From positions 153,462 to 214,328 of the forward strand of contig NZ_LN889812.1 in the NCBI RefSeq assembly GCF_900009145.1: DNA of 60,867 nucleotides, written 5' to 3'. The notes beneath the pieces are model-generated. The model did not search any database and had not been told where the DNA came from. It saw only the letters and a program-made list of their open reading frames with translations. A program made the position numbers and the translations under genes. Below, in pieces: positions 1 through 60,867 of the stretch; position 1 is the stretch's first letter; the number at the start of each line of letters is the position of its first letter. The DNA is from Planktothrix tepida PCC 9214. GTDB lineage: Bacteria; Cyanobacteriota; Cyanobacteriia; Cyanobacteriales; Microcoleaceae.

Positions 1-2
1 TT

Positions 3-554
3 AGTCATCTTGGTGTAGTACCAATGGCGGCACACACTATCGGGATGAGAATTAAAGATATTGGTTACATCTTTGGCGCAGGTGCTGCCAGTATGACAAC
101 CGTTCAAGTCGCCCATGCGATAGCGCGTAACGACGCAGTTGGCGCAAAAGAAGAATCATCCCTTGCCGCCTGCTGGGCAGTTATAATGATGGAAGGAGTT
201 AGCATTCTCGCCCTAGTTTTTTCGCCGTTAGTCATCGGAATATTCAGTAACGACACTGAAGTCATAGCAACCACTACTACCATTCTGCGTATTCATATTT
301 TTTACCAAGCTGGCGATGCTATTTTTATGATTTACCGAGCCGCTTTGGTGGGATTAAATGATACTTTCTATGTGCGAAATATCAGTTTATTAGGCGGTTG
401 GTTTGTAATGATACCTGTTTCATTATTACTAACAAGCGTTATGTCTTTCGGCGTAGTAGGGGCTTGGCTTAAACTAACCCTTAATGTGTTAATCAGTGCG
501 ATATTCTACGCAGGACGTTTTCACTTTAAATTGAGAGATAGAATAAACAATTGA
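3..554 (+). CDS. MATE-family efflux transporter, C-terminal part (5' end outside window)
   Basis: The frame is open from the first bases (reads SHLGVVPMAAHTIGMRI), so the ATG at 24 is internal and the gene starts before the window. The visible ~183 residues contain four to five hydrophobic segments and the small-residue-rich pattern of the second half of multidrug and toxic compound extrusion (MATE) transporters, which use Na+ or H+ gradients to export organic compounds. It runs in the same direction as the biosynthetic genes that follow the insertion sequence and may be a product exporter. It is clearly different in sequence from the second MATE at 12557-13924. Family assignment is good; substrate is unknown. 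Confidence 0.75.
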   Translation, partial: SHLGVVPMAAHTIGMRIKDIGYIFGAGAASMTTVQVAHAIARNDAVGAKEESSLAACWAVIMMEGVSILALVFSPLVIGIFSNDTEVIATTTTILRIHIFYQAGDAIFMIYRAALVGLNDTFYVRNISLLGGWFVMIPVSLLLTSVMSFGVVGAWLKLTLNVLISAIFYAGRFHFKLRDRINN

Positions 555-790
555 GAAAAGTTAAAAACTGATTTTGATGTATTTTTACAAATCCTCTTTA
601 ATGTTTATTTAAGCCGCGGGAAATTGGAATCTATTCAAAATGATAAACTGGTTGTTCAATGTCATACAATGTTCGGGATGATAACGTACCAACTTCTCAA
701 TCAGATTATCAAATCGGTTCATACCCGGTTTTAAGGCAGAACGAGATAAACGATATAATGGCATCGGGACAGGAACCCCCTTCAAATTCC
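555..790. other. flank between MATE gene and insertion sequence; possible truncated ORF from 659
   Basis: No gene is recognised here. An ORF opens with ATG at 659 (MSYNVRDDNVPTSQSDYQIG...) and runs in frame into the insertion sequence at 791, so it could be the 5' stump of a gene cut by the element. There is no convincing ribosome binding site and the ~44 residues match nothing I know. The transposase frame on the other strand also extends through 709-790. Confidence 0.3.
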
Positions 791-1908
791 CAGGGCTGTT
801 TCATTTTCCCAAATTGGGGAGTCAAATTGAGTCCCCAATTTTTAGGAATGAGGCGAAAAAGTTGTCCTTCTGTTATTGATACAAAACCCCAACTTCTGAA
901 AAGATTGATTACCAGAGTTTTAAGAGTTGAAAAGTTGCTAGCTGCTTGAAAGTTACGAATTCGGCTTTTATCTTCTTGAAAAATTACATCTTTTACCCAA
1001 TGGTATTGATTCTCAATCCCCCAATGTCCTTTAATGATTTGAGCTAAGGTTTGAGCTTCGTTAACGGCACTACTGATATAATATACTTTTTCTTGATAGG
1101 GTTTTTTTCCTCTGTTGCCACTTCTTTCTATCTGAATCACAAGTTTCAGATGTTTCCAGCCTTTGTGAAAGTTGTTATTGACTTGATAAATGGAAACTTT
1201 TCGAGTCACTTTTCTGCCATGGCTGTGTTCATGAGTCACATCTACACTCACAGGATTTTCACTTTTTATTACCGCTTCAACTTGCTCATATAACTTTTTT
1301 TGATTTTTCTTTAAAGCCATTATATAATCATTCCCGCTCTCAATAACTAGGGCAGCAGTTTTCTGATTACAGTGCAACGCATCAAAGGTTATTACTTTTC
1401 TTTTTAACTGGCAATCCCTTACTATCTTTTGGGCTTGGCTGATTTCTGATTCTTTTTTGTTCTCCATCTTTCTCAGGTTTAATACGCATCCTGTTCTTTG
1501 ACTAAACAGTGCAACAATCATCACAAAATTTTGGGATTTATCTCCAAAATCTTTGAGAGTGCTTCTCAGGCTTTTTCCATCTACTGCTAACCAATCTAGT
1601 TCTTCTTGATGCGGATAATTACAAGTAGCCCATTCATTAAATATCTCAATTAAATTTAACCAATCTACTCCTTGTATTACTCTTCTTATTGTTGAGTATG
1701 ATGGCAGTTTTTCTAGCTTGATTTTTAAAACTTGACTCAGTTGGTATTGATTGATTTTCGCAAAATTTTCGAGTTCTCTGTACCCTAAATTTCTCGACAT
1801 TAGCCCCAAAATGACTATTAATAATACTAGCCATATTGGATGCCTTGTTCCCTGGGCTTTCCGGTAATCCTTGACTTTTTTCAGTTTTTCTATTAGAATT
1901 GTTAGCAT
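709..1908 (-). CDS. ISAs1-family transposase
   Basis: A 399-residue DDE transposase. The N-terminus (MLTILIEKLKKVKDYRKAQG) and the blocks DWLAVDGKSLR (~residues 104-114), TFDALHCNQKTA (~174-185) and HWGIENQYHWVKDVIFQED (~295-313) are the conserved DDE-core segments of the ISAs1/H-repeat group. The frame is undisrupted through the catalytic core, so the enzyme may be active. Oddly, it runs through the left terminal repeat and takes its last ~26 codons and stop from flanking DNA, and it also reads across a hairpin at 811-841. The native C-terminus may therefore have been altered. Confidence 0.85.
   Translation of the reverse strand: MLTILIEKLKKVKDYRKAQGTRHPIWLVLLIVILGLMSRNLGYRELENFAKINQYQLSQVLKIKLEKLPSYSTIRRVIQGVDWLNLIEIFNEWATCNYPHQEELDWLAVDGKSLRSTLKDFGDKSQNFVMIVALFSQRTGCVLNLRKMENKKESEISQAQKIVRDCQLKRKVITFDALHCNQKTAALVIESGNDYIMALKKNQKKLYEQVEAVIKSENPVSVDVTHEHSHGRKVTRKVSIYQVNNNFHKGWKHLKLVIQIERSGNRGKKPYQEKVYYISSAVNEAQTLAQIIKGHWGIENQYHWVKDVIFQEDKSRIRNFQAASNFSTLKTLVINLFRSWGFVSITEGQLFRLIPKNWGLNLTPQFGKMKQPWEFEGGSCPDAIISFISFCLKTGYEPI
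791..803 (+). repeat. terminal inverted repeat, left end of the ISAs1-type element
   Basis: CAGGGCTGTTTCA, perfect inverted match to 1993-2005. It lies inside the 3' part of the transposase reading frame. Confidence 0.75.
811..841. repeat. hairpin inside the 3' end of the transposase gene
   Basis: AAATTGGGGA and TCCCCAATTT are 10-bp complementary arms around a short loop that itself contains TCAA/TTGA. It lies just inside the left end of the element and could act as a terminator or as protection from readthrough. Confidence 0.5.
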
Positions 1909-1982
1909 CTTTATTTTTACAAAAAAATCAGCGACCGCTTTTGATTTTATCAGCTAGCGATCGCTATTTCTTTACTCTTTTC

Positions 1983-2019
1983 CCCCCGACTTTGAAACAG
2001 CCCTGGTTCAAGTCGGGGG
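1983..2019. repeat. inverted repeat that encloses the right end of the insertion sequence
   Basis: Arms CCCCCGACTTtGAA (1983-1996) and TTCAAGTCGGGGG (2007-2019) pair over 13 bp with one bulged T. The terminal repeat of the element (1993-2005) overlaps the left arm and occupies the loop, so one arm is inside the element and the other outside it. Confidence 0.6.
1993..2005 (-). repeat. terminal inverted repeat, right end of the ISAs1-type element
   Basis: TGAAACAGCCCTG, the reverse complement of 791-803. Confidence 0.75.
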
Positions 2020-2162
2020 TGATGCCTGTTATGAAAATTATGGAGGGTGTGAGCATTTCCTCTCTAGCAGAGCTAATGCTAGAGCAATGGGCATTGGCTC
2101 TGCTCCAGTCAGCATCCCCATCCACTGAACTCGATGACAGTATGAAGGAAATCGCTCTATGA
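2006..2162 (+). pseudogene. 3' remnant of a carrier-protein-ending megasynthase (PKS/NRPS), truncated by the insertion sequence
   Basis: The frame that ends at the TGA at 2160-2162 reads VMPVMKIMEGVSISSLAELM and then LEQWALALLQ before a polar tail. This resembles the last helix region and C-terminal tail of an acyl/peptidyl carrier protein as found at the end of cyanobacterial polyketide synthases. Its stop overlaps the NRPS start (ATGA at 2159-2162), the usual arrangement for consecutive megasynthase subunits, and the NRPS begins with a docking domain able to receive such a partner. Everything upstream, including the phosphopantetheine serine, is gone: the coding sequence meets the insertion sequence at about 2006-2015. 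The carrier identity is inferred from a short stretch. Confidence 0.6.
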
Positions 2163-5100
2163 ACCTTAAGCAATTTGTAGCTGAACTCGCCCTAGCTGGT
2201 GTGAAGTTGTGGGTCGAAGACGACCAGTTGCGCGTGCGGGCACCAAAGAAGGTACTGACACCAGAGGTACGTAATTTACTGGCATTGCATAAGGCAGAAC
2301 TTGTAAAGTTGCTACAGAACAGCAATGCGATCGCCAATGATACTGACCTACCCCTTCTAAGAGTTTCGCGAACTGGTAACTTGCCTCTGTCTTTTGCCCA
2401 AGAAGGACTGTGGTTCTTGAGCCAGTTGGAGCCAACTAACCCCTTCTACAACGTACCACTAGCTCTGCGACTTAATGGTTCTCTCAACGTTGTCGCTTTA
2501 GAGAAAAGCCTCAACAAGATAATTCAACGCCACGAGGTCTTACGCACCAACTTCACAACGGTTGAGGGGCAACCCGTTCAGGTTATTGCTCTTGGCTTGA
2601 CCTTGAGTGTGCAAGTCATAGATTTGAGTGAGCTACCTGAGAGTGAAAGAGAAATTGCTTGGGGGCTAAAAGCCAGGGCACAAATCCAGCAACCCTTTGA
2701 CCTCAGTAGCTCTGGGTTGATTCAAGCTTCTGTGCTAAAGCTAACACCGACAGAACATATCTTGTTACTAACAATACATCACATTGTCTGGGATGCTCCT
2801 TCAGAGGGCGTATTGGTCAAAGAGTTAGCAGCTTTCTACACAGCCTACTGCAATGACTTGCTACCAGAGCTACCAGAGCTACCGATTCAGTACGCCGACT
2901 TTGCTGTTTGGCAGCGGCAGTGGTTACAGGAAGACATACTAGAGTCTCAACTTGCTTATTGGAAGCAACAACTGAGGAGTGCGCCAGAAATATTGGAACT
3001 GCCAACTGACCGAGTGCGAAAAGCAACTCAAACGTTTCGAGGGGCGTGTCACCGACAAGCACTCTCAAAAGAACTAACAGAGGCTTTGATGATTTTAAGT
3101 CAACGCAAAGGAGTTACTCTGTTTATGACGCTGTTGGCGGCGCTCTTCACATTGCTTTACCGTTATACAGAGCAGACCGATATTTGCGTAGGCACGCCTT
3201 ACGCAGGCCGGGAGCGCCGTGAGCTTCAGGGATTGATTGGATTGTTTCTCAATACGTTGGTTCTGCGGACTGATATATCAGGTAATCCGAGTTTTGAGGA
3301 GCTACTCTCAAGAGTCCGGGACGTGGCTTTGGGAGCATACGCTCATCATGACCTACCGTTTGAAAAGTTATTAGAACAATTGCAGCCAGCGCGTAACTTA
3401 AGCTACACACCGTATTTCCAAGTGAGGTTTGTGCTTTACCCAGCGATGCAGATAGACATGGAAGGCTTAACGGTGAGTCCAGTAGCGGTAGAAACAGCTA
3501 CGGCGAAGTTGGATTTGTTTGTAGCTTTCGTCAACAGCGACTCTGGACTAATCGGGACGTGGGAATACAATACTGACTTGTTTGATGCCAGTACGATCAA
3601 TCGCATGGCTCAACATTTTCAGACCTTACTAGAGGGAATTGTTGCTAATCCTCAACAGAAGGTTTCAGAATTGCCATTGCTCACAGAGCCAGAGCGACAC
3701 CAGCTATTAGTAGAGTGGAACAACGCCACAAAAGAGTATCCCTTCAATAAGTGTATCCACCAGTTATTTGAGGAACAGGTGGAGCGATCGCCTGATGCTA
3801 TTGCGGTGGTTTTTGAAGGGGAGCAACTGACCTACCAAGATTTGAACCAACGGGCGAACAGAATAGCACATCACTTGAAAACTCTAGGTGTGGAGCCAGA
3901 AGTGCTGGTGGGCATCTACGTTGATCGCTCCTTAGAGATGGTAGTGAGTCTACTTGGCATCCTCAAAACTGGAGGGGCTTATGTGCCTTTAGACCCATCC
4001 TATCCCAAAGAGCGCTTAGCGTTCATGTTGCAAAATTCACAACCAAAGGTGTTGTTGACTCAGGAGTGCTTGATAACAGAACTGCCTGAACATACGGCAC
4101 AAGTTGTTTGCTTAGATACAGATAGGCATCTCATTGCTCAACACTCAGAAGAAAATTTAAACCAAACAGCAACAGTTGCTAATTTAGCCTATGTCATTTA
4201 TACCTCTGGCTCAACGGGAAAGCCAAAGGGAGTACAGGTGACACACGCTAATTTGTGTCACTATGCCCAAGCAATGAGTCAAGTGCTAAATATCACAGCA
4301 GAAGATGTATATTTGCACACCGCATCGATTGCTTTCTCATCTTCTGTCAGACAGTTGATCGTGCCTCTGGCTAGTGGGGCAACTGTCAAAATTGCAACTT
4401 CTGAACAGAGAAAAGACCCACAATCACTATTTACGACAATTAAACAACATAGTGTGACAGTTATTGATATTGTCCCCTCTTATTGGCGTAACTGCATTCA
4501 TACACTTGCTAGCTTAGAACCTGTTACGAAACAAGCACTGTTAGATAACAAACTGCGTTTAATTGTGTCGGCGAGCGAACCGCTGCTGTCCGATCTTCCT
4601 ACTCAGTGGACGTTTGGTTTTCAGCACAAAGCACGATTAATCAATATGTTTGGTCAAACTGAAACTTGTGGAATTGTTGCCACTTATCCAATTCCGGCAC
4701 AACAGGATGAGCCAATCAAAATTGTCCCTATCGGTCGCCCGATCACCAACACACAAATTTATCTGCTCGACTGCCATCTGCAACCAGTCCCTGTTGGTGT
4801 ACCTGGGGAAGTGCATATTGGTGGTTTTGGACTGGCGCGAGGCTACCTCAACAGCCCAGAATTGACAAAAGAAAAATTCATCCCCAACCCCTTTAGCCAA
4901 GAAGAAGGAACACGCCTCTACAAAACCGGGGACAATGCCCGCTACCTTCCAGACGGTAACATTGAGTTCCTTGGTCGGCTGGATCGTCAAGTGAAGATTC
5001 GCGGTTTCCGTATTGAACTCGGAGAAATCGAAGCAGCGCTAGCTCAACACCCAGAGTTACGGGAGACAGTAGTTTTAGCAAGGGATGACCAACCAGATAA

Positions 5101-6412
5101 CAAACGACTGGTAGCTTATGTTGTTCCCAACCATGAACCTCCTGCCACCATTGAACTGCGGCACTTCCTCCAACAAAAGCTCCCAGACTACATGGTGCCG
5201 GGAGCCTTTGTGATGCTTTCTTCTTTACCTCTCACCCCCAATGGTAAGGTAGACCGTCGCGCCTTGGAGACACCAGATACGGAATTAAGTAACTCAATGG
5301 GCTTTGTCCCTCCCCGTGACACAGTTGAACAGCAACTACAGCAAATTTGGTCAGAGGTTTTGAAGCTTCCGACTGTTGGAATGAAGGATAACTTCTTTAC
5401 TTTCGGAGGTCATTCTCTTTTAGCTGTACTCTTAATGGCTCAAATTTCGCGGCATTTTGGGAAAAATCTGCCCATAGCAACGCTTTTCTCTAGCCCAACT
5501 ATCGAACAGCTAGCTAGTTGTCTTCGATCCGAAACTCATTCCTTGCCTTGGTCTCCTTTGGTAGCAATTCAGTCTGGCACCGAGAAGCGACCTTTCTTCT
5601 TTGTGCCTGGAGTTGGGGGAAATGTGATTTACTTATATGAGCTAGCGCGTCATCTTGGATCTGAGCAACCCTTCTACGGTCTGCAAGCACGGGGACTGGA
5701 TGGCGAATCAGAGCCTTTTACACAGTTGGAAGAGATAGCCACCTACTATATTGAAGCAATACAGACAGTTCAGCCCTCTGGTCCGTACCTGCTGGGAGGG
5801 CATTCGTTTGGAGGTGTAGTTGCCTTTGAGATGGCAACTCAGTTGCTCAAACAGGGGCATGAGGTCGCTCTACTTGCAATTATTGACGTTGTTGCGCCAA
5901 TTGTTGCTAATAAGCCGAATTATTCTGATGAAGATGAGGTGGCATATCTTTTTGATTTTGCCAGCTATATTGAATATATGTTCTCCCTCAAGTTGGAGGT
6001 ATCTAAAGAAACTCTTGCTTCCCTATCTCAGGAGGAGCAATTGAACTATCTCAAAGAACGGTTGATACGGGTCAATTTGCTACCCCCTGATGCGGGAATA
6101 GGGTTAGTACGGGGGCTAGTGCAAGTATACATTGCGTCCCTGAAAGCTCATCGTGCTTATTTGCCTTCGGGGCTGCAACAAGCTCCCATTACTCTTTTCC
6201 GTTCTAGTGAGGTTGATGTATTTGAGGGTGATACAGAAGAGTTGAAACAAAGGCGAAAAGAACCTGCTTTGGGCTGGAACGAGTTTTCTTCTACTATAGA
6301 CATTCATGTTGTTCCAGGGAACCATAGCACCATGATGCAACAGCCGCACGTACAGGTGTTAGCCACACAACTTCTCTCTTGCCTAAAGCAAACACAGGCT
6401 CCATTGGCTTAG
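2159..6412 (+). CDS. non-ribosomal peptide synthetase, docking-C-A-T-TE, single module
   Basis: A 1417-residue cytoplasmic assembly-line enzyme. In order: an N-terminal TubC-type docking domain (~1-55, FVAELALAGVKLWVEDDQLR); a condensation domain (~75-370) with active-site HHIVWDA at 207-213; an adenylation domain with A3 IYTSGSTGKPKG (~680); a carrier domain with FFTFGGHSL, phosphopantetheine serine 1086; and an alpha/beta-hydrolase thioesterase with GGHSFGG, nucleophile Ser1216. A complete terminal module with TE implies that this protein adds the last unit and releases the product. Two oddities: the condensation motif has Ala where Gly is usual after the Asp, and the adenylation core reads AFSSSVRQ where amino-acid-activating domains have FD-A-S (Ser727 replaces the conserved Asp), plus NMFGQTE instead of YGPTE. 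The substrate is thus probably not a standard alpha-amino acid. The start is supported by GAAGGAA upstream. Confidence 0.95.
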   Translation: MNLKQFVAELALAGVKLWVEDDQLRVRAPKKVLTPEVRNLLALHKAELVKLLQNSNAIANDTDLPLLRVSRTGNLPLSFAQEGLWFLSQLEPTNPFYNVPLALRLNGSLNVVALEKSLNKIIQRHEVLRTNFTTVEGQPVQVIALGLTLSVQVIDLSELPESEREIAWGLKARAQIQQPFDLSSSGLIQASVLKLTPTEHILLLTIHHIVWDAPSEGVLVKELAAFYTAYCNDLLPELPELPIQYADFAVWQRQWLQEDILESQLAYWKQQLRSAPEILELPTDRVRKATQTFRGACHRQALSKELTEALMILSQRKGVTLFMTLLAALFTLLYRYTEQTDICVGTPYAGRERRELQGLIGLFLNTLVLRTDISGNPSFEELLSRVRDVALGAYAHHDLPFEKLLEQLQPARNLSYTPYFQVRFVLYPAMQIDMEGLTVSPVAVETATAKLDLFVAFVNSDSGLIGTWEYNTDLFDASTINRMAQHFQTLLEGIVANPQQKVSELPLLTEPERHQLLVEWNNATKEYPFNKCIHQLFEEQVERSPDAIAVVFEGEQLTYQDLNQRANRIAHHLKTLGVEPEVLVGIYVDRSLEMVVSLLGILKTGGAYVPLDPSYPKERLAFMLQNSQPKVLLTQECLITELPEHTAQVVCLDTDRHLIAQHSEENLNQTATVANLAYVIYTSGSTGKPKGVQVTHANLCHYAQAMSQVLNITAEDVYLHTASIAFSSSVRQLIVPLASGATVKIATSEQRKDPQSLFTTIKQHSVTVIDIVPSYWRNCIHTLASLEPVTKQALLDNKLRLIVSASEPLLSDLPTQWTFGFQHKARLINMFGQTETCGIVATYPIPAQQDEPIKIVPIGRPITNTQIYLLDCHLQPVPVGVPGEVHIGGFGLARGYLNSPELTKEKFIPNPFSQEEGTRLYKTGDNARYLPDGNIEFLGRLDRQVKIRGFRIELGEIEAALAQHPELRETVVLARDDQPDNKRLVAYVVPNHEPPATIELRHFLQQKLPDYMVPGAFVMLSSLPLTPNGKVDRRALETPDTELSNSMGFVPPRDTVEQQLQQIWSEVLKLPTVGMKDNFFTFGGHSLLAVLLMAQISRHFGKNLPIATLFSSPTIEQLASCLRSETHSLPWSPLVAIQSGTEKRPFFFVPGVGGNVIYLYELARHLGSEQPFYGLQARGLDGESEPFTQLEEIATYYIEAIQTVQPSGPYLLGGHSFGGVVAFEMATQLLKQGHEVALLAIIDVVAPIVANKPNYSDEDEVAYLFDFASYIEYMFSLKLEVSKETLASLSQEEQLNYLKERLIRVNLLPPDAGIGLVRGLVQVYIASLKAHRAYLPSGLQQAPITLFRSSEVDVFEGDTEELKQRRKEPALGWNEFSSTIDIHVVPGNHSTMMQQPHVQVLATQLLSCLKQTQAPLA

Positions 6413-6486
6413 TAATTGGTCTGTTAAGTGGAAATTTTTGAGGTAATTAACAAGCTCTTTCATTTGACTAAAAAAGCTCAATCATT

Positions 6487-7458
6487 ATGAAAATAGGAAT
6501 TTTCGACTCGAATCACAATCTACCCTTGCTAGTAGAACCTGACACAAAACGCGAATCGTCTAATTTTGATTATCTCCTTTCATGGTACAAAGATAATAGT
6601 GAACTTTTATCAAACAAAATTTTGAAACACGGAGCGATTCTTTTTCGAGGTTTTGATGTCAATACAATCTTAGCTTTTGAAAAATTCGTTAAATCTATTT
6701 CAGGTAATTTAATAGATTATGTTGATGGAAATTCTCCCCGAACCCAACTAGCTAGTGGTATTTATACTTCAACTGAATATCCAGCTGAATACTCCATTAG
6801 TTTGCATAATGAGTTATCCTACTCTAGCCAATGGCCAGACCAACTCTATTTTTGCTGTATTACTGCGCCTAAAGAGGGCGGAGAAACACCAATTGCTGAT
6901 AGTCGCCAAATCCTCAAAAGTCTTAACCCAAAGATTGTGGAAAAGTTCACACTTAAACAAGTGAAGTATATCCGCAATTTACCTAGTAGTAATGGCATGG
7001 GAGTTTCATGGCAAGATGCTTTTAAAACTTCAGATAAGTCCCTAGTAGAAGAGCATAATAGAAAAGCTGGTATGGATTTTGAGTGGAAGAAGGATGGAGG
7101 ATTGCGATTAAGCCAGATTCGTCCTGCTATTGCAACTCATCCTCGTACAGATGAACAAGTTTGGTTTAATCAAGCCGATCTATTTCATCCATCTACTCTT
7201 CCTAAAAATATCTACGAAGCTATGATGTTTTATTTTGACGGTAACGAAGAGGAACTCCCTCACTATGCTTGCTTTGGCGACAATACTCCAATTGATGTTT
7301 CAATGCTAGATGAAATTAGAGAAACTATTGGTAAACAAACTGTTGTTTTTCCTTGGCGGGAGGGTGATGTTCTAGTCATAGATAATATGTTAGTTTGTCA
7401 TGGACGAAGACCGTTTTTTGGTTCGAGAAAAATTTTGATTTCTATGTCACAATTCTGA
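6487..7458 (+). CDS. TauD/TfdA-type Fe(II)/2-oxoglutarate oxygenase, SyrP-like
   Basis: A 323-residue protein of the clavaminate-synthase/SyrP branch. The iron-binding triad appears as His107-x-Glu109 (SLHNELSYSSQWPDQLYF) and distal His305 (MLVCHGRRPFF), followed by an arginine-rich segment that would hold 2-oxoglutarate. Members of this branch hydroxylate or desaturate free or carrier-bound amino acids in peptide antibiotic pathways; SyrP hydroxylates aspartyl-carrier protein. It sits 74 bases after the NRPS and 25 before the acyltransferase in one apparent transcription unit, so its substrate is likely the NRPS-bound residue or the released product. The ribosome binding site is weak. Confidence 0.85.
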   Translation: MKIGIFDSNHNLPLLVEPDTKRESSNFDYLLSWYKDNSELLSNKILKHGAILFRGFDVNTILAFEKFVKSISGNLIDYVDGNSPRTQLASGIYTSTEYPAEYSISLHNELSYSSQWPDQLYFCCITAPKEGGETPIADSRQILKSLNPKIVEKFTLKQVKYIRNLPSSNGMGVSWQDAFKTSDKSLVEEHNRKAGMDFEWKKDGGLRLSQIRPAIATHPRTDEQVWFNQADLFHPSTLPKNIYEAMMFYFDGNEEELPHYACFGDNTPIDVSMLDEIRETIGKQTVVFPWREGDVLVIDNMLVCHGRRPFFGSRKILISMSQF

Positions 7459-7483
7459 TAATCTTAGCTATAAGTGTAAGTAG

Positions 7484-9265
7484 ATGTATCAATTCCAAGA
7501 GTCTCTTCCAAAACTACCTTTGCCCAAACTCTCAGACACCTGCGCTCGTTATATCGAGATGGTAACACCGCTGTTGAGTGACACAGAATTAGAGCGAACT
7601 AAGACCGCCGTAAGGGAATTTCAACAAGGGAGTGGAGTCGAACTACAGAAGCAATTGGAGATGATTGACCGCTCAACTAATACTAACTATTTACAACAAT
7701 TTAAAGAGGAAACCTATTTAGAAATGCGGTCTTCACAACTAAATATGAGAAGCACAGGGGTGGCTTCGCCCGTCTTGACAACCTCGAAATATTCCTTTAC
7801 CCGCATTGTCGCCATCATAATTTTTAATACCCTCCAATTCCACCTGAAAATCAAATATCGGGAACTAGAGCCAGATCGCGATGTATTTCAACGAAACAAA
7901 CCTCCCCTTTGTATGGCTCAGTATGACAATTTGTTTGGCAGTGCGCGAATTCCTGGAATCAAATGTGACAGCTTTCAAAGGGCGAAAAATTCTGAGCATA
8001 TTGTGGTCATCCGACGGGATACGTTTTACGTCTTAAAGTTGCTCCCAGGGGATACGTTACCGTCGGTGGAAGCTGTAGCACAGCAAATTGATTGGATTCT
8101 GGAAAATACTCATCCAGGGGAACTTCCTGTGGGAGTGCTGACATCTCTCCCCAGAGAACAGTGGGCAACAGTTCGCTCCTACCTCACGAACCTAGATGCA
8201 GAAAACGCTTGCTCTCTAGAACTATTGGATAGCGCCTTATTTGTTGTCTGTTTAGACGAAATAACGCCTCCCGATTTGGAAAGGCTAGCAAGAACTGCCT
8301 TTACTGGAGATGGTGCGCGAAACCGATGGTTCGATAAACCTATTCGGCTCGTTTTTAACTCTGAGGGTCAGTTCGCTGTAACAATTGAACACAGTAATGT
8401 CGATGGTTATCCGGTAGCACGGTTGATAAGCGAGGTCAACCGGGAGCTTGAACCCCTTGAAGAATCCCTTACATCCTCCAGTTCAGTCGAACTCGAACCA
8501 CCACAGCGACTGTGCTGGAAGTTAGATCGGACACTCAAAGAAGAAGTAGCGCAAGCATTAACAGATGCAGAGCGTCTGAGCGAACAAATTCAGATGGGGA
8601 TAATAATTTTCGACGAATTTGGGTCAGACTTTATCCAGCAACATGGTTTAATTGCTGATGCTGTGTTTCTCCTGTCGCTACAGATTGCTTACACTCGCCT
8701 GCATGGTAAGATTACTACTAGCGCTTGGCAAGCTGTACACAACAGAACCTTCCGGTACGGGCGGCACGACTACGCCTTAGTAGTTACACCCGAATCTGTA
8801 GAACTCATTCAAGCCTTTACTGAGGGAGCTTCAGACGAAGTGCGATATCGGACTCTAAAACGTGCTGTTAACGCTCATTTATGGCGAGTGTTTAACACTA
8901 AAAACGGGCAGGGAGTGGTCATGCACCTTTATGCGCTTTATAACTTAGCTCGCTATAAAGGCAGCAGTGTTCTCGATATTTTTCAAGATAAAACCTTTGA
9001 AGAAGTTATCTTAGACCCAAGCTTCTCCGCTTCTGCCCTAAGTAATAAAATGGGTGTAGAGATAGCCTGCCCCAGTCCATGTCGCGACTATGGAATCGGC
9101 TATGTCATCGATCGCAACAAGATTACCTTTGCTGTAACGAGTAAACATCTACAGCCGGAAGATTTCATCGCTCTTGTCAAGCAGTGTCTTTCAGAAATCG
9201 GAAAATTGTTAATAGAGCAACGACACCCAGATTCCAATATAAGAATACATTCATCACCACAATGA
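7484..9265 (+). CDS. stand-alone choline/carnitine O-acyltransferase-family protein
   Basis: A 593-residue protein matching the eukaryote-typical choline/carnitine acyltransferase fold. It begins with LPKLPLPKLSDTCARYIEM, the family N-terminal signature, and has IEHSNVDGYPVARLISEV with catalytic His303 (compare EHS/EHA-x-x-DG/EG in ChAT and CrAT). Later come TFRYGRHDYALV, KNGQGVVMHLYAL and a GIGYVIDRNKITFAVTS segment equivalent to the GYGVCY region. These enzymes move acyl groups between a thioester and a hydroxyl such as carnitine or choline. The family is uncommon in bacteria, and a free-standing copy inside an NRPS cluster is unusual. It is 25 bases after the oxygenase and 10 before the dehydrogenase. 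Plausible roles (inference): esterifying a carrier-bound acyl group to an alcohol, or off-loading and recapture of an intermediate. Confidence 0.85.
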   Translation: MYQFQESLPKLPLPKLSDTCARYIEMVTPLLSDTELERTKTAVREFQQGSGVELQKQLEMIDRSTNTNYLQQFKEETYLEMRSSQLNMRSTGVASPVLTTSKYSFTRIVAIIIFNTLQFHLKIKYRELEPDRDVFQRNKPPLCMAQYDNLFGSARIPGIKCDSFQRAKNSEHIVVIRRDTFYVLKLLPGDTLPSVEAVAQQIDWILENTHPGELPVGVLTSLPREQWATVRSYLTNLDAENACSLELLDSALFVVCLDEITPPDLERLARTAFTGDGARNRWFDKPIRLVFNSEGQFAVTIEHSNVDGYPVARLISEVNRELEPLEESLTSSSSVELEPPQRLCWKLDRTLKEEVAQALTDAERLSEQIQMGIIIFDEFGSDFIQQHGLIADAVFLLSLQIAYTRLHGKITTSAWQAVHNRTFRYGRHDYALVVTPESVELIQAFTEGASDEVRYRTLKRAVNAHLWRVFNTKNGQGVVMHLYALYNLARYKGSSVLDIFQDKTFEEVILDPSFSASALSNKMGVEIACPSPCRDYGIGYVIDRNKITFAVTSKHLQPEDFIALVKQCLSEIGKLLIEQRHPDSNIRIHSSPQ

Positions 9266-9275
9266 GCTTTGAAAA

Positions 9276-10421
9276 ATGGACTTTTCATGGACAGAGGAAC
9301 AAATTCAGTTTAGAGAGAAGATTGTTAAATTCGCCCAACAAGAGTTGCAATCAAATCTAATTGACCTAGATTGGCGAGAAGAATTTAACCGAGAAAGTTG
9401 GGAAAAATGTGGGAAATTTGGTCTGATCGGTCTGCCAATTCCTGAACATTATGGGGGAACTGGGACAGATATTCTTACAACGATTTGTGCCTTGGAAGCT
9501 TTAGGTTATGGTTGTAAAGACAATGGTCTAATCTTTGCCATCAACGCTCATATATGGGCTGGCGAAATACCGATTTTAACCTTTGGCACCGAAGCTCAAA
9601 AACAAAAGTATCTCCCCAAACTCTGTAGCGGTGAATTCATTGGCGCTCATGGGGCAAGTGAACCAGAAGCAGGTTCGGATATTTACAATCTTAAGACTAC
9701 TGCCAAAATACAGGGAGACAAGTACATCTTAAATGGTGTTAAGAATTGGGTCACAAATGGTCCAGTTGCTGACCTTTACATTGTATTTGCGAATGTCGCT
9801 CCCGAAAAAGGAAAACGGGGAATTACTGGATTTATCGTCGAAAAAGATTTTGCCGGAGTCGCGATCAATCGTAAAATTTCCAAAATGGGTTTAAGAACGA
9901 CTCAGTTAGGTGAACTGTTCCTAGAAAATTGTGAAGTGCCGAGTGAAAATCGTCTTGGTCAAGAGGGTTCGGGACTTGCTATCTTTAATCACAGTATGGA
10001 ATGGGAGCGAGGATTCATTCTTGCCAGTGCGATCGGGACTATGGAACGTCTGTTAGAAAGCTGCATTCAATATGCTAGGAAGCGCCAGCAATTTGGTCAA
10101 TCGATTGGAAAATTTCAGTTAGTTAGCAGCAAAATTGTTGACATGAAGATGCGACTTGAAACAGCTAGAGCGCTGCTGTATAAAGTAGGATGGTTAAAAA
10201 ATAATAAAAAAACGGCGATTATGGAAGCGGCAATGGCAAAACTTTATATTAGTGAATCTTGGGTGCAGTCCTGCCTTGATGCAATTCAGATTCATGGTGG
10301 TTATGGCTATCTAACTGAGTTAGAACTAGAACGAGAATTAAGGGATGCGTTAGGGAGCAAGCTTTATTCAGGAACCTCTGAGATTCAGTACCAAATAATT
10401 GCCCAATTTATGGGATTATAG
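9276..10421 (+). CDS. acyl-CoA-dehydrogenase-like flavoprotein, probable prolyl-carrier-protein oxidase
   Basis: A 381-residue acyl-CoA dehydrogenase fold. HGASEPEAGSD and KNWVTNG (~residues 128-160) are the flavin/substrate signatures. Glu244 in MEWERGFILASAIG is at the catalytic base position used by isovaleryl-CoA dehydrogenase and prolyl-carrier oxidases. YARKRQQFGQSIGKFQ and the C-terminal HGGYGY...YSGTSEIQ complete the family pattern. Because a proline-type ligase and a free carrier protein follow directly, the best fit is oxidation of prolyl-S-carrier to pyrroline- or pyrrole-2-carboxyl-S-carrier, as in PltE or AnaB. Whether two or four electrons are removed cannot be read from sequence. 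The start is 10 bases after the acyltransferase stop. Confidence 0.85.
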   Translation: MDFSWTEEQIQFREKIVKFAQQELQSNLIDLDWREEFNRESWEKCGKFGLIGLPIPEHYGGTGTDILTTICALEALGYGCKDNGLIFAINAHIWAGEIPILTFGTEAQKQKYLPKLCSGEFIGAHGASEPEAGSDIYNLKTTAKIQGDKYILNGVKNWVTNGPVADLYIVFANVAPEKGKRGITGFIVEKDFAGVAINRKISKMGLRTTQLGELFLENCEVPSENRLGQEGSGLAIFNHSMEWERGFILASAIGTMERLLESCIQYARKRQQFGQSIGKFQLVSSKIVDMKMRLETARALLYKVGWLKNNKKTAIMEAAMAKLYISESWVQSCLDAIQIHGGYGYLTELELERELRDALGSKLYSGTSEIQYQIIAQFMGL

Positions 10422-10533
10422 AGGGTGATTTTTTGTTTACGCGAGAGCATTTGCGAGATTACGAGACAACGCTGCGGCGCGCTACGAAGAATTGGTACGA
10501 ATTCATCTCGCTGTATTATCGTTTGAACATTCT

Positions 10534-12153
10534 ATGGAAGACAGCCCAAAACCCATGCCGTATCTACTGCAACAGCTTTTAGAAATTAGTGCCAAGCAAT
10601 ATCCAGACCGGGAAGCTGTAATCTATAAAAATAGCAGCATCACGTATCGGGAGTTAGACCAAGTTTCTAATCAGTTAGCCCACCTCTTGATAAGTTGCGG
10701 GATATCAAGAGGCGATCGCGTCGGCATTTACGTGAACAAATCCATTGAAGCAGTCATTGCCATTTTCGGTATCCTTAAAGCTGGATCTGTCTACGTTCCC
10801 CTAGACCCCTTAGCTCCTGCGAAGCGGATAGGCTTTATCATTGACAATTGCCAGATGAAGGCTTTGGTGAGTACCCATAAAAAGATAGCCAGCCTTCAAC
10901 TGCCAAACACCTCTGGTGTCCAGTGCCTGGTACTCGCTGACGATGAAGCACAACAGGACACGGGTAATCTGTCAAATGTCAGGATGGTGTCTTGGCAAGA
11001 GGTGTTGCAAGCACCGCCAAACCCATCACCACCCAGCAATTTGATTGAAGACGATCTTGCCTACATTCTCTACACATCCGGCTCCACTGGCACTCCCAAA
11101 GGGGTGATGATTAGCCATCGAGCTTCTCTAACCTTTGTCAACTGGGCTTATGATTGCTTTCAGGTACAAAGGAGCGATCGCGTTTCCAATCACGCCCCAC
11201 TTCATTTCGATCTTTCCATCTTTGATATCTTCACCACTATCAAAGCAGGTGCGACTGTCATTCTGGTACCACCGGAACTCTCAGTGTTTCCCAGAAACCT
11301 CGCTCAGTTTATTGAAGAACAACAAATTACCATCTGGTATTCTGTCCCTTCAGTGCTGAGACAGCTAATTGTTTACGGCAACCTGCATCAGGCTCAATTT
11401 CCCCATATTCGGACGATTTTGTTTGCGGGGGAAGTGTTCCCAGTTAAATACCTGCGTCAACTTATGGAGTTGCTACCGCAAGCCAACTACTATAATCTCT
11501 ACGGACCCACAGAAACAAATGTCTGTACTTACTATCCGGTAAAGGAAATTCCTCCTGAAGAGGTAAGAACTCTGCCCATTGGCAAAGCTTGTGCCAACAC
11601 AGAGGTATTTGCCGTTAATGAACACAAGGAAATTACCAAACCAGGAGAAGTTGGGGAACTTTACGTGCGTAGCCCCTCCTTAATGAAAGGATACTGGGGA
11701 AATCATGACAAAACCCAACAGGCTCTCACACCTTTCCCCGTACCAGGTTGCGGATGGTTAGAAAAAGTTTACCGAACTGGGGATTTAGTGAAACTCAATT
11801 CTGATGGCAACTATATTTATTTAGGTCGTCGCGATAACCAGATTAAGAGCCGAGGATACCGAATTGAACTGGATGAAATTGAAACGACGCTATACGCTCA
11901 TCCTGCAATTGTTGAAGCAGCCGTAATTGCTATTCCCGATGAGGAAATCGGCAAGAAAATCAAGGCTATAATTGCCACACAGGATGGAAATAATCTCAAA
12001 AAGAGCGATGTAGAATATTTTTGTGCACAGCGTCTACCTAAATACATGATACCGGAGCTAATTGAGTTTCGTTCTGGGTTACCTAAAACCCCTACAGGCA
12101 AGATTGACAAAACCTTACTGCGTACCGAAGAACTTCAAGAGAATTCAAAATAG
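10534..12153 (+). CDS. stand-alone adenylating enzyme, probable L-proline:carrier-protein ligase (PltF/AnaC-type)
   Basis: ANL-superfamily ligase of about 539 residues. Motifs: LAYILYTSGSTGTPKGVMIS (A3), NLYGPTETNVC (A5), YRTGDLVKL (A7), GRRDNQIKSRGYRIELDEIE (A8), and a C-terminal lysine in TPTGKIDKT. Aligning by eye with GrsA, the pocket residues are D, L, F, Y, L, A, L, V, C; from memory the PltF-type proline code is DLLYLALVCK, one difference away. It would activate L-proline and load the carrier protein encoded 19 bases downstream. I prefer ATG 10534 (MEDSPKPMPY) over the TTG at 10492, whose extra residues are unlike the family N-terminus; ATG 10555 is also possible. Confidence 0.88.
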   Translation: MEDSPKPMPYLLQQLLEISAKQYPDREAVIYKNSSITYRELDQVSNQLAHLLISCGISRGDRVGIYVNKSIEAVIAIFGILKAGSVYVPLDPLAPAKRIGFIIDNCQMKALVSTHKKIASLQLPNTSGVQCLVLADDEAQQDTGNLSNVRMVSWQEVLQAPPNPSPPSNLIEDDLAYILYTSGSTGTPKGVMISHRASLTFVNWAYDCFQVQRSDRVSNHAPLHFDLSIFDIFTTIKAGATVILVPPELSVFPRNLAQFIEEQQITIWYSVPSVLRQLIVYGNLHQAQFPHIRTILFAGEVFPVKYLRQLMELLPQANYYNLYGPTETNVCTYYPVKEIPPEEVRTLPIGKACANTEVFAVNEHKEITKPGEVGELYVRSPSLMKGYWGNHDKTQQALTPFPVPGCGWLEKVYRTGDLVKLNSDGNYIYLGRRDNQIKSRGYRIELDEIETTLYAHPAIVEAAVIAIPDEEIGKKIKAIIATQDGNNLKKSDVEYFCAQRLPKYMIPELIEFRSGLPKTPTGKIDKTLLRTEELQENSK

Positions 12154-12172
12154 TTCAATAAGGAGATTGATA

Positions 12173-12442
12173 ATGACCGCCGTAAACAAGTACACGGAAG
12201 CACAGATAGAACAGATAATTAAAGAGCATATTATCCAAAATTTCATGTACGATAGACCCGATATGGTTTTATCAAATGATTTGTCCATAATCGAAGAAGG
12301 ACTGGTTGACTCGCTGGGCATTTTTCGACTGGCTAGCTTTCTGGAAGAAAAGTTTGGTATTACCTTAAATCCAGAAGAATTCTTACTGGAGAATTTTGAA
12401 ACAGTTAACGTTATCAAATCTTTCGTTATCAGCAGACTGTAA
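12173..12442 (+). CDS. stand-alone acyl/peptidyl carrier protein
   Basis: An 89-residue acidic helical carrier protein. The phosphopantetheine attachment site is Ser47 in EEGLVDSLGIFRLASFLEE. ATG 12173 is chosen because AGGAG lies at 12161-12165; a longer in-frame opening from 12062 overlaps the ligase gene and has no ribosome site. It directly follows the proline-type ligase, as PltL follows PltF and AnaD follows AnaC, and would hold the prolyl group while the flavoprotein oxidises it. It is the last gene of the plus-strand unit. Confidence 0.9.
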   Translation: MTAVNKYTEAQIEQIIKEHIIQNFMYDRPDMVLSNDLSIIEEGLVDSLGIFRLASFLEEKFGITLNPEEFLLENFETVNVIKSFVISRL

Positions 12443-12556
12443 CAGTTGTTGCTGCCAATTTCTAACTACCTGCTAGGTTAGATTTTTACAGGCTACGCCA
12501 TCAAAATCTACTTTGACCAAATTAGCTGAAGTTTTAAACAGGCAAACGTTGACGGC

Positions 12557-13924
12557 TCAACCTATGCGTGAATCAGGCAGTTGCTCGGCGACAACCAGAG
12601 GTTCATCTTTCAATGTTGCGGACACCTGCACCGCAAGCACTACCACTCTTATTGCTGCGAACATTGATAGAGCCAACCATAAGAGATGATTGCTCTGATA
12701 ATGCCATGCCATGACTGCTAAGGGCGCAAATCCAAACATTGCTCCGCTTAAAGTAGCGTTACGTATAAAATGCCCTTGGGCTAAACCAGCAAAGTATCCA
12801 TCCAGTATCATAGCAATTGAACTAAATCCCAGTCTGGAGAGTAGCCAAGAAACATAGATTTTAACAAGTTCCTTCACTTCACTATGATTGGTTAATAACC
12901 CAAAGACTGTATTCGGGAACAGGATAGACACTCCAGAACAAATTAATGCCGCCAGTAGGCTGGTTGAGACTGCCACCTGCAATAGGGGCAACAATCGATC
13001 TATTGTTTGTTTGCCTTTAAAATTTCCACCCAAAGTCTCGGTAGCAAATCCTATTCCTTCAAAAAAGTAACTGGAAAGCATTATTACTTGTAAGAGTAAG
13101 GCATTTTCAGCCAGGATAGTTGTCCCCATTGCAGAACTTAGAGCCGTGAAAAAGGTGGCGACGAACATATTAGCCGAAGACCTGATAAAGAGGTTGCCGT
13201 TCAGGGTAAAAGTCGCTTTAAATGCGCTGGCATCCCAAAACTTTCTGGCTGCACTTCGAGCTTCCTTCCACTCGATATTGAGACTCGCCAAAATTATGCC
13301 TACCACTAACACCAGATACTGGCTAATTGCCTGAGACAGTCCCGCCCCCGTGCTTGCCCAGTCCCAACGGACAATAAACAGGTAGTCGAACACAACATTA
13401 GCCGCATTGCCTACTAGGGTCATCAGCAACACAAAGCCACTCATTTCTCGTCCGAGAAACCACCCAATCAGAACAAAATTGACGACAACCGCAGGCGCTC
13501 CCCAAATTCGGGCATTGAAATAGTCAATACCTGAAGCCTTAACCTCTGGAGTCACGCTCATTAGACCAAACCACAACTGTTGCAGAGGATATTGCAACAA
13601 CAGAAGCAGTCCGCCTATACCCAGTCCGATTAAAGCATTACGCAGTCCCACCAGCAGCATATCTTCGGTGTCATCCCGTCCCACCGCTTGCGCTGTCACT
13701 CCAGTGGTTCCCATGCGTAAAAAGTTCACAATGAAATAGGTGAAGTTAAACAGAGTGGTAGAGAGAGTAACCCCTGCTAAGTGATGGATTTCGGTTAGAT
13801 GGCCCAGGAACGCTAAGCTGATTGTCCCAGCCAGAGGCTCCATAATATTGGACAGGACATTGATGAAAGCTAGTCTAAAGAAGCGAGAAAGGAAGTCGTA
13901 CCTATTTGGGAGTGTTATGTTCAT
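12557..13924 (-). CDS. MATE-family efflux transporter (DinF/NorM-like), probable product exporter
   Basis: A complete 455-residue membrane protein with about 12 hydrophobic segments. The N-terminal half has NIMEPLAGTISLAFLGHL and GTTGVTAQAVGRDD, typical of MATE proteins. It is convergent with the biosynthetic unit, its end 114 bases from the carrier gene. MATE exporters often accompany cyanobacterial toxin clusters (AnaI in anatoxin-a, SxtF/SxtM in saxitoxin), so export of the cluster product is a reasonable inference. Confidence 0.9.
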   Translation of the reverse strand: MNITLPNRYDFLSRFFRLAFINVLSNIMEPLAGTISLAFLGHLTEIHHLAGVTLSTTLFNFTYFIVNFLRMGTTGVTAQAVGRDDTEDMLLVGLRNALIGLGIGGLLLLLQYPLQQLWFGLMSVTPEVKASGIDYFNARIWGAPAVVVNFVLIGWFLGREMSGFVLLMTLVGNAANVVFDYLFIVRWDWASTGAGLSQAISQYLVLVVGIILASLNIEWKEARSAARKFWDASAFKATFTLNGNLFIRSSANMFVATFFTALSSAMGTTILAENALLLQVIMLSSYFFEGIGFATETLGGNFKGKQTIDRLLPLLQVAVSTSLLAALICSGVSILFPNTVFGLLTNHSEVKELVKIYVSWLLSRLGFSSIAMILDGYFAGLAQGHFIRNATLSGAMFGFAPLAVMAWHYQSNHLLWLALSMFAAIRVVVLAVQVSATLKDEPLVVAEQLPDSRIG

Positions 13925-13963
13925 GGATTTAGGTTCTCCTGTACCTATGGTGATAAGTAAATC

Positions 13964-14168
13964 TTATAAAGAAAGACAAGCTAGTAGCTTTTCACGCATC
14001 ATCTCAAAATTTTTGAAGCCATAGCTTTGACGAAGAATTAATTTGATCCGGTTGTTTAATCCCTCCATGACTCCACTGGTTGTTCGATTAATAAAATAAT
14101 GGCAAATATCGGGAAGATGGTGTTTAAGAGTTTGGGCGGCTGACGGGGTGACAAAGAAGCTAGAAGGT
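13964..14168 (-). pseudogene. ISL3-family transposase, 3' remnant
   Basis: Reading the minus strand gives HYFINRTTSGVMEGLNNRIK and then LILRQSYGFKNFEMM before REKLLACLSL and a TAA stop (complement of 13964-13966). This is the typical C-terminal end of ISL3-family transposases (EG-NNRIK-I-R-GYGF-N-). About 68 codons remain; the rest of the gene is missing. Confidence 0.8.
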
Positions 14169-14427
14169 AGACTGAATCAACATCATAGCTCTCTGACCTC
14201 TTTGAAAAAAAGGGATCTTATTGCATTTAGTTCTCATTAATTGTTGAGCCAAGTCTGCCCAAATTTCCATTCCAGCTATCCATAAAAGCCCATATTGACA
14301 AGACCAAAAGTTGCTGTGCCGTTGAACACTCCGCCCTAATTCTTGAAGGCGGTTGATATATTTTTGTTGCCCAAGTTGTTTGATTTTTAATCCTTGTAAG
14401 GCTTTTATGGTATAAGCGATGGCGCTA
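14160..14427 (-). pseudogene. second transposase 3' remnant (family uncertain, IS4-like)
   Basis: The minus strand reads IKALQGLKIKQLGQQKYINR, LQELGRSVQRHSNFWSCQYG, LLWIAGMEIWADLAQQLMRT and NKIPFFQRGQRAMM before a stop at 14160-14162. It resembles the C-terminal tail of cyanobacterial IS4-type transposases, but I cannot be certain of the family. It abuts the ISL3 remnant, so two different elements have decayed at the same spot. A short imperfect inverted repeat (GCGATGGCGC...GCGCATCGC) lies at 14418-14449. Confidence 0.5.
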
Positions 14428-14529
14428 GCCGCGCCTGCTGGCGCATCGCTATCAATAAAACCAGACGGGTTAAGCGTCGCCCCTACGATGCACGGTAATT
14501 ATTGTCACAATTGATTTAGACTGACTATA

Positions 14530-15525
14530 TCAACCTAAAACTTTTTCTAAAGCTTGCTGAAGAACCTCTACCCCAGCACCCGGAAGATGGGCATTTTCAC
14601 TAATATATCGTTTCCAAGCTTTTGTTCCCGGTTGTCCAGCAAAAAGTTCTAATAAATGGCGAGTAATACTATTCAATTTTACCCCTTTTTGTAACCAATA
14701 TTCAAGATAAGGATACATCGCTTCTATGACTTCTCGGCGAGTGAGGGGGGGTGTTTTTTCTCCATAGATTTCTTGATCAGCTATTGCAAATAAATAGGGG
14801 TGATCATAAGCAGCACGTCCTATCATAACTGCATCCACAAATTGCAATTGTTCTTTGACTTCTGTTAAGGTTTTAAACCCCCCATTAATTTCAATCAATA
14901 AATGGGGAAATTCTTGTTTTAATTGATGTACTTCTTGATAGCGTAATGGGGGAATGGTGCGGTTTTCTTTCGGACTTAAACCCTGTAACCAAGCTTTGCG
15001 AGCATGAACGGTAAAATGTTGACATCCGGCTTCAGAAACAATTCTAACAAAATCCGCCATATCTTCATAACGATCCCGATCATCAATGCCAATTCGATGC
15101 TTAACGGTGACAGGAATTTGAACAACTTTTTGCATCGCTTTTATGGCTTGTGCAACTAATTCTGGTTGCGCCATTAAACAAGCCCCAAAATTGCCATTTT
15201 GAACGCGATCACTGGGACAGCCTACGTTTAAATTAACCTGATCATATCCCCAATCTTCTGCTATTTTAGCGCAGGTCGCAAGATGATGAGGATGATCTCC
15301 TCCTAACTGTAAAACTAAGGGTTTTTCTTCAGGAGAAAAGCTCAATAATTTTTCATGATCTCCATGCAAAATCGCTGCGGTTGTCACCATTTCCGTATAA
15401 AGTAACGTTCGCCGGGTGATTTGTCGCATAAAATAACGATAATGGCGATCAGTGCGATCCATCATGGGAGCAATACTGAGGGGATAGCTTTGATTTAAGG
15501 TTGAAATTGATCTCAGATTGTTCAT
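14530..15525 (-). CDS. dusA: tRNA-dihydrouridine(20/20a) synthase DusA
   Basis: A flavoenzyme of about 331 residues that reduces uridines in the tRNA D-loop. SIAPMMDRTDRHYRYFMRQI is the DusA N-terminal signature, NLNVGCPSDRVQNGNFGACL holds the catalytic cysteine, and VKHRIGID and TVHARKAWLQGLSPKENR are DusA-specific blocks. An upstream extension to 15600 would overlap the preceding gene by 70 bases, so the start at 15525, six bases after that gene's stop, is preferred. It probably shares a transcript with the VIT/vWA gene. Confidence 0.93.
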   Translation of the reverse strand: MNNLRSISTLNQSYPLSIAPMMDRTDRHYRYFMRQITRRTLLYTEMVTTAAILHGDHEKLLSFSPEEKPLVLQLGGDHPHHLATCAKIAEDWGYDQVNLNVGCPSDRVQNGNFGACLMAQPELVAQAIKAMQKVVQIPVTVKHRIGIDDRDRYEDMADFVRIVSEAGCQHFTVHARKAWLQGLSPKENRTIPPLRYQEVHQLKQEFPHLLIEINGGFKTLTEVKEQLQFVDAVMIGRAAYDHPYLFAIADQEIYGEKTPPLTRREVIEAMYPYLEYWLQKGVKLNSITRHLLELFAGQPGTKAWKRYISENAHLPGAGVEVLQQALEKVLG

Positions 15526-15530
15526 GAAAT

Positions 15531-18038
15531 TTAGGATTTTGTTGCTTTTAATTCTAAGGTTATTCTGATCTTTCCACTGATTGAAGTTGGAGGTTGCCAA
15601 GTTAACAGCGATCGTCGAATTTGATCAATGATTATCGCTTGTTTTTGATTATCATCTAAATCTAAATTAGAGTCAAGGTCATCAAAAATTGCTCGTTGGA
15701 CATTGCCTTGATCAACAATCATTTCAAAACTGACTTTTCCATTAATTGGAATCGATAAATTTAACCCCTGTAAATAACGATTTAAGTCATCTAAAAGGGC
15801 GCGATCGCTAATTCCGGTTAGTTGAACCACTGCAATAGTAGAACCCGTATTTCTAGCTGCCTGAAGCCTTGTATCGAGTCTATCTGCACCTTGAAATGGA
15901 GAGGGTGCAGGCGCAAGTTCTGGGCTTCGTTGACTACTATAATTATTGTAACCCGATGCTGAACGAACTCGTCCTATAGGCATTGAATTTGTAGATTGAA
16001 GTTGAAGGGTTGCAGGTGTGCCAAAAATTCCCTCATAACTGACACCTTCGGGTAATTCTACAGGAACTTCTACGGTATGACGGGTTCCATTTGGATTAAC
16101 TCGAACTTCTTCGCTCACAGCAACAAATGCCGTATAATTTGATAATAATTGATACGATAAAGCGGTGCGTGTTACTGCGTCAACTCCAGATTTTGTTTCA
16201 CCGGAAAACATTTGATTCATCAGTTCTTTGATTTTAGACCGTCCCCACAATTTAGCAATGGCAATATTACCAGATTCCTTCGTATTAACGACTGGAAAAT
16301 TAACAGGTAAGGTTTGTTCATAGCGATCGCCGTTTGCTGTGGTTCCTGTAATTTTTAATAAGCCATTGCGTCGATCTAATTTACGTCCAAATAAAACTAA
16401 AGGTTGATTATCAAATAAATCTGATAAGGTGATGGGGTAAATTTCCGGTTTTAATCCTTCCCCTTGCCAACTAATTTCAATATCGGTTAAAATGGGATTA
16501 TTAATCTGTTTAAAAAAAGTTTCAACAACGGTTTGAGTAGGTTCATCTTGACGAACAATTTGTACTGTTCCTCGTCCCATTTCTCCTAAACGATTTAATA
16601 AAAATCGATTGACTGAACTTCCCACCCCAAAACAATAAAATCGATTTCCAGGTTTAAGTTTATTTTGCACTTCTGCAATGACTTCGGAATCATTTCCAAT
16701 ATAACCATCGGTGAGTAAAACAATACTGCGTAACCGACCCGTTGGATGTGAAGGGAAACGCATCACCGCTTGAATACCATTTAATAATTCTGTACCGCCA
16801 TTAGCTTCTAATTGATTAATATAATTGAGTGCTTTTTCTCGGTTAGCCGGGGTATTTTCTAGGGGAGTTTCGGATAACGTATTAGTCGTATTTGCAAAAT
16901 CAATAATGGTAAAGGTATCTTCAGTATTTAATCCTTGAATAAACCGTTTCATTAATTCTTTGGATTTTGTTAAGGGTTCACCTTCTTGAGAACCGGAAGT
17001 ATCCATTAAAAAAATAACGTCTTTGGGAATAATTTGATTAGGATTATAACGAATTGCAGGTAACAGATAAGTGGCAAAATGTCCCCCTTGTTGATCCGCT
17101 TCTGTTAAGACCGTTGCTCTTGTATTTTCTCCTGAAATTTGATATCTTAGAATTAGATCCTTATTCGGAATTTTATCCGATTCATCTAAACGAACAAAAA
17201 CTCGATTTCCTTGTTGTTGGGTAATAATTTTATGGGAAGTTGAACGAATATTTTCAATAGGAATACCTGCATCTATTTCAAGATTAACTTGAATTTTATG
17301 GTCTGATTTTGTATTAGGATCAATAATAGGCGGTGTAATCCGATCTGCATCGGGGACTTGATTCGTATTGGGTTGATTTTTATCAATTAATTGACCCGGA
17401 ATATAACGGGGGCCAACCACCATCGGAAAAACAAATTCATAATCTCCCCCTTCAAATTTTAATTGATCAATATAGCGAATCGTTACGGATATTTGCTCAC
17501 CCGGTTGAATATTGGCTACAGACTGAGTAAAAATATTATCTCGTTCCTGTTCTAATAAAGCTGCGGTGCGACCTTGATCTTTAGCACGTTGATAGATTTC
17601 TCTCGCACCTTCTTTGGTTTCAATTCTCGATTTAATCGTGCGATCGCCAATTTTGATTACCATTTGATCAATGGCGGCTTGATCAGGAAGGGGAAACACA
17701 TAAATCGCTTCTAAAGGTTCTTTAAACGGATTTTCAAAGGTTTGAGAAACTTCTACTTCAGAAAGATTTCCTGAAATTTTAGCTTTAACCTGGGTTTTTT
17801 TGAGGGGAAAAACTTGAGTTTGAGTAGGAGATTGAACATATAATCCTCCTACAGGTTTCTCAGATAATTGTTGAGGAAATTGTGCTAATTTTAACGTTGA
17901 GGATTGCTGTTCCAACTGTTGAACAGGACTCGCCAATGTGGGAGAAGTATTCCCGATAAAATTGAAACCGCTAAAAATCAGAATTCCCCAGGAAAGTCTT
18001 GCTAAAGTCAATAAAGAGTTCATGAATAAGACTGCCAT
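15531..18038 (-). CDS. VIT and von Willebrand factor A domain protein, exported
   Basis: An 835-residue protein with an N-terminal hydrophobic signal (~residues 6-37), a vault/inter-alpha-trypsin VIT domain (~60-190, FENPFKEPLEAIYVFPLPDQ), and a von Willebrand A domain whose metal site reads VIFLMDTSGSQEG (DxSxS). A proline/serine-rich linker (~690-720) precedes a C-terminal domain of unknown role (~725-835) resembling an energy-transducer TonB-type tail. Such VIT-vWA proteins are common in cyanobacteria, presumably for adhesion or scaffolding at the cell surface; the function is not established. An alternative start is Met6 at 18023. Confidence 0.85.
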   Translation of the reverse strand: MAVLFMNSLLTLARLSWGILIFSGFNFIGNTSPTLASPVQQLEQQSSTLKLAQFPQQLSEKPVGGLYVQSPTQTQVFPLKKTQVKAKISGNLSEVEVSQTFENPFKEPLEAIYVFPLPDQAAIDQMVIKIGDRTIKSRIETKEGAREIYQRAKDQGRTAALLEQERDNIFTQSVANIQPGEQISVTIRYIDQLKFEGGDYEFVFPMVVGPRYIPGQLIDKNQPNTNQVPDADRITPPIIDPNTKSDHKIQVNLEIDAGIPIENIRSTSHKIITQQQGNRVFVRLDESDKIPNKDLILRYQISGENTRATVLTEADQQGGHFATYLLPAIRYNPNQIIPKDVIFLMDTSGSQEGEPLTKSKELMKRFIQGLNTEDTFTIIDFANTTNTLSETPLENTPANREKALNYINQLEANGGTELLNGIQAVMRFPSHPTGRLRSIVLLTDGYIGNDSEVIAEVQNKLKPGNRFYCFGVGSSVNRFLLNRLGEMGRGTVQIVRQDEPTQTVVETFFKQINNPILTDIEISWQGEGLKPEIYPITLSDLFDNQPLVLFGRKLDRRNGLLKITGTTANGDRYEQTLPVNFPVVNTKESGNIAIAKLWGRSKIKELMNQMFSGETKSGVDAVTRTALSYQLLSNYTAFVAVSEEVRVNPNGTRHTVEVPVELPEGVSYEGIFGTPATLQLQSTNSMPIGRVRSASGYNNYSSQRSPELAPAPSPFQGADRLDTRLQAARNTGSTIAVVQLTGISDRALLDDLNRYLQGLNLSIPINGKVSFEMIVDQGNVQRAIFDDLDSNLDLDDNQKQAIIIDQIRRSLLTWQPPTSISGKIRITLELKATKS

Positions 18039-18313
18039 TATTTAAGTTACAATATGAATCAGGTCTATGAACTAAGACCTAATAAGGATCATAAACGTTC
18101 CTGAGCTACATTACTTTTTAGCATTCAGAAGACTTCTGTAGGGACAGCTACAGCTTGCACCTACAATTCATGATTCTATCGTGTTTTGTCCGATATCCTT
18201 CCTCAAATTTTGAATTAAACTCTGGATCAGGTCAGTAAACCCCTATAATTAAAAATTAGGTTAGGAATAGAATTGCTATAGTACGTTCTCTCAAAATTAA
18301 TTATTGATTTCCA
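18039..18313. promoter_or_regulatory. divergent intergenic region between the VIT/vWA gene and lpxB
   Basis: 275 bases holding the promoters of two divergent genes. A TATAAT at 18244-18249 is a candidate -10 box for lpxB; no clear -35 is seen. A short palindrome (AGGTCT...AGACCT) lies near 18062-18080. No RNA gene is recognised. Confidence 0.35.
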
Positions 18314-19507
18314 ATGGTTCACAAGACTCCCCCTATTCGTATTTTTATAAGTACCGGAGAAGTTTCCGGTGATTTACAAGGATCACTGTTAATTGAAGCT
18401 TTATTCAGACAAGCTAAAAAGGCAGGAATATTAATACAAATTATCGCATTAGGGGGAGAAAAAATGGCATCAGCAGGAGCCAAATTATTAGGGAATACCA
18501 CAGGAATTGGTTCCGTTGGAATTTTAGAATCTATCCCCTATATTATCCCGACCTATTTAATGCAAAAACAAGTCAAACACTATTTAAAAGAGCATCCTCC
18601 TGATTTAGTTATTTTAATTGATTATATGGGGCCAAATATTGGGATGGGAAATTTTATTAAACATAACTTGCCAACAATTCCTATTTTTTATTATATTGCG
18701 CCGCAAGAATGGGTATGGTCGTTGGGTTCAAAAAGTACAGCACAAATTGTTAAACTAACGAATCGTATTCTTGCCATTTTTCCTGAAGAAGCACGTTATT
18801 TTCAATCAAAAGGTGCGAAGGTGACATGGGTTGGTCATCCCCTATTAGACCGGATGAAAACAGCACCAAGTCGAGAAGAATCTCGCCGAAAATTAGGCAT
18901 TCAACCGGATGAAATTGCGATCGCTTTACTTCCGGCTTCTCGATGGCAAGAAATTAAATATTTAATGCCCATATTATTTGAAGCGGCTCAACAAATTCAA
19001 GCTAAAATACCCCAGGTAAAATTTTGGATTCCCTTATCTTTACCTGAGTATAAAATAGCGATTGAAACAGCTATAAAAACCTATCAATTGAATGCCGTTT
19101 TAGTTTCAACAACGAGTTACTATCAAACCTTAGAAGTCTTATCTGCCGCCGATTTAGCGATCGCAAAATCAGGAACAGTTAACTTAGAAATTGCCTTATT
19201 AAAGGTTCCCCAAGTTGTCGTTTATCGAGTCAGTGCTTTAACGGCTTGGGTCGCTCGTCATCTCCTGAAATTTTCGATTCCGTTTATGTCCCCGACTAAT
19301 TTAGTGCAAATGCAAGCCATTGTTCCTGAATTATTACAAGAAAAAGCCACTCCCGAAAATATCGTTCAAGAGGCGATAGAATTATTAACAAATCCACAAA
19401 AACGACAAGAAATGTTAAATCAGTATCAACAGATGAAGCAAGCGTTAGGAGAGGAGGGAGTGTGCGATCGCGCAGCTTTAGAAATTCTTAAGAGTCTCTC
19501 CCTGTAA
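18314..19507 (+). CDS. lpxB: lipid-A-disaccharide synthase LpxB
   Basis: A 397-residue GT19 glycosyltransferase that condenses UDP-2,3-diacylglucosamine with lipid X at the inner membrane. The N-terminal FISTGEVSGDLQGSLLIEAL is the family signature, followed by LIDYMGPNIGM, YYIAPQEWVWS and VTWVGHPLLDRM; late blocks LLPASRWQEIKYLMPI and AKSGTVNLEIALL also match. Full length for the family. It indicates lipopolysaccharide synthesis. It stands alone, divergent from the VIT/vWA gene. Confidence 0.95.
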   Translation: MVHKTPPIRIFISTGEVSGDLQGSLLIEALFRQAKKAGILIQIIALGGEKMASAGAKLLGNTTGIGSVGILESIPYIIPTYLMQKQVKHYLKEHPPDLVILIDYMGPNIGMGNFIKHNLPTIPIFYYIAPQEWVWSLGSKSTAQIVKLTNRILAIFPEEARYFQSKGAKVTWVGHPLLDRMKTAPSREESRRKLGIQPDEIAIALLPASRWQEIKYLMPILFEAAQQIQAKIPQVKFWIPLSLPEYKIAIETAIKTYQLNAVLVSTTSYYQTLEVLSAADLAIAKSGTVNLEIALLKVPQVVVYRVSALTAWVARHLLKFSIPFMSPTNLVQMQAIVPELLQEKATPENIVQEAIELLTNPQKRQEMLNQYQQMKQALGEEGVCDRAALEILKSLSL

Positions 19508-19582
19508 GCAACTCTTAATTTTTGTTTTTTACCGAATTGCTGTAAAATAGTGATCAATAAACGATTTAGAAGGATAATTCCC

Positions 19583-20014
19583 TTGCCTATTATCGTAATT
19601 CAAGAGTTAACCCCAAGCCAAGTACAAGATTTAGAGCAACTTTATAAACAAGGATGGTGGAGTCATCAACGCACCTCAAAAGACATCCAAAAAATGCTAA
19701 ATCACTCCGATATTATAATCGGTCTAGTAGACTCTGATACCCAAAAATTAATCGGATTTACAAGAGTTTTAACAGATTATACCTATCGAGCCTTAATTTG
19801 GGATGTTTTAGTGGAGAGTTCCTATCAAAATCAAGGATTAGGGAAAAAATTAATCGATGAAATTCTGACTCATCCCGCTTTAAAAGATGTGGAAGCTTTT
19901 CTATTAATGTGTTTACCTGAAATGGTTCCTTTTTATGAAAAACTAGGGTTTCATTTATCCGATAGTGTCAAATTAATGAGTCTCGAAAATACAACTCATT
20001 ATGGGGAATTTTAA
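19583..20014 (+). CDS. GNAT-family N-acetyltransferase
   Basis: About 143 residues with the GNAT fold: the acetyl-CoA loop reads VESSYQNQGLGKKLIDEIL (Q-x-x-G-x-G/K pattern) and the C-terminal part has PFYEKLGFHLS. I choose TTG 19583 because AGAAGGAT lies 8 bases upstream; a GTG at 19550 would add 11 residues but lacks a ribosome site. The acceptor substrate is unknown. It follows lpxB by 75 bases and could be co-transcribed. Confidence 0.85.
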   Translation: MPIIVIQELTPSQVQDLEQLYKQGWWSHQRTSKDIQKMLNHSDIIIGLVDSDTQKLIGFTRVLTDYTYRALIWDVLVESSYQNQGLGKKLIDEILTHPALKDVEAFLLMCLPEMVPFYEKLGFHLSDSVKLMSLENTTHYGEF

Positions 20015-20143
20015 GAAAAACTAGGGAATAGATAAAAAAATAGGAATCAGACAGAAGTCTCATTCCTCAAGCATAAATAAACTGATATTGAAACCTATTC
20101 CTTGTTCGGTGTTCCCTGTTCGGTGTTCCCTACAAGATGGAAT
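20015..20143. repeat. short intergenic repeats (GTTCGGTGTTCCCT units)
   Basis: Around 20101-20133 the sequence GTTCGGTGTTCCCT occurs about twice, related to the TTCCCTA heptamers found elsewhere in the window. The small region separates two convergent genes. Confidence 0.5.
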
Positions 20144-20974
20144 TTATTTTTCAAAATTGGAAGGACTATCAACCTCATCATCAGAATAGTCTACGGGTCG
20201 ATATTCAACATAATCAGTTGAATTCGTGTTGCGATTGCGATCTTCAGAATAACGATATTCTGAAGAAGAAGAAGAAGAAGAGGAGGGACGACGACGAGAA
20301 CGGGGTGTTTCAGAAACGGCCCAATCCTCTTTCTCTACTGAAGGTGATGCGGGAGGACGGTTAGGACGCTTTCTAGCCGATCTTTCTTCCCGTTCTCTGG
20401 GGGGTTCTCCCCAGTCAGATGCAGTGTCAGGACGAGATTCAGGACGGGGACGACGCTTGCGAGGACGATCTTCTACCGGAGGATAGTCAACACTGCTATT
20501 TTTGCGGCTAGAGGGACGCCGACGGACAGCATCATCGTCATAGCTATCGGCTCTACTTAAACGAGTATCCCGACTCCCGCGAATTTGACGAGCCATGGGC
20601 ATATATTCGTCGGTGGGTTCGAGTTCGTCTAATTCTGCATCGACCCGATAAACGTTACTGACATAGCGTTCATCATCCACAATGGGGGCTCGTTCTTTAG
20701 CTTGGACAACGGCAATTCCTCTGAGGCGAATACTTTCCACCGCAAAGAAAATCGCACTTCCCGTTAATAAAAATTGACCAAACGCTAGAATGGGATCAAG
20801 TCGCCATCCCTGAAAGAGCAGAATCCCGCCACAAAGTAACCCGATGGCCGCAAAGAAAATATCATGATCCCGTGCCAGTTTTGGACGCCAGGAACGCAGG
20901 AAATATAATCCAGCACCAGCAACCGCGAGGATAATCCCGACTAAGCTGCTGAAATTTAAACCTAAATTAACCAT
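20144..20974 (-). CDS. ycf66: Ycf66 family membrane protein
   Basis: A 276-residue protein. The first ~90 residues carry three hydrophobic segments (LVGIILAVAGAGLYFLRSW, IFFAAIGLLCGGILLFQGW, FGQFLLTGSAIFFAVESIRLRG) matching Ycf66, a conserved cyanobacterial and chloroplast protein of unknown role. The remaining ~180 residues are low-complexity, rich in Arg, Ser, Asp and Pro, and probably disordered. It lies 201 bases downstream of psbX on the same strand, a pairing I recall from other cyanobacteria. Confidence 0.88.
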   Translation of the reverse strand: MVNLGLNFSSLVGIILAVAGAGLYFLRSWRPKLARDHDIFFAAIGLLCGGILLFQGWRLDPILAFGQFLLTGSAIFFAVESIRLRGIAVVQAKERAPIVDDERYVSNVYRVDAELDELEPTDEYMPMARQIRGSRDTRLSRADSYDDDAVRRRPSSRKNSSVDYPPVEDRPRKRRPRPESRPDTASDWGEPPREREERSARKRPNRPPASPSVEKEDWAVSETPRSRRRPSSSSSSSSEYRYSEDRNRNTNSTDYVEYRPVDYSDDEVDSPSNFEK

Positions 20975-21175
20975 TATTCGTTCTCCTATGCCAGTCCTAT
21001 CTTAGCGAGTTCTCTTGAGAATCTCTACTGATCGGCACTTCTGGATGGGTATTGTTGGCAAAATAAACAGGAGGGGCTAGGGATTCAGATTAAGTTCTGA
21101 CTTCTTAGCCCCTAAGTTTATCGGTTTAACAAGGATTTTGGCAAGTGTACCAAGACTTGTCTCCAGAGAGTCGGT

Positions 21176-21295
21176 CTAGGAACGAATGATTTTATCCTTC
21201 TGGCTGATAAAAATCAGACCGACGGTGGCGGGAATCACCACAATCAGAATTCCAGCCAGCAAACTATAGAAAAAGTTCATCAATGAAGGTGTCAT
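21176..21295 (-). CDS. psbX: photosystem II protein PsbX
   Basis: A 39-residue single-span thylakoid membrane protein of photosystem II that helps quinone exchange near the QB site. The translation starts MTPSLMNFFYSLLAGILIVV and ends IPATVGLIFISQKDK plus a short basic tail; the IPATVGLIFISQKDKI block is diagnostic. Start ATG is the complement of 21293-21295 and the stop is TAG. Ycf66 follows on the same strand. Confidence 0.95.
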   Translation of the reverse strand: MTPSLMNFFYSLLAGILIVVIPATVGLIFISQKDKIIRS

Positions 21296-21509
21296 AACAA
21301 ATGCGATCCTTGTCTTAGAATAATTTCTTGGTCTACTATTTTAACAATACTTGACACTCCATCGTCCTAGAAAGGCGATAATTCTGAGTTAATCCCGTTT
21401 TCGGTTAAAATCTGGGGCAGCCATTCCCCGGTTTCTGAGAAAATACCCCAAAACCGTTAAAATTAATCTCAGAAGCAGTAACAAAACTTAAAATATTTTG
21501 TCTCATCTT

Positions 21510-21788
21510 ATGAATACAACCATTTTAATGTGGGGTTTAGGCTTAATTCTAGGTTTAATGACGTTTTTGTTTATTTTCAGAATCGTCCTAACGTGGTATC
21601 CCCAAGTCAATCAACAGCGTTTTCCTTTCAACTTGATTGTTTGGCCGACAGAACCCTTTTTAGTCGTCACCCGTAAAATCGTTCCTCCTTTGGGAGGTGT
21701 AGATATCACCCCGATTATCTGGGTGGGGATTTTCAGTCTGCTGCGGGAAATGCTCCTTGGTCAACAGGGACTATTACGAATGCTGTAA
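21510..21788 (+). CDS. YggT family membrane protein
   Basis: A 92-residue protein with two hydrophobic segments. FIFRIVLTWYPQVNQQRFPF and WPTEPFLVVTRKIVPPLGGV are the conserved YggT blocks, and DITPIIWVGIFSLLREML forms the second span. YggT proteins (Ycf19-related in plastids) affect thylakoid and nucleoid organisation or cell division. ATG 21510 is preferred over TTG 21498. Divergent from psbX. Confidence 0.88.
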   Translation: MNTTILMWGLGLILGLMTFLFIFRIVLTWYPQVNQQRFPFNLIVWPTEPFLVVTRKIVPPLGGVDITPIIWVGIFSLLREMLLGQQGLLRML

Positions 21789-21854
21789 CAACCCCTGTAA
21801 AAGGCTGGGAACTCAACCCATATTGTTTTCTAGCTTTTGCCTTTTGCAAACGTC

Positions 21855-22214
21855 CTAATTTTCGTAATAGGTGTAACTCCCACCGTCGCAGACATTAACT
21901 CCTGATTGAATTAATTCACCCCGTCCGACACTGCCATCATCACTAGGGCCTAATACCCCTTTGAAATCATAGTGGCAATCTTCACGGCCATCATCAATCG
22001 TGATTTCCGTTGACTCTCCTGGGGGAAGAACATCAACTCCCAAAATATCTTCTTCCCAATCACTGGTACTTGGAGGCGAAGCATAGAATGATTCTAAAGT
22101 TCGACTGGTACCGTTAACGAGAGTGAATTTTACACTTTGAGTCTGGGCTTTCGCTTCAGTTGCAAATAAACTCAGGAGCAAGGTTAGTCCAATTAATACT
22201 CTAAATTTCAACAT
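21855..22214 (-). CDS. small exported protein of unknown function
   Basis: A 119-residue protein with a clear signal peptide (MLKFRVLIGLTLLLSLFATEAKA, cleavage likely after AKA). The mature part is acidic with the pattern VKFTLVNGTSRTLESFYASP, a DWEEDILG segment and PPGESTEITIDDGREDCHYD, plus two cysteines that could form a disulfide. Similar small secreted proteins are common in cyanobacteria, without assigned function. It is convergent with the YggT gene. Confidence 0.75.
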   Translation of the reverse strand: MLKFRVLIGLTLLLSLFATEAKAQTQSVKFTLVNGTSRTLESFYASPPSTSDWEEDILGVDVLPPGESTEITIDDGREDCHYDFKGVLGPSDDGSVGRGELIQSGVNVCDGGSYTYYEN

Positions 22215-22453
22215 GGGTGATAATCCGGTAGAAATTATAGTTGAGTTTATAACAACACAACGACCCTGAACATCCGAGAATTTACTTAACTTTGAGATTG
22301 TGGCCTATTCACCCCAGAGGGTGAGATTGTAAGCTTTTAATATTATTATAGAAGGATTGAATTAAACGGCTGAATCAAAAAGGTGTATTATGTCCGATAT
22401 CTTGGCGGTTTTGCCTTGAATCTTCATAACAACTCTATTGTCTAAGCCTATTT

Positions 22454-24004
22454 ATGTTACGCCGAATTATTCAATTTTTCAAACGACTGATTCAACGCCT
22501 GTTTGGGAAACAGCCCTCTCCTCCATCCCCAACTTCCGAAGCCATTCCTACTCGGACAGATACGGAATATGAAGCACTGTTTCTGCAACTCTTGGACACA
22601 GTGCAACAAGGTGCTAGTCGGGGACAAGTTAAAGGCTGGTTGATTGGGAATAAAGTTCAAGAAGGGGAGTTAGTGGCTTGGTTACAACGCTTTGGAAACC
22701 GACTCCTACAAACACCTAGCCAACATGAAGAACTCGCACGACGAATGTTACTGTTAGCGAGTTTGGAAATTGGAGAAATAGGAGATATTTCAGCACGCAT
22801 TGGGAGAAGTATCTTGGAACAGATAGCTCCACCAACAGAGTCAGAAATCTTAGATAACAGAGAAGCTTATCCAATTATTGATGCGGAATTTGCGGGTGAT
22901 GGGGTAACGGTTCCCTCTCCTGCACAACCTTCAGAGAATGTTGGGGTGTATCCAATTATTGAAGCGGAATTTCTGGAAGATGGAGTAACGGTCTCAACGG
23001 AGGAAGAAACCCCAATTATTGAGGAACCTCTTGTTGATTATCAACCGGAAATTCTGCCAGAAGAAACCCCAATTATTGAGGAACCTCTTGTTGATTATCA
23101 ACCGGAAATTCTGCCAGAAGAAATCCCAATTATTGAGGAACATCCTGTTAATTATCAACCGGAAATTCTGCCAGAAGAAACCCCAATTATTGAGGAACCT
23201 CTTGTTGATTATCAACCGGAAATTCTGCCAGAAGAAATCCCAATTATTGAGGAACATCCTGTTAATTATCAACCGGAAATTCTGCCAGAAGAAACCCCAA
23301 TTATTGAGGAACATCTTGTTAATTATCAACCGGAAATTCTGCCAGAAGAAACCCCAATTATTGAGAGAACTTCCTCTGAGGTAGAGGAATGGTTTGAACA
23401 AGGCATTAAACAAGATGCAGCCGGGGATTTTGAAGCTGCTTTACTATCCTTTAATACAGCAATTCAACTCCAACCCGATCATATTTGTGTTTGGTTTTAT
23501 CGGGGTAATACTCTCAAAAGTTTAGGCCGACTTGAAGAAGCGTTAGACTCCTTTGAACAAGCGATTAGACTGCATCCAGAATATGCTGATGCTTGGAATA
23601 ATCGCGGAAGTATCTTAGAGATTTTAGGCCGAATTGAAGAAGCCTTACAATCCTATGAACTGGCTCTGGAGTTAGAACCGAATGATGCCTATGTTTGGAA
23701 TAATCGCGGAAATGTGTTGTCCGATTTAGGGAGATTAGAAGAAGCATTAGACTGTTATCAACAAGCCATTGAATTAGAACCCAACTATTTTAATGCCTTG
23801 TATAATCGAGGATTTTCTATGCTCAATTTAGGGAGATTAGAAGAAGGCTTAATTTCTTTTAATCAAGCTCTGGAATTGCAACCTAATGATGCAGATGTCT
23901 GGTATAATCTGGGTCTAACTTTGCAAGAGTTAGGGCAAACTGAAGAAGCCGTTGCAGCCTTTGAAAAAGCAAAAGAACTGCAACCCGATGAAGATGAAAG
24001 TTAA
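22454..24004 (+). CDS. TPR-repeat protein with a 19-residue tandem-repeat linker
   Basis: A 516-residue protein in three parts. Residues 1-~120 form a basic then helical N-terminal domain (MLRRIIQFFKRLIQRLFGKQ...GWLIGNKVQEGELVAWLQRF). Residues ~140-305 are a linker: first two copies of a YPII-AEF--DGVTV motif, then six full copies and one partial copy of the 19-residue unit EETPIIEEPLVDYQPEILP. Residues ~310-510 are about five tetratricopeptide repeats (AWNNRGSILEILGRIEEALQ). TPR proteins are protein-protein scaffolds; the partner is unknown. There is no signal peptide. The repeat number probably varies between strains by slippage. Confidence 0.9.
   Translation: MLRRIIQFFKRLIQRLFGKQPSPPSPTSEAIPTRTDTEYEALFLQLLDTVQQGASRGQVKGWLIGNKVQEGELVAWLQRFGNRLLQTPSQHEELARRMLLLASLEIGEIGDISARIGRSILEQIAPPTESEILDNREAYPIIDAEFAGDGVTVPSPAQPSENVGVYPIIEAEFLEDGVTVSTEEETPIIEEPLVDYQPEILPEETPIIEEPLVDYQPEILPEEIPIIEEHPVNYQPEILPEETPIIEEPLVDYQPEILPEEIPIIEEHPVNYQPEILPEETPIIEEHLVNYQPEILPEETPIIERTSSEVEEWFEQGIKQDAAGDFEAALLSFNTAIQLQPDHICVWFYRGNTLKSLGRLEEALDSFEQAIRLHPEYADAWNNRGSILEILGRIEEALQSYELALELEPNDAYVWNNRGNVLSDLGRLEEALDCYQQAIELEPNYFNALYNRGFSMLNLGRLEEGLISFNQALELQPNDADVWYNLGLTLQELGQTEEAVAAFEKAKELQPDEDES
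23003..23365 (+). repeat. 57-bp coding tandem repeat, six full copies plus a partial one
   Basis: Units begin at 23003 and recur every 57 bases to 23344, followed by a partial copy. Copies alternate between a PLVD form and an H-P/L-VN form, suggesting duplication of pairs. Because 57 is a multiple of three, other frames on both strands also stay open across it, giving spurious ORFs. Confidence 0.92.
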
Positions 24005-24297
24005 CCCAATACAATAGGGTGCGTGATCCTTCGCTTCGCTCCCCACAGCGCACGCACTCTATTCGTAATATGAAGTCCTTAAATATTGGCTACAAATAAT
24101 TGTCAGATGGCTAATCACTTTTTCTCACCCCCTATTCCCTATTTTCTTTTCCCTTCTGTTCCCGGTTCGTAATTCGTAATTCCCTATTCCCTATTCCCTA
24201 TTCCCTATTCCCTGTTCCCTACTAGATCTTAAAAATAACCCTTGATTTTCTACCCAGAACACTGCACAATAGTTGAGGTTGAATATCCTAAAATCTT
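24005..24297. repeat. repeat-rich intergenic region with TTCCCTA heptamers
   Basis: No gene is seen in these 293 bases. A hairpin-forming stretch (GTGCGTG...CGCACGCAC) lies at about 24019-24057, followed by TAATATGAAGTCCTTAAA, similar to the end of the MITE-like element at 35422. At 24180-24222 the heptamer TTCCCTA repeats about seven times (one unit TTCCCTG). Confidence 0.7.
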
Positions 24298-24807
24298 GTG
24301 AAACCTTCTGAGGACTTGCATTTTCAATCTTCTTTATCTTTTTCCATTCCTATAAGGATCGTGGCTGTTGTTGCGATCGCCTTTTCCCTCATTAGTTGTA
24401 GCAGTAAATCTGCCGAATGTACAAAACTGATTAGTGCTATTGGTGAAGGTCAAACCTTAGTGGTTAATCTCAGTCCTCAAGGGGATGCAATAACAACCCT
24501 AAAACTCTCACAACAATTAAATCAAATTTCTCAGGACATTGAAACCTTAAAAATTCAAGATAAACCTTTACAAACCATTCAAAAAAACGCTACCCAACAA
24601 TTTAGAGACCTATCCAACAGCCTCAAACAACTCGGTGAAACCTTAACGACTGCGGAGAAAGCCTCTATTACCCCAGAGGGAAAACAACAACTCTTACAAG
24701 CGCAACAAACCGTCCAAGAAGTCGGAGAAAAAGCCAAACAAACTGCTTCTCAAAATGAAGCTTTATTTAAAGAATTAGTGAATTATTGCCCGAAGAAAGA
24801 AACCTGA
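24298..24807 (+). CDS. putative lipoprotein of unknown function
   Basis: A 169-residue protein starting at GTG 24298. A hydrophobic segment (IRIVAVVAIAFSLISC, ~residues 20-35) ends in a lipobox-like LISC, suggesting lipid attachment at that cysteine. The rest is predicted helical and rich in Gln, Lys and Glu, with coiled-coil-like heptads (LSNSLKQLGETLTTAEKASI). Two further cysteines are at CTKLI and NYCPKK. No known family is recognised. Confidence 0.7.
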   Translation: MKPSEDLHFQSSLSFSIPIRIVAVVAIAFSLISCSSKSAECTKLISAIGEGQTLVVNLSPQGDAITTLKLSQQLNQISQDIETLKIQDKPLQTIQKNATQQFRDLSNSLKQLGETLTTAEKASITPEGKQQLLQAQQTVQEVGEKAKQTASQNEALFKELVNYCPKKET

Positions 24808-24925
24808 ACAGGGGTATTGACTATTGCCTTTTATTGAGTACCAAGTGCAGAGCCAGAAGCTAATGATTTCCCCTCCCCCTCCTCTTCTCCCCTTGCTCCC
24901 CTTTCCTTCTCCTTGTCCCTAATAT

Positions 24926-25144
24926 TCAAGGTAATAAACTCTTAAGGCTCCATCCGGCAACTACCCCAATAAAAAATGCCCAGAGTTGACCTGTTTTCAA
25001 GATATGGTTCCAAGTTCTGACAAAATCAGCAACAATATCCACATCCACTTGTTGAGCTAAAATCGGGGCTTGGGTTATCAAGTCTAAACTGTGATAAAAA
25101 CTATTAACTCCATCAATAGGATTCAGTATCAGAACCGTGATCAT
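24926..25144 (-). CDS. small membrane protein of unknown function
   Basis: About 72 residues (start MITVLILNPIDGVNSFYHSL) with a C-terminal hydrophobic span (LWAFFIGVVAGWSLKSLL). Its start lies inside the end of the SpoIIE-phosphatase gene (32-base overlap), so the two are probably translationally coupled. The start at 25144 is preferred over 25186. No family is recognised. Confidence 0.6.
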   Translation of the reverse strand: MITVLILNPIDGVNSFYHSLDLITQAPILAQQVDVDIVADFVRTWNHILKTGQLWAFFIGVVAGWSLKSLLP

Positions 25145-26585
25145 CAAGATTACCTCCGTTGTTGGGTTGAACTTGCAACACCACAAGGGTCATATCATCT
25201 CCATTTCGATTTCCTGAACCAATAAATTGTTGAACTTGTTCAAACAAATATTCCAGAATCAATTGGGGATTTCTACAATTTTGACACGCCCAATGAAAAG
25301 CTTTACTAAGATTTTCCTCATCAAAGCGATCGCCCCGTTGATTCATAGCATCGGTAAATCCATCCGTATAATAAATTAGGGTATCCCCAGGAGAAAGTTG
25401 GATTTGAGCTTCATAATAGCAACTATCCGCATCTAAACCAATCAACATTCCCAGAGTATCTAACCGTCGAATAGTATTCGTTGCTACTTGCCATAATAAC
25501 GGGGGATGGTGAGCGGCATTGCTATAGGACAACATTCGAGTTGCCGGATCATATTCTGAATAGAATAACGTCACAAAGCGGTTAGAGTTTTCTAAATCCG
25601 CATACATGACTTGATTCAAATGCCCCAAAATTTGAGCCGGAGAATGGCGGTTTAGAACTTCAGCCCGCAGCATTCCCCGTGTCATGGTCATAATTAAACC
25701 CGCCGGAACTCCTTTACCCATGACATCCCCAATCACAATACTCCAGCGTTCATCCTGATGAATAGAGGGATGATCACCCCGTTTGTCAAAATTAGAGGGA
25801 ATAAAATCATAATAATCCCCACCCACTCGGTTAGCCGTTTGACATTGGGCAGCAATATCTAAACCGGGGATAGTCGGGCATTTTCGAGGTAGTAATTGTA
25901 ACTGAATTTCTGCCCCAATTTCTAACTCTCGATCTAAGCGTTCTTTTTCCCGCAGGGATGTTGCTAACTCATCATTAGCGATCGCAACGGCGGTTTGATC
26001 CGCGACTAATCGAATTAATTTTTGACGGGTCGGTGTCCAAACGTAATTGGCATCATGACTAAAAACATATAGCCGTCCCCGTTCCGTATTATTGACCAAA
26101 ATTGGTGTGCCAAATAGCTGCACATCAGAACCCAGGTAGCGACTCACCTGATAATCTAAATTCGCTGTATAGGTTTGTAAAGCCGATTCAGACAAGTCTC
26201 CCAGGCTGGTTTTTGGCATCAACGAGATTTGTCGGGTCACAGTTTCAATTGCTTGTCGAATATCTTGACACTGGCGTCCTTCCTGACAATGGAGCCGTTG
26301 AAATCGGACTTGTCCGTTGGGTTTAAATAGGACTAATGCTCCCCCATCGGCATCTGTTACCCGACTGGCTACTAAGGGAGTTAACTCTAAAAATTGATTC
26401 AGGTTGTTGAAGCTACGCAGGGCATACCCCAAGGAACTTAACAACTCGTTCACGTTTTGCTGTTCTCGATGCAAACGCGCCACCAGTTCTTTCAGGGTGA
26501 AAACTGGTGTGGTCTCTGGTGTTGCAGAACCCGAAATCGAGTCAGCAAATTGATCGGAGCGTCTGGGTAGGGGCAAGGCTGTCAT
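25113..26585 (-). CDS. GAF domain and PP2C/SpoIIE-type serine phosphatase (RsbU-like)
   Basis: About 490 residues. An N-terminal helix region (~25-60) leads to a GAF sensor domain (~60-215, VTDADGGALVLF...VYTPTRQ-like), a coiled linker (ATSLREKERLDRELEIGAEI), then the SpoIIE phosphatase domain with metal-binding aspartates in VGGDYYDF, GDVMGKGVPAGL, YTDGFTDAMNQRGDRF and GDDMTLVVL. Such enzymes dephosphorylate anti-sigma antagonists or similar regulators. I take ATG 26585 (MTALPLPRRSDQF) as the start; the longer frame to 26738 translates GC-rich CAGGGAGCAGGG repeats and is unlikely to be coding. Confidence 0.9.
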   Translation of the reverse strand: MTALPLPRRSDQFADSISGSATPETTPVFTLKELVARLHREQQNVNELLSSLGYALRSFNNLNQFLELTPLVASRVTDADGGALVLFKPNGQVRFQRLHCQEGRQCQDIRQAIETVTRQISLMPKTSLGDLSESALQTYTANLDYQVSRYLGSDVQLFGTPILVNNTERGRLYVFSHDANYVWTPTRQKLIRLVADQTAVAIANDELATSLREKERLDRELEIGAEIQLQLLPRKCPTIPGLDIAAQCQTANRVGGDYYDFIPSNFDKRGDHPSIHQDERWSIVIGDVMGKGVPAGLIMTMTRGMLRAEVLNRHSPAQILGHLNQVMYADLENSNRFVTLFYSEYDPATRMLSYSNAAHHPPLLWQVATNTIRRLDTLGMLIGLDADSCYYEAQIQLSPGDTLIYYTDGFTDAMNQRGDRFDEENLSKAFHWACQNCRNPQLILEYLFEQVQQFIGSGNRNGDDMTLVVLQVQPNNGGNLDDHGSDTESY

Positions 26586-26596
26586 GTTCAGTTTGA

Positions 26597-26662
26597 GGGA
26601 ACAGGGAACAGGGAACAGGGAGCAGGGAGCAGGGGGAGCAGGGGGAGCAGGGGGAGCAGTGA
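26597..26662. repeat. GGGAACA / GGGGGAGCA tandem repeats upstream of the phosphatase gene
   Basis: Consecutive GGGAACA and AGCAGGG units pass into three copies of a GGGGGAGCA nonamer. They form short-sequence tandem repeats of the type common in cyanobacterial spacers. Confidence 0.75.
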
Positions 26663-26758
26663 CCGCAGGGGAGAAATAATTAATTTCTGACTTCTGACTG
26701 CTGACTGCTTCTTTGCACTCTGCACATTCTTCCCTCACACTTTACATCTTTCATATCT

Positions 26759-28336
26759 CTACCCACTTAAGAGGGCTTCAATGAACTCGTAGCTGGAAAA
26801 GGGGCGCAAATCTTCGATACTTTCCCCAACTCCGATAAATCGAATCGGTAAGCCGAGTTGTTGGACAATCGCTAGGGCAACACCACCTTTAGCAGTTCCA
26901 TCAAGTTTTGTCAAGACCACCCCACTGAGTTGAGCAACTTCAGAAAAAACTTCCGCCTGTCGTAACCCATTTTGGCCCAAGGTAGAATCTAAAACTAATA
27001 ATGATTGTATTTTGGCTTCTGGGGCGCGTTTATCAATCACTCGACGGATTTTATTGAGTTCCTCCATTAAATTCTTTTTATTTTGCAAGCGGCCGGCTGT
27101 ATCAATAATTAATAATTCTGTATTTCGGGCTCTGGCTGCTTCAATGGCATCATAAACCACCGCCGCCGGATCGGTATTTTTTCCGGGGTTCGCCACGACT
27201 TCAACGCCACTGCGATCGCCCCAAACTTTCACCTGATCAACGGCTGCTGCTCGAAAGGTATCTCCAGCAGCAATTAAACACCGATAATCGGATTTTTGGG
27301 CTAAATGGGCAATTTTGCCAATCGTTGTGGTTTTCCCGGCTCCATTGACTCCGGTGACTAACCAAATATTTAAGGTATCTTTCTCTGGTGCAAAGGTAAT
27401 GGGATACCCCTTTTCAAAGGGTTCTTCTAAAATTCCCCTTAAAATTTGTTTGAGATAAGCGATCGCTTGTTCTGGGGGTAAGGCTTCTTGGCGGAGTTTA
27501 CTTTGTAACGCTTCAATCACGCGATCCGTTGCGGCTACACCCACATCCGCTTGTAATAGCATGGATTCAATTTCATCAACAGCTTGTTGATTTAAGGGGC
27601 CTTGACCAACAATCGCTTTTAATTGGTTGAGTAAGTTGCGTCGTGTCCGTCCTAACGCTTTCCAGAGTTTCTGTAACCAGGTAATTTCTTCTAAAGCAAC
27701 TTCATCGGGACGACGACCTTGATCCGCTAAGACCTGGGCCGACCACATAAACATCTCATCAAACACCATTCCTGCGTTTGAGGATGCCGTTTCGCTGGGT
27801 TCGGGTTCTTCTTCCTCAATGGCGGTTTCTTTTAACCGTTCCACCCTGGCTTGACGTTCCGTAGCTGCTGTTGCCCAAAATGGCAAGGGTTCGGACGTTT
27901 CTAGGGTTTCTGACTGAGTTGTATCGGTTTGAGGGGTGACAACGGGTTCGGGTACTTTTACGTCCGTTTCAGCTACTTCTACAACCGTTTCAATACTCGC
28001 TTCCGCCTCTGGTATTTCTGGGGTTAAAACCGTTGGTTCAACTTCCGGCTCTGTGATAGCTTCGGGTTCAGGTTCAGGTTCAGGTTCGGGTTCAGGTTCA
28101 GGTTCGGGTTCGGGTTCAGGTTCGGGTTCCTGTTGTTTTTGAATATTTTGATAAGCCGCTTTTGCCCACTGTAAATAATCTTCAGCAATTTGAGGTGCGG
28201 GTGGAGACGCGCTCGTCTCTACGGCTGTTTCAGTCGGTTTCTCTACCTTTTCAGGTTCAGATTTAACCTCTGGTTGTGACTCCTGAGTTTGATCCGTTTT
28301 TTCATTAAATTGACGACGAAACCAATTAAATACCAT
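26759..28336 (-). CDS. ftsY: signal recognition particle receptor FtsY
   Basis: A 525-residue SRP-type GTPase that docks ribosome-SRP complexes at the membrane. The C-terminal NG domain shows GVNGAGKTTTIGKIAHL (G1), DTFRAAAVDQ, DTAGRLQNKKNLMEEL (G3), TKLDGTAKGG (G4) and GVGESIEDLRPF. The N-terminal ~210 residues are acidic, with a 14-fold EP dipeptide run (~70-95) encoded by a GGTTCA/GGTTCG simple repeat, matching the acidic A domain of FtsY. It lies upstream of the phosphatase gene and downstream of nusB. Confidence 0.97.
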   Translation of the reverse strand: MVFNWFRRQFNEKTDQTQESQPEVKSEPEKVEKPTETAVETSASPPAPQIAEDYLQWAKAAYQNIQKQQEPEPEPEPEPEPEPEPEPEPEPEAITEPEVEPTVLTPEIPEAEASIETVVEVAETDVKVPEPVVTPQTDTTQSETLETSEPLPFWATAATERQARVERLKETAIEEEEPEPSETASSNAGMVFDEMFMWSAQVLADQGRRPDEVALEEITWLQKLWKALGRTRRNLLNQLKAIVGQGPLNQQAVDEIESMLLQADVGVAATDRVIEALQSKLRQEALPPEQAIAYLKQILRGILEEPFEKGYPITFAPEKDTLNIWLVTGVNGAGKTTTIGKIAHLAQKSDYRCLIAAGDTFRAAAVDQVKVWGDRSGVEVVANPGKNTDPAAVVYDAIEAARARNTELLIIDTAGRLQNKKNLMEELNKIRRVIDKRAPEAKIQSLLVLDSTLGQNGLRQAEVFSEVAQLSGVVLTKLDGTAKGGVALAIVQQLGLPIRFIGVGESIEDLRPFSSYEFIEALLSG

Positions 28337-28364
28337 AGGATTTATTTAATATTTGTTGGCTGGA

Positions 28365-28404
28365 ATCAGTTATCAGTTATCAGTTATCAGTTATCAGTTA
28401 TCAG
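28365..28404. repeat. ATCAGTT heptamer tandem repeat between nusB and ftsY
   Basis: Five consecutive ATCAGTT units plus a partial sixth, with no spacers. Confidence 0.85.
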
Positions 28405-28465
28405 GATAAGAGGGAACAGTTTGGGTTTTGAGAAATCCCCCTGAAATTATGATAGCTGTTGACGG

Positions 28466-29107
28466 TTAACTCTCAACTGTTAATTCTGGAACAGTCGTTT
28501 TTAATTTATCGACAAATCGACGTAGAACACCATTAATAAAGCGATAACTTTCTTCATCGCTGTAGCGTTTTGCCAGTTCAATCGCTTCATTAATTGCCAC
28601 TTGTTCTTTTAAGTTTAAATACATTAATTCGGCAACGGCAATTCGTAAAATATCTCGATCAATACGGGCGAGTCGATTCAGTTGCCAATCTACCATAGCA
28701 TCGGTTAACAACTGATCAATTTCAGCTTTATGGCTATTGACTTGAATTAAAATATCAAGGGCATAATCCCGGACTTCTTGTTGATTTGCCAGTTGAACTA
28801 ATTCCGGTAATTCCAGGGCGGTACTTAAGCGATTAATCGCGCCTTGAACTAATTCAATGGCTTCATGTACCATCGCTCGTGCAATGTCTAAATCATTCGC
28901 CCGAATTTGGCTTCCTAAAAGGCGATCGCTACTGCGTTGTAACTCAGAAACAGCCGTTTCTAAAGATTCTTGACCTTCAGCAGTCAAGGTTCTGACAGCA
29001 GCAATTAAAACATCATGTAATTCTTGAGGTTCTAGGCGCTCTGAAGTTGCTGGGAGTTGACTAATTCCCAGTAAAGCGAGTTCACGAGCAGTACGACGAG
29101 CTTGCAT
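28466..29107 (-). CDS. nusB: transcription antitermination factor NusB
   Basis: A 213-residue helical RNA-binding protein that joins NusE on boxA during rRNA antitermination. The N-terminal MQARRTARELALLGISQLPA and the C-terminal half (DRDILRIAVAELMYLNLKEQ, VAINEAIELAKRYSDEESYR, FINGVLRRFVDKL) are the conserved NusB blocks. It is longer than E. coli NusB (139 aa) because of an ~80-residue insert after the N-terminus, usual in cyanobacteria. Same strand as ftsY and the DUF502 gene. Confidence 0.95.
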   Translation of the reverse strand: MQARRTARELALLGISQLPATSERLEPQELHDVLIAAVRTLTAEGQESLETAVSELQRSSDRLLGSQIRANDLDIARAMVHEAIELVQGAINRLSTALELPELVQLANQQEVRDYALDILIQVNSHKAEIDQLLTDAMVDWQLNRLARIDRDILRIAVAELMYLNLKEQVAINEAIELAKRYSDEESYRFINGVLRRFVDKLKTTVPELTVES

Positions 29108-29319
29108 AAGTTTAAGAATTTAAGAATAAGGAATAGGGAACCACAACATTAAAGAAGAATCCCTGAAAATTCAGGAAAAATTTAGAATTTTTCACACTTT
29201 AATGAGTGTAAAAACTTGAAATTGGAATCACCACTTTAGTCTAGTCAAAAAAATAAGGGGTTATTATTAGGGAATTTTCCCCAACCCTTGAACGTTTAAT
29301 GAATCTAAACTCTAATCCG

Positions 29320-30192
29320 TTAATTTTCACTAATCCCAACGCCCTCATCTTCTAGGACAATAGATTGCAATCTATTTTCGCTGGGAAGAAGGGGTTCTAA
29401 TTTAGGATTGGGTTTAGGAGGAAGAGCTTTTACCGATGAGGATGTTGAATTAACAATCCCACCAGATACGATAATTTTAAACGCATCTTCTACTGAAAGA
29501 GTGAGGTTGAGTACCTCATGTTCTGGAACAATAGCATACCATCCACTGGTGGGGTTCGGGGTAGTGGGAATAAACACACTCACCATTTCCTCAGACAATT
29601 CTGACTGGATATCGCGGTTGACCGAACCCGTTACAAAAGCCAGTGACCAAACTCCTCGACGGGGATATTCAACTAAAACCACACGACGAAATTTATCATT
29701 AGAATCTCGTAAAAGGGTTTCTAAAAGTTGTTTGAGAGTTTTGTAAACCGAACCCGCTAAGGGAATGGCTTGTAAGATTTTTTCGCTCACAGCCAAAAGC
29801 CACTGTCCAGCAATATTGCGAGCCATTAAACCGATAAATAATATCCCTAACAGGGGTACTGCCAACCCGACCAAAACATTAAGCAGGTTGACTAAAATCG
29901 GATGCAAACCATCAAAGGGATTAATTTGCTTAGGAATGCGGGTCAGAAACTCAATCACAGAACTGGAGATGGTGATGGTCAACCAAATCGTGGTTGCCAA
30001 AGGAATCACGACCAACAGACCTGCAATCAAGTCATTTTTTAAGTCCTGCTTCAAGCGTTGGAACACAGAGCGTCCACTCTCCTGTTTATCTAAGGGGCTG
30101 ATACTTATTGTTAACGATTGTAAAGAATCATTGCAAGTACAAGCATTGTACCCAGGCTCCTCAACTCGGTCTGTACCACAAAATGGGTTCAA
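29320..30192 (-). CDS. DUF502 family membrane protein
   Basis: A 290-residue protein with two hydrophobic spans (LIAGLLVVIPLATTIWLTIT and LVNLLNVLVGLAVPLLGILF) and the DUF502 blocks IPLAGSVYKTLKQLLETLL, VVLVEYPRRGVWSLAFVTG and VSVFIPTTPNPTSGWYAIVP. The role of this family is unknown; it occurs in bacteria and plants (COV/LCV proteins). The first ~45 residues are poorly conserved in type, so the true start could be internal. It lies upstream of nusB-ftsY on the same strand. Confidence 0.85.
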   Translation of the reverse strand: MNPFCGTDRVEEPGYNACTCNDSLQSLTISISPLDKQESGRSVFQRLKQDLKNDLIAGLLVVIPLATTIWLTITISSSVIEFLTRIPKQINPFDGLHPILVNLLNVLVGLAVPLLGILFIGLMARNIAGQWLLAVSEKILQAIPLAGSVYKTLKQLLETLLRDSNDKFRRVVLVEYPRRGVWSLAFVTGSVNRDIQSELSEEMVSVFIPTTPNPTSGWYAIVPEHEVLNLTLSVEDAFKIIVSGGIVNSTSSSVKALPPKPNPKLEPLLPSENRLQSIVLEDEGVGISEN

Positions 30193-30350
30193 ATCGATTT
30201 AAAAGGGTTGAGAGATAATTTATTTATTATGTCAGCTTTTGTATATTCTGAAACAAAAGTCGGTTTTCTCGTCAACTTCTGCGGCTTTCTGGTTTCAAAA
30301 GTCCTCCTCACCTTTTGTTCTTCCCGACAACCGACACCCAAATTTAACCA

Positions 30351-30384
30351 CAAAAAAACGCCCTCCTTTCGGAGAGCGTCTTTT
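30351..30384 (-). terminator. intrinsic terminator of psbA
   Basis: On the minus strand, ACGCTCTCC pairs with GGAGGGCGT (one G-U pair) across a GAAA tetraloop and is followed by seven T residues. It starts 18 bases after the psbA stop. Confidence 0.9.
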
Positions 30385-30402
30385 GTTAGCGTGGGTTAAA
30401 AA

Positions 30403-31485
30403 TTAACCGTTGATAGAAGGGGCAACTAAAGCCACAGGAGTCAATGCACCGGATGCTAAATCTAAGGGGAAGTTATGGACGTTGCGTTCGTGCATGGCTT
30501 CAATCCCTAAGTTGGCACGGTTGATCACATCCGCCCAGGTATTGATCACGCGACCTTCTGAATCCAGTAAGGACTGGTTAAAGTTAAAACCATTCAGATT
30601 AAACGCGAAGCAAGCCACCGCCAGAGACGCACACCAGATGCCAACGACAGGCCAAGCGCCTAAGAAGAAGTGTAAGCTGCGGCTGTTGTTGAAACTGGCA
30701 TATTGGAAGATTAAACGTCCAAAGTAACCGTGGGCTGCAACAATATTGTAGGTTTCTCCTTCTTGACCGAATTTGTAACCACAGTTTAAAGATTCGTTTT
30801 CGGTGGTTTCACGAACTAAAGAAGAAGTCACTAACGATCCGTGCATTGCACAGAATAAAGCACCACCAAAAATTCCCATTACACCCAACATATGTAAGGG
30901 GTGCATTAAAACGTTATGTTCGGCTTGCAGAACGAGCATAAAGTTGAATGTGCCGGAAATTCCCAGGGGTAAACCATCGGAGAAAGAACCTTGACCGATG
31001 GAATAAATCAGCAACACCGCAGTTGCAGCCGCCACAGGAGCACTATAGGCAACGGCGATCCAAGGTCTCATTCCTAAGCGATAGGAGAGTTCCCACTCTC
31101 GACCCATGTAACAAAAGATGCCGATCAGGAAGTGAAAGACAATCAATTGGTAAGGGCCACCGTTATAAAGCCATTCATCGACGTTAGCGGCTTCCCAGAT
31201 GGGATAAAAGTGCAAACCAATTGCATTGGAACTCGGTACCACCGCAGCCGAGATGATGTTATTTCCGTAGAGCAGTGAACCGGACACGGGTTCGCGGATG
31301 CCGTCGATATCAACGGGGGGTGCAGCAACGAAAGCCAGAACGAAACAGATGGTAGCAGCAAGCAGAGTTGGAATCATCAGAATCCCAAACCAACCCACAT
31401 AGAGGCGGTTTTCGGTGCTGGTGATCCAGTTGCACAACCGCTCCCATGGGTTTCCTCTTAACTGCTGTTGAATGGTTGTTGTCAT
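30403..31485 (-). CDS. psbA: photosystem II reaction centre protein D1 (PsbA), Glu130 form
   Basis: A 360-residue D1 protein. Visible functional residues: Tyr161 and Asp170 ([11 protein letters not shown]), the P680 histidine in [16 protein letters not shown], the QB/herbicide region [12 protein letters not shown], and the manganese-cluster ligands in [16 protein letters not shown]. The chain ends in a 16-residue tail after Ala344, the site cut by CtpA. Residue 130 is Glu ([11 protein letters not shown]), the form associated in multi-copy cyanobacteria with high-light D1. It has its own promoter and terminator and is monocistronic. Confidence 0.98.
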
Positions 31486-31556
31486 TGGAGTTATGTATTG
31501 CGTATGTATTTTTCGAGGTTCGGTGTCTCGTTATTTGGTTTTATAACCATATAGTT

Positions 31557-31585
31557 ATAATAACCTACTGTTAAAGATTTGTCGA
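31557..31585 (-). promoter_or_regulatory. psbA promoter
   Basis: On the minus strand TCGACA (complement of 31580-31585) is separated by exactly 17 bases from TATTAT (complement of 31557-31562), close to the sigma-70 consensus. Transcription would start near 31550, giving a ~65-base leader that contains a small CGAG...CTCG hairpin. The assignment is by eye. Confidence 0.65.
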
Positions 31586-31690
31586 GCCGTTTATATTAAT
31601 ATTTCCTTGTATTGAAGTTTTTTATATTAAAAAAAGTAATATGATTGCACACCCGACACCCTACTTAACAGGCAAGATGCCTGTTCCACG

Positions 31691-33094
31691 CTATACCATT
31701 TCTTCCAGTTCCTTACCTCGTGTTTCCTTGATGAGTAGGAGAACAAAAAATAGAGAAATCGCCGCCGCCGTTGCATATAAACCGTAAGCAAACCCTAACC
31801 CCACATCCTTGAGGGGCGGAAACGTTGTGGAGACAACGAAATTAGCGATCCATTGGGCTGTAGCTGCCACGGAAAGAGCGGCACCGCGAATCCGATTATT
31901 AAACATTTCTCCTAACATCACCCACACCACCGGCCCCCAAGAAAAGCCGAAACAAAAAACGTAGATATTCGCAGCGAATAGGGCAATGAGTCCAGCGTTT
32001 CCGGTTAAATTGGGATTTCCAGCCGCATCTAGGGGCGCACTTCCAAACACAGTCGCCAGAGTTCCTAACGTGATGGTCATGCCAATCGAACCCAGAATCA
32101 ATAACGGTTTGCGGCCAAACTTATCCACCACAGAAATAGCAACGAGGGTAGTAATAATATTGGTCACACTGGTAATTACCGTAATCCACAAAGAATCCTG
32201 TTCAGAAAAGCCCACAGCTTGCCACAACACACTGCTGTAATAGAAAATTACGTTAATTCCCACTAACTGTTGCAGCACCGATAACCCTGTTCCGATCCAT
32301 ACCACAGGTAATAGTCCGTGACGACCCAGCAAATCTGACAATCGAGGCTTGGTTTCTCGCACCACCGAAGCCCGGATTTCCATCACTTTAGTTTGAGTAT
32401 CTCCCCCAACCACTCGCGCTAAGATCACCTCAGCTTCTGCTTCTCGACCTTGAGCGACTAAATAACGGGGAGATTCAGGAATTTTCAATGATCCAATTCC
32501 GTAGAGGATAGCCGGAGGGATCTCTGTCCAAAACATCCAACGCCAAGCCGGAATATTAAACCAAAACGGGGCTTCGGCACTTCCAGCCCCTAACGCAATA
32601 AAATAGTCACAAAGTAACGCGGCAAAAATACCGATCACAATCGCAAGTTGTTGGAGAGAACCGAGGCGACCCCGCAGATGGGCTGGTGAGACTTCTGCAA
32701 TATAAGCTGGAGCAATTACACTCGCCGCCCCAACGGCTAACCCGCCCACTAATCGCCAAACCATGAAATCCCAAATGGTGAATGCAATACCAGAGCCCAC
32801 CGCACTCATTAAGAACAGTCCAGCAGCCGAGATCATGACTTTAATTCGTCCGTAGCGATCAGCGATCTGGCCCGCAAAGAAGGCTCCGACGGCTGACCCC
32901 AATAAAGCAGAAGAGACTGCCAATCCGATTTGTGAACTATTGGCTTGAAACTCTTTCCCTAATGCTCCGACAGCACCATTAATGACGGCGGTATCAAAAC
33001 CAAATAAGAAACCGCCAAGGGCTGCCACAATTGCCAGCATCAGCACATAATAAGCACTGGGTTGATTTAAAGCAGGAGGATGGTGAACCGTCAT
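31691..33094 (-). CDS. sugar porter of the major facilitator superfamily (GlcP-like)
   Basis: A 467-residue protein with 12 predicted membrane spans. Sugar-porter signatures are present: GGFLFGFDTAVINGA, AGQIADRYGRIKVM, WRLVGGLAVGAASV, YIAEVSPAHLRGRLGSLQQL, LKIPESPRYLVAQGR, QQLVGINVIFYYSS and DKFGRKPLLILGS, plus the C-terminal LLIKETRGKELEEM. It resembles the Synechocystis glucose/fructose symporter GlcP. The substrate is likely a hexose, moved with protons, but this is inferred from family only. It lies downstream of nothing co-directional for 350 bases and is probably monocistronic. Confidence 0.9.
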   Translation of the reverse strand: MTVHHPPALNQPSAYYVLMLAIVAALGGFLFGFDTAVINGAVGALGKEFQANSSQIGLAVSSALLGSAVGAFFAGQIADRYGRIKVMISAAGLFLMSAVGSGIAFTIWDFMVWRLVGGLAVGAASVIAPAYIAEVSPAHLRGRLGSLQQLAIVIGIFAALLCDYFIALGAGSAEAPFWFNIPAWRWMFWTEIPPAILYGIGSLKIPESPRYLVAQGREAEAEVILARVVGGDTQTKVMEIRASVVRETKPRLSDLLGRHGLLPVVWIGTGLSVLQQLVGINVIFYYSSVLWQAVGFSEQDSLWITVITSVTNIITTLVAISVVDKFGRKPLLILGSIGMTITLGTLATVFGSAPLDAAGNPNLTGNAGLIALFAANIYVFCFGFSWGPVVWVMLGEMFNNRIRGAALSVAATAQWIANFVVSTTFPPLKDVGLGFAYGLYATAAAISLFFVLLLIKETRGKELEEMV

Positions 33095-33453
33095 TTTTTT
33101 TGTTAAGGTTCATTAATTTGTGGCTATAGAAATATTGTTTCAGTTCCACAGGTAGACGCACATCAATCTTTAGACTTATCTTTCTGAAACCTATCTTTTT
33201 CTTTTGGTGAAGAAATATTAGCAATTCTCAGTGATACCCAACTTCGAGAAAATATTATTAACAATGCTTTTGTCTGCGCCCAACAATAGGATTAGGATGA
33301 GATGGAAGTCATGCTATTGAGAGAGGAAAGGCTCAACGATGATAGTTTACCTTATAAAAGAAATGATTGGTCTATCATACTATCTGCTCTGGAAATGCGC
33401 TCTCATGGCTGGAAGAGTGCATTTTTATTGTGAATTTATCTTAAATGAAAGGG
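33095..33453. other. intergenic region, 359 bases
   Basis: No recognised gene. A 43-codon plus-strand ORF (ATG 33302, starting MEVMLLREERLNDDSLPYKR, ending GWKSAFLL) is preceded by AGGATGAG, but nothing supports it beyond that. The left part holds the leader of the sugar porter; the right part is downstream of the TPR gene. Confidence 0.4.
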
Positions 33454-34263
33454 TTATTTTAAATTCAGAAAATGATTTAAGGCAAGAACGACTTTTGGGG
33501 GCCATCGTCTAACGGTTTTCACCCAATCAATATTTTTATATCGGGGATCAAGTCCAACTACAGCTACCCAATTACTTTCCGCTTCTCCGGGTTTTCCCAT
33601 ATCCCATAAACAGGCGGTTAATGCGGCTCGCATATCGGCAAAATTGGGATATTTCCGCACTAAATTTTTCATGATTTTAATCGCTGCTTCTGGTTGTCCG
33701 ACTTGATATAATGTTAAGGCATAATTGGCACGGGCAAAGGAATAGTTTTTATCTAAATCACTGGCGGTTTGATAATCTAAAAGCGCTTCTTCCCATTTTC
33801 CTAATCCTGCTTCAGCATTCCCTCGATTATTATAGGCGATCGCATCATTGGGGTTTATTTCTAAGACTTTATTATAGTCTGCAATCGCTTTTTCCCATTC
33901 TCCTAATCCTTCATAGGCGACTCCTCGGTTTAAATAGGAATCAGGAAAATCAGGTGCTAATTCTAGGGATTGATTATAATCAGAAATCGCTTCATGAAGT
34001 TTATTTTGACTGACTCTAACATTGCCTCGGTTACTCCACATCGCCGGATTTTGGGGATATTGATTAATAATTTCTGTCCAGTAGGTTTCTGCTTGAGCAA
34101 ATTCACCGGTTTGAGTGGCTGTAAACGCTTGCTGAAGCATCCCATCCAAAGTGGAAGACAGGGGTAGATTTTCGGCCCACAGAGGGGCGACATTTCCCCA
34201 AGTCAGGACGAGGATACTCAATAATAGAGTTAAACTCAGGCAAAATTGGCGAATTTTAGGCAT
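33454..34263 (-). CDS. exported tetratricopeptide-repeat protein
   Basis: A 269-residue protein with a signal peptide (~1-31, LSLTLLLSILVLTWG, ending PLWAEN) and about five TPR units (AYNNRGNAEAGLGKWEEALL) over residues ~45-220. The C-terminal part (DWVKTVRRWPPKVVLALNHF) resembles other cyanobacterial secreted or lumenal TPR proteins. It is presumably a periplasmic or thylakoid-lumen scaffold; the partner is unknown. It is divergent from psb28. Confidence 0.85.
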   Translation of the reverse strand: MPKIRQFCLSLTLLLSILVLTWGNVAPLWAENLPLSSTLDGMLQQAFTATQTGEFAQAETYWTEIINQYPQNPAMWSNRGNVRVSQNKLHEAISDYNQSLELAPDFPDSYLNRGVAYEGLGEWEKAIADYNKVLEINPNDAIAYNNRGNAEAGLGKWEEALLDYQTASDLDKNYSFARANYALTLYQVGQPEAAIKIMKNLVRKYPNFADMRAALTACLWDMGKPGEAESNWVAVVGLDPRYKNIDWVKTVRRWPPKVVLALNHFLNLK

Positions 34264-34448
34264 GAACTGAAATAAGCAAGCTGAAATAACACCATTGTAC
34301 TCAAAGGGGGGGTAAAATCCTTGCTGAAGGATGGGGTAGTCCGTGGACTGTATTTACACACCCTATGGGGAATTTTATCCTTTTCAGTGCCATCTCGTGA
34401 GACAATAAGATGTTAACTCTTAAATGAATAAAGGTTTAACAAGACAAT

Positions 34449-34787
34449 ATGGTCGCTAAAATTCAGTTTTCAAGAGGTATTGATGAAGATGCAATTCCTG
34501 ATGTGCGCCTAACTCGTTCACGAGATGGGAGTCAAGGAACAGCAACATTTTATTTCCTCAATCCTAAAGCATTAGCGGATGATTCTACGGAAGAAATCAC
34601 GGGAATGTATATGATTGATGATGATGGGGAAATCATAACCCGTGAGGTTAAAGCTAAGTTTATTAATGGAAAACCTACGGAAATTGAAGCGATCCATTTA
34701 ATGAAATCTCCCGAAGAATGGGAACGTTTTATGTTGTTTATGAAACGTTATGCAGAAGCGAATGGGTTAGAATTTAGTAAATCCTAA
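34449..34787 (+). CDS. psb28: photosystem II assembly factor Psb28
   Basis: A 112-residue soluble protein that binds the cytosolic face of photosystem II assembly intermediates containing CP47. The blocks [32 protein letters not shown] and [13 protein letters not shown] are characteristic of Psb28. Full family length. It is followed 89 bases later by moaB on the same strand. Confidence 0.95.
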
Positions 34788-34876
34788 TTTCTCAGGAGTT
34801 AGAAGTTAAATTCTATAAGAAATAGAGAAAGTTTGGCTTCTAACTTCTCATCGTTGTTGTTCTGGATCTACAGTTT

Positions 34877-35383
34877 ATGAATTCAACCATTCCTCATCCA
34901 GATAGTTCAGAAATCCAGGTTAATTGTGCTGTAATTACAGTCAGTGATACTCGCACTCCAGAAACGGATAAAAGCGGCCAATTAATTCAGCAGTTTTTAC
35001 AGAATGCAGGTTATCCTATTCGGCATTATCAAATTGTTAAAGATGAACCGACGGAAATCACAGAATTATTGAAAACCTTGTGCCAAATTCCTGAACTGGA
35101 TGCTTGTATTTTCAATGGGGGTACGGGAATTTCACCGCGAGATACCACCTATGATGCGATTGAGACATTATTAGAAAAAACCTTACCTGGTTTTGGGGAA
35201 ATTTTTAGAACCTTGAGTTATGCTGAAATAGGCTCAAGGGCGATGGCTTCTCGTGCTGTTGCTGGCGTTTGTCAAGGAAAATTAATTTTTTCAGTTCCAG
35301 GGTCTTCTAATGCAGTGAAGTTAGCAATGGAACAATTAATTATACCCGAATTAGCTCATTTAGTTAAAGTATTAAATCAATAG
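34877..35383 (+). CDS. moaB: molybdenum cofactor biosynthesis protein MoaB
   Basis: A 168-residue MogA/MoaB-type molybdopterin-binding protein. NCAVITVSDTRTPETDKSG and CIFNGGTGISPRDTTYDAIE carry the conserved phosphate and pterin binding residues, and KLIFSVPGSSNAVKLAMEQL is the C-terminal family block. It would adenylylate molybdopterin or otherwise act in cofactor assembly, as in nitrate reductase maturation. Confidence 0.92.
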   Translation: MNSTIPHPDSSEIQVNCAVITVSDTRTPETDKSGQLIQQFLQNAGYPIRHYQIVKDEPTEITELLKTLCQIPELDACIFNGGTGISPRDTTYDAIETLLEKTLPGFGEIFRTLSYAEIGSRAMASRAVAGVCQGKLIFSVPGSSNAVKLAMEQLIIPELAHLVKVLNQ

Positions 35384-35421
35384 AAATTTTGTTTCTGAAG
35401 TCTATCTTTTTCTTAAATTTA

Positions 35422-35560
35422 ATATGAAATCCTTCAATCGACGCTACAGATTATAACCCTAAACCCCACATAGAGACGCGCCTGGGCGAAGCTATGCCGA
35501 AGGCTATTGGCGCGTCTCTACACAATACGGATGCGTAACAAACATTTAAGGATTTCATAT
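35422..35560. repeat. nested inverted-repeat element, MITE-like, 139 bp
   Basis: The outer arms ATATGAAATCCTT (35422-35434) and AAGGATTTCATAT (35548-35560) are perfectly complementary, 13 bp. Inside them TAGAGACGCGCC (35471-35482) and GGCGCGTCTCTA (35509-35520) are a second perfect 12-bp pair. It contains no ORF and lies between convergent moaB and hsdR. A related one-sided sequence (TAATATGAAGTCCTTAAA) is at about 24068. Confidence 0.75.
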
Positions 35561-35572
35561 AAGATTACCTTC

Positions 35573-38500
35573 TCAAGCAACACGGGTATAAATACTTTTT
35601 CCCTGACCAAAATAAGAATCGTAAACGTGCTGATATACCTCTTGACATTTCTGCTGATATAATTCCGTTGAGTAACGCTGGGGTAAGCGATCTAAAATCT
35701 CCTCAACTGTTAGTTGTACCGCCGCACGGGTTCGCTGTCGCTTGCGCCAGTCCAACACCAATTTTTCCCGTTTGAGGGTTTCTAATAACTGTTGGGCGAC
35801 CTTCTTAACGTCTTGCTTTTCCTTTTCCGTTAAATCAATATCGGGTTTGGTTAGTAAATCCAAAATTGCTAATTCTTCCTCTTCCAGATTTTCCGAAATC
35901 GCCCGTTGATCTTCAATATTTAATTCTTGGGCAAATTCTACTAAATCTTGAAAGAACGTTTCGATATTGCGACAGCCTGCATTATAGTCATCAATCATTT
36001 GCTGAAACTTGTTTAAATAATTCATCCGGCTTTTATTAAGATTAACCATCTGGGTTAGCTTGATGCTAATTTGTCCTTTAAGTTTTTCGGCTTCCGTGCG
36101 TTGATAACCTGTGGCAAATTTAGCCTTCAATGCTTCAAAATCAATTTGACTTAAATCGATGATTTGTTCTGATTCAGAAATCACATATTTTAAAGTTCCA
36201 ATGGATTGATCTAAAATTTCCTCAACGGTTGCTTTGACGTCTGAAATGTCTACTTTTGGTGTTTGAGAAAGAATACACTCCCTAATCATGATTAATAGAT
36301 ACTGCATTGAGGTAAAATCATCAGCAATGGGATCAGGTAGAATTGCTTTATATAGTTTAATTACATTTCTAACGAGGGCAAAATAACGCTGTTTGGATTC
36401 CTCATTAATTAGAATAGCTTCTCCTGCATCACAGATTAATTTAATGCGTTCAAATACTGGTGCAGATTGCAGTTTTTCTAAATTAATTTCTCGTTCTGTA
36501 CAAAAATTAGTCGCTTCTAATATTGCCTTTCGCAACTCTTCTATTAATGCCGTTTTTGCTTGTACTGGGGTGTCTCCGTCTTGGACTCCTCCGCCAGAAG
36601 CTGAACCATAAATGGCTAGGGCTTTTTGCAAGTTACGAAACACGCCAATATAATCAACAATTAACCCATTAACTTTATCTTTAAATACCCGATTTGCCCT
36701 GGCGATGGTTTGCATAAGGGTATGGTTCAACATGGGTTTATCGAGGTAAATGGTTGAACAACTGGGAACATCAAATCCGGTAATCCACATCGCACAAACA
36801 AACACAATTCGCAGGGGATGATCTGGATCTTTGAATTTTTCGTCTAACGCTTCATTCACTAACCGTTTCCGGTGGGGTTGAATATCTAAATTTTTCTTCT
36901 GAAACGCTTCTACTTCATTTTGAGATTGAGAAATGATCACCGCCATATCGGTATTTTGCATATAATTAATCCTTGCTTCCAGACCTTCTCGTTTTGGGGC
37001 TTCTGCGGTGTCTAATTGAATTTGCAAGGTGGTTAAATGTTGTTGCCAATATGCCTGTACTTTGTTGTACATTTTAACGGCTGTAAAGCGATCAATGGAA
37101 ATCACCATTGCTTTTCCTTGGTGTCCCCGTCCTAAAAAATGAGTAACAATATCTTGGGCAATTGTTTCTAACCGTTCATCACGGGTAATTAAATGATATT
37201 CCCGCGAAAATTCCCGTTCTAATTTAGTTTCTGCTTCTTCCTCTAAATTAGCAGATTCTATCGCGTAGGCAATATTTTCATTCAGGTCTGTATTCGTTAG
37301 TTCTAATTGTGGGATGCGGTTTTCATAAAATAGCGGAACAGTGGCGTTATCTTCAATGGATTGTTTAAAATTATAAACACTAATATAATCGCCAAACTCT
37401 CGTTTAGTGGTTTCTTCTCCAATCATTAAGGGTGTACCTGTAAAGCCAATAAATCCAGCGTTGGGTAAGGCTTTTCTCATATTTTTTGCAAAGGTATCAT
37501 ATTGGCTGCGGTGAGCTTCATCAGCGATAACAATCACATCTTCTCGGTCGGAAAGTTGTGGATAGTTTTCGCCTTTAGCGGTGCGGAATTTCTGAATTAA
37601 TGTAAAAATATAACGGTGATCTTCTTGTAACAGTTGTTTTAAATGTTCCGCACTTTTCGCCCTGACTTCTTTTTCGGGTTCGGTAACTGCGCCTGTTTTG
37701 GCGAAATTTTTATAAATTTGGTTGTCTAAATCATCTCTATCAGTGATCACAACAAACGTCCAATTACCCGTAATTTGGCGATGAACTTTTTGGGAGAAAA
37801 ATTGCATGGAGAAGCTTTTTCCGCTTCCTTGGGTATGCCAAAATACCCCTAAACGTCCTTGATTTTCACGAATTTGTTTAACGGCTTCTATGGCATTATT
37901 AACACCGAGATATTGATGATTTTTGGCGACAAGTTTAACAATTTGCCCTTTTTCTTCACTAAATAAGGTAAAGTTTTCGATAATATCTAATAATTTAGGT
38001 TTCTCACAGGTTCCCCGAATCATAGTATCAAGAGAAATTATCCCTTCTTCCCCTTCTGAGTTGATTTTTTTCCATTCGGCGAAGTGTTCCCAATGGGCGG
38101 TAACGCTACCAATACGGCTTTCTGACCCATTGGAAAGGATAACAATTCCGTTATACCAGAACAGTTGAGGAATGGTGTTTCTATAATCGCATAAGTTATT
38201 CTGATAAGCTAAATCTAAGCGTTTATAATGGGCTTTTAATTCAATAAATAATAGGGGAATTCCGTTTATAAAACCAATTAAATCAGCGCGGCGAGTGTAC
38301 ATTTCCCCCGATACCCAGAATTCAGAGGCGAGGAAAAAGTTGTTTTCCGTTGGGGTTTTCCAGTTAATAATTTGGACGTTTTCGGTAATTTCTTCGTTGT
38401 CGGTGTTGCGGTAGGTGACGTTTACGCCATCTTTGAGGAGTTTATAAATTTCGCGGTTAGCGTTAGCAAGGCTTAAGGCGTTTCTATCACGAATGAGTTC

Positions 38501-38722
38501 TTCTATGGCGAGGTTAATAACTTCGGTTGATAGGGTTGGGTTGAGTTTTTCTAAGGCGGGGCGGAGTTTGGAAATTAGCACAACTTCGGTTTTGGTTTCT
38601 CGTCCTAATGTGCTGTTATTGCCGATTTTTTCATGGTAGCAATTGGCGGTGGTATAGCCGAGTTGTTCAAAAAGTTTAATGGTTTCGAGTTCTAGGGCGG
38701 TTTCTGAGTCTGGGTTAAGCAT
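35573..38722 (-). CDS. hsdR: type I restriction enzyme, R (endonuclease/translocase) subunit
   Basis: A 1049-residue protein. The N-terminal nuclease domain has GIPLLFIELKAHYKRLD (E-x-K catalytic motif, ~150-165). The superfamily 2 translocase follows: FWHTQGSGKSFSMQFF (Walker A), VIVIADEAHRSQYD (DEAH box), GFIGFTGTPLMIGEETTKRE, and C-terminal motor motifs ICA-like VFVCAMWITGFDVPSCSTIYLDKP with QTIARANRV. The C-terminal helical part mediates contact with the methylase. It cuts unmethylated DNA distant from the recognition site. It is separated from hsdS by 365 bases that include an inverted-repeat element. Confidence 0.95.
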   Translation of the reverse strand: MLNPDSETALELETIKLFEQLGYTTANCYHEKIGNNSTLGRETKTEVVLISKLRPALEKLNPTLSTEVINLAIEELIRDRNALSLANANREIYKLLKDGVNVTYRNTDNEEITENVQIINWKTPTENNFFLASEFWVSGEMYTRRADLIGFINGIPLLFIELKAHYKRLDLAYQNNLCDYRNTIPQLFWYNGIVILSNGSESRIGSVTAHWEHFAEWKKINSEGEEGIISLDTMIRGTCEKPKLLDIIENFTLFSEEKGQIVKLVAKNHQYLGVNNAIEAVKQIRENQGRLGVFWHTQGSGKSFSMQFFSQKVHRQITGNWTFVVITDRDDLDNQIYKNFAKTGAVTEPEKEVRAKSAEHLKQLLQEDHRYIFTLIQKFRTAKGENYPQLSDREDVIVIADEAHRSQYDTFAKNMRKALPNAGFIGFTGTPLMIGEETTKREFGDYISVYNFKQSIEDNATVPLFYENRIPQLELTNTDLNENIAYAIESANLEEEAETKLEREFSREYHLITRDERLETIAQDIVTHFLGRGHQGKAMVISIDRFTAVKMYNKVQAYWQQHLTTLQIQLDTAEAPKREGLEARINYMQNTDMAVIISQSQNEVEAFQKKNLDIQPHRKRLVNEALDEKFKDPDHPLRIVFVCAMWITGFDVPSCSTIYLDKPMLNHTLMQTIARANRVFKDKVNGLIVDYIGVFRNLQKALAIYGSASGGGVQDGDTPVQAKTALIEELRKAILEATNFCTEREINLEKLQSAPVFERIKLICDAGEAILINEESKQRYFALVRNVIKLYKAILPDPIADDFTSMQYLLIMIRECILSQTPKVDISDVKATVEEILDQSIGTLKYVISESEQIIDLSQIDFEALKAKFATGYQRTEAEKLKGQISIKLTQMVNLNKSRMNYLNKFQQMIDDYNAGCRNIETFFQDLVEFAQELNIEDQRAISENLEEEELAILDLLTKPDIDLTEKEKQDVKKVAQQLLETLKREKLVLDWRKRQRTRAAVQLTVEEILDRLPQRYSTELYQQKCQEVYQHVYDSYFGQGKSIYTRVA

Positions 38723-38796
38723 GGGAATTTTAGGGGTTATAGCAATCTGCGTGTTCGAGGGGGAAATTGTAATATTTTAGGGTAAGGGTGGTGTCC

Positions 38797-38961
38797 AAAG
38801 TCCGTCAACTTAACCCACGTTAGCCCTGAACTCAAGTTCGGGCTAATAGCGATCGGCATCTAAAGATGACTAAAACTGTTCTTTATTAACCCGTTTTAAC
38901 GGGTTTTAGCTTTTAGCCTGAAATTTATTTCAAGGCTTTTGAGGTTAAGTTAACGGACTTT
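38797..38961. repeat. MITE-like inverted-repeat element between hsdR and hsdS
   Basis: Arms AAAGTCCGTCAACTTAACC (38797-38815) and GGTTAAGTTAACGGACTTT (38943-38961) match at 18 of 19 positions, bounding 165 bp. The interior contains two further hairpins (TAGCCCTGAACTCAAGTTCGGGCTA and a GACCCGTT-like AACCCGTTTTAACGGGTT), and no ORF. It occupies most of the 365-base gap between hsdS and hsdR, the only large gap in the operon. Confidence 0.8.
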
Positions 38962-39087
38962 GCGTCCTTCCCAAACCTCTTGGTTTTTTTGATGTTTCTC
39001 TGACTTTGATATTATTCAAATAGCTAATTTTGCAAGGGTGGGTTATGGATGGAGTTTGTTGGTGGAATTGATCTATATTATATGAGG

Positions 39088-40218
39088 TTAGGCAGCGATT
39101 TCTCCGGTTTTGATGTCGAGGTTTTCTACGTCTATTTCACCGGAGATGAGTTTGGGGAGGAGTAGGTCGCGGGTTTGGCGGAGGTTATCGTTTTTAGATT
39201 GTAATAATTCAATTTGAGAAAAGACATCCGAAATAAAACTTGCAAATTCTTTTTGAATTTTAGGATCAGATACAATAATTTTGAGATTGTTTAATATAGT
39301 CAAGGTCAGAAACTTGGTTGCTGCTCCAGTAGAAATACTTTTTAGGTGATCTAATTGCGCTTGTATAGCGAAATATAAGTAATAATTTGTAACTAATTTT
39401 GAATCTAAAGTACGAATAACATAGGTTCTCTGATATACGTCAAATTTACCTTTAAAATATTTGATATGGAATATTCCATTTGCATTATTACCCGCTAGCA
39501 AAACACATTCAGTATTAAAAGAATAGGTATCTGTTCTTAATATATCTTGAGAGCAAGTAAAAAAAGGATAACTACCATTATGTTTAGCTGCATTAGAATT
39601 CAGCTTTCCAGTTTGGAACGATACAAGTTTACCTAAAAGTACAACTTCCCAACCTTCAGGAATTAAACCCAATTCTGAATCAACCATTTTGACTTGTTCG
39701 TGTCCGGGGAAACGGAAGTTAACGAACCATTCACGGTAGAGCGATCGCGCCATTTCTTCTAATATCTTAATTCGTCGTGTATTGTTTTCGATTAGGTCAT
39801 CATAAGTTGAGAGAATAGCAGCAATTTTGCGTTGTATTGGGAGAGGTGGAAACCTAACAGGGATTGTATGAATATGGTTTCTGTTCAATGTTGGATTTGC
39901 TGCACCACAATCATACTGCTCTAAATGTAGAGTTTGAAGGAAATAGTATGCAAACTTTTCATGGTTTCCGTGAAAATCTTTTACCCAAAGCGTAGTGTCA
40001 GTCGGCCAAAAATCCTGAGTAGCAAAAAAAACCGTACCCAGGGTTCCTTTTCTACCTATAACAACACCAGGAGCTTTCACTTTAAAATCGCTATGTTTAC
40101 CACCAAAGCCAGATGAAAAAATTACATCATATTTTCCAGGTGTTAATTCTTTCTTGGTGATATCAAAGCCTCTTTGAAAGGTAATTAATTCACCTAGATT
40201 TGCTTCTTTCCAATTCAT
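39088..40218 (-). CDS. hsdS: type I restriction-modification specificity subunit
   Basis: A 376-residue HsdS with two target-recognition domains. Each half ends in the conserved coiled spacer: FPPLPIQRKIAAILSTYDDL (~125-145) followed by a helix with NNTRRIKILEEMARSLYREW, and in the second half IQKEFASFISDVFSQIELLQ (~325-345). The recognition sequence cannot be read from the protein. It lies between the PIN-toxin gene and the element preceding hsdR. Confidence 0.93.
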   Translation of the reverse strand: MNWKEANLGELITFQRGFDITKKELTPGKYDVIFSSGFGGKHSDFKVKAPGVVIGRKGTLGTVFFATQDFWPTDTTLWVKDFHGNHEKFAYYFLQTLHLEQYDCGAANPTLNRNHIHTIPVRFPPLPIQRKIAAILSTYDDLIENNTRRIKILEEMARSLYREWFVNFRFPGHEQVKMVDSELGLIPEGWEVVLLGKLVSFQTGKLNSNAAKHNGSYPFFTCSQDILRTDTYSFNTECVLLAGNNANGIFHIKYFKGKFDVYQRTYVIRTLDSKLVTNYYLYFAIQAQLDHLKSISTGAATKFLTLTILNNLKIIVSDPKIQKEFASFISDVFSQIELLQSKNDNLRQTRDLLLPKLISGEIDVENLDIKTGEIAA

Positions 40219-40246
40219 TAAATTTATCCTTTTCCCTCATTAACTT

Positions 40247-40660
40247 TTAAGAACTAGCATCAATGACCAACTGTTTAAACAAAGAAACTGAAATAATTTT
40301 AGTATCTTCCCAGGTTTTTACTTCAGTTAAATCTCTATCTCCTGTAATCAAAAAATCAGCCTTAGCCACCACAGCACAAGCCAGAAACTTAGCATCTTTT
40401 CTATCTCTAGGGAAATCTACCTCAACATTTACTTCTAAAACTGTAGTAAATTGCTCTATAAAAGTTAACCACTCTGTCCGTATTTCTTCCGTTAAAGGAA
40501 ACTTGGGACGATTTAAAACTTCCTTGTATTCAGTTAAAATCTCTGGTGATATAATCCATTCATAATTAGGATGATCAGCCACAAACTGAATCACAATTCT
40601 CGGATTGCGTCCTTTTAGAACAGCAGATACTAAGACATTGGTATCAATAATAACTTTCAT
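40247..40660 (-). CDS. PIN-domain ribonuclease toxin (COG1569-like)
   Basis: A 137-residue PIN-fold protein. Acidic catalytic residues are visible in MKVIIDTNVLVSAVLKGRNP (first Asp), PEILTEYKEVL (Glu), and RDRKDAKFLACAVVAKADFL followed by ITGDRDL (Asp residues). Such toxins cleave RNA. The start codon overlaps the stop of the antitoxin gene by four bases (ATGA, 40657-40660), as expected of a toxin-antitoxin pair. It lies inside the type I restriction operon. Confidence 0.88.
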   Translation of the reverse strand: MKVIIDTNVLVSAVLKGRNPRIVIQFVADHPNYEWIISPEILTEYKEVLNRPKFPLTEEIRTEWLTFIEQFTTVLEVNVEVDFPRDRKDAKFLACAVVAKADFLITGDRDLTEVKTWEDTKIISVSLFKQLVIDASS

Positions 40661-40896
40661 TCTCCTCTACGATAAGCCTCAATTTCTGCGGTAATTTCTT
40701 CTTCAGTAATATCTTCTACTCCTGGTAAAGCCTGGGTGCGGTCAAATAATTCTCGTAACTTTCGACTCATTTCTGCACGGGGATTTTCTTCTGCTAAAAT
40801 AATCACCTCTACTCGCTGTCCAGGTTGAAAAGGTAAATCTGATAAAATCACCTGTTTCGGGTCTTCTATCGTGATGTAAGCTTTATAAGCATTCAT
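40657..40896 (-). CDS. antitoxin of the PIN-toxin pair
   Basis: A 79-residue protein preceding the PIN toxin with a 4-base overlap. Residues 1-33 (MNAYKAYITIEDPKQVILSD, then QPGQRVEVIIL) suggest a swapped-hairpin/AbrB-like DNA-binding part; the acidic C-terminus (GVEDITEEEITAEIEAYR) would wrap and block the toxin. It likely autoregulates the pair. Confidence 0.8.
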   Translation of the reverse strand: MNAYKAYITIEDPKQVILSDLPFQPGQRVEVIILAEENPRAEMSRKLRELFDRTQALPGVEDITEEEITAEIEAYRRGE

Positions 40897-40964
40897 AAAT
40901 AGTTCCTCTTAATTAACGGCTGAAAGTTTAATCTCATTTTCCTTAACTTAATTATACTCATCCC

Positions 40965-42524
40965 TCAAACCCCTAAAATTTGCGCGATATTCTCAGCAAT
41001 TCGTTCTTCTAACTCCCTCGCCTCAACATTTAAACTCTCCAATTCCTCATTCAATTCTTCCAACTTTTCAGCAAAATCAAAATCCTCCACCGGACGTTCG
41101 GCGACGCCCACATAACGCCCAGGATTCAAACTCCAACCCTGCGCCTCAATTTCCGCCCTTGTCGCCACCCGACATAACCCCGCCACATCTTGATAAGCTC
41201 CTTCTGGAAAATAAGTATCGAGTAAAATTTTACTGCCATTTTTTGTGTCCGGTGCTTCCCCTCGGTACAATCTCACAATATTAGAAATAAATTCTACCTG
41301 TTCATCCGTAAACTCGCGGTGGGCGCGGTCAATTTGTCGGTAAATGTGCCGCCCATCAATAAATAAAACCTTTTCTTTCCGATGTGTTTTCGCCTTTCCC
41401 TTATCCAAAAACCACAACGTACAAGGCAATGTTACCGTATAAAAGAAATTAGAACTAACGGCAATCATCACATCCACCGCCCCAGTTTTTATCAATTCCT
41501 GCCGAATCTCCAATTCAGAACCCCGTGCATCCGAGGCAGAATTCGCCATCACAAACCCCGCCCGTCCCGTATTGTTTAAAGCTGTATAAAACAACTGAAT
41601 CCAAAGATAATTCGCATTGTCTACCTTCGGTTTAGCGAAAGGAAATCTAGGATCATTTTCCAATTTTTTATTATCCACTCCATCCACATTAAACGGTGGA
41701 TTTGCCATCACAAAATCAAACTGCCCCACGCAGTTGTGGATATCCTCATAATAGGTATTCCCCTGTCGGATATTCCGTAAACCCGAAATCCCATGTACCG
41801 CCAAGTTCATCTGACACAGTTTAACGGTTCCTTCCGTCTTTTCCTGACCGTAAACACTAATAGCAGTATTCGGGTCACGTCCTAACTTTTCCCTGACCCG
41901 CATCGCACTTTGCACAAACATTCCCCCCGCCCCACAAGCCGGGTCGAGTATTAATCCGTGATCTGGTTCAATGACTTCAACTATTAACTTAACCACCGAA
42001 ATCGGCGTAAAAAATTCCCCGCCTTTTTGTCCTTCCTTCTGGGCAAAATTACTTAAAAAATATTGATAAATTTCCCCAAAGGCATCCTCACCAATTTCTG
42101 CTAATTTAATTCGATTAAACGTTTTTAATAACTCTCGCAGCGTTGGTTTTTCTAAACGATTATAATCTTTAAGTAAAATTCCCTTTAATTCTTCATTTTC
42201 ATCTTCTATTGCTTTCATCGCTTGATTAATGGCTGTACCAATATCTTCAGCTTCCGGCAAATTCAGCAAATAATCAAACCGGGCTTTTTCTGTTAAAAAT
42301 AACGCCCCTTTCGCCTGATAGTCCAGCTTTCCCACACTGCGGCGACGGGTACTCACCCCCGCTAATTCTTGTTCAACCAAACTGAATTTATAATCCGCAT
42401 AACGTAAGAAAATCAGCCCCAATACGGGTACAGAATATTCCGAGGGTTTGAGTTTGGAATTCGCCCGCAGTTCATCGGCGGCTTCCCAAAGGCGTTTTTC
42501 GAGTTCGGTATAATTAGCAGGCAT
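40965..42524 (-). CDS. hsdM: type I restriction-modification DNA methyltransferase subunit
   Basis: A 519-residue N6-adenine methyltransferase. The N-terminal helical domain has [22 protein letters not shown] binding is at [20 protein letters not shown]; the catalytic motif is [17 protein letters not shown] (NPPF). It pairs with HsdS to modify the recognition site and with HsdR to form the nuclease. First gene of the leftward locus hsdM-antitoxin-toxin-hsdS-hsdR. Confidence 0.96.
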
Positions 42525-42617
42525 TTATCAATCGTTAATCGTACAATTATTGTATAGCGCTACGCGCAAGGGAACAGGGAACAGTAAGAATTGAAAGGGT
42601 TTTATGGAACATATCAA

Positions 42618-44471
42618 TTATCGAGATACAGGTTTAACCTGTTCTAAAAATTGTTGTAATTCCTCCCCTTCAATGACTTCTGTTTTCAATACTTTGCCAG
42701 CAATTTCATCTAATAATTCTCGGTTGTAATTCAAAATTGCTAACGCTTTTTGATGAGCATTATTAACAATATCTTTCACCTCATCATCAATGGCTTCTGC
42801 GGTTTTTTCACTCATGGGACGGCGAAGATTAGCATCAGCATTACCTAAAAAATTATTCTGTTTGGCTTTTTCATAAGCTAAGGGTCCCAAGGCTTTACTC
42901 ATGCCATAATTAAGTACCATTCTTTCGGCTAATTCCGTAGCCCGTTGTAGGTCATCCGATGCGCCATTGGTAACAGTTCCAAAGATTAATTCTTCAGCAG
43001 CCCGTCCCCCTAATAGCATGGCAATTTGTTCGCGGAATTCCAGTTCATCCATTAAAAAACGGTCTTCCGTTGGCATTCTTAAGGTATATCCTAACGCGGA
43101 CATTCCCCTGGGTACAATGGAAATTTTAGTCACTTTTCCCCCTCCCGGCATTAACGCCCCGACTATCGCATGACCAACTTCATGATAGGCGACAATTTTC
43201 TTCTCTTTTTCATTCAACACACGGCTGCGTTTTTCTAACCCAGCAACCACCCGTTCAATGGCTTCATAAAAATCCTCTTGCTTCACCGTTTTTCGTTGAT
43301 TTCTAGCCGCTAATAAAGCAGCTTCATTGACTAAATTCGCTAATTCTGCCCCCCCAAAACCTGGGGTTCTTGTGGCAACAGCGTGTAAATCAACATCCGT
43401 TTCTAATTTAACTTTTTTAACGTAAATATCTAAAACGGCTTTGCGTCCGGCTAAGTCGGGTCTGTCTACTAAAACCTGTCTATCAAAGCGCCCAGGACGT
43501 AATAATGCCGCGTCTAAAGCTTCGGGACGGTTAGTTGCGGCTAAGACAATTACCGTTGCATCTCCCACCCCAAACCCATCCATTTCTGTTAATAATTGGT
43601 TCAGGGTTTGTTCTCGTTCATCACTACTGCCACTTTGGAAACTGCCACTACTTCTGGATTTACCAATGGCATCTAATTCATCAATAAAAATAATACAAGG
43701 AGCTTTCTTTTTCGCCTGTTCAAATAAATCTCGAACTCGCGCGGCTCCGGTTCCCACAAATAATTCGATAAATTCAGAACCAGATATACTAAAAAAGGGA
43801 ACTCCGGCTTCTCCGGCTACAGCTTTTGCTAATAAGGTTTTTCCCGTTCCTGGGGGGCCGACTAATAACACACCTTTGGGAATTTTAGCTCCAATTTCCG
43901 TAAACCGTTGGGGATTTTTTAAGAAATCTACAATTTCTGCTAATTCGGTTTTGGCTTCGTCTACTCCGGCGACATCTGCAAAGGTAATATTATCCGTTTG
44001 ACCTTTAACAAAAACTTTAGCTTTACTTTTATTAATCGATAATGCTCCTTGGGGATCTCGTTTCATGAAATATTGAAACGCGACGACTAAAATTAAAGGG
44101 GGAATCACCCAATTTAAAATAACACTTAACCAACTTTGTTTTGGGGGTGGAGAAGCAGCAAATTCAACCCCTTTTGCTTCTAAGCGTTTGGGAAGTTCTA
44201 AATCAAAAATCGGGGTGGTGGATAAGATGCTTTCAGGTTGATTTTTGTCTGCTTTGATTTGGTAAAGAATCTCATTTTCTCCGACTAAAACTTTTGAGAC
44301 TTTACCATCTTCAATTTGTTGGATAAAAAAACTATAGGGAACTTTAGGAAAACGAGGACGAGTCAGTTGAGGAAACAACCAATTTCCAATTAAAATAACT
44401 CCGGCTGAAATTAATAAAATTTGGGCAACTTTTTGAGAACTGGGTAATTTAGGTCTTCTTTTAATCGTCAT
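42618..44471 (-). CDS. ftsH: ATP-dependent zinc metalloprotease FtsH (second, downstream copy)
   Basis: A 617-residue membrane AAA+ protease. Two N-terminal spans (~15-35, ~115-135) are followed by the AAA domain with [20 protein letters not shown] (Walker A), [12 protein letters not shown] (Walker B) and the [23 protein letters not shown], then the zinc site [13 protein letters not shown] (HExxH). FtsH complexes in cyanobacteria remove damaged D1 and other thylakoid proteins. It lies 175 bases after a closely similar ftsH; compared with that copy the region after the second span is shorter, lacking the [10 protein letters not shown] segment. Confidence 0.95.
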   Translation of the reverse strand: MTIKRRPKLPSSQKVAQILLISAGVILIGNWLFPQLTRPRFPKVPYSFFIQQIEDGKVSKVLVGENEILYQIKADKNQPESILSTTPIFDLELPKRLEAKGVEFAASPPPKQSWLSVILNWVIPPLILVVAFQYFMKRDPQGALSINKSKAKVFVKGQTDNITFADVAGVDEAKTELAEIVDFLKNPQRFTEIGAKIPKGVLLVGPPGTGKTLLAKAVAGEAGVPFFSISGSEFIELFVGTGAARVRDLFEQAKKKAPCIIFIDELDAIGKSRSSGSFQSGSSDEREQTLNQLLTEMDGFGVGDATVIVLAATNRPEALDAALLRPGRFDRQVLVDRPDLAGRKAVLDIYVKKVKLETDVDLHAVATRTPGFGGAELANLVNEAALLAARNQRKTVKQEDFYEAIERVVAGLEKRSRVLNEKEKKIVAYHEVGHAIVGALMPGGGKVTKISIVPRGMSALGYTLRMPTEDRFLMDELEFREQIAMLLGGRAAEELIFGTVTNGASDDLQRATELAERMVLNYGMSKALGPLAYEKAKQNNFLGNADANLRRPMSEKTAEAIDDEVKDIVNNAHQKALAILNYNRELLDEIAGKVLKTEVIEGEELQQFLEQVKPVSR

Positions 44472-44543
44472 AAATTTAGGCTCTGGTTTGCTCTCATTTC
44501 TCTCGTTCCTCTCGTTTCTAGGTTCTACCTAGAAATGCTTTTT

Positions 44544-44628
44544 GGGTGGCTCTGCCACCCTTCACTGAATCGGATAATCTATTTAGAGGCAGAGCCTCTG
44601 ATGGGCATTCCCTGGTAGAACCAGGGAA
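44544..44628. repeat. three consecutive small hairpins between the two ftsH genes
   Basis: GGGTGGC-tct-GCCACCC (44544-44560), AGAGGC-aga-GCCTCT (44585-44599) and TTCCCTGG-tagaa-CCAGGGAA (44608-44628) are perfect. This is a palindromic repeat of the kind interspersed in filamentous cyanobacterial genomes; it could also attenuate or stabilise the ftsH transcript. Confidence 0.75.
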
Positions 44629-44646
44629 CGAGGGGGGATAGATCAA

Positions 44647-46545
44647 TTATGCGATCGCGGCGGGAATTTTGCCTTCATACTTAACTTGATTTAACAAATG
44701 TTGCAGATTTTCCCCTTCAATGACTTCCGTTTGTAAGATTTGTTGGGCAATTTGCTCCATTAAATCTTTATTTTGATTCAGGATATCCAAAGCGGTTTGA
44801 TGGGCTTGTTCAACCAGTTGTTTCACCTCATCATCAATGGCTTTTGCCGTTTCATCACTGACATAACGGCGAGGATTCATCATCATATTATCGCCGAGGA
44901 AATTGTTTTGTTGACCCTTTTCATAAGCCAACGGCCCTAATACTTTACTCATGCCATAACTGGTAACCATTCGTTCAGCTAAATCCGTCGCCCGTTGTAA
45001 GTCGTTGGTAGCCCCTGTGGTAATACTTCCAAATACAACTTCTTCGGCTGAACGCCCCCCTAATAAGGTGGCAATTTCGGCTTTCATTTCTTCTTCACTG
45101 AGTAAGAAACGGTCTTCGGTTGGCAGTTGTAAGGTATATCCTAATGCAGCCATTCCGCGTGGCACAATGGAGATTTTAGCCACTTTATTTTGACCAGAAA
45201 CAACAGCGCCAACAATCGCGTGACCGACTTCATGATAAGCCACAATTTTCTTCTCTTTTTCATTGAGAACACGGGATTTTTTTTCTAACCCCGCAACTAC
45301 CCGTTCAATGGCTTCTGCAAAGTCCGCTTGGCTGACGGTTTCCCGTTTATTTCGAGCGGCTAATAAGGCAGCTTCATTAACTAAATTGGCTAAATCTGCC
45401 CCTGCAAAACCGGGGGTACGAGTGGCGATCGCTTTTAAGTCAACATCCGTCCCAATTTTAACTTTTTTAGCATAGATTTCTAAAATTAGTAACCGACCGG
45501 ATAAATCAGGACGATCCACTAAAACTTGACGATCAAATCGACCGGGACGCAGTAAGGCGGGGTCTAACGTTTCCGGGCGGTTTGTAGCCGCTAAAACGAT
45601 TACCGTTGCTTGTCCGGCTGCAAACCCATCCATTTCGGTTAATAACTGGTTTAGGGTTTGTTCTCGTTCATCATTTCCCCCATACATTCCGCCACTCGAC
45701 CGTGATTTTCCAATGGCATCTAATTCATCAATAAAGATAATACAAGGGGCTTTCTTTTTGGCTTGTTCAAATAAATCTCGAACCCGCGCTGCCCCTGCGC
45801 CAACGAACAATTCGACGAATTCTGAACCCGAAATGCTAAAGAATGGAACACCCGCTTCTCCGGCTACGGCTTTAGCTAATAAGGTTTTTCCGGTTCCAGG
45901 AGGGCCGACTAATAATACGCCTTTAGGAATTCTGGCTCCGATTTGTAAAAATCGTTGGGGAGTCTTAAGAAATTCCACCACTTCTTCTAATTCGGTTTTG
46001 GCTTCTTCAACCCCTGCCACATCTTTGAACGTGACTTTTGTGGCATCATTTTCCACATAAACTTTGGCTTTACTCTTACTAATGGAAAGTGCCCCTTGTG
46101 GCCCTCCAATTCCTCCCCCTCGGCTTTGTAAGAATTGTCCGACAGCCACCCAAATTCCCACAAAAATTAAGGGGGGAACTACCCAACCAATTAAACTCGA
46201 AAACCAAGTATTCTGAGGAGGTGGGGCAGCCGCAAATTCAACGCCTTTGGCTTCTAAACGTTTGGGTAAATCCATATCAAAAATCGGAGTTGTTGATAGG
46301 ATTTGTCCCGGTTTTTCCTGTTCTCCTTTTACTAAATAGCGAATTTGATCTTGACTGAGATAAACTTGGGAAACTTGCCCATCTTCCACTTGTTCAATAA
46401 ATAAACTATAGGGAACACGAGGAATTTGTGGCCCGAATAATCCGGGTAATGTCAGGTTAGCAATTAAGAAGATTACACCCAACCAAAATAAAATACTTCC
46501 GATGGGAAGATTTCGGGGAAATTTAGGTTTGTCTTTTACACTCAT
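44647..46545 (-). CDS. ftsH: ATP-dependent zinc metalloprotease FtsH (first, upstream copy)
   Basis: A 632-residue membrane AAA+ protease with two N-terminal spans, Walker [21 protein letters not shown], Walker [36 protein letters not shown] and the zinc motif [14 protein letters not shown] glycine-rich stretch ([20 protein letters not shown]) follows the second span, as in thylakoid FtsH proteins. With the downstream copy it forms a tandem pair, which could be homo- or hetero-hexameric; which Synechocystis FtsH each matches cannot be decided by eye. Confidence 0.96.
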
Positions 46546-47022
46546 GGTATTTAATTAAAGGTTGACTCATTAAAGGCGTACAGTTTCAAATCAGAGAACG
46601 CTCATAATTTAGTTGATTTTAATGGACTTTTGGGATAAACCTCAGAAATAAATTTCCAGGGGACAGGGTAGAGATTCGGTTTAAGGTTGACAGTAATCTC
46701 TTTTGCCTCCTGTCTGCTTTCATATTGGCATAATCTCATGTTTCTATGTTCCTGTAAGGCTCTCCCCAATGATCTATAATGTTCACCATAGCGTGATTTC
46801 CCTAATCGGTGGGGTGAGGGCAGGCTCATCAAAGGATCGTTTTTTGACACTTGACAAGAGTGAACACAGGATCATCTATTGGGCATGATTGCCCGTACAA
46901 TTACTGTTGTAAAAATAAACTAATTATTGGGTTTTTATTAAAAATTACATCAATTTCTTGACTTAGATTTAATTTTGTATCAAATTAGAAGATAGGATTC
47001 TGGCTAGACAGAGGAGATTAAA
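46546..47022. other. intergenic region, 477 bases, upstream of ftsH and of the phycobiliprotein-like gene
   Basis: This region must contain two divergent promoters. An 82-codon minus-strand ORF (46602-46850) has no recognisable features and is not called. A small GGGC-atgatt-GCCC hairpin lies near 46880-46893. AGAGGAG just before 47023 is the ribosome site of the next gene. No RNA gene is recognised. Confidence 0.4.
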
Positions 47023-47529
47023 ATGCCAACGATTAATTCAACGTGGGATGACTTAATCACCCAATGCGACGGACGATATTTAACCAATGCAGAACTCAAA
47101 CCTCTGCATCAGTATGTTCAGACCTTAAATGCTCGAACTAAAACCTATGAAGTGTTGCGGGTAAAATCAGCAGGTTTAATTAAACAAGCCCTGAAGAAAT
47201 TCATGCTGTCTCATCCAGAAATCATGCAAAAGCATTCCAAACGCTGTGTTTATGATATGTCGATGACGATGTGTTTGATGTCTGTTGCCTTGTTACGCGA
47301 TGACCCTCACTTTTTTAAGGAATCTTTAATGCTGTGGCTGGCAAATATTTTAGCCGCCCACGAAAAAAATGTCCAGTGCCTTCAAGCTTATACCTATCTT
47401 CAAGAAAGCCTACAAGAACAATTACCTAGTGTCTGTAACCAGTTATTAAAACCCTATATGGATATTGTTTTAGAAGTGTTAGATACTCCCCCTAAACTGA
47501 TGGCAAATGTTCAACGAAGTGGTGTTTAA
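47023..47529 (+). CDS. divergent phycobilisome (allophycocyanin-like) protein
   Basis: A 168-residue globin-like phycobiliprotein. RYLTNAELKPLHQYVQTLNA matches the N-terminal helices and the bilin-attachment helix reads KRCVYDMSMTMCLMSVALLR DD in two blocks, keeping the C-x-x-D pattern of chromophore-binding Cys84/Asp87. It diverges from normal apc/cpc subunits elsewhere, for instance KKFMLSHPEIMQKHS, and is not beside other apc/cpc genes. A linker-domain protein follows 136 bases later, so the two probably act together. It may bind a bilin as an alternative terminal emitter or in a light-response complex; this is inference. AGAGGAG precedes the start. Confidence 0.85.
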   Translation: MPTINSTWDDLITQCDGRYLTNAELKPLHQYVQTLNARTKTYEVLRVKSAGLIKQALKKFMLSHPEIMQKHSKRCVYDMSMTMCLMSVALLRDDPHFFKESLMLWLANILAAHEKNVQCLQAYTYLQESLQEQLPSVCNQLLKPYMDIVLEVLDTPPKLMANVQRSGV

Positions 47530-47665
47530 AACGGATTGATTGTTGATTTTTTTCAGGGTGTTCCTTCGTTCCCAGCCACAGGAATGATATTTTCAATCCT
47601 CATACAATAGCAGGTAAATTCAGGCTGATTTGGAATATTAATGCACACAGGAGTTTAATTTATTT

Positions 47666-48463
47666 ATGACGTTAACTCAACCTGTAACGACTCGTCATGA
47701 CGCTTCCCCGGAAGAACGAGAATTTGTTTTAAAACAGATTTATCAACAAGTTTTAGAACGGCAATTATATGAGTCTGAACGGAAACAATTAGTTGATTTA
47801 GAAAAAGATTTTATCAAAGGAAAAATAGGGATTCGTCATTTCTTAAAAAGTTTAGCAGTTCGTCCGATTTATTTAGAGCTTTTTTATGAAAATAGCTCTA
47901 ATATGAAATTTATTGAAAATGCCTGTAAACATTTTTTAGGACGAGCCCCCAAAAATAATGAAGAACTACATGAATGGGATGATATTTTAGTTCGTCATGG
48001 GGTTGGTGCCCTGGTTTCAGAGTTGGTTGATTCTGAAGAATATCGGAAATCCTTTGGTTATTTTACCATCCCCTACTGGCATGAACACCGTTTTGAATCC
48101 GCAGGTGAATATATCGAAAATGAAAAGCTCGGTCATGAACACGCCGGACAAAGAGGGTGGGCAATTCCGACCCATTATCAACATGAATTACACATCGACT
48201 GTGATGGGGGAACTTGTGTTCGAGAGGAGGATAAATCTAAAGTTCAAGAGGTACCACCTATTGAGGAGGTTTTAGATTTATCCACCGATACCAAAATGAC
48301 ACCTAAGCATATTCAACGGCTATCTCTGTGTGTCAAAGAAATTACAGAAATTCTGTCATTATATCCTCAACCTGTCACTCCCAAAGAGATTGAAACTGAC
48401 CTTCAACAAAAGGTCTTGGAGTATGTTAGTATCACTAACGCTAATTTACTCTTTAAAAATTAA
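47666..48463 (+). CDS. phycobilisome linker polypeptide-domain protein (rod-core-linker-like)
   Basis: A 265-residue protein. Residues ~18-150 form a PBS linker domain: FVLKQIYQQVLERQLYESER, KGKIGIRHFLKSLAVRPIYL, ACKHFLGRAP, LVDSEEYRKSFGYFTIPYWH. The C-terminal ~110 residues are unlike CpcG: a histidine-rich part (GHEHAGQRGWAIPTHYQHEL) with two cysteines (DCDGGTC), and a helical tail. No membrane span is seen. It would tether the preceding phycobiliprotein-like subunit. A GGTGGG...CCCACC hairpin follows the stop. Confidence 0.88.
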   Translation: MTLTQPVTTRHDASPEEREFVLKQIYQQVLERQLYESERKQLVDLEKDFIKGKIGIRHFLKSLAVRPIYLELFYENSSNMKFIENACKHFLGRAPKNNEELHEWDDILVRHGVGALVSELVDSEEYRKSFGYFTIPYWHEHRFESAGEYIENEKLGHEHAGQRGWAIPTHYQHELHIDCDGGTCVREEDKSKVQEVPPIEEVLDLSTDTKMTPKHIQRLSLCVKEITEILSLYPQPVTPKEIETDLQQKVLEYVSITNANLLFKN

Positions 48464-48469
48464 CAATAG

Positions 48470-48487
48470 GGTGGGTTTTAGCCCACC
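48470..48487 (+). terminator. hairpin after the linker gene
   Basis: GGTGGG and CCCACC pair around TTTTAG, six bases after the stop codon. The T-tract is poor, so terminator function is only possible. Confidence 0.45.
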
Positions 48488-48632
48488 TTGGATGATGATT
48501 AAAATTCTGCAACTAGCGATCGCATCCATTTAATCAGATTTTCAATATTTGCTAGGGGTTGAGTCAATTGAAAATAGGCCTACTTATTTAGGACTGTTAT
48601 ATAATTAATATATTGTTTTGTTTTTGGATATT

Positions 48633-48995
48633 ATGCAAATCAATAAATATCTCCATGCTGCTATTTTAGTGTCTAATTTAGAAAAATCTGAACAATTTTA
48701 TAGTCAAGTGTTAAGCTTAGAAAAAGTTGAACGTCCGTTAAATTTTCCGGGTATTTGGTATCAAATTGGTGAGTTTCAAATTCATTTAATTCAAGCTGAA
48801 ACTGTAATTAACGATCAAGTTAATAATCAGAAATGGGGACGAAATCGACATTTGGCTTTTGCTGTTGAAGATTTAGAAACTGCGAAACAACAGTTAATGA
48901 CTTATAATTGTTCTTTTCAAATGAGTGCTTCCGGTCGTGCTGCCTTGTTTACACAAGATCCTGATGGTAATATAATTGAATTAAATGAAGCATGA
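48633..48995 (+). CDS. VOC/glyoxalase-fold protein
   Basis: About 120 residues with the vicinal-oxygen-chelate fold: LHAAILVSNLEKSEQFYSQV at the N-terminus, the metal-ligand-type residues in FQIHLIQAE and RHLAFAVEDLETAKQQL, and the terminal FTQDPDGNIIELNE. Members are dioxygenases, glyoxalases or antibiotic-binding proteins; the substrate is unknown. ATG 48633 is preferred over the TTG at 48618. Its stop overlaps the next gene's start (ATGA, 48992-48995). Confidence 0.88.
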   Translation: MQINKYLHAAILVSNLEKSEQFYSQVLSLEKVERPLNFPGIWYQIGEFQIHLIQAETVINDQVNNQKWGRNRHLAFAVEDLETAKQQLMTYNCSFQMSASGRAALFTQDPDGNIIELNEA

Positions 48996-50287
48996 AAATT
49001 ATTGCTTATTGTTATACTGATCCGTTGTTTGAACAACCCCCAGATCGGATAATTTGGGGATGGGAAGTGGATCGGGTTTATCAAGATTTAGGCGAAAGAG
49101 AAGAACTAGAACAATTATTGAAAGATTGTGATTTAGAACCCCCAGAATATTTATTAATTCGACGGTTAGAAGAGTTAGGAGATTCTGTTTTAGAAGTGAG
49201 CGATCGCTTACAAAAATTAGAATCATTTCAAATTAATATTATTGCAATAGAATCCGATTTTAACACCTCTGAAACTCCTATTAATCGGAGTGATTTAATG
49301 CAATTATTGATAGAAATTCAAAATCGCCAACGGAGTCGCCGCATTCGTCAAGGACACGCTAAAAATCGAATTAAAACCTTACCTCCACCGGGTAAAGCAC
49401 CTTACGGATATCGACGGGGAAAAGACCGTTATATTTTAGATCGCAGCGTTTCTCCGATTGTTAAAGAGTTTTTTGAGCGGTTTTTAATTTATGGGTCTTT
49501 GCGAGGTGCGGTGCGCTATTTAGAAAAACGATATGGTAAAAAAATATCTGTCACAACGGGACGACGATGGTTAACAAACCCGGTTTATCGAGGGGATTTA
49601 GAATATCAAAATGGGGAGATTATTTCTAATACCCATATTCCGATTATTTCACGGGATGAAGCCGCCCAGATAGATCGATTATTACGCCGAAATCAACGCC
49701 TTCCCCCCCGAACTGCGAGTGCGCCGCGTTCTTTAGCAGGGTTAGTTGTTTGTGGAGAATGTCAATCTTCCCTGACGGTTTCACGAGTTACAACCTATCG
49801 TAAAGATCAAGAATATTTGTATTTACGTCCTACAAATTGTCCGCGAAATCCTAAGTGCAAAGCCTTATCTTATCAAACAGGATTAGAGTTAACGATTGAA
49901 CGAATTTGTCAAGATTTACCAGAGGCGGTTTCTAGTTTAAATTTACCGGATTTACAAATTGTTAAACAAGGTATGATTCAGGAGATTAACCAAAAACAGG
50001 AGATTTTGTTACAAATTCCTGATTTATTAACTGCGGGAATATTAGATTTAGAAACAGCAGAGTTAAGAACTTATAAATTGCGGACAGAAATTTCTCAATT
50101 ACAAGGAAAGTTAGCCCAACTTCCCCCCGTTAATTTAAAAGAAACAGCACAAGCCGTTTGTATTCCACAGTTTTGGCTAGATTTATCCGAACCTGAACGA
50201 CGGTTTTATTTTCGAGAATTTATTCACCAAATTGAGATTATTCGAGATGGGGATAATTGGGAGTTAAAGCTAATCTTTATTTTTTAA
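48992..50287 (+). CDS. serine-recombinase-family protein with a degenerate resolvase domain
   Basis: A 431-residue protein. Residues ~130-260 form the recombinase DNA-binding domain (PPGKAPYGYRRGKDRYILDR, TGRRWLTNPVYRGDLEYQNG) and ~248-300 a zinc-ribbon-like part (LAGLVVCGECQSSLTVSRVT, CPRNPKCKALSY) followed by a coiled coil. The N-terminal ~85 residues align with the resolvase fold but the catalytic Y-x-R-V-S is absent (YCYTDPLFEQPP), with no Ser at the nucleophile position. It may be a domesticated, inactive recombinase. It shares an ATGA overlap with the VOC gene. No attachment site or phage genes are seen. Confidence 0.8.
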   Translation: MKIIAYCYTDPLFEQPPDRIIWGWEVDRVYQDLGEREELEQLLKDCDLEPPEYLLIRRLEELGDSVLEVSDRLQKLESFQINIIAIESDFNTSETPINRSDLMQLLIEIQNRQRSRRIRQGHAKNRIKTLPPPGKAPYGYRRGKDRYILDRSVSPIVKEFFERFLIYGSLRGAVRYLEKRYGKKISVTTGRRWLTNPVYRGDLEYQNGEIISNTHIPIISRDEAAQIDRLLRRNQRLPPRTASAPRSLAGLVVCGECQSSLTVSRVTTYRKDQEYLYLRPTNCPRNPKCKALSYQTGLELTIERICQDLPEAVSSLNLPDLQIVKQGMIQEINQKQEILLQIPDLLTAGILDLETAELRTYKLRTEISQLQGKLAQLPPVNLKETAQAVCIPQFWLDLSEPERRFYFREFIHQIEIIRDGDNWELKLIFIF

Positions 50288-50288
50288 T

Positions 50289-51317
50289 TTATACTTTAAC
50301 ACAATATTGATTCCGACCTTTTTGTTTTGCTTCATAAAGGGCTTGATCAGCAATTTCTAATAACTCTTCAGGAGAGGTATTCGGTTGAGGAATTCCATAA
50401 GAAATCCCGATACTGACCGTTACAATAGAACTCACCCTTGAATACTCATGATTAATTTTAAGCCGTTGGACTTCTTGATGAATGGTTTTTGCGACTTTAA
50501 GTGCTCCTTGTAAATCCGTATTGGGAAGAATAATGGCAAATTCTTCTCCACCATAGCGAGCTACTAAATCTGTAGAATTATTAATAGATCGATCTAAGGC
50601 TTGGGCGACTAATTTCAAGCAAATATCTCCGGCGGGATGTCCATAATGATCATTATAATTTTTAAAATAATCTAAATCACAAACCAGTAAAGCTAAGGGT
50701 TGCTGTTCTTCGATCATTTGTTTCCAAACTTGATCAAAATATTCATCAAAATGTCGGCGGTTAGCTAAACTGGTTAAACTATCACAAGAGGCTAAATTTT
50801 GCAATTGACGGTTCACAGTTTGTAAATTTTCCTCAGCTTTTTTACGGGTTTTAATTTCATTTTGTAATTGATTATTTTGTTGTAATAATTTTTGATTTTG
50901 TGCGATTAGTTGTTGTTTTAACAGACAAATTGTTAACTGATTTTTGACCCGTGCCAAGACTTCATCAACTTTGAACGGTTTCGTGATATAGTCTACCCCT
51001 CCTACAGAAAACGCTTTTATAATATCTTCAACTTGATTCAGCGCACTAATAAAAATAATAGGAATTTCATAGGTGTCTGGAGAGGATTTTAGCTGATTAC
51101 ATAACTCATATCCTGTGACCTGGGGCATTCTAATATCGAGTAAAATTAAATCGGGTTTTAAAGCGGTAATCGCGATCATTGCCATGTCAGCATTTAAGGC
51201 TTTGCGGACATAATATCCCTGTTGAGTTAACAACGCTGACAAAACCCGAATATTATCCGGTTCATCATCGATGATGAGTAAATTTCCCTGAGTTGAAAAA
51301 GTTTCATCTGGGTTCAT
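50289..51317 (-). CDS. response regulator with diguanylate cyclase (GGDEF) output
   Basis: A 342-residue protein. A receiver domain (~10-125) has the phospho-acceptor Asp in LILLDIRMPQVTGYEL and Lys in DYITKPFKVDEVLARV. A coiled-coil linker (~130-170) leads to a GGDEF domain with YGGEEFAIILPN, so diguanylate cyclase activity is expected. It lies three bases downstream of the GGDEF-EAL gene on the same strand, an operon for cyclic-di-GMP turnover. Confidence 0.94.
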   Translation of the reverse strand: MNPDETFSTQGNLLIIDDEPDNIRVLSALLTQQGYYVRKALNADMAMIAITALKPDLILLDIRMPQVTGYELCNQLKSSPDTYEIPIIFISALNQVEDIIKAFSVGGVDYITKPFKVDEVLARVKNQLTICLLKQQLIAQNQKLLQQNNQLQNEIKTRKKAEENLQTVNRQLQNLASCDSLTSLANRRHFDEYFDQVWKQMIEEQQPLALLVCDLDYFKNYNDHYGHPAGDICLKLVAQALDRSINNSTDLVARYGGEEFAIILPNTDLQGALKVAKTIHQEVQRLKINHEYSRVSSIVTVSIGISYGIPQPNTSPEELLEIADQALYEAKQKGRNQYCVKV

Positions 51318-51320
51318 AAT

Positions 51321-53117
51321 TTACCATTGGGGAGTTAATGAAAGCAATTTAATTAATTCTTCTCCGGGTAACGGTTTAGAAAAGAAATATCCCTGCCCAA
51401 ATCCACAATTTAATTCTTTAAGGATGGCTAATTGTTCAGGTAATTCAATCCCTTCAGCAACCACACTCATATTCATGGTTTTAGCTAAACTAATAATCAC
51501 AGGAATTAAGCCAACATTTTCCGATTCTAAGTTAAGACGTTGAACAAAGGATTTATCGACTTTTAGGGTGTCAACCGGAAAAGAATGGAGATAACTCAGG
51601 GAAGAATAACCCGTTCCAAAATCATCAATACTAATTAAAATATGACGTTTTCTGAGTTCTTTGAGAATGATAGCTACATCCTTATCATTCTCCATAATCG
51701 CACTTTCGGTAATTTCCAATTTTAAACAATCAGGATCAAGTTGACTTTGTTCTAAAACTTGATCAATTTGTTCTAATAAATTGGGTTGAGTAAACTGTTT
51801 AACAGATAAATTAACACTAACAAATAAACGGGAATCCACTAAATTTTGTTTTTGCCAAGTTTGCAGTTGATGACAGGCTTCAAATAAAACCCAATAGCCA
51901 ATGGGAGTAATTAAACCCGTTTCTTCAGCAATGGGAATAAAGAGACCAGGTGGAACTAAACCCCGTTCAGGATGACGCCATCGAACTAAGGCTTCAAATC
52001 CAGCAATTTTTCCGCTATTCAAATCGACAATTGGTTGATAATGAACGACTAACTCTTGCTGTTCCAGACCCCGACGTAAATCGGTTTCTAACTGTAATCG
52101 CTCTAAAGCAGCGGCGTGCATCACCGGATCAAAGATATGATATTGTCCTTTTCCTAATGCTTTAGCTCGATACATAGCTGTGTCTGCATCACGCAGTAAA
52201 TGTTCCGGTTCATTATAGTCTGAATGACCGATTACAATCCCAATACTGGCATTAATAAAAACTTCATGTCGTTCTAAATGAAAAGGTTTAGAAAAAGAGT
52301 CTAAAATCTGATCGGCTAATTCAATAACATGAGGAAAGTCGGGAATTTCTGTTAATAAAATTGCAAATTCATCTCCTCCTAGACGGGCTAATGTATTCTG
52401 GGGTTTAATATAACTGTTAAGACGACGAGCAATTAAAATCAAGAGTTCATCCCCGACTAAATGCCCTAAAGAATCATTAACAACTTTAAAGCGATCGCAA
52501 TCTAAAAATAATACCGCAAACTGATAATTAGGGTCAGCTTTAGATCGTTGAATGGATTGGTGTAAATCCGTCATTAATAAGGCCCGGTTGGGTAAACCCG
52601 TTAGGGAATCATGAAGGGCCATTTTTAATAATTTGGCATTAGCTTCTTCAAGTTGCTGAGTCCGTTCCTTTACCCGTGCTTCTAATTCTGAATTTAAAAC
52701 CCGAATTTCCAATTCTGCGGATCGTAATGCTAATTGATTTTGAACTCGTGCTAAAACTTCTTCAAATTGGAAGGGTTTAGTAATATAGTCTACTCCACCC
52801 ACTTGAAAACCTTTAACTTTATCGAGAACATCATCCAAAGCACTTAAAAAGATTACTGGAATTTCTGCGGTTTTAGCATTAGCTTTGAGATTCTGACAAA
52901 CCTCATAACCATCCATTTCTGGCATCATAATATCCAGCAGAATTAAATCAGGAGCAACGGTTTGAGCCGCCGTTAATGCCATCGCACCATTTAAAGCTTT
53001 GCGTACATTGTATCCTTGACGAGTGAGCATTCGGGACAATAAATGGAGGTTGTCCGGTGTATCATCAACGATGAGAATATCTTCAGTTTTTGTTAAATCC
53101 AGGTTGTAATGATTCAT
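51321..53117 (-). CDS. response regulator with GGDEF and EAL domains
   Basis: About 598 residues. Receiver domain with LILLDIMMPEMDGYEV (Asp) and DYITKPFQFEEVLARV; coiled linker; GGDEF with LARLGGDEFAILLTE; EAL with GFEALVRWRHPERGLVPPGL, and the later ITESAIMEND and DDFGTGYSSLSYL metal/catalytic blocks, all apparently intact. It could both make and degrade cyclic-di-GMP. Start ATG 53117 (MNHYNLDLTKTEDILIVDDT) is preferred; 53165 would add 16 residues. First gene of a pair with the downstream GGDEF regulator. Confidence 0.93.
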   Translation of the reverse strand: MNHYNLDLTKTEDILIVDDTPDNLHLLSRMLTRQGYNVRKALNGAMALTAAQTVAPDLILLDIMMPEMDGYEVCQNLKANAKTAEIPVIFLSALDDVLDKVKGFQVGGVDYITKPFQFEEVLARVQNQLALRSAELEIRVLNSELEARVKERTQQLEEANAKLLKMALHDSLTGLPNRALLMTDLHQSIQRSKADPNYQFAVLFLDCDRFKVVNDSLGHLVGDELLILIARRLNSYIKPQNTLARLGGDEFAILLTEIPDFPHVIELADQILDSFSKPFHLERHEVFINASIGIVIGHSDYNEPEHLLRDADTAMYRAKALGKGQYHIFDPVMHAAALERLQLETDLRRGLEQQELVVHYQPIVDLNSGKIAGFEALVRWRHPERGLVPPGLFIPIAEETGLITPIGYWVLFEACHQLQTWQKQNLVDSRLFVSVNLSVKQFTQPNLLEQIDQVLEQSQLDPDCLKLEITESAIMENDKDVAIILKELRKRHILISIDDFGTGYSSLSYLHSFPVDTLKVDKSFVQRLNLESENVGLIPVIISLAKTMNMSVVAEGIELPEQLAILKELNCGFGQGYFFSKPLPGEELIKLLSLTPQW

Positions 53118-53385
53118 TTCAATTGGAAACAGATAAAATGGGGTACGGATTGAGGTCATTCCCAATCACTACAGGTTGGAATAAAGACCCACTCTGATTG
53201 TTTATTGGTGTACTGGGTAAAGTTTCTCTGGGGATGCTGGTATTGGGTAAAGTGGCTTACCTCATTAAACCGAACTGTGTCAATTCTATAAAATACAAGC
53301 CATAATTATAACATTTTGTTAGAGCTTTACTCAATTCCTGTTGGTTTTATGCCCTGAATATTTGTGTCAAGGTTTTTGAAAAAAA

Positions 53386-54996
53386 TTAAAGCGGAAGGGG
53401 CTCTTGTTGCTGTTCTTTTTTCAGATCTTGTTGTTTAATTTTAGGCAATTTGAATAGGACACCCACTAAAAACCAATAATAAACAGCCACTGGATCGGTA
53501 TCGAGAGGATACCAATAGGGATTATAGCTAATTAAAGCAATAAAAATCCAAAATGTAATTCCATAACCCCATAAACTATGATCGATTAATTGATGATAGG
53601 ATTTAAACCCTAAAATCGTAATTGTTGTCACCAGGAATAAAAAAGCGGCAACTCCAAAGGGGCCAATTTCATAGTACAACTTAGGATAATAAGCTTCAAT
53701 TAATCGTGTTTTTCCTAATCCTCTGGCTGCGGTTGTTGCTTGTCCTAAACCATTGCCTAAAAAACCGCGATGGGCTTTCAAACTCAAATTCGTTTGTTTC
53801 GTTAAAAACACTGCCGGGGGATCAGCATTCCAACGTCCAATCAAGCTATCAACTCGTTCAGACATGACCTCTGGTGCGAAAATTGATGTGGCGAGAATTA
53901 AAGCCACCATCCCTACAACAATCACTAATAAGCGCTTAACCCGTGAGATATGACTGGTCGCCACTAGCAACAAAATCACAATGGATGGAACCGCTAACAA
54001 AGCTGTTCTTTGACCAGAAATAATGGCATTGAGCATCACTAACGATAACGCCGCTAAACCCGTTAAACGCCACTTCAATTTTGGGTCACTAAAGGCCGTT
54101 GCAAAACCAAAAAATGTGCTGGATACTAAAAACCAAGACCAATGCCAAGGCGCGACAAAGGTTCCGGGTAAACGAATAAAGTTTTCCGATGGGTAATATC
54201 CTAATGCGCCTCCCACAAAACACTTACGCTGCACATTTGCCCTCAATAATAAATGTTCTGGTAAACCGCTATTATCCGAACAATACCCCGTTATTATTAA
54301 TATAAATTGAATGAATCCTAAAATGCAACAAATGACGATTAAAATAATTTGCAAACGAGAAAAAAATTGCAGTTCTTTGCGAGTCCGAATCAAATAATAG
54401 GCTCCGGTAATCAGAGGAATATATCCCAGTAAAACTTTTAAGCCGAAGAGTCCCACGGCAAACGGTTGGTTATCGACCGTGGCGTGTCGTTGTTGAACAC
54501 CATTAACAGCAAAGAGGGTAACAATAGCAATCGTGAACAAAATTAACAGGGGAATTCTAAGTTGAGGCGGAACAATAAGCGGTAACTTTTTTTTTCTTAA
54601 TTCAACAATTAAACCGATTAAAGCCGGGATATAAAACCCATCTTTTGCTAAATGGAAAATAAAATGATCGTTGCCAACCCAATAAGAAATTGTCCCCGCA
54701 AAGGGTAAATAAATTAAAAAAGCCCATAACCCTTGACGGGGATATCGATAACATAAAACCAGAATCATTAGAGCAATACTGCTAAAGATTGTGGTATTTA
54801 CAGAAACCCCATTCGCAAATAGCAAGAGTCCCATCAATAAAGCGACACTAGCGACTATTGCTAAGAACCGCCAGAAATTGGGTTTCTTAGGGGAAGGCGG
54901 TTCAAGATCAATCACCGGGTATTCAAAACCGTTAAGATCAGGGTCGGGATGACTCTGGTGTTCTGATTGTTGGGGTTGACCAGGAAAGTTGGACAT
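53386..54996 (-). CDS. O-antigen ligase/polymerase-like membrane protein (possibly HpsL-like)
   Basis: About 536 residues. A cytoplasmic proline-rich N-terminus (~1-45) is followed by roughly 11-12 membrane spans, with a large loop around GNGLGQATTAARGLGKTRLI and the FGFATAFSD and ISGQRTALLAVP region typical of O-antigen ligases. Such proteins polymerise or ligate exopolysaccharide. In filamentous cyanobacteria the HpsL protein, needed for hormogonium polysaccharide, has this build, but I cannot confirm it here. The start at 54996 follows the upstream small gene; the frame to 55119 would overlap it. Confidence 0.7.
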   Translation of the reverse strand: MSNFPGQPQQSEHQSHPDPDLNGFEYPVIDLEPPSPKKPNFWRFLAIVASVALLMGLLLFANGVSVNTTIFSSIALMILVLCYRYPRQGLWAFLIYLPFAGTISYWVGNDHFIFHLAKDGFYIPALIGLIVELRKKKLPLIVPPQLRIPLLILFTIAIVTLFAVNGVQQRHATVDNQPFAVGLFGLKVLLGYIPLITGAYYLIRTRKELQFFSRLQIILIVICCILGFIQFILIITGYCSDNSGLPEHLLLRANVQRKCFVGGALGYYPSENFIRLPGTFVAPWHWSWFLVSSTFFGFATAFSDPKLKWRLTGLAALSLVMLNAIISGQRTALLAVPSIVILLLVATSHISRVKRLLVIVVGMVALILATSIFAPEVMSERVDSLIGRWNADPPAVFLTKQTNLSLKAHRGFLGNGLGQATTAARGLGKTRLIEAYYPKLYYEIGPFGVAAFLFLVTTITILGFKSYHQLIDHSLWGYGITFWIFIALISYNPYWYPLDTDPVAVYYWFLVGVLFKLPKIKQQDLKKEQQQEPLPL

Positions 54997-55006
54997 TAGA
55001 ATATGA

Positions 55007-55234
55007 TTATTGCCAACGTTGAGGAATATTGACTTCCCAAAGTTCCTGTACACGCTGTTGTTGAGGAGAGGGAAGTCGTTCAAAGGCTTGCATAATTTCC
55101 CAATGAGTATAATTAACAATCAAAGCTGTCAATTCACCCAAAGTTTCAGCTTGTAATAAAGCCGATTGCAACAATTGATGCTCGATGAGGTCGAAGTTAA
55201 GGGTTTGTTCTGAAGATAAAAGTTCGATTGCCAT
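55007..55234 (-). CDS. small helical protein of unknown function
   Basis: A 75-residue protein (MAIELLSSEQTLNFDLIEHQ...) without membrane span or known motif, predicted mostly helical, ending 10 bases before the O-antigen-ligase-like gene. It is probably co-transcribed with that gene. Confidence 0.6.
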   Translation of the reverse strand: MAIELLSSEQTLNFDLIEHQLLQSALLQAETLGELTALIVNYTHWEIMQAFERLPSPQQQRVQELWEVNIPQRWQ

Positions 55235-55290
55235 CGTGTTCCAAAAAACAGAGCGTTACCAACTGTTGAGAAAATAAATAATCTGAATTT

Positions 55291-55677
55291 CTACAGGCTG
55301 GAAAGGATTATTCCCACTATAGCACCCCCAAGAAGAGTAAATGTTACTAGGGAACTGATGGCAAACCCCAGCATCCGTTTCTCAGCCACTTGGTAATATC
55401 CCCAAGCATATAAAATTCGTCCGATGACCCAAACTGCACCTAAACCAGCAGCCCAAATTGGACTCACCCATTCCGAAAACAACCACAGCGTCGGGAGAAA
55501 CAAAACCAATTGTTCGAGGGTGTTCTGTTGGACGCGCACCACTCGCTCAAAATTCTCGTCTCCGTTCATTTGAGGGGGCATAATTTTGTACTTGATTCGG
55601 GCACGCCCCACATTAATCGTCACAGCTAAATATAGCAGCAACGCACAAGCGGTTACTAAACTAGGCCACATTGACAT
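55291..55677 (-). CDS. MAPEG family membrane protein
   Basis: A 128-residue protein with four predicted spans. The family pattern is RARIKYKIMPP, NFERVVRVQQNTLEQLVLFL (catalytic Arg, E-x-x-x-L-E-Q) and AAGLGAVWVIGRILYAWGYY. MAPEG proteins are microsomal glutathione S-transferases or related eicosanoid enzymes; in cyanobacteria they probably detoxify lipid peroxides. Confidence 0.88.
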   Translation of the reverse strand: MSMWPSLVTACALLLYLAVTINVGRARIKYKIMPPQMNGDENFERVVRVQQNTLEQLVLFLPTLWLFSEWVSPIWAAGLGAVWVIGRILYAWGYYQVAEKRMLGFAISSLVTFTLLGGAIVGIILSSL

Positions 55678-55939
55678 AACCAGAAAGTCCCTACAGTAAA
55701 TCTATCTTTTCCTATCCTACCCTCAACAACCCAGGGTCAACCGCGCAGCACCCCAGAGCCAACCGAGGTCAACTTGTGATCTCAATCACTTTTAAACTTC
55801 CCAGTCAGTCACAGGAAATCTTCCTTCCCTGTCACGCCAAAGCTTTTGAACTATCACGGCTTCATCCAAGCGCTATCACTGTCATCTTTAACCAAACATT
55901 AGATAGTTAACTCAGTCCGACGTAATGGATTAGGTCAAA

Positions 55940-56962
55940 ATGCTGAACTTAAATTTCTCAGGTTGCACGCCCGTGATGAATCAAAATCAATTAAAGCCCT
56001 ATATGATTATTATTATAGAAGAAACCCATCCCTTAAATTTTAGATCATTTGTTAAATTATTGAACCAACTGCACTTAAGTTTTGTGATTGCGCCTCATCC
56101 AGATAGTGCGATTTTTCATGCAGAATATACGAATCCAGACGTTATTCTGATTCCCTTTGACCCCAACCAAGCTAATCCCCAAGAAACCTATCACAAGTTG
56201 AAGCAAGCTAAAATCACTGAAAATGTTCCGGTGTTATGGATGAATAGTTATTCTGACTTGAATGTACAATATCTAACGTCCTTTACCTCAACCCTTGAGG
56301 CGAATAATCCCTTGACAGCCTCGAATTTTTCCTTTGGTGATTTACCGATTGATACAACGATTAAAAGTCTCAAAAATCAAATTGAAATGCAGCAAAAATT
56401 ATTAATTAAATTACAAGCTGAAAACCAACACCTGAAACGTCTAGCTTCTTTAGATGATTTAACTCAAGTAGCCAATCGTCGTCAATTTTATAGCTACTTA
56501 CAAGAACAATGGCAATCCTGCCAAGAAGACTATCTTTCCATGATCTTATGTGATGTGGATTTTTTCAAACTTTATAATGATACTTACGGTCATTTAGCCG
56601 GGGATTATTGTTTACAACAAATAGCCCAGGCTATTGAAACGGCAGTTCGTAGAGTTAGGGAACCAGAACCCTATTTAGTCGCCCGTTATGGGGGAGAAGA
56701 ATTTGCTGTAATTTTACCCTATTTAGATCAAGAAAATGCGCGTAAAGTTGCTGAAGAAATTCAACTGCAAATTCGATATTTAAAAATTCCCCATCGTTCC
56801 TCTCCCATCCGTTCTTATATTACCAGTAGTTTAGGGGTTGCCTGTTCTATTCCCGGAGAAGAATCCCATTTACAAGAGTTGATTAGTGCGGCAGACAAAG
56901 CCATGTATCACGCCAAGTCAGAAGGACGAGATCAAGTTAAAGTCGCTTCAGATATTCTCTAA
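55940..56962 (+). CDS. GGDEF diguanylate cyclase with pseudo-receiver domain
   Basis: A 340-residue protein. The N-terminal ~135 residues have the length and pattern of a receiver but read NPDVILIPFDPNQ where a phospho-acceptor DI/DxxMP is expected, so phosphorylation is unlikely. A coiled linker (MQQKLLIKLQAENQHLKRLA) and a GGDEF domain with YGGEEFAVILPY follow. Its GGDEF part resembles that of the 50289-51317 regulator (RRQFYSYLQEQW). A long AT-rich hairpin covers its stop codon. Confidence 0.88.
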   Translation: MLNLNFSGCTPVMNQNQLKPYMIIIIEETHPLNFRSFVKLLNQLHLSFVIAPHPDSAIFHAEYTNPDVILIPFDPNQANPQETYHKLKQAKITENVPVLWMNSYSDLNVQYLTSFTSTLEANNPLTASNFSFGDLPIDTTIKSLKNQIEMQQKLLIKLQAENQHLKRLASLDDLTQVANRRQFYSYLQEQWQSCQEDYLSMILCDVDFFKLYNDTYGHLAGDYCLQQIAQAIETAVRRVREPEPYLVARYGGEEFAVILPYLDQENARKVAEEIQLQIRYLKIPHRSSPIRSYITSSLGVACSIPGEESHLQELISAADKAMYHAKSEGRDQVKVASDIL

Positions 56963-57050
56963 ATATTCAAAAATAGAATAAAAATATACCTTTAAATTGG
57001 TTAAAAATATATTTTTAATCGATTCTATTTTTGAATCTCATTTAGAGAAT
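56954..57050. terminator. 97-base inverted repeat at the 3' end of the GGDEF gene
   Basis: Outer arms ATTCTCTAAA (56954-) and TTTAGAGAAT (-57050) and inner arms ATTCAAAAATAGAAT (56965-56979) and ATTCTATTTTTGAAT (57022-57036) pair with a 3-base bulge, and the loop contains the palindrome TTAAAAATATATTTTTAA (57001-57018). The stop codon TAA (56960-56962) lies within the left arm. It could be a terminator or the scar of a small mobile element. Confidence 0.7.
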
Positions 57051-57149
57051 AATTTTTATTAAATCACCTAAAATTTTTATCGCTTGCTCCAGTTTCTATA
57101 ACCTAGGTAAAATATAGAATCAAAGGGCTGCATTCAATAGACTCAAAAA

Positions 57150-57299
57150 AGCTACGATAGGGCCTATCGGAAGTTGGTCGCCAGACCTAAACACTTTTGG
57201 GGAGATACAACCTCTATCTGGGTTGGTTGTCATACCTGCTTAGATAAGTTGAGTCCGTGAACCAAGAATCTCCGCCCTTTTAGGGTGAGGAAGTGTCAA
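57150..57299 (+). ncRNA. possible IS200/IS605 right end with omega-RNA (reRNA) relic; no TnpB/IscB gene
   Basis: A structured stretch with GGAAGTTGGTCGCCAGACC, ACAACC-loop-GGTTGT (57207-57230), GTGAACCAAGAATCTCC and a CGCCCTTTTAGGG hairpin ending in GGAAGTGTCAA. The pattern GAATC-hairpin-GTGTCAA is how right ends of many IS200/IS605-type elements finish, and the upstream RNA-like part is what would serve as the omega-RNA of TnpB or IscB. No nuclease gene is nearby. The assignment rests on remembered patterns. Confidence 0.4.
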
Positions 57300-57337
57300 C
57301 CTACCTATGATATTATTGTGCAAAACTTTAAATCGCG

Positions 57338-57946
57338 ATGAATCGTTGTATTGTGATGTCTTCTGGGTTGAAAAAAGCACTTCTGACTCACCTATCCCGT
57401 AATCAGCGTTGGTTGTCAGTGGTGGCAACGGTGAGTTTATTTCCGTTGTTTGTCCCCGTTGCTCCGGCATCTGCTTTTCCGTCTTTTGTGCAAATTCGGC
57501 GACAAGACTATAGAAACTGTACTCAACAGTTAACTAACGCTGGTCTGTCCGTTGAATTGGCAACTCAAGGCTGTTCAATGGCAGCTAGGCCGAGAAATAT
57601 GGGGTATTGTGTCACACAAATGCAAAAAAATGTTGCCGCCCTACCTGTAGAACAAATTTTATCAGGTTGTTTGCAAGTTCGGCGTCCCGATGAATTAGCC
57701 AATTGTGTGGTCAATATTAGCAGCAATACTAACTCATCCGACCCCTTGAATATTCTTGATAGTTGTCGTCGGAGTGTATTACCTGAAAAGTTGTCTTTTT
57801 GTGTTGTGGGCTTGATTCAAGCTAATACAAATTTAGGCGTTGATCAAGTTTTAAAAACTTGTTTAACTCCCCCTGAAAATGTTGTGGAGTTGCAAAAAGA
57901 CAATTCCATTCAGTTAAAATTAGATACACCCTCTCAAAAACAATAA
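57338..57946 (+). CDS. secreted cysteine-repeat protein
   Basis: A 202-residue protein with a signal peptide (WLSVVATVSLFPLFVPVAPA, cleavage after ASA). The mature part contains eight cysteines in a regular spacing: C-x(18-20)-C-x(11)-C repeated about four times (from NCTQQLTNAG through LDSCRRSVLPEKLSFC to LKTC), so it is about four copies of a ~31-residue helical unit. No known family is recognised. A GGGCGGG hairpin lies 51 bases after the stop. Confidence 0.75.
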   Translation: MNRCIVMSSGLKKALLTHLSRNQRWLSVVATVSLFPLFVPVAPASAFPSFVQIRRQDYRNCTQQLTNAGLSVELATQGCSMAARPRNMGYCVTQMQKNVAALPVEQILSGCLQVRRPDELANCVVNISSNTNSSDPLNILDSCRRSVLPEKLSFCVVGLIQANTNLGVDQVLKTCLTPPENVVELQKDNSIQLKLDTPSQKQ

Positions 57947-57996
57947 ATTAACTGAATTTCAAGTGTCTTTATTTTGGGTTTCTTCGGGTGAGAACG

Positions 57997-58015
57997 GGGC
58001 GGGAAAAACCCGCCC
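57997..58015. terminator. GC-rich hairpin between convergent genes
   Basis: GGGCGGG and CCCGCCC pair around AAAAA. It lies between the cysteine-repeat gene and the end of the RTX gene and could terminate both; the T-tracts are weak. Confidence 0.6.
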
Positions 58016-58025
58016 AAAAGTCTAA

Positions 58026-60866
58026 CTAAAACAGAATAATATCATCGGAATTCAAGGATGTTACGCCTGTAATTCCCTCTAATTTAGCTAGAATTCGAGA
58101 ATCATTTCCTGATGTGTTATTCCCATTGCCATCATAGATTAAGTAAGTATCCTTACCATTATCAAAGGCAAATAGACTAGGGTTATTTGTAGGCAAGACA
58201 TCGGTTGAAAGATTCGTTTGTACACTGAGGAGAATATTAGCTGCATCTGCAATTAAACTGGTTGATACGCTAATTTGATCACCCCCCACTTGACCCAAAC
58301 CTTCAAAATTGTTAATGGAATCATAGAAACCACTGCCAATTTGAGTCGTAATTGTAGTTCCCACCGCATTAAAAGCAGTACCGCCTCCATCAAGTGCATC
58401 ACTATAAATAAATAGGTCTGTTTCCCCTAAGTTACCAATGAGGCTATCCCGTCCTAAACCCCCAAACAGCTTATCTTGTCCTGCACCTCCATCGAGAAGG
58501 TCGTTGCCACTTCCCCCCGATAAACTATCATTACCATCATTTCCCCGCAGGGTGTCATTCCCCTCCAGACCGACGAGGGTATCATTTCCCCCCAAACCAT
58601 TGAGGTTATCGCTAAAACTGCCTCCCGTTACTAAGTTAGGGTTATTATCAGCAACAGGTAACAGGTTAATCGTAATATTAGCAGTGGCTGTTCCGCCTTG
58701 ACCGTCACTAATAGTGTAGTTGAAACTATCCACCCCGGTAGCATTTCCCAGACGAGTATACTGAACTAATGACCCCGATTGAGTCACTAACCCTTGTGCT
58801 GTAGGGGGATTATCCACAGAAGTTAACGTTAGAACATCTCCATCGGGGTCAGTATCGTTATCCAGGGGAGAAATGGGGAATTGGATACTATTATTGGTGA
58901 AAATTGGGCCATCATTAACCGCAACAGGTAAATCATTAACGGCCGTAATATTAATCGTAACGGTTTGACTGACCGCAGGATTTTCACCGTCACTCACGGT
59001 ATATAAAAACACCCCGGCTGAACCATTAACATTAGCTTTTGGTACAAATTCTAATTGGCTAATTTCAGCACTCGTTAACGTTTGACCAATAATAATAGAG
59101 TTAGTTTGACCCGTAATACGGACGATTCCTTTAGTGCTATCAGGAATACTATTAACAGTAATAATTAACGGGTCATTATTGGGATCAACTGGGGATGAAA
59201 TTCCCAAATTTTGAGTTATATCTTCAGTAATATTAACGGTCGTATTCCCTTGAACTACTGGAGGAAGATTTAAGCCAGCAATTCCAGCAAAGTCATTAAC
59301 ATTAAGGGTTGTCACACCATTAACGTTGTCTAATTTTGCCAAAATTCGAGAATCATTACCCGTTGTATTATCACCATTACCATCATAAATTAGGTAAGTG
59401 CTACTGCCATCATTAAAGGCAAATAGACCTGGACTTGTACCCGGAATCACATCTCCAGTAATATTGGTTTGTACCGTTGTGGCAATATTTGCAAAGGATT
59501 GAATCACCGTTGTGGCAAAATTAATCTGATCTCCGACCGCAGCCCCTAATCCTTCAAAATCGGTGATAGTATCATATAAAGCACTTCCAATTTGAGCTTT
59601 AATCTCGGTATTAGAACTTGCATTAAAACCCGACCCACCGCCATCATTAGCAGTTTCATAACGAAATTGGTCAATTCCCTCATTTCCGGTCATCGTATCC
59701 GGTGTTAAACCGCCATTCAGGGTATCCTCTCCAATTCCTCCCTGTAACAGATCTGTTCCGCTTCCACCGGATAAACTATCATTTCCGTCATTTCCTCGCA
59801 GGGTGTCATTCCCCCCCAAACCGGTTAGGGTGTCATTTCCCCCCAAACCATTGAGGTTATCGCCAAAATTGCCTCCCGTTACTAAGTTCGGAGTCCCATC
59901 CGCTAAGGGTAACAATTCAACATTAATCTGACCCGTCGCCGTCCCCCCTTGACCATCACTAATACTGTAGTTGAAACTATCCACCCCGGTATTACTTCCC
60001 AGGCGAGTATACTGAACTAATGACCCCGCTTGAGTCACTAACCCTTGGGCGGTGGGAGGATTATCCACAGAAGTTAACGTTAGAGCATCTCCATCGGGGT
60101 CAGTGTCATTGGCTAAGGGAGAAATCGGGAATTGGATGCTATTGTTAGTAAAAATTGGGCCATCGGTAACAGCAACAGGAGGCTGATTTAAAGCAATCAC
60201 CGTAATGGTACTTGCCGCTGTATTACTATTGCTCGTTCCATCATTCACCTGAACCTGTACTAGGCGGGTGGTGGTATTGGGAGGATTAGCTGTATTGTTA
60301 TAAACAACTTGTCCAATGGCGGTTTGATAAGCCGCTAGTGAGGCATTCCCCGTTAAGGTTAAAATTCCGGTGGTGCTGTTATAACTACTGGCGGTAATCC
60401 CCGAAGGTAACGAACCATTAGCTGATAAACTTTCCCCACCGCCATTGAGTGGATTTGTTACAGTAATTGTGGCGGACTGGATGGTGGTATTGTCTGCATC
60501 CGTAATTACAATACTACTCCCACTCGCGATCGCAACAGCAGGTTGTCCTTGTTGAAAGGCTACTTGGGTATTATTTCCCGCTTGGCTACCATTTAAGTCT
60601 AGGGTTGGGGGTTGATTGGGATTAACAGTAATGTTAACCGTCGCGCTACTGGTTCCACCCTGACCATCACTAATGGTATACAAGAAACTAGCCGGCCCTG
60701 TATAGTTATTGACTGGGGTAAACAGAACATTTCCATTACTGAGGGTAACCGTCCCATTTGTGGGATTACTAACTTGTGTAATGGTTAACGGATCATTATT
60801 CGGATCGGTATCATTTGCTAAGAGAGTGGAAGAGGATATTGTTAAGAGTTGATTTTGCGTTCCCAC
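58026..60866 (-). CDS. giant cadherin-like/RTX calcium-binding surface protein, C-terminal 946 residues (5' end outside window)
   Basis: The frame is open through the right edge of the window (the first codon seen is GTG), so the gene continues outside. In protein order: a cadherin-like domain (~1-80, ANDTDPNNDPLTITQVSNPT), another repeat domain (~85-220), a cadherin-like domain (~225-320), RTX repeats of type GGNDTLTGLGGNDTLRGNDG (~325-400), and a terminal-type domain (LIYDGNGDNTTGNDSRILAK, ~400-530). The same order then recurs: cadherin-like (~545-735), RTX (~740-805) and terminal domain (~806-946). It is probably secreted by a type I system and may act in adhesion or gliding. The two blocks are recent duplicates. 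Confidence 0.9.
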   Translation of the reverse strand: MGTQNQLLTISSSTLLANDTDPNNDPLTITQVSNPTNGTVTLSNGNVLFTPVNNYTGPASFLYTISDGQGGTSSATVNITVNPNQPPTLDLNGSQAGNNTQVAFQQGQPAVAIASGSSIVITDADNTTIQSATITVTNPLNGGGESLSANGSLPSGITASSYNSTTGILTLTGNASLAAYQTAIGQVVYNNTANPPNTTTRLVQVQVNDGTSNSNTAASTITVIALNQPPVAVTDGPIFTNNSIQFPISPLANDTDPDGDALTLTSVDNPPTAQGLVTQAGSLVQYTRLGSNTGVDSFNYSISDGQGGTATGQINVELLPLADGTPNLVTGGNFGDNLNGLGGNDTLTGLGGNDTLRGNDGNDSLSGGSGTDLLQGGIGEDTLNGGLTPDTMTGNEGIDQFRYETANDGGGSGFNASSNTEIKAQIGSALYDTITDFEGLGAAVGDQINFATTVIQSFANIATTVQTNITGDVIPGTSPGLFAFNDGSSTYLIYDGNGDNTTGNDSRILAKLDNVNGVTTLNVNDFAGIAGLNLPPVVQGNTTVNITEDITQNLGISSPVDPNNDPLIITVNSIPDSTKGIVRITGQTNSIIIGQTLTSAEISQLEFVPKANVNGSAGVFLYTVSDGENPAVSQTVTINITAVNDLPVAVNDGPIFTNNSIQFPISPLDNDTDPDGDVLTLTSVDNPPTAQGLVTQSGSLVQYTRLGNATGVDSFNYTISDGQGGTATANITINLLPVADNNPNLVTGGSFSDNLNGLGGNDTLVGLEGNDTLRGNDGNDSLSGGSGNDLLDGGAGQDKLFGGLGRDSLIGNLGETDLFIYSDALDGGGTAFNAVGTTITTQIGSGFYDSINNFEGLGQVGGDQISVSTSLIADAANILLSVQTNLSTDVLPTNNPSLFAFDNGKDTYLIYDGNGNNTSGNDSRILAKLEGITGVTSLNSDDIILF

Positions 60867-60867
60867 C

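Follow-up and report, generated by a model that had tools for sequence, protein, structure and literature searches.

A choline/carnitine-acyltransferase-fold protein beside a proline cassette in Planktothrix tepida PCC 9214, a candidate carrier-dependent O-acyltransferase

Results and discussion

A free-standing protein with the choline/carnitine acyltransferase fold (CAT) is encoded in the genome of Planktothrix tepida PCC 9214 next to a prolyl-carrier-protein oxidase, a stand-alone proline adenylation enzyme (ligase) and a stand-alone carrier protein. We give an even chance to a reading in which these form a functional core and CAT would be a carrier-dependent O-acyltransferase that moves a pyrrole-2-carboxyl group to a hydroxyl other than that of choline or carnitine.

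Gene content of the locus

The window, that is the whole stretch of 60,867 nt analysed and from the start of which coordinates are counted, carries six plus-strand genes spanning positions 2159-12442 and a convergent gene for a MATE exporter (12557-13924, minus strand; PF01554; NCBIfam NF041358, 654 bits for a cut-off of 525). This gene content, as given in the original prediction, is borne out by ORF calls and Pfam, and the intergenic gaps of 74, 25, 10, 112 and 19 bases were exact on re-check. No frame break occurs in the ORF calls across all seven genes (2159-13924). For the ligase (10534-12153) and carrier (12173-12442) genes, the starts used here are in-frame ATGs located later than the TTGs of the program-made ORF list. 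Downstream of the cassette, the MATE gene is followed by DusA (Pfam, NCBIfam) and PKS genes are absent there.

The first gene (2159-6412, plus strand) encodes an NRPS in which Pfam found the order TubC_N-Condensation-AMP-binding-PP-binding-Thioesterase and in which the A4 motif, FSSSVR, has a serine where an aspartate is usual. These are the domains of the docking-C-A-T-TE protein predicted earlier, but the reading has changed: judging from the sequence, it represents a truncated terminal module, the upstream PKS of which has been cut beside an ISAs1 element. Its start is overlapped by a PKS gene stump of the last ca. 45 codons (2022-2162, plus strand; tblastn and DNA alignment), with 80% identity to residues 2209-2253 of a PKS from a distant genome, G306. 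The ISAs1-family element (790-2006, minus strand; NCBIfam NF033564, 259.7 bits for a cut-off of 70) ends in 14-bp perfect inverted repeats (790-803 and 1993-2006), and its transposase ORF (709-1908) extends beyond the left end of the element. Stump and element had both been missed earlier.

The second gene (6487-7458, plus strand) encodes a TauD-family Fe/2-oxoglutarate oxygenase (PF02668, 138.5 bits), a protein previously called SyrP-like; it can be assigned at the level of the TauD family only and no NCBIfam model reached its cut-off. A guanitoxin cluster was considered and dropped as improbable, since of the window proteins compared with gnt models the MATE protein alone fits, being above the cut-off of the GntT model (654 vs. 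525) while the TauD protein reached 24 bits against GntD for a cut-off of 345.

The proline cassette

The oxidase (9276-10421, plus strand) displays three acyl-CoA dehydrogenase domains in Pfam and its best solved match is the prolyl-ACP dehydrogenase 4irn (AnaB; 590 bits), to which it is identical over the segment SMEWERGF that presumably holds the catalytic glutamate; matches to the NCBIfam models for PigA and RedW stayed under the respective cut-offs. The ligase (plus strand) is of the PltF/AnaC type (solved PltF 6o6e, E 3.4e-105; tree) and, at what we take to be the code positions, reads D-L-F-Y-L-A-L-V-C, a code found unchanged in nine of 11 other proline-cassette ligases read, the two that differ (L061 and L062) being the most distant. 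The carrier (plus strand) has a VDSLG serine motif and matches PF00550 with 23.1 bits (cut-off 20.8) when scored on the longer ORF 12062-12442; in the alignment it stops directly after the last helix, with no docking tail visible. The earlier view of a proline-carrier oxidation cassette that shares a single operon-like unit with a free-standing CAT stands, and the cassette is of the thiotemplated PltF/PltE/PltL or AnaC/AnaB/AnaD type.

By identity, the nearest oxidases (70-85%) belong to four cyanobacterial cassettes (L049-L052) that all adjoin flavin halogenase genes and have no CAT beside them, and L049 also has the nearest ligase (76%). In trees, L049 is the sister of both window proteins (support 99/96 for the oxidase and 98/99 for the ligase), and the oxidase grouping that includes L052 is weak (56/78). 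A separate clade (100/100) unites six oxidases that are flanked by PKS genes, among them that of L054, which scores 823 bits against 4irn; the window oxidase falls outside this clade. Since both window enzymes cluster with those of a halogenase-linked cassette, pyrrole is favoured over pyrroline as the probable product. A halogenated pyrrole was rejected, the strain's own genome having no PF04820 (halogenase) match.

The nearest relatives of the carrier are those of Nostoc (64% identity), G042 (63%) and G019 (59%), the last two preceding an MBOAT O-acyltransferase gene. The best carrier tree, which is poorly resolved, groups the window, Nostoc and MBOAT carriers (70/84). Among seven groupings considered, with raw p-AU values and with the long-branched L061 left out, though present in the oxidase tree, the window with L049 alone was rejected (p-AU 0.0117), and the window with the four halogenase-linked carriers gave 0.0137, a value that was 0.093 with L089 included, so that this wider grouping is not rejected, and 0.184 with L090 added too. 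The window with Nostoc alone gave 0.489, and the halogenase-linked carriers with L089, window excluded, 0.379. These groupings may lend light support to the proposed reading.

Residues of the acyltransferase

CAT (7484-9265, plus strand) matches PF00755 over its full length (residues 11-565; 450.8 bits for a cut-off of 22.3). Alignments place its catalytic histidine at His303, within EHSNVDG and equivalent to H343 of CrAT, and indicate that the equivalent of D430 is retained. Lysines K419 and K423, which hold the 3'-phosphate of CoA according to PMC11852590, are replaced by Ser381 and Gln385. The residue equivalent to E453 is also replaced. The missing CoA lysines point to a carrier protein, rather than CoA, as the donor. 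At the positions of Y452, T465, T467 and R518, which we assume to be the carnitine/choline acceptor-site contacts, CAT has Trp415, His428, Tyr430 and Met480; because of these replacements choline or carnitine is an unlikely acceptor. Transfer of an acyl group to an alcohol, as originally predicted, is best supported as transfer from the carrier to a hydroxyl, and its choline- or carnitine-like variant is not supported.

Other CATs have, at the positions of K419 and K423, S/H (G306), S/E (Nostoc), A/R (G481) and R/K (G649), and both Vibrio proteins have K/K. Since most acceptor and CoA contact residues are kept by the related G649 enzyme, the clade can retain them. The G481 CAT has an arginine at position 423, so that a CoA contact may be possible there.

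CAT neighbourhoods in other genomes and mosaic origin of the unit

PF00755 proteins are rare, occurring in 3 of 386 genomes of the phylum and 5 of 388 of the order, two samples that overlap and counts that include the strain's own genome and one broken copy, and in none of 14 control genomes. Of the five intact CATs detected in cyanobacteria, three, namely those of the window, Nostoc sp. CHAB 5844 and G481, adjoin a stand-alone ligase and a stand-alone carrier, the kind of ligase differing among these loci. Neither the G306 CAT nor the one whose residues are most canonical has such neighbours. In G306, assuming the same genome sample, a search at 1e-10 detected no free carrier of the window type, and no proline-type ligase was found (best match 36%), so that the CAT there must either draw on a different donor or be inactive. 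The idea that G306, G376 or G649 has a free carrier following its CAT was dropped, a model search giving at most 6.8 bits (L008), 4.3 (L009) and 4.1 (L101, a contig of 10 kb in which one flank of CAT extends for only 1.8 kb). An AMP-binding fragment behind the G306 CAT was likewise discarded as a lost cassette ligase, its identity to the ligase of the window being 30% over 80 residues and its match to that of Nostoc weaker.

The NRPS-TauD-CAT DNA is 91-93% identical to that of G306, a genome without the proline cassette, and DNA alignment locates the join close to the CAT 3' end. CAT and the proline cassette were seen together only in the strain's own genome: of the 14 further genomes in which an oxidase reached at least 52% identity, none had a PF00755 match, a count that takes the oxidase and PF00755 searches as drawing on the same 388 genomes. 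The co-occurrence of CAT with AnaB-AnaC-AnaD homologues that had been proposed as a check was seen in this genome only; the ligase-carrier-CAT arrangement recurs. With the full set in one genome only, the unit is, on sequence grounds, a recent mosaic rather than a conserved pathway. Spread of CAT by plasmids was dismissed, tblastn at 1e-5 giving no match in 72,556 plasmid records.

Proposed pathway and alternatives

In the proposed pathway, the ligase would activate L-proline and load it on the carrier, and the oxidase would convert prolyl-S-carrier to pyrrole-2-carboxyl-S-carrier by a four-electron oxidation, a two-electron oxidation to pyrroline being less likely. CAT would then take the acyl group straight from the phosphopantetheine arm of the carrier instead of from CoA and, with His303 as general base, pass it to a hydroxyl other than that of choline or carnitine. 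A hydroxylated amino acid or peptide would be the most probable acceptor, for instance through a hydroxyl that the TauD protein sets on the residue handled by the neighbouring NRPS module, and the ester would be exported by the MATE protein.

Three other scenarios are each improbable in our view, though not negligible. In one, the carrier would feed a pyrrole- or pyrroline-2-carboxyl starter to the NRPS condensation domain, forming an amide, and CAT would later esterify the bound or released peptide with an alcohol. The NRPS does have a condensation domain and its PKS partner upstream is gone, the G306 CAT lies beside NRPS-TauD without a free carrier, and fungal CAT domains work on megasynthase-bound chains; however, the NRPS carries a thioesterase of its own, the TubC_N docking domain fits a PKS partner, the free carrier shows no docking tail, and comparison with the window NRPS and PKS revealed no NRPS in the ca. 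20 kb read around the Nostoc and G481 CATs. The oxidation level is at issue in another, in which the cassette, like that of anatoxin biosynthesis, would yield a carrier ester of 1-pyrroline-5-carboxyl and CAT would transfer that group: among solved proteins the oxidase matches AnaB best and the genome has no halogenase, but the oxidase lies outside the PKS-flanked clade and its sister is halogenase-linked.

The mosaic structure itself suggests the last of the three, a decaying locus in which NRPS-TauD-CAT would be the end left over from an assembly line since lost, with the cassette inserted alongside and no common substrate. The PKS cut next to an IS element, the join near the CAT 3' end and the single genome with the complete set would all fit. 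Against it, the seven genes show no frame breaks, only 10 bases separate CAT from the oxidase, ligase-carrier-CAT neighbourhoods occur independently elsewhere, and dN/dS between window and G306 is ca. 0.3 for NRPS, TauD and CAT, a value that averages both lineages and from which a recent loss in one of them cannot be dated. Far less probable than any of these is that CAT is an ordinary CoA-dependent carnitine or choline acyltransferase with which the carrier has nothing to do: the full-length PF00755 match and the retained His and D430 equivalents agree with it, yet K419, K423, E453 and the presumed acceptor-site residues have all been replaced, in a clade that can keep most of them.

Comparison with known systems

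For carrier-dependent transfer to a hydroxyl, a close functional parallel is found in clorobiocin and coumermycin biosynthesis where a proline ligase, an oxidase and a carrier (CloN4, CloN3, CloN5) yield carrier-bound pyrrole-2-carboxyl and a dedicated acyltransferase (CloN7/CouN7) puts this group on a hydroxyl, as is proposed here for CAT. These systems, to which CloN1/CloN2 also belong, differ in using a second carrier and a deoxysugar acceptor, and CloN7/CouN7 have an alpha/beta hydrolase fold, unlike CAT. In function, CAT would resemble CloN7/CouN7.

The fold itself has a parallel in the C-terminal carnitine acyltransferase domain of fungal PKS (LtbA, Tv6-931), which acts on a carrier-bound chain and keeps the catalytic histidine; acyl transfer onto a polyol is reported for LtbA, as is offloading by such a domain from the ACP onto glucinol. 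That domain is fused to a highly reducing PKS, whereas CAT is a bacterial free-standing ORF beside a free carrier. Among the matches listed, titles and abstract beginnings mentioned no carnitine-type acyltransferase that stands alone in a bacterium and belongs to a pathway with NRPS or carrier proteins; PMC10901484, PMC11218499, PMC8748450, PMC3252866 and PMC10849742 were also drawn on.

The window has homologues of the anatoxin oxidase, ligase and carrier (AnaB-AnaC-AnaD), but an anatoxin cluster was set aside as no PKS follows the carrier and the oxidase falls outside the corresponding clade. Two loci (L098 and L099) in which a free ligase and a related carrier (63% and 59%) adjoin an O-acyltransferase follow a logic comparable to DltA-DltC-DltB, although their acyltransferase is a membrane MBOAT rather than a soluble CAT and their ligase has no proline code.

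Significance

More broadly, and with slightly less than even confidence, a cyanobacterial lineage of free CAT-fold proteins may have switched its donor from acyl-CoA to acyl-S-carrier and its acceptor from carnitine to other alcohols, within an interchangeable ligase-carrier-CAT module that would receive one or another acid-activating enzyme, for proline/pyrrole here and, in G481 and Nostoc CHAB 5844, for acids of the aryl type. If so, a fold known so far for CoA-carnitine chemistry and as a fused release domain of fungal PKS would also be a free tool for carrier-protein-dependent esterification in bacteria. The CATs of G649, G481, Nostoc CHAB 5844 and the window would then offer a naturally occurring set of stepwise residue changes in which to study the donor switch, for which the proline cassette offers a simple substrate that can be followed by mass spectrometry.

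Gene content and a truncated assembly line

ORF calls and Pfam searches recovered all seven genes, with their gaps, where the original prediction had placed them: an NRPS (2159-6412), a TauD (6487-7458), a protein of the choline/carnitine-acyltransferase fold (CAT; 7484-9265), a prolyl-carrier oxidase (9276-10421), a ligase (10534-12153) and a carrier (12173-12442) on the plus strand, and a MATE gene (12557-13924) on the minus strand. By Pfam, the NRPS has the order TubC_N-C-A-T-TE. Motif reading of its A domain gave FSSSVR, with a Ser at what we take to be the position usually held by the A4 Asp, and because of this replacement an ordinary alpha-amino acid is probably not accepted.

Window positions 2023-9191 align at 91-93% in DNA with G306 (loci L007/L008), a genome from a different family of the same order. 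There, the matching NRPS comes after two proteins, one made up of a partial C domain, A and T and the other reading KS-AT-DH-MT-KR-ACP. Compared with the G306 PKS, only ca. 45 final codons are left in the window, adjoining an ISAs1 element with perfect 14 bp ends. The window NRPS thus forms the last part of what was a longer assembly line. On contig 57 (586000-605900) of the genome itself (6.78 Mb in 191 contigs) lies another NRPS-PKS cluster, related but different, whose NRPS is 58% identical to that of the window and whose PKS is 63-68% identical to the G306 PKS lost from the window.

Against G306, dS over the whole NRPS, TauD and CAT genes was 0.12-0.20, and dN/dS was 0.295, 0.298 and 0.312, respectively; low dS together with dN/dS near 0.3 points to a recent transfer of this block, largely under purifying selection. 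A third relative, G336, has the NRPS and TauD (the latter at 85%), with no PKS between the modules and no CAT; since NRPS-TauD thus also occurs without it, CAT looks like a later addition.

Elsewhere in the window, a MATE-like ORF at the left edge (24-554) makes up the C-terminal portion of a longer frame of 917 aa (L010:16263-19013), of which only a MATE half was recognised and which has sulfotransferase and GNAT genes upstream. Type I restriction genes lie within 35573-46545 (HsdR, 35573-38722; HsdM, 40965-42524), as do two tandem FtsH genes (42618-44471 and 44647-46545).

Origin of the prolyl cassette

At the 3' end of the CAT gene, around positions 9190-9220, similarity to G306 dies out. 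The CAT tails of G306 and Nostoc sp. CHAB 5844 resemble each other more than either resembles that of the window, so the join between CAT and the cassette probably arose in the window's lineage. The cassette has a different origin from NRPS-TauD-CAT.

The ligase code, D-L-F-Y-L-A-L-V-C, is identical in nine of the 11 other cassette ligases read (L049-L054 and L056-L058; not L061 or L062). The best solved match of the oxidase is the prolyl-ACP dehydrogenase AnaB (4irn; 590 bits, against 823 for the oxidase of L054, a PKS-flanked locus). Oxidase relatives at E<=1e-60 occur in 37 of 388 order genomes and, at 52% identity or more, in 15 including its own; surroundings were fetched for all 14 others. 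Flavin halogenase genes adjoin the four nearest oxidases by identity (L049-L052) and PKS genes follow six (L053-L056, L058 and L059), which form one clade (100/100); three loci are more distant (L060-L062, in G488, G607 and G638), and the G464 oxidase lies on a contig of only 3.4 kb. L049 is sister to both the window oxidase (99/96) and ligase (98/99), and the L052 oxidase attaches weakly to the halogenase-linked group (56/78). At L049 (G535), the nearest relative of both window enzymes, the flavin halogenase genes number three, and a carrier, a DUF3179 gene and a free-standing condensation domain are also present.

According to PMC10849742, pyrrole is made in known thiotemplated pathways before steps such as halogenation, and on that ground the halogenase-linked relatives presumably make pyrrole; by kinship with them, so presumably does the window cassette. 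A search of its own genome for PF04820 gave no match.

The carrier seems to have a history separate from that of oxidase and ligase, weakly resolved in the trees. It is 46-56% identical to eight proline-cassette carriers (L049-L054, L056 and L058) and 38% to that of L061, and its nearest carriers are those of Nostoc (64%), G042 (63%) and G019 (59%). Placing it as sister of the L049 carrier was rejected (p-AU 0.0117); grouping it with all halogenase-linked carriers and L089 was not (p-AU 0.093). In G042 (L098:7607-11065) and G019 (L099:8050-11502), a free ligase, in which code reading found no proline code, and a free carrier stand ahead of a 506-aa ORF, annotated as an MBOAT O-acyltransferase in L098 only and matched in length and place in L099. 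These sets are Dlt-like (ligase, carrier, O-acyltransferase) in another setting.

Acyltransferase neighbourhoods and residues

PF00755 matches occur in 3 of 386 genomes sampled across the phylum and in 5 of 388 from the order (the window genome, G306, G376 with a broken copy, G481 and G649); a named collection, which may omit records very near the window, contributes Nostoc sp. CHAB 5844 and two Vibrio proteins. Ligase and carrier lie beside three of the five intact cyanobacterial CATs (window, Nostoc and G481). In Nostoc, a free ligase and the free carrier precede CAT, in a setting of anthranilate-synthase-, PabC- and TrpD-like genes that suggests an aminobenzoyl-type acyl group; around CAT and its ligase and carrier, the locus (L002:986-18250) holds two anthranilate-synthase-like genes and one gene each of aminotransferase-IV/GNAT, histone-deacetylase-family and TrpD-like type. 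In G481, CAT, ligase, carrier (PF00550, 32.8 bits) and sulfotransferase form one row (L102:9323-13956), a second CAT module whose ligase, of aryl/carboxylate type, is 55% identical to that of Nostoc and resembles 4-coumarate-, benzoate- and oxalate-CoA ligases. No ligase and carrier stand alongside the CATs of G306 or of G649, whose 10 kb contig leaves the surroundings only partly visible; an ORF assigned to the HalD/WelO5 halogenase families lies near the latter (L101:1804-4992). G306 has no window-type carrier at 1e-10, provided that this search drew on the sample of 388 genomes used above, and no proline-type ligase (best match 36%), which argues against a strict dependence of CAT on the free carrier.

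The CAT tree branches from human/rat and Vibrio through G649, G481 and Nostoc to the pair of G306 and window; each of the four forks among the cyanobacterial proteins carries starred support. G649 keeps the most canonical residues among the cyanobacterial CATs. From G649 to the window and in CrAT-type numbering, the equivalents of the carnitine/choline contact residues Y452, T465, T467 and R518 are Y, T, L, W and W; T, F, W, H and H; A, D, D, Y and Y; and R, L, Q, M and M, respectively. Both Vibrio enzymes keep K419 and K423 and lack T465, T467 and R518. PMC11852590 assigns K419 and K423 to binding of the CoA 3'-phosphate and D430/E453 to the lining of the pantothenate site; along the same series, the K419/K423 equivalents read R/K, A/R, S/E, S/H and S/Q, and those of E453 E, E, Q, Q and Q. 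In the alignment, the window CAT retains the catalytic His and D430 while the nucleotide contacts are lost, a combination that a phosphopantetheinyl-protein donor would permit.

The proposal that CAT moves the oxidised prolyl group to an alcohol is supported, and sharpened, as acyl transfer from carrier to alcohol; choline- or carnitine-like acceptors found no support. CloN7/CouN7 are functional precedents for such transfer, and fungal CAT domains of the same fold can act from a carrier onto a polyol. The finding is a strong lead, within the limits set by a full set that comes from one genome and by its truncated NRPS. Within the literature searched, the free-standing bacterial version of CAT and its modular pairing seem to be new.
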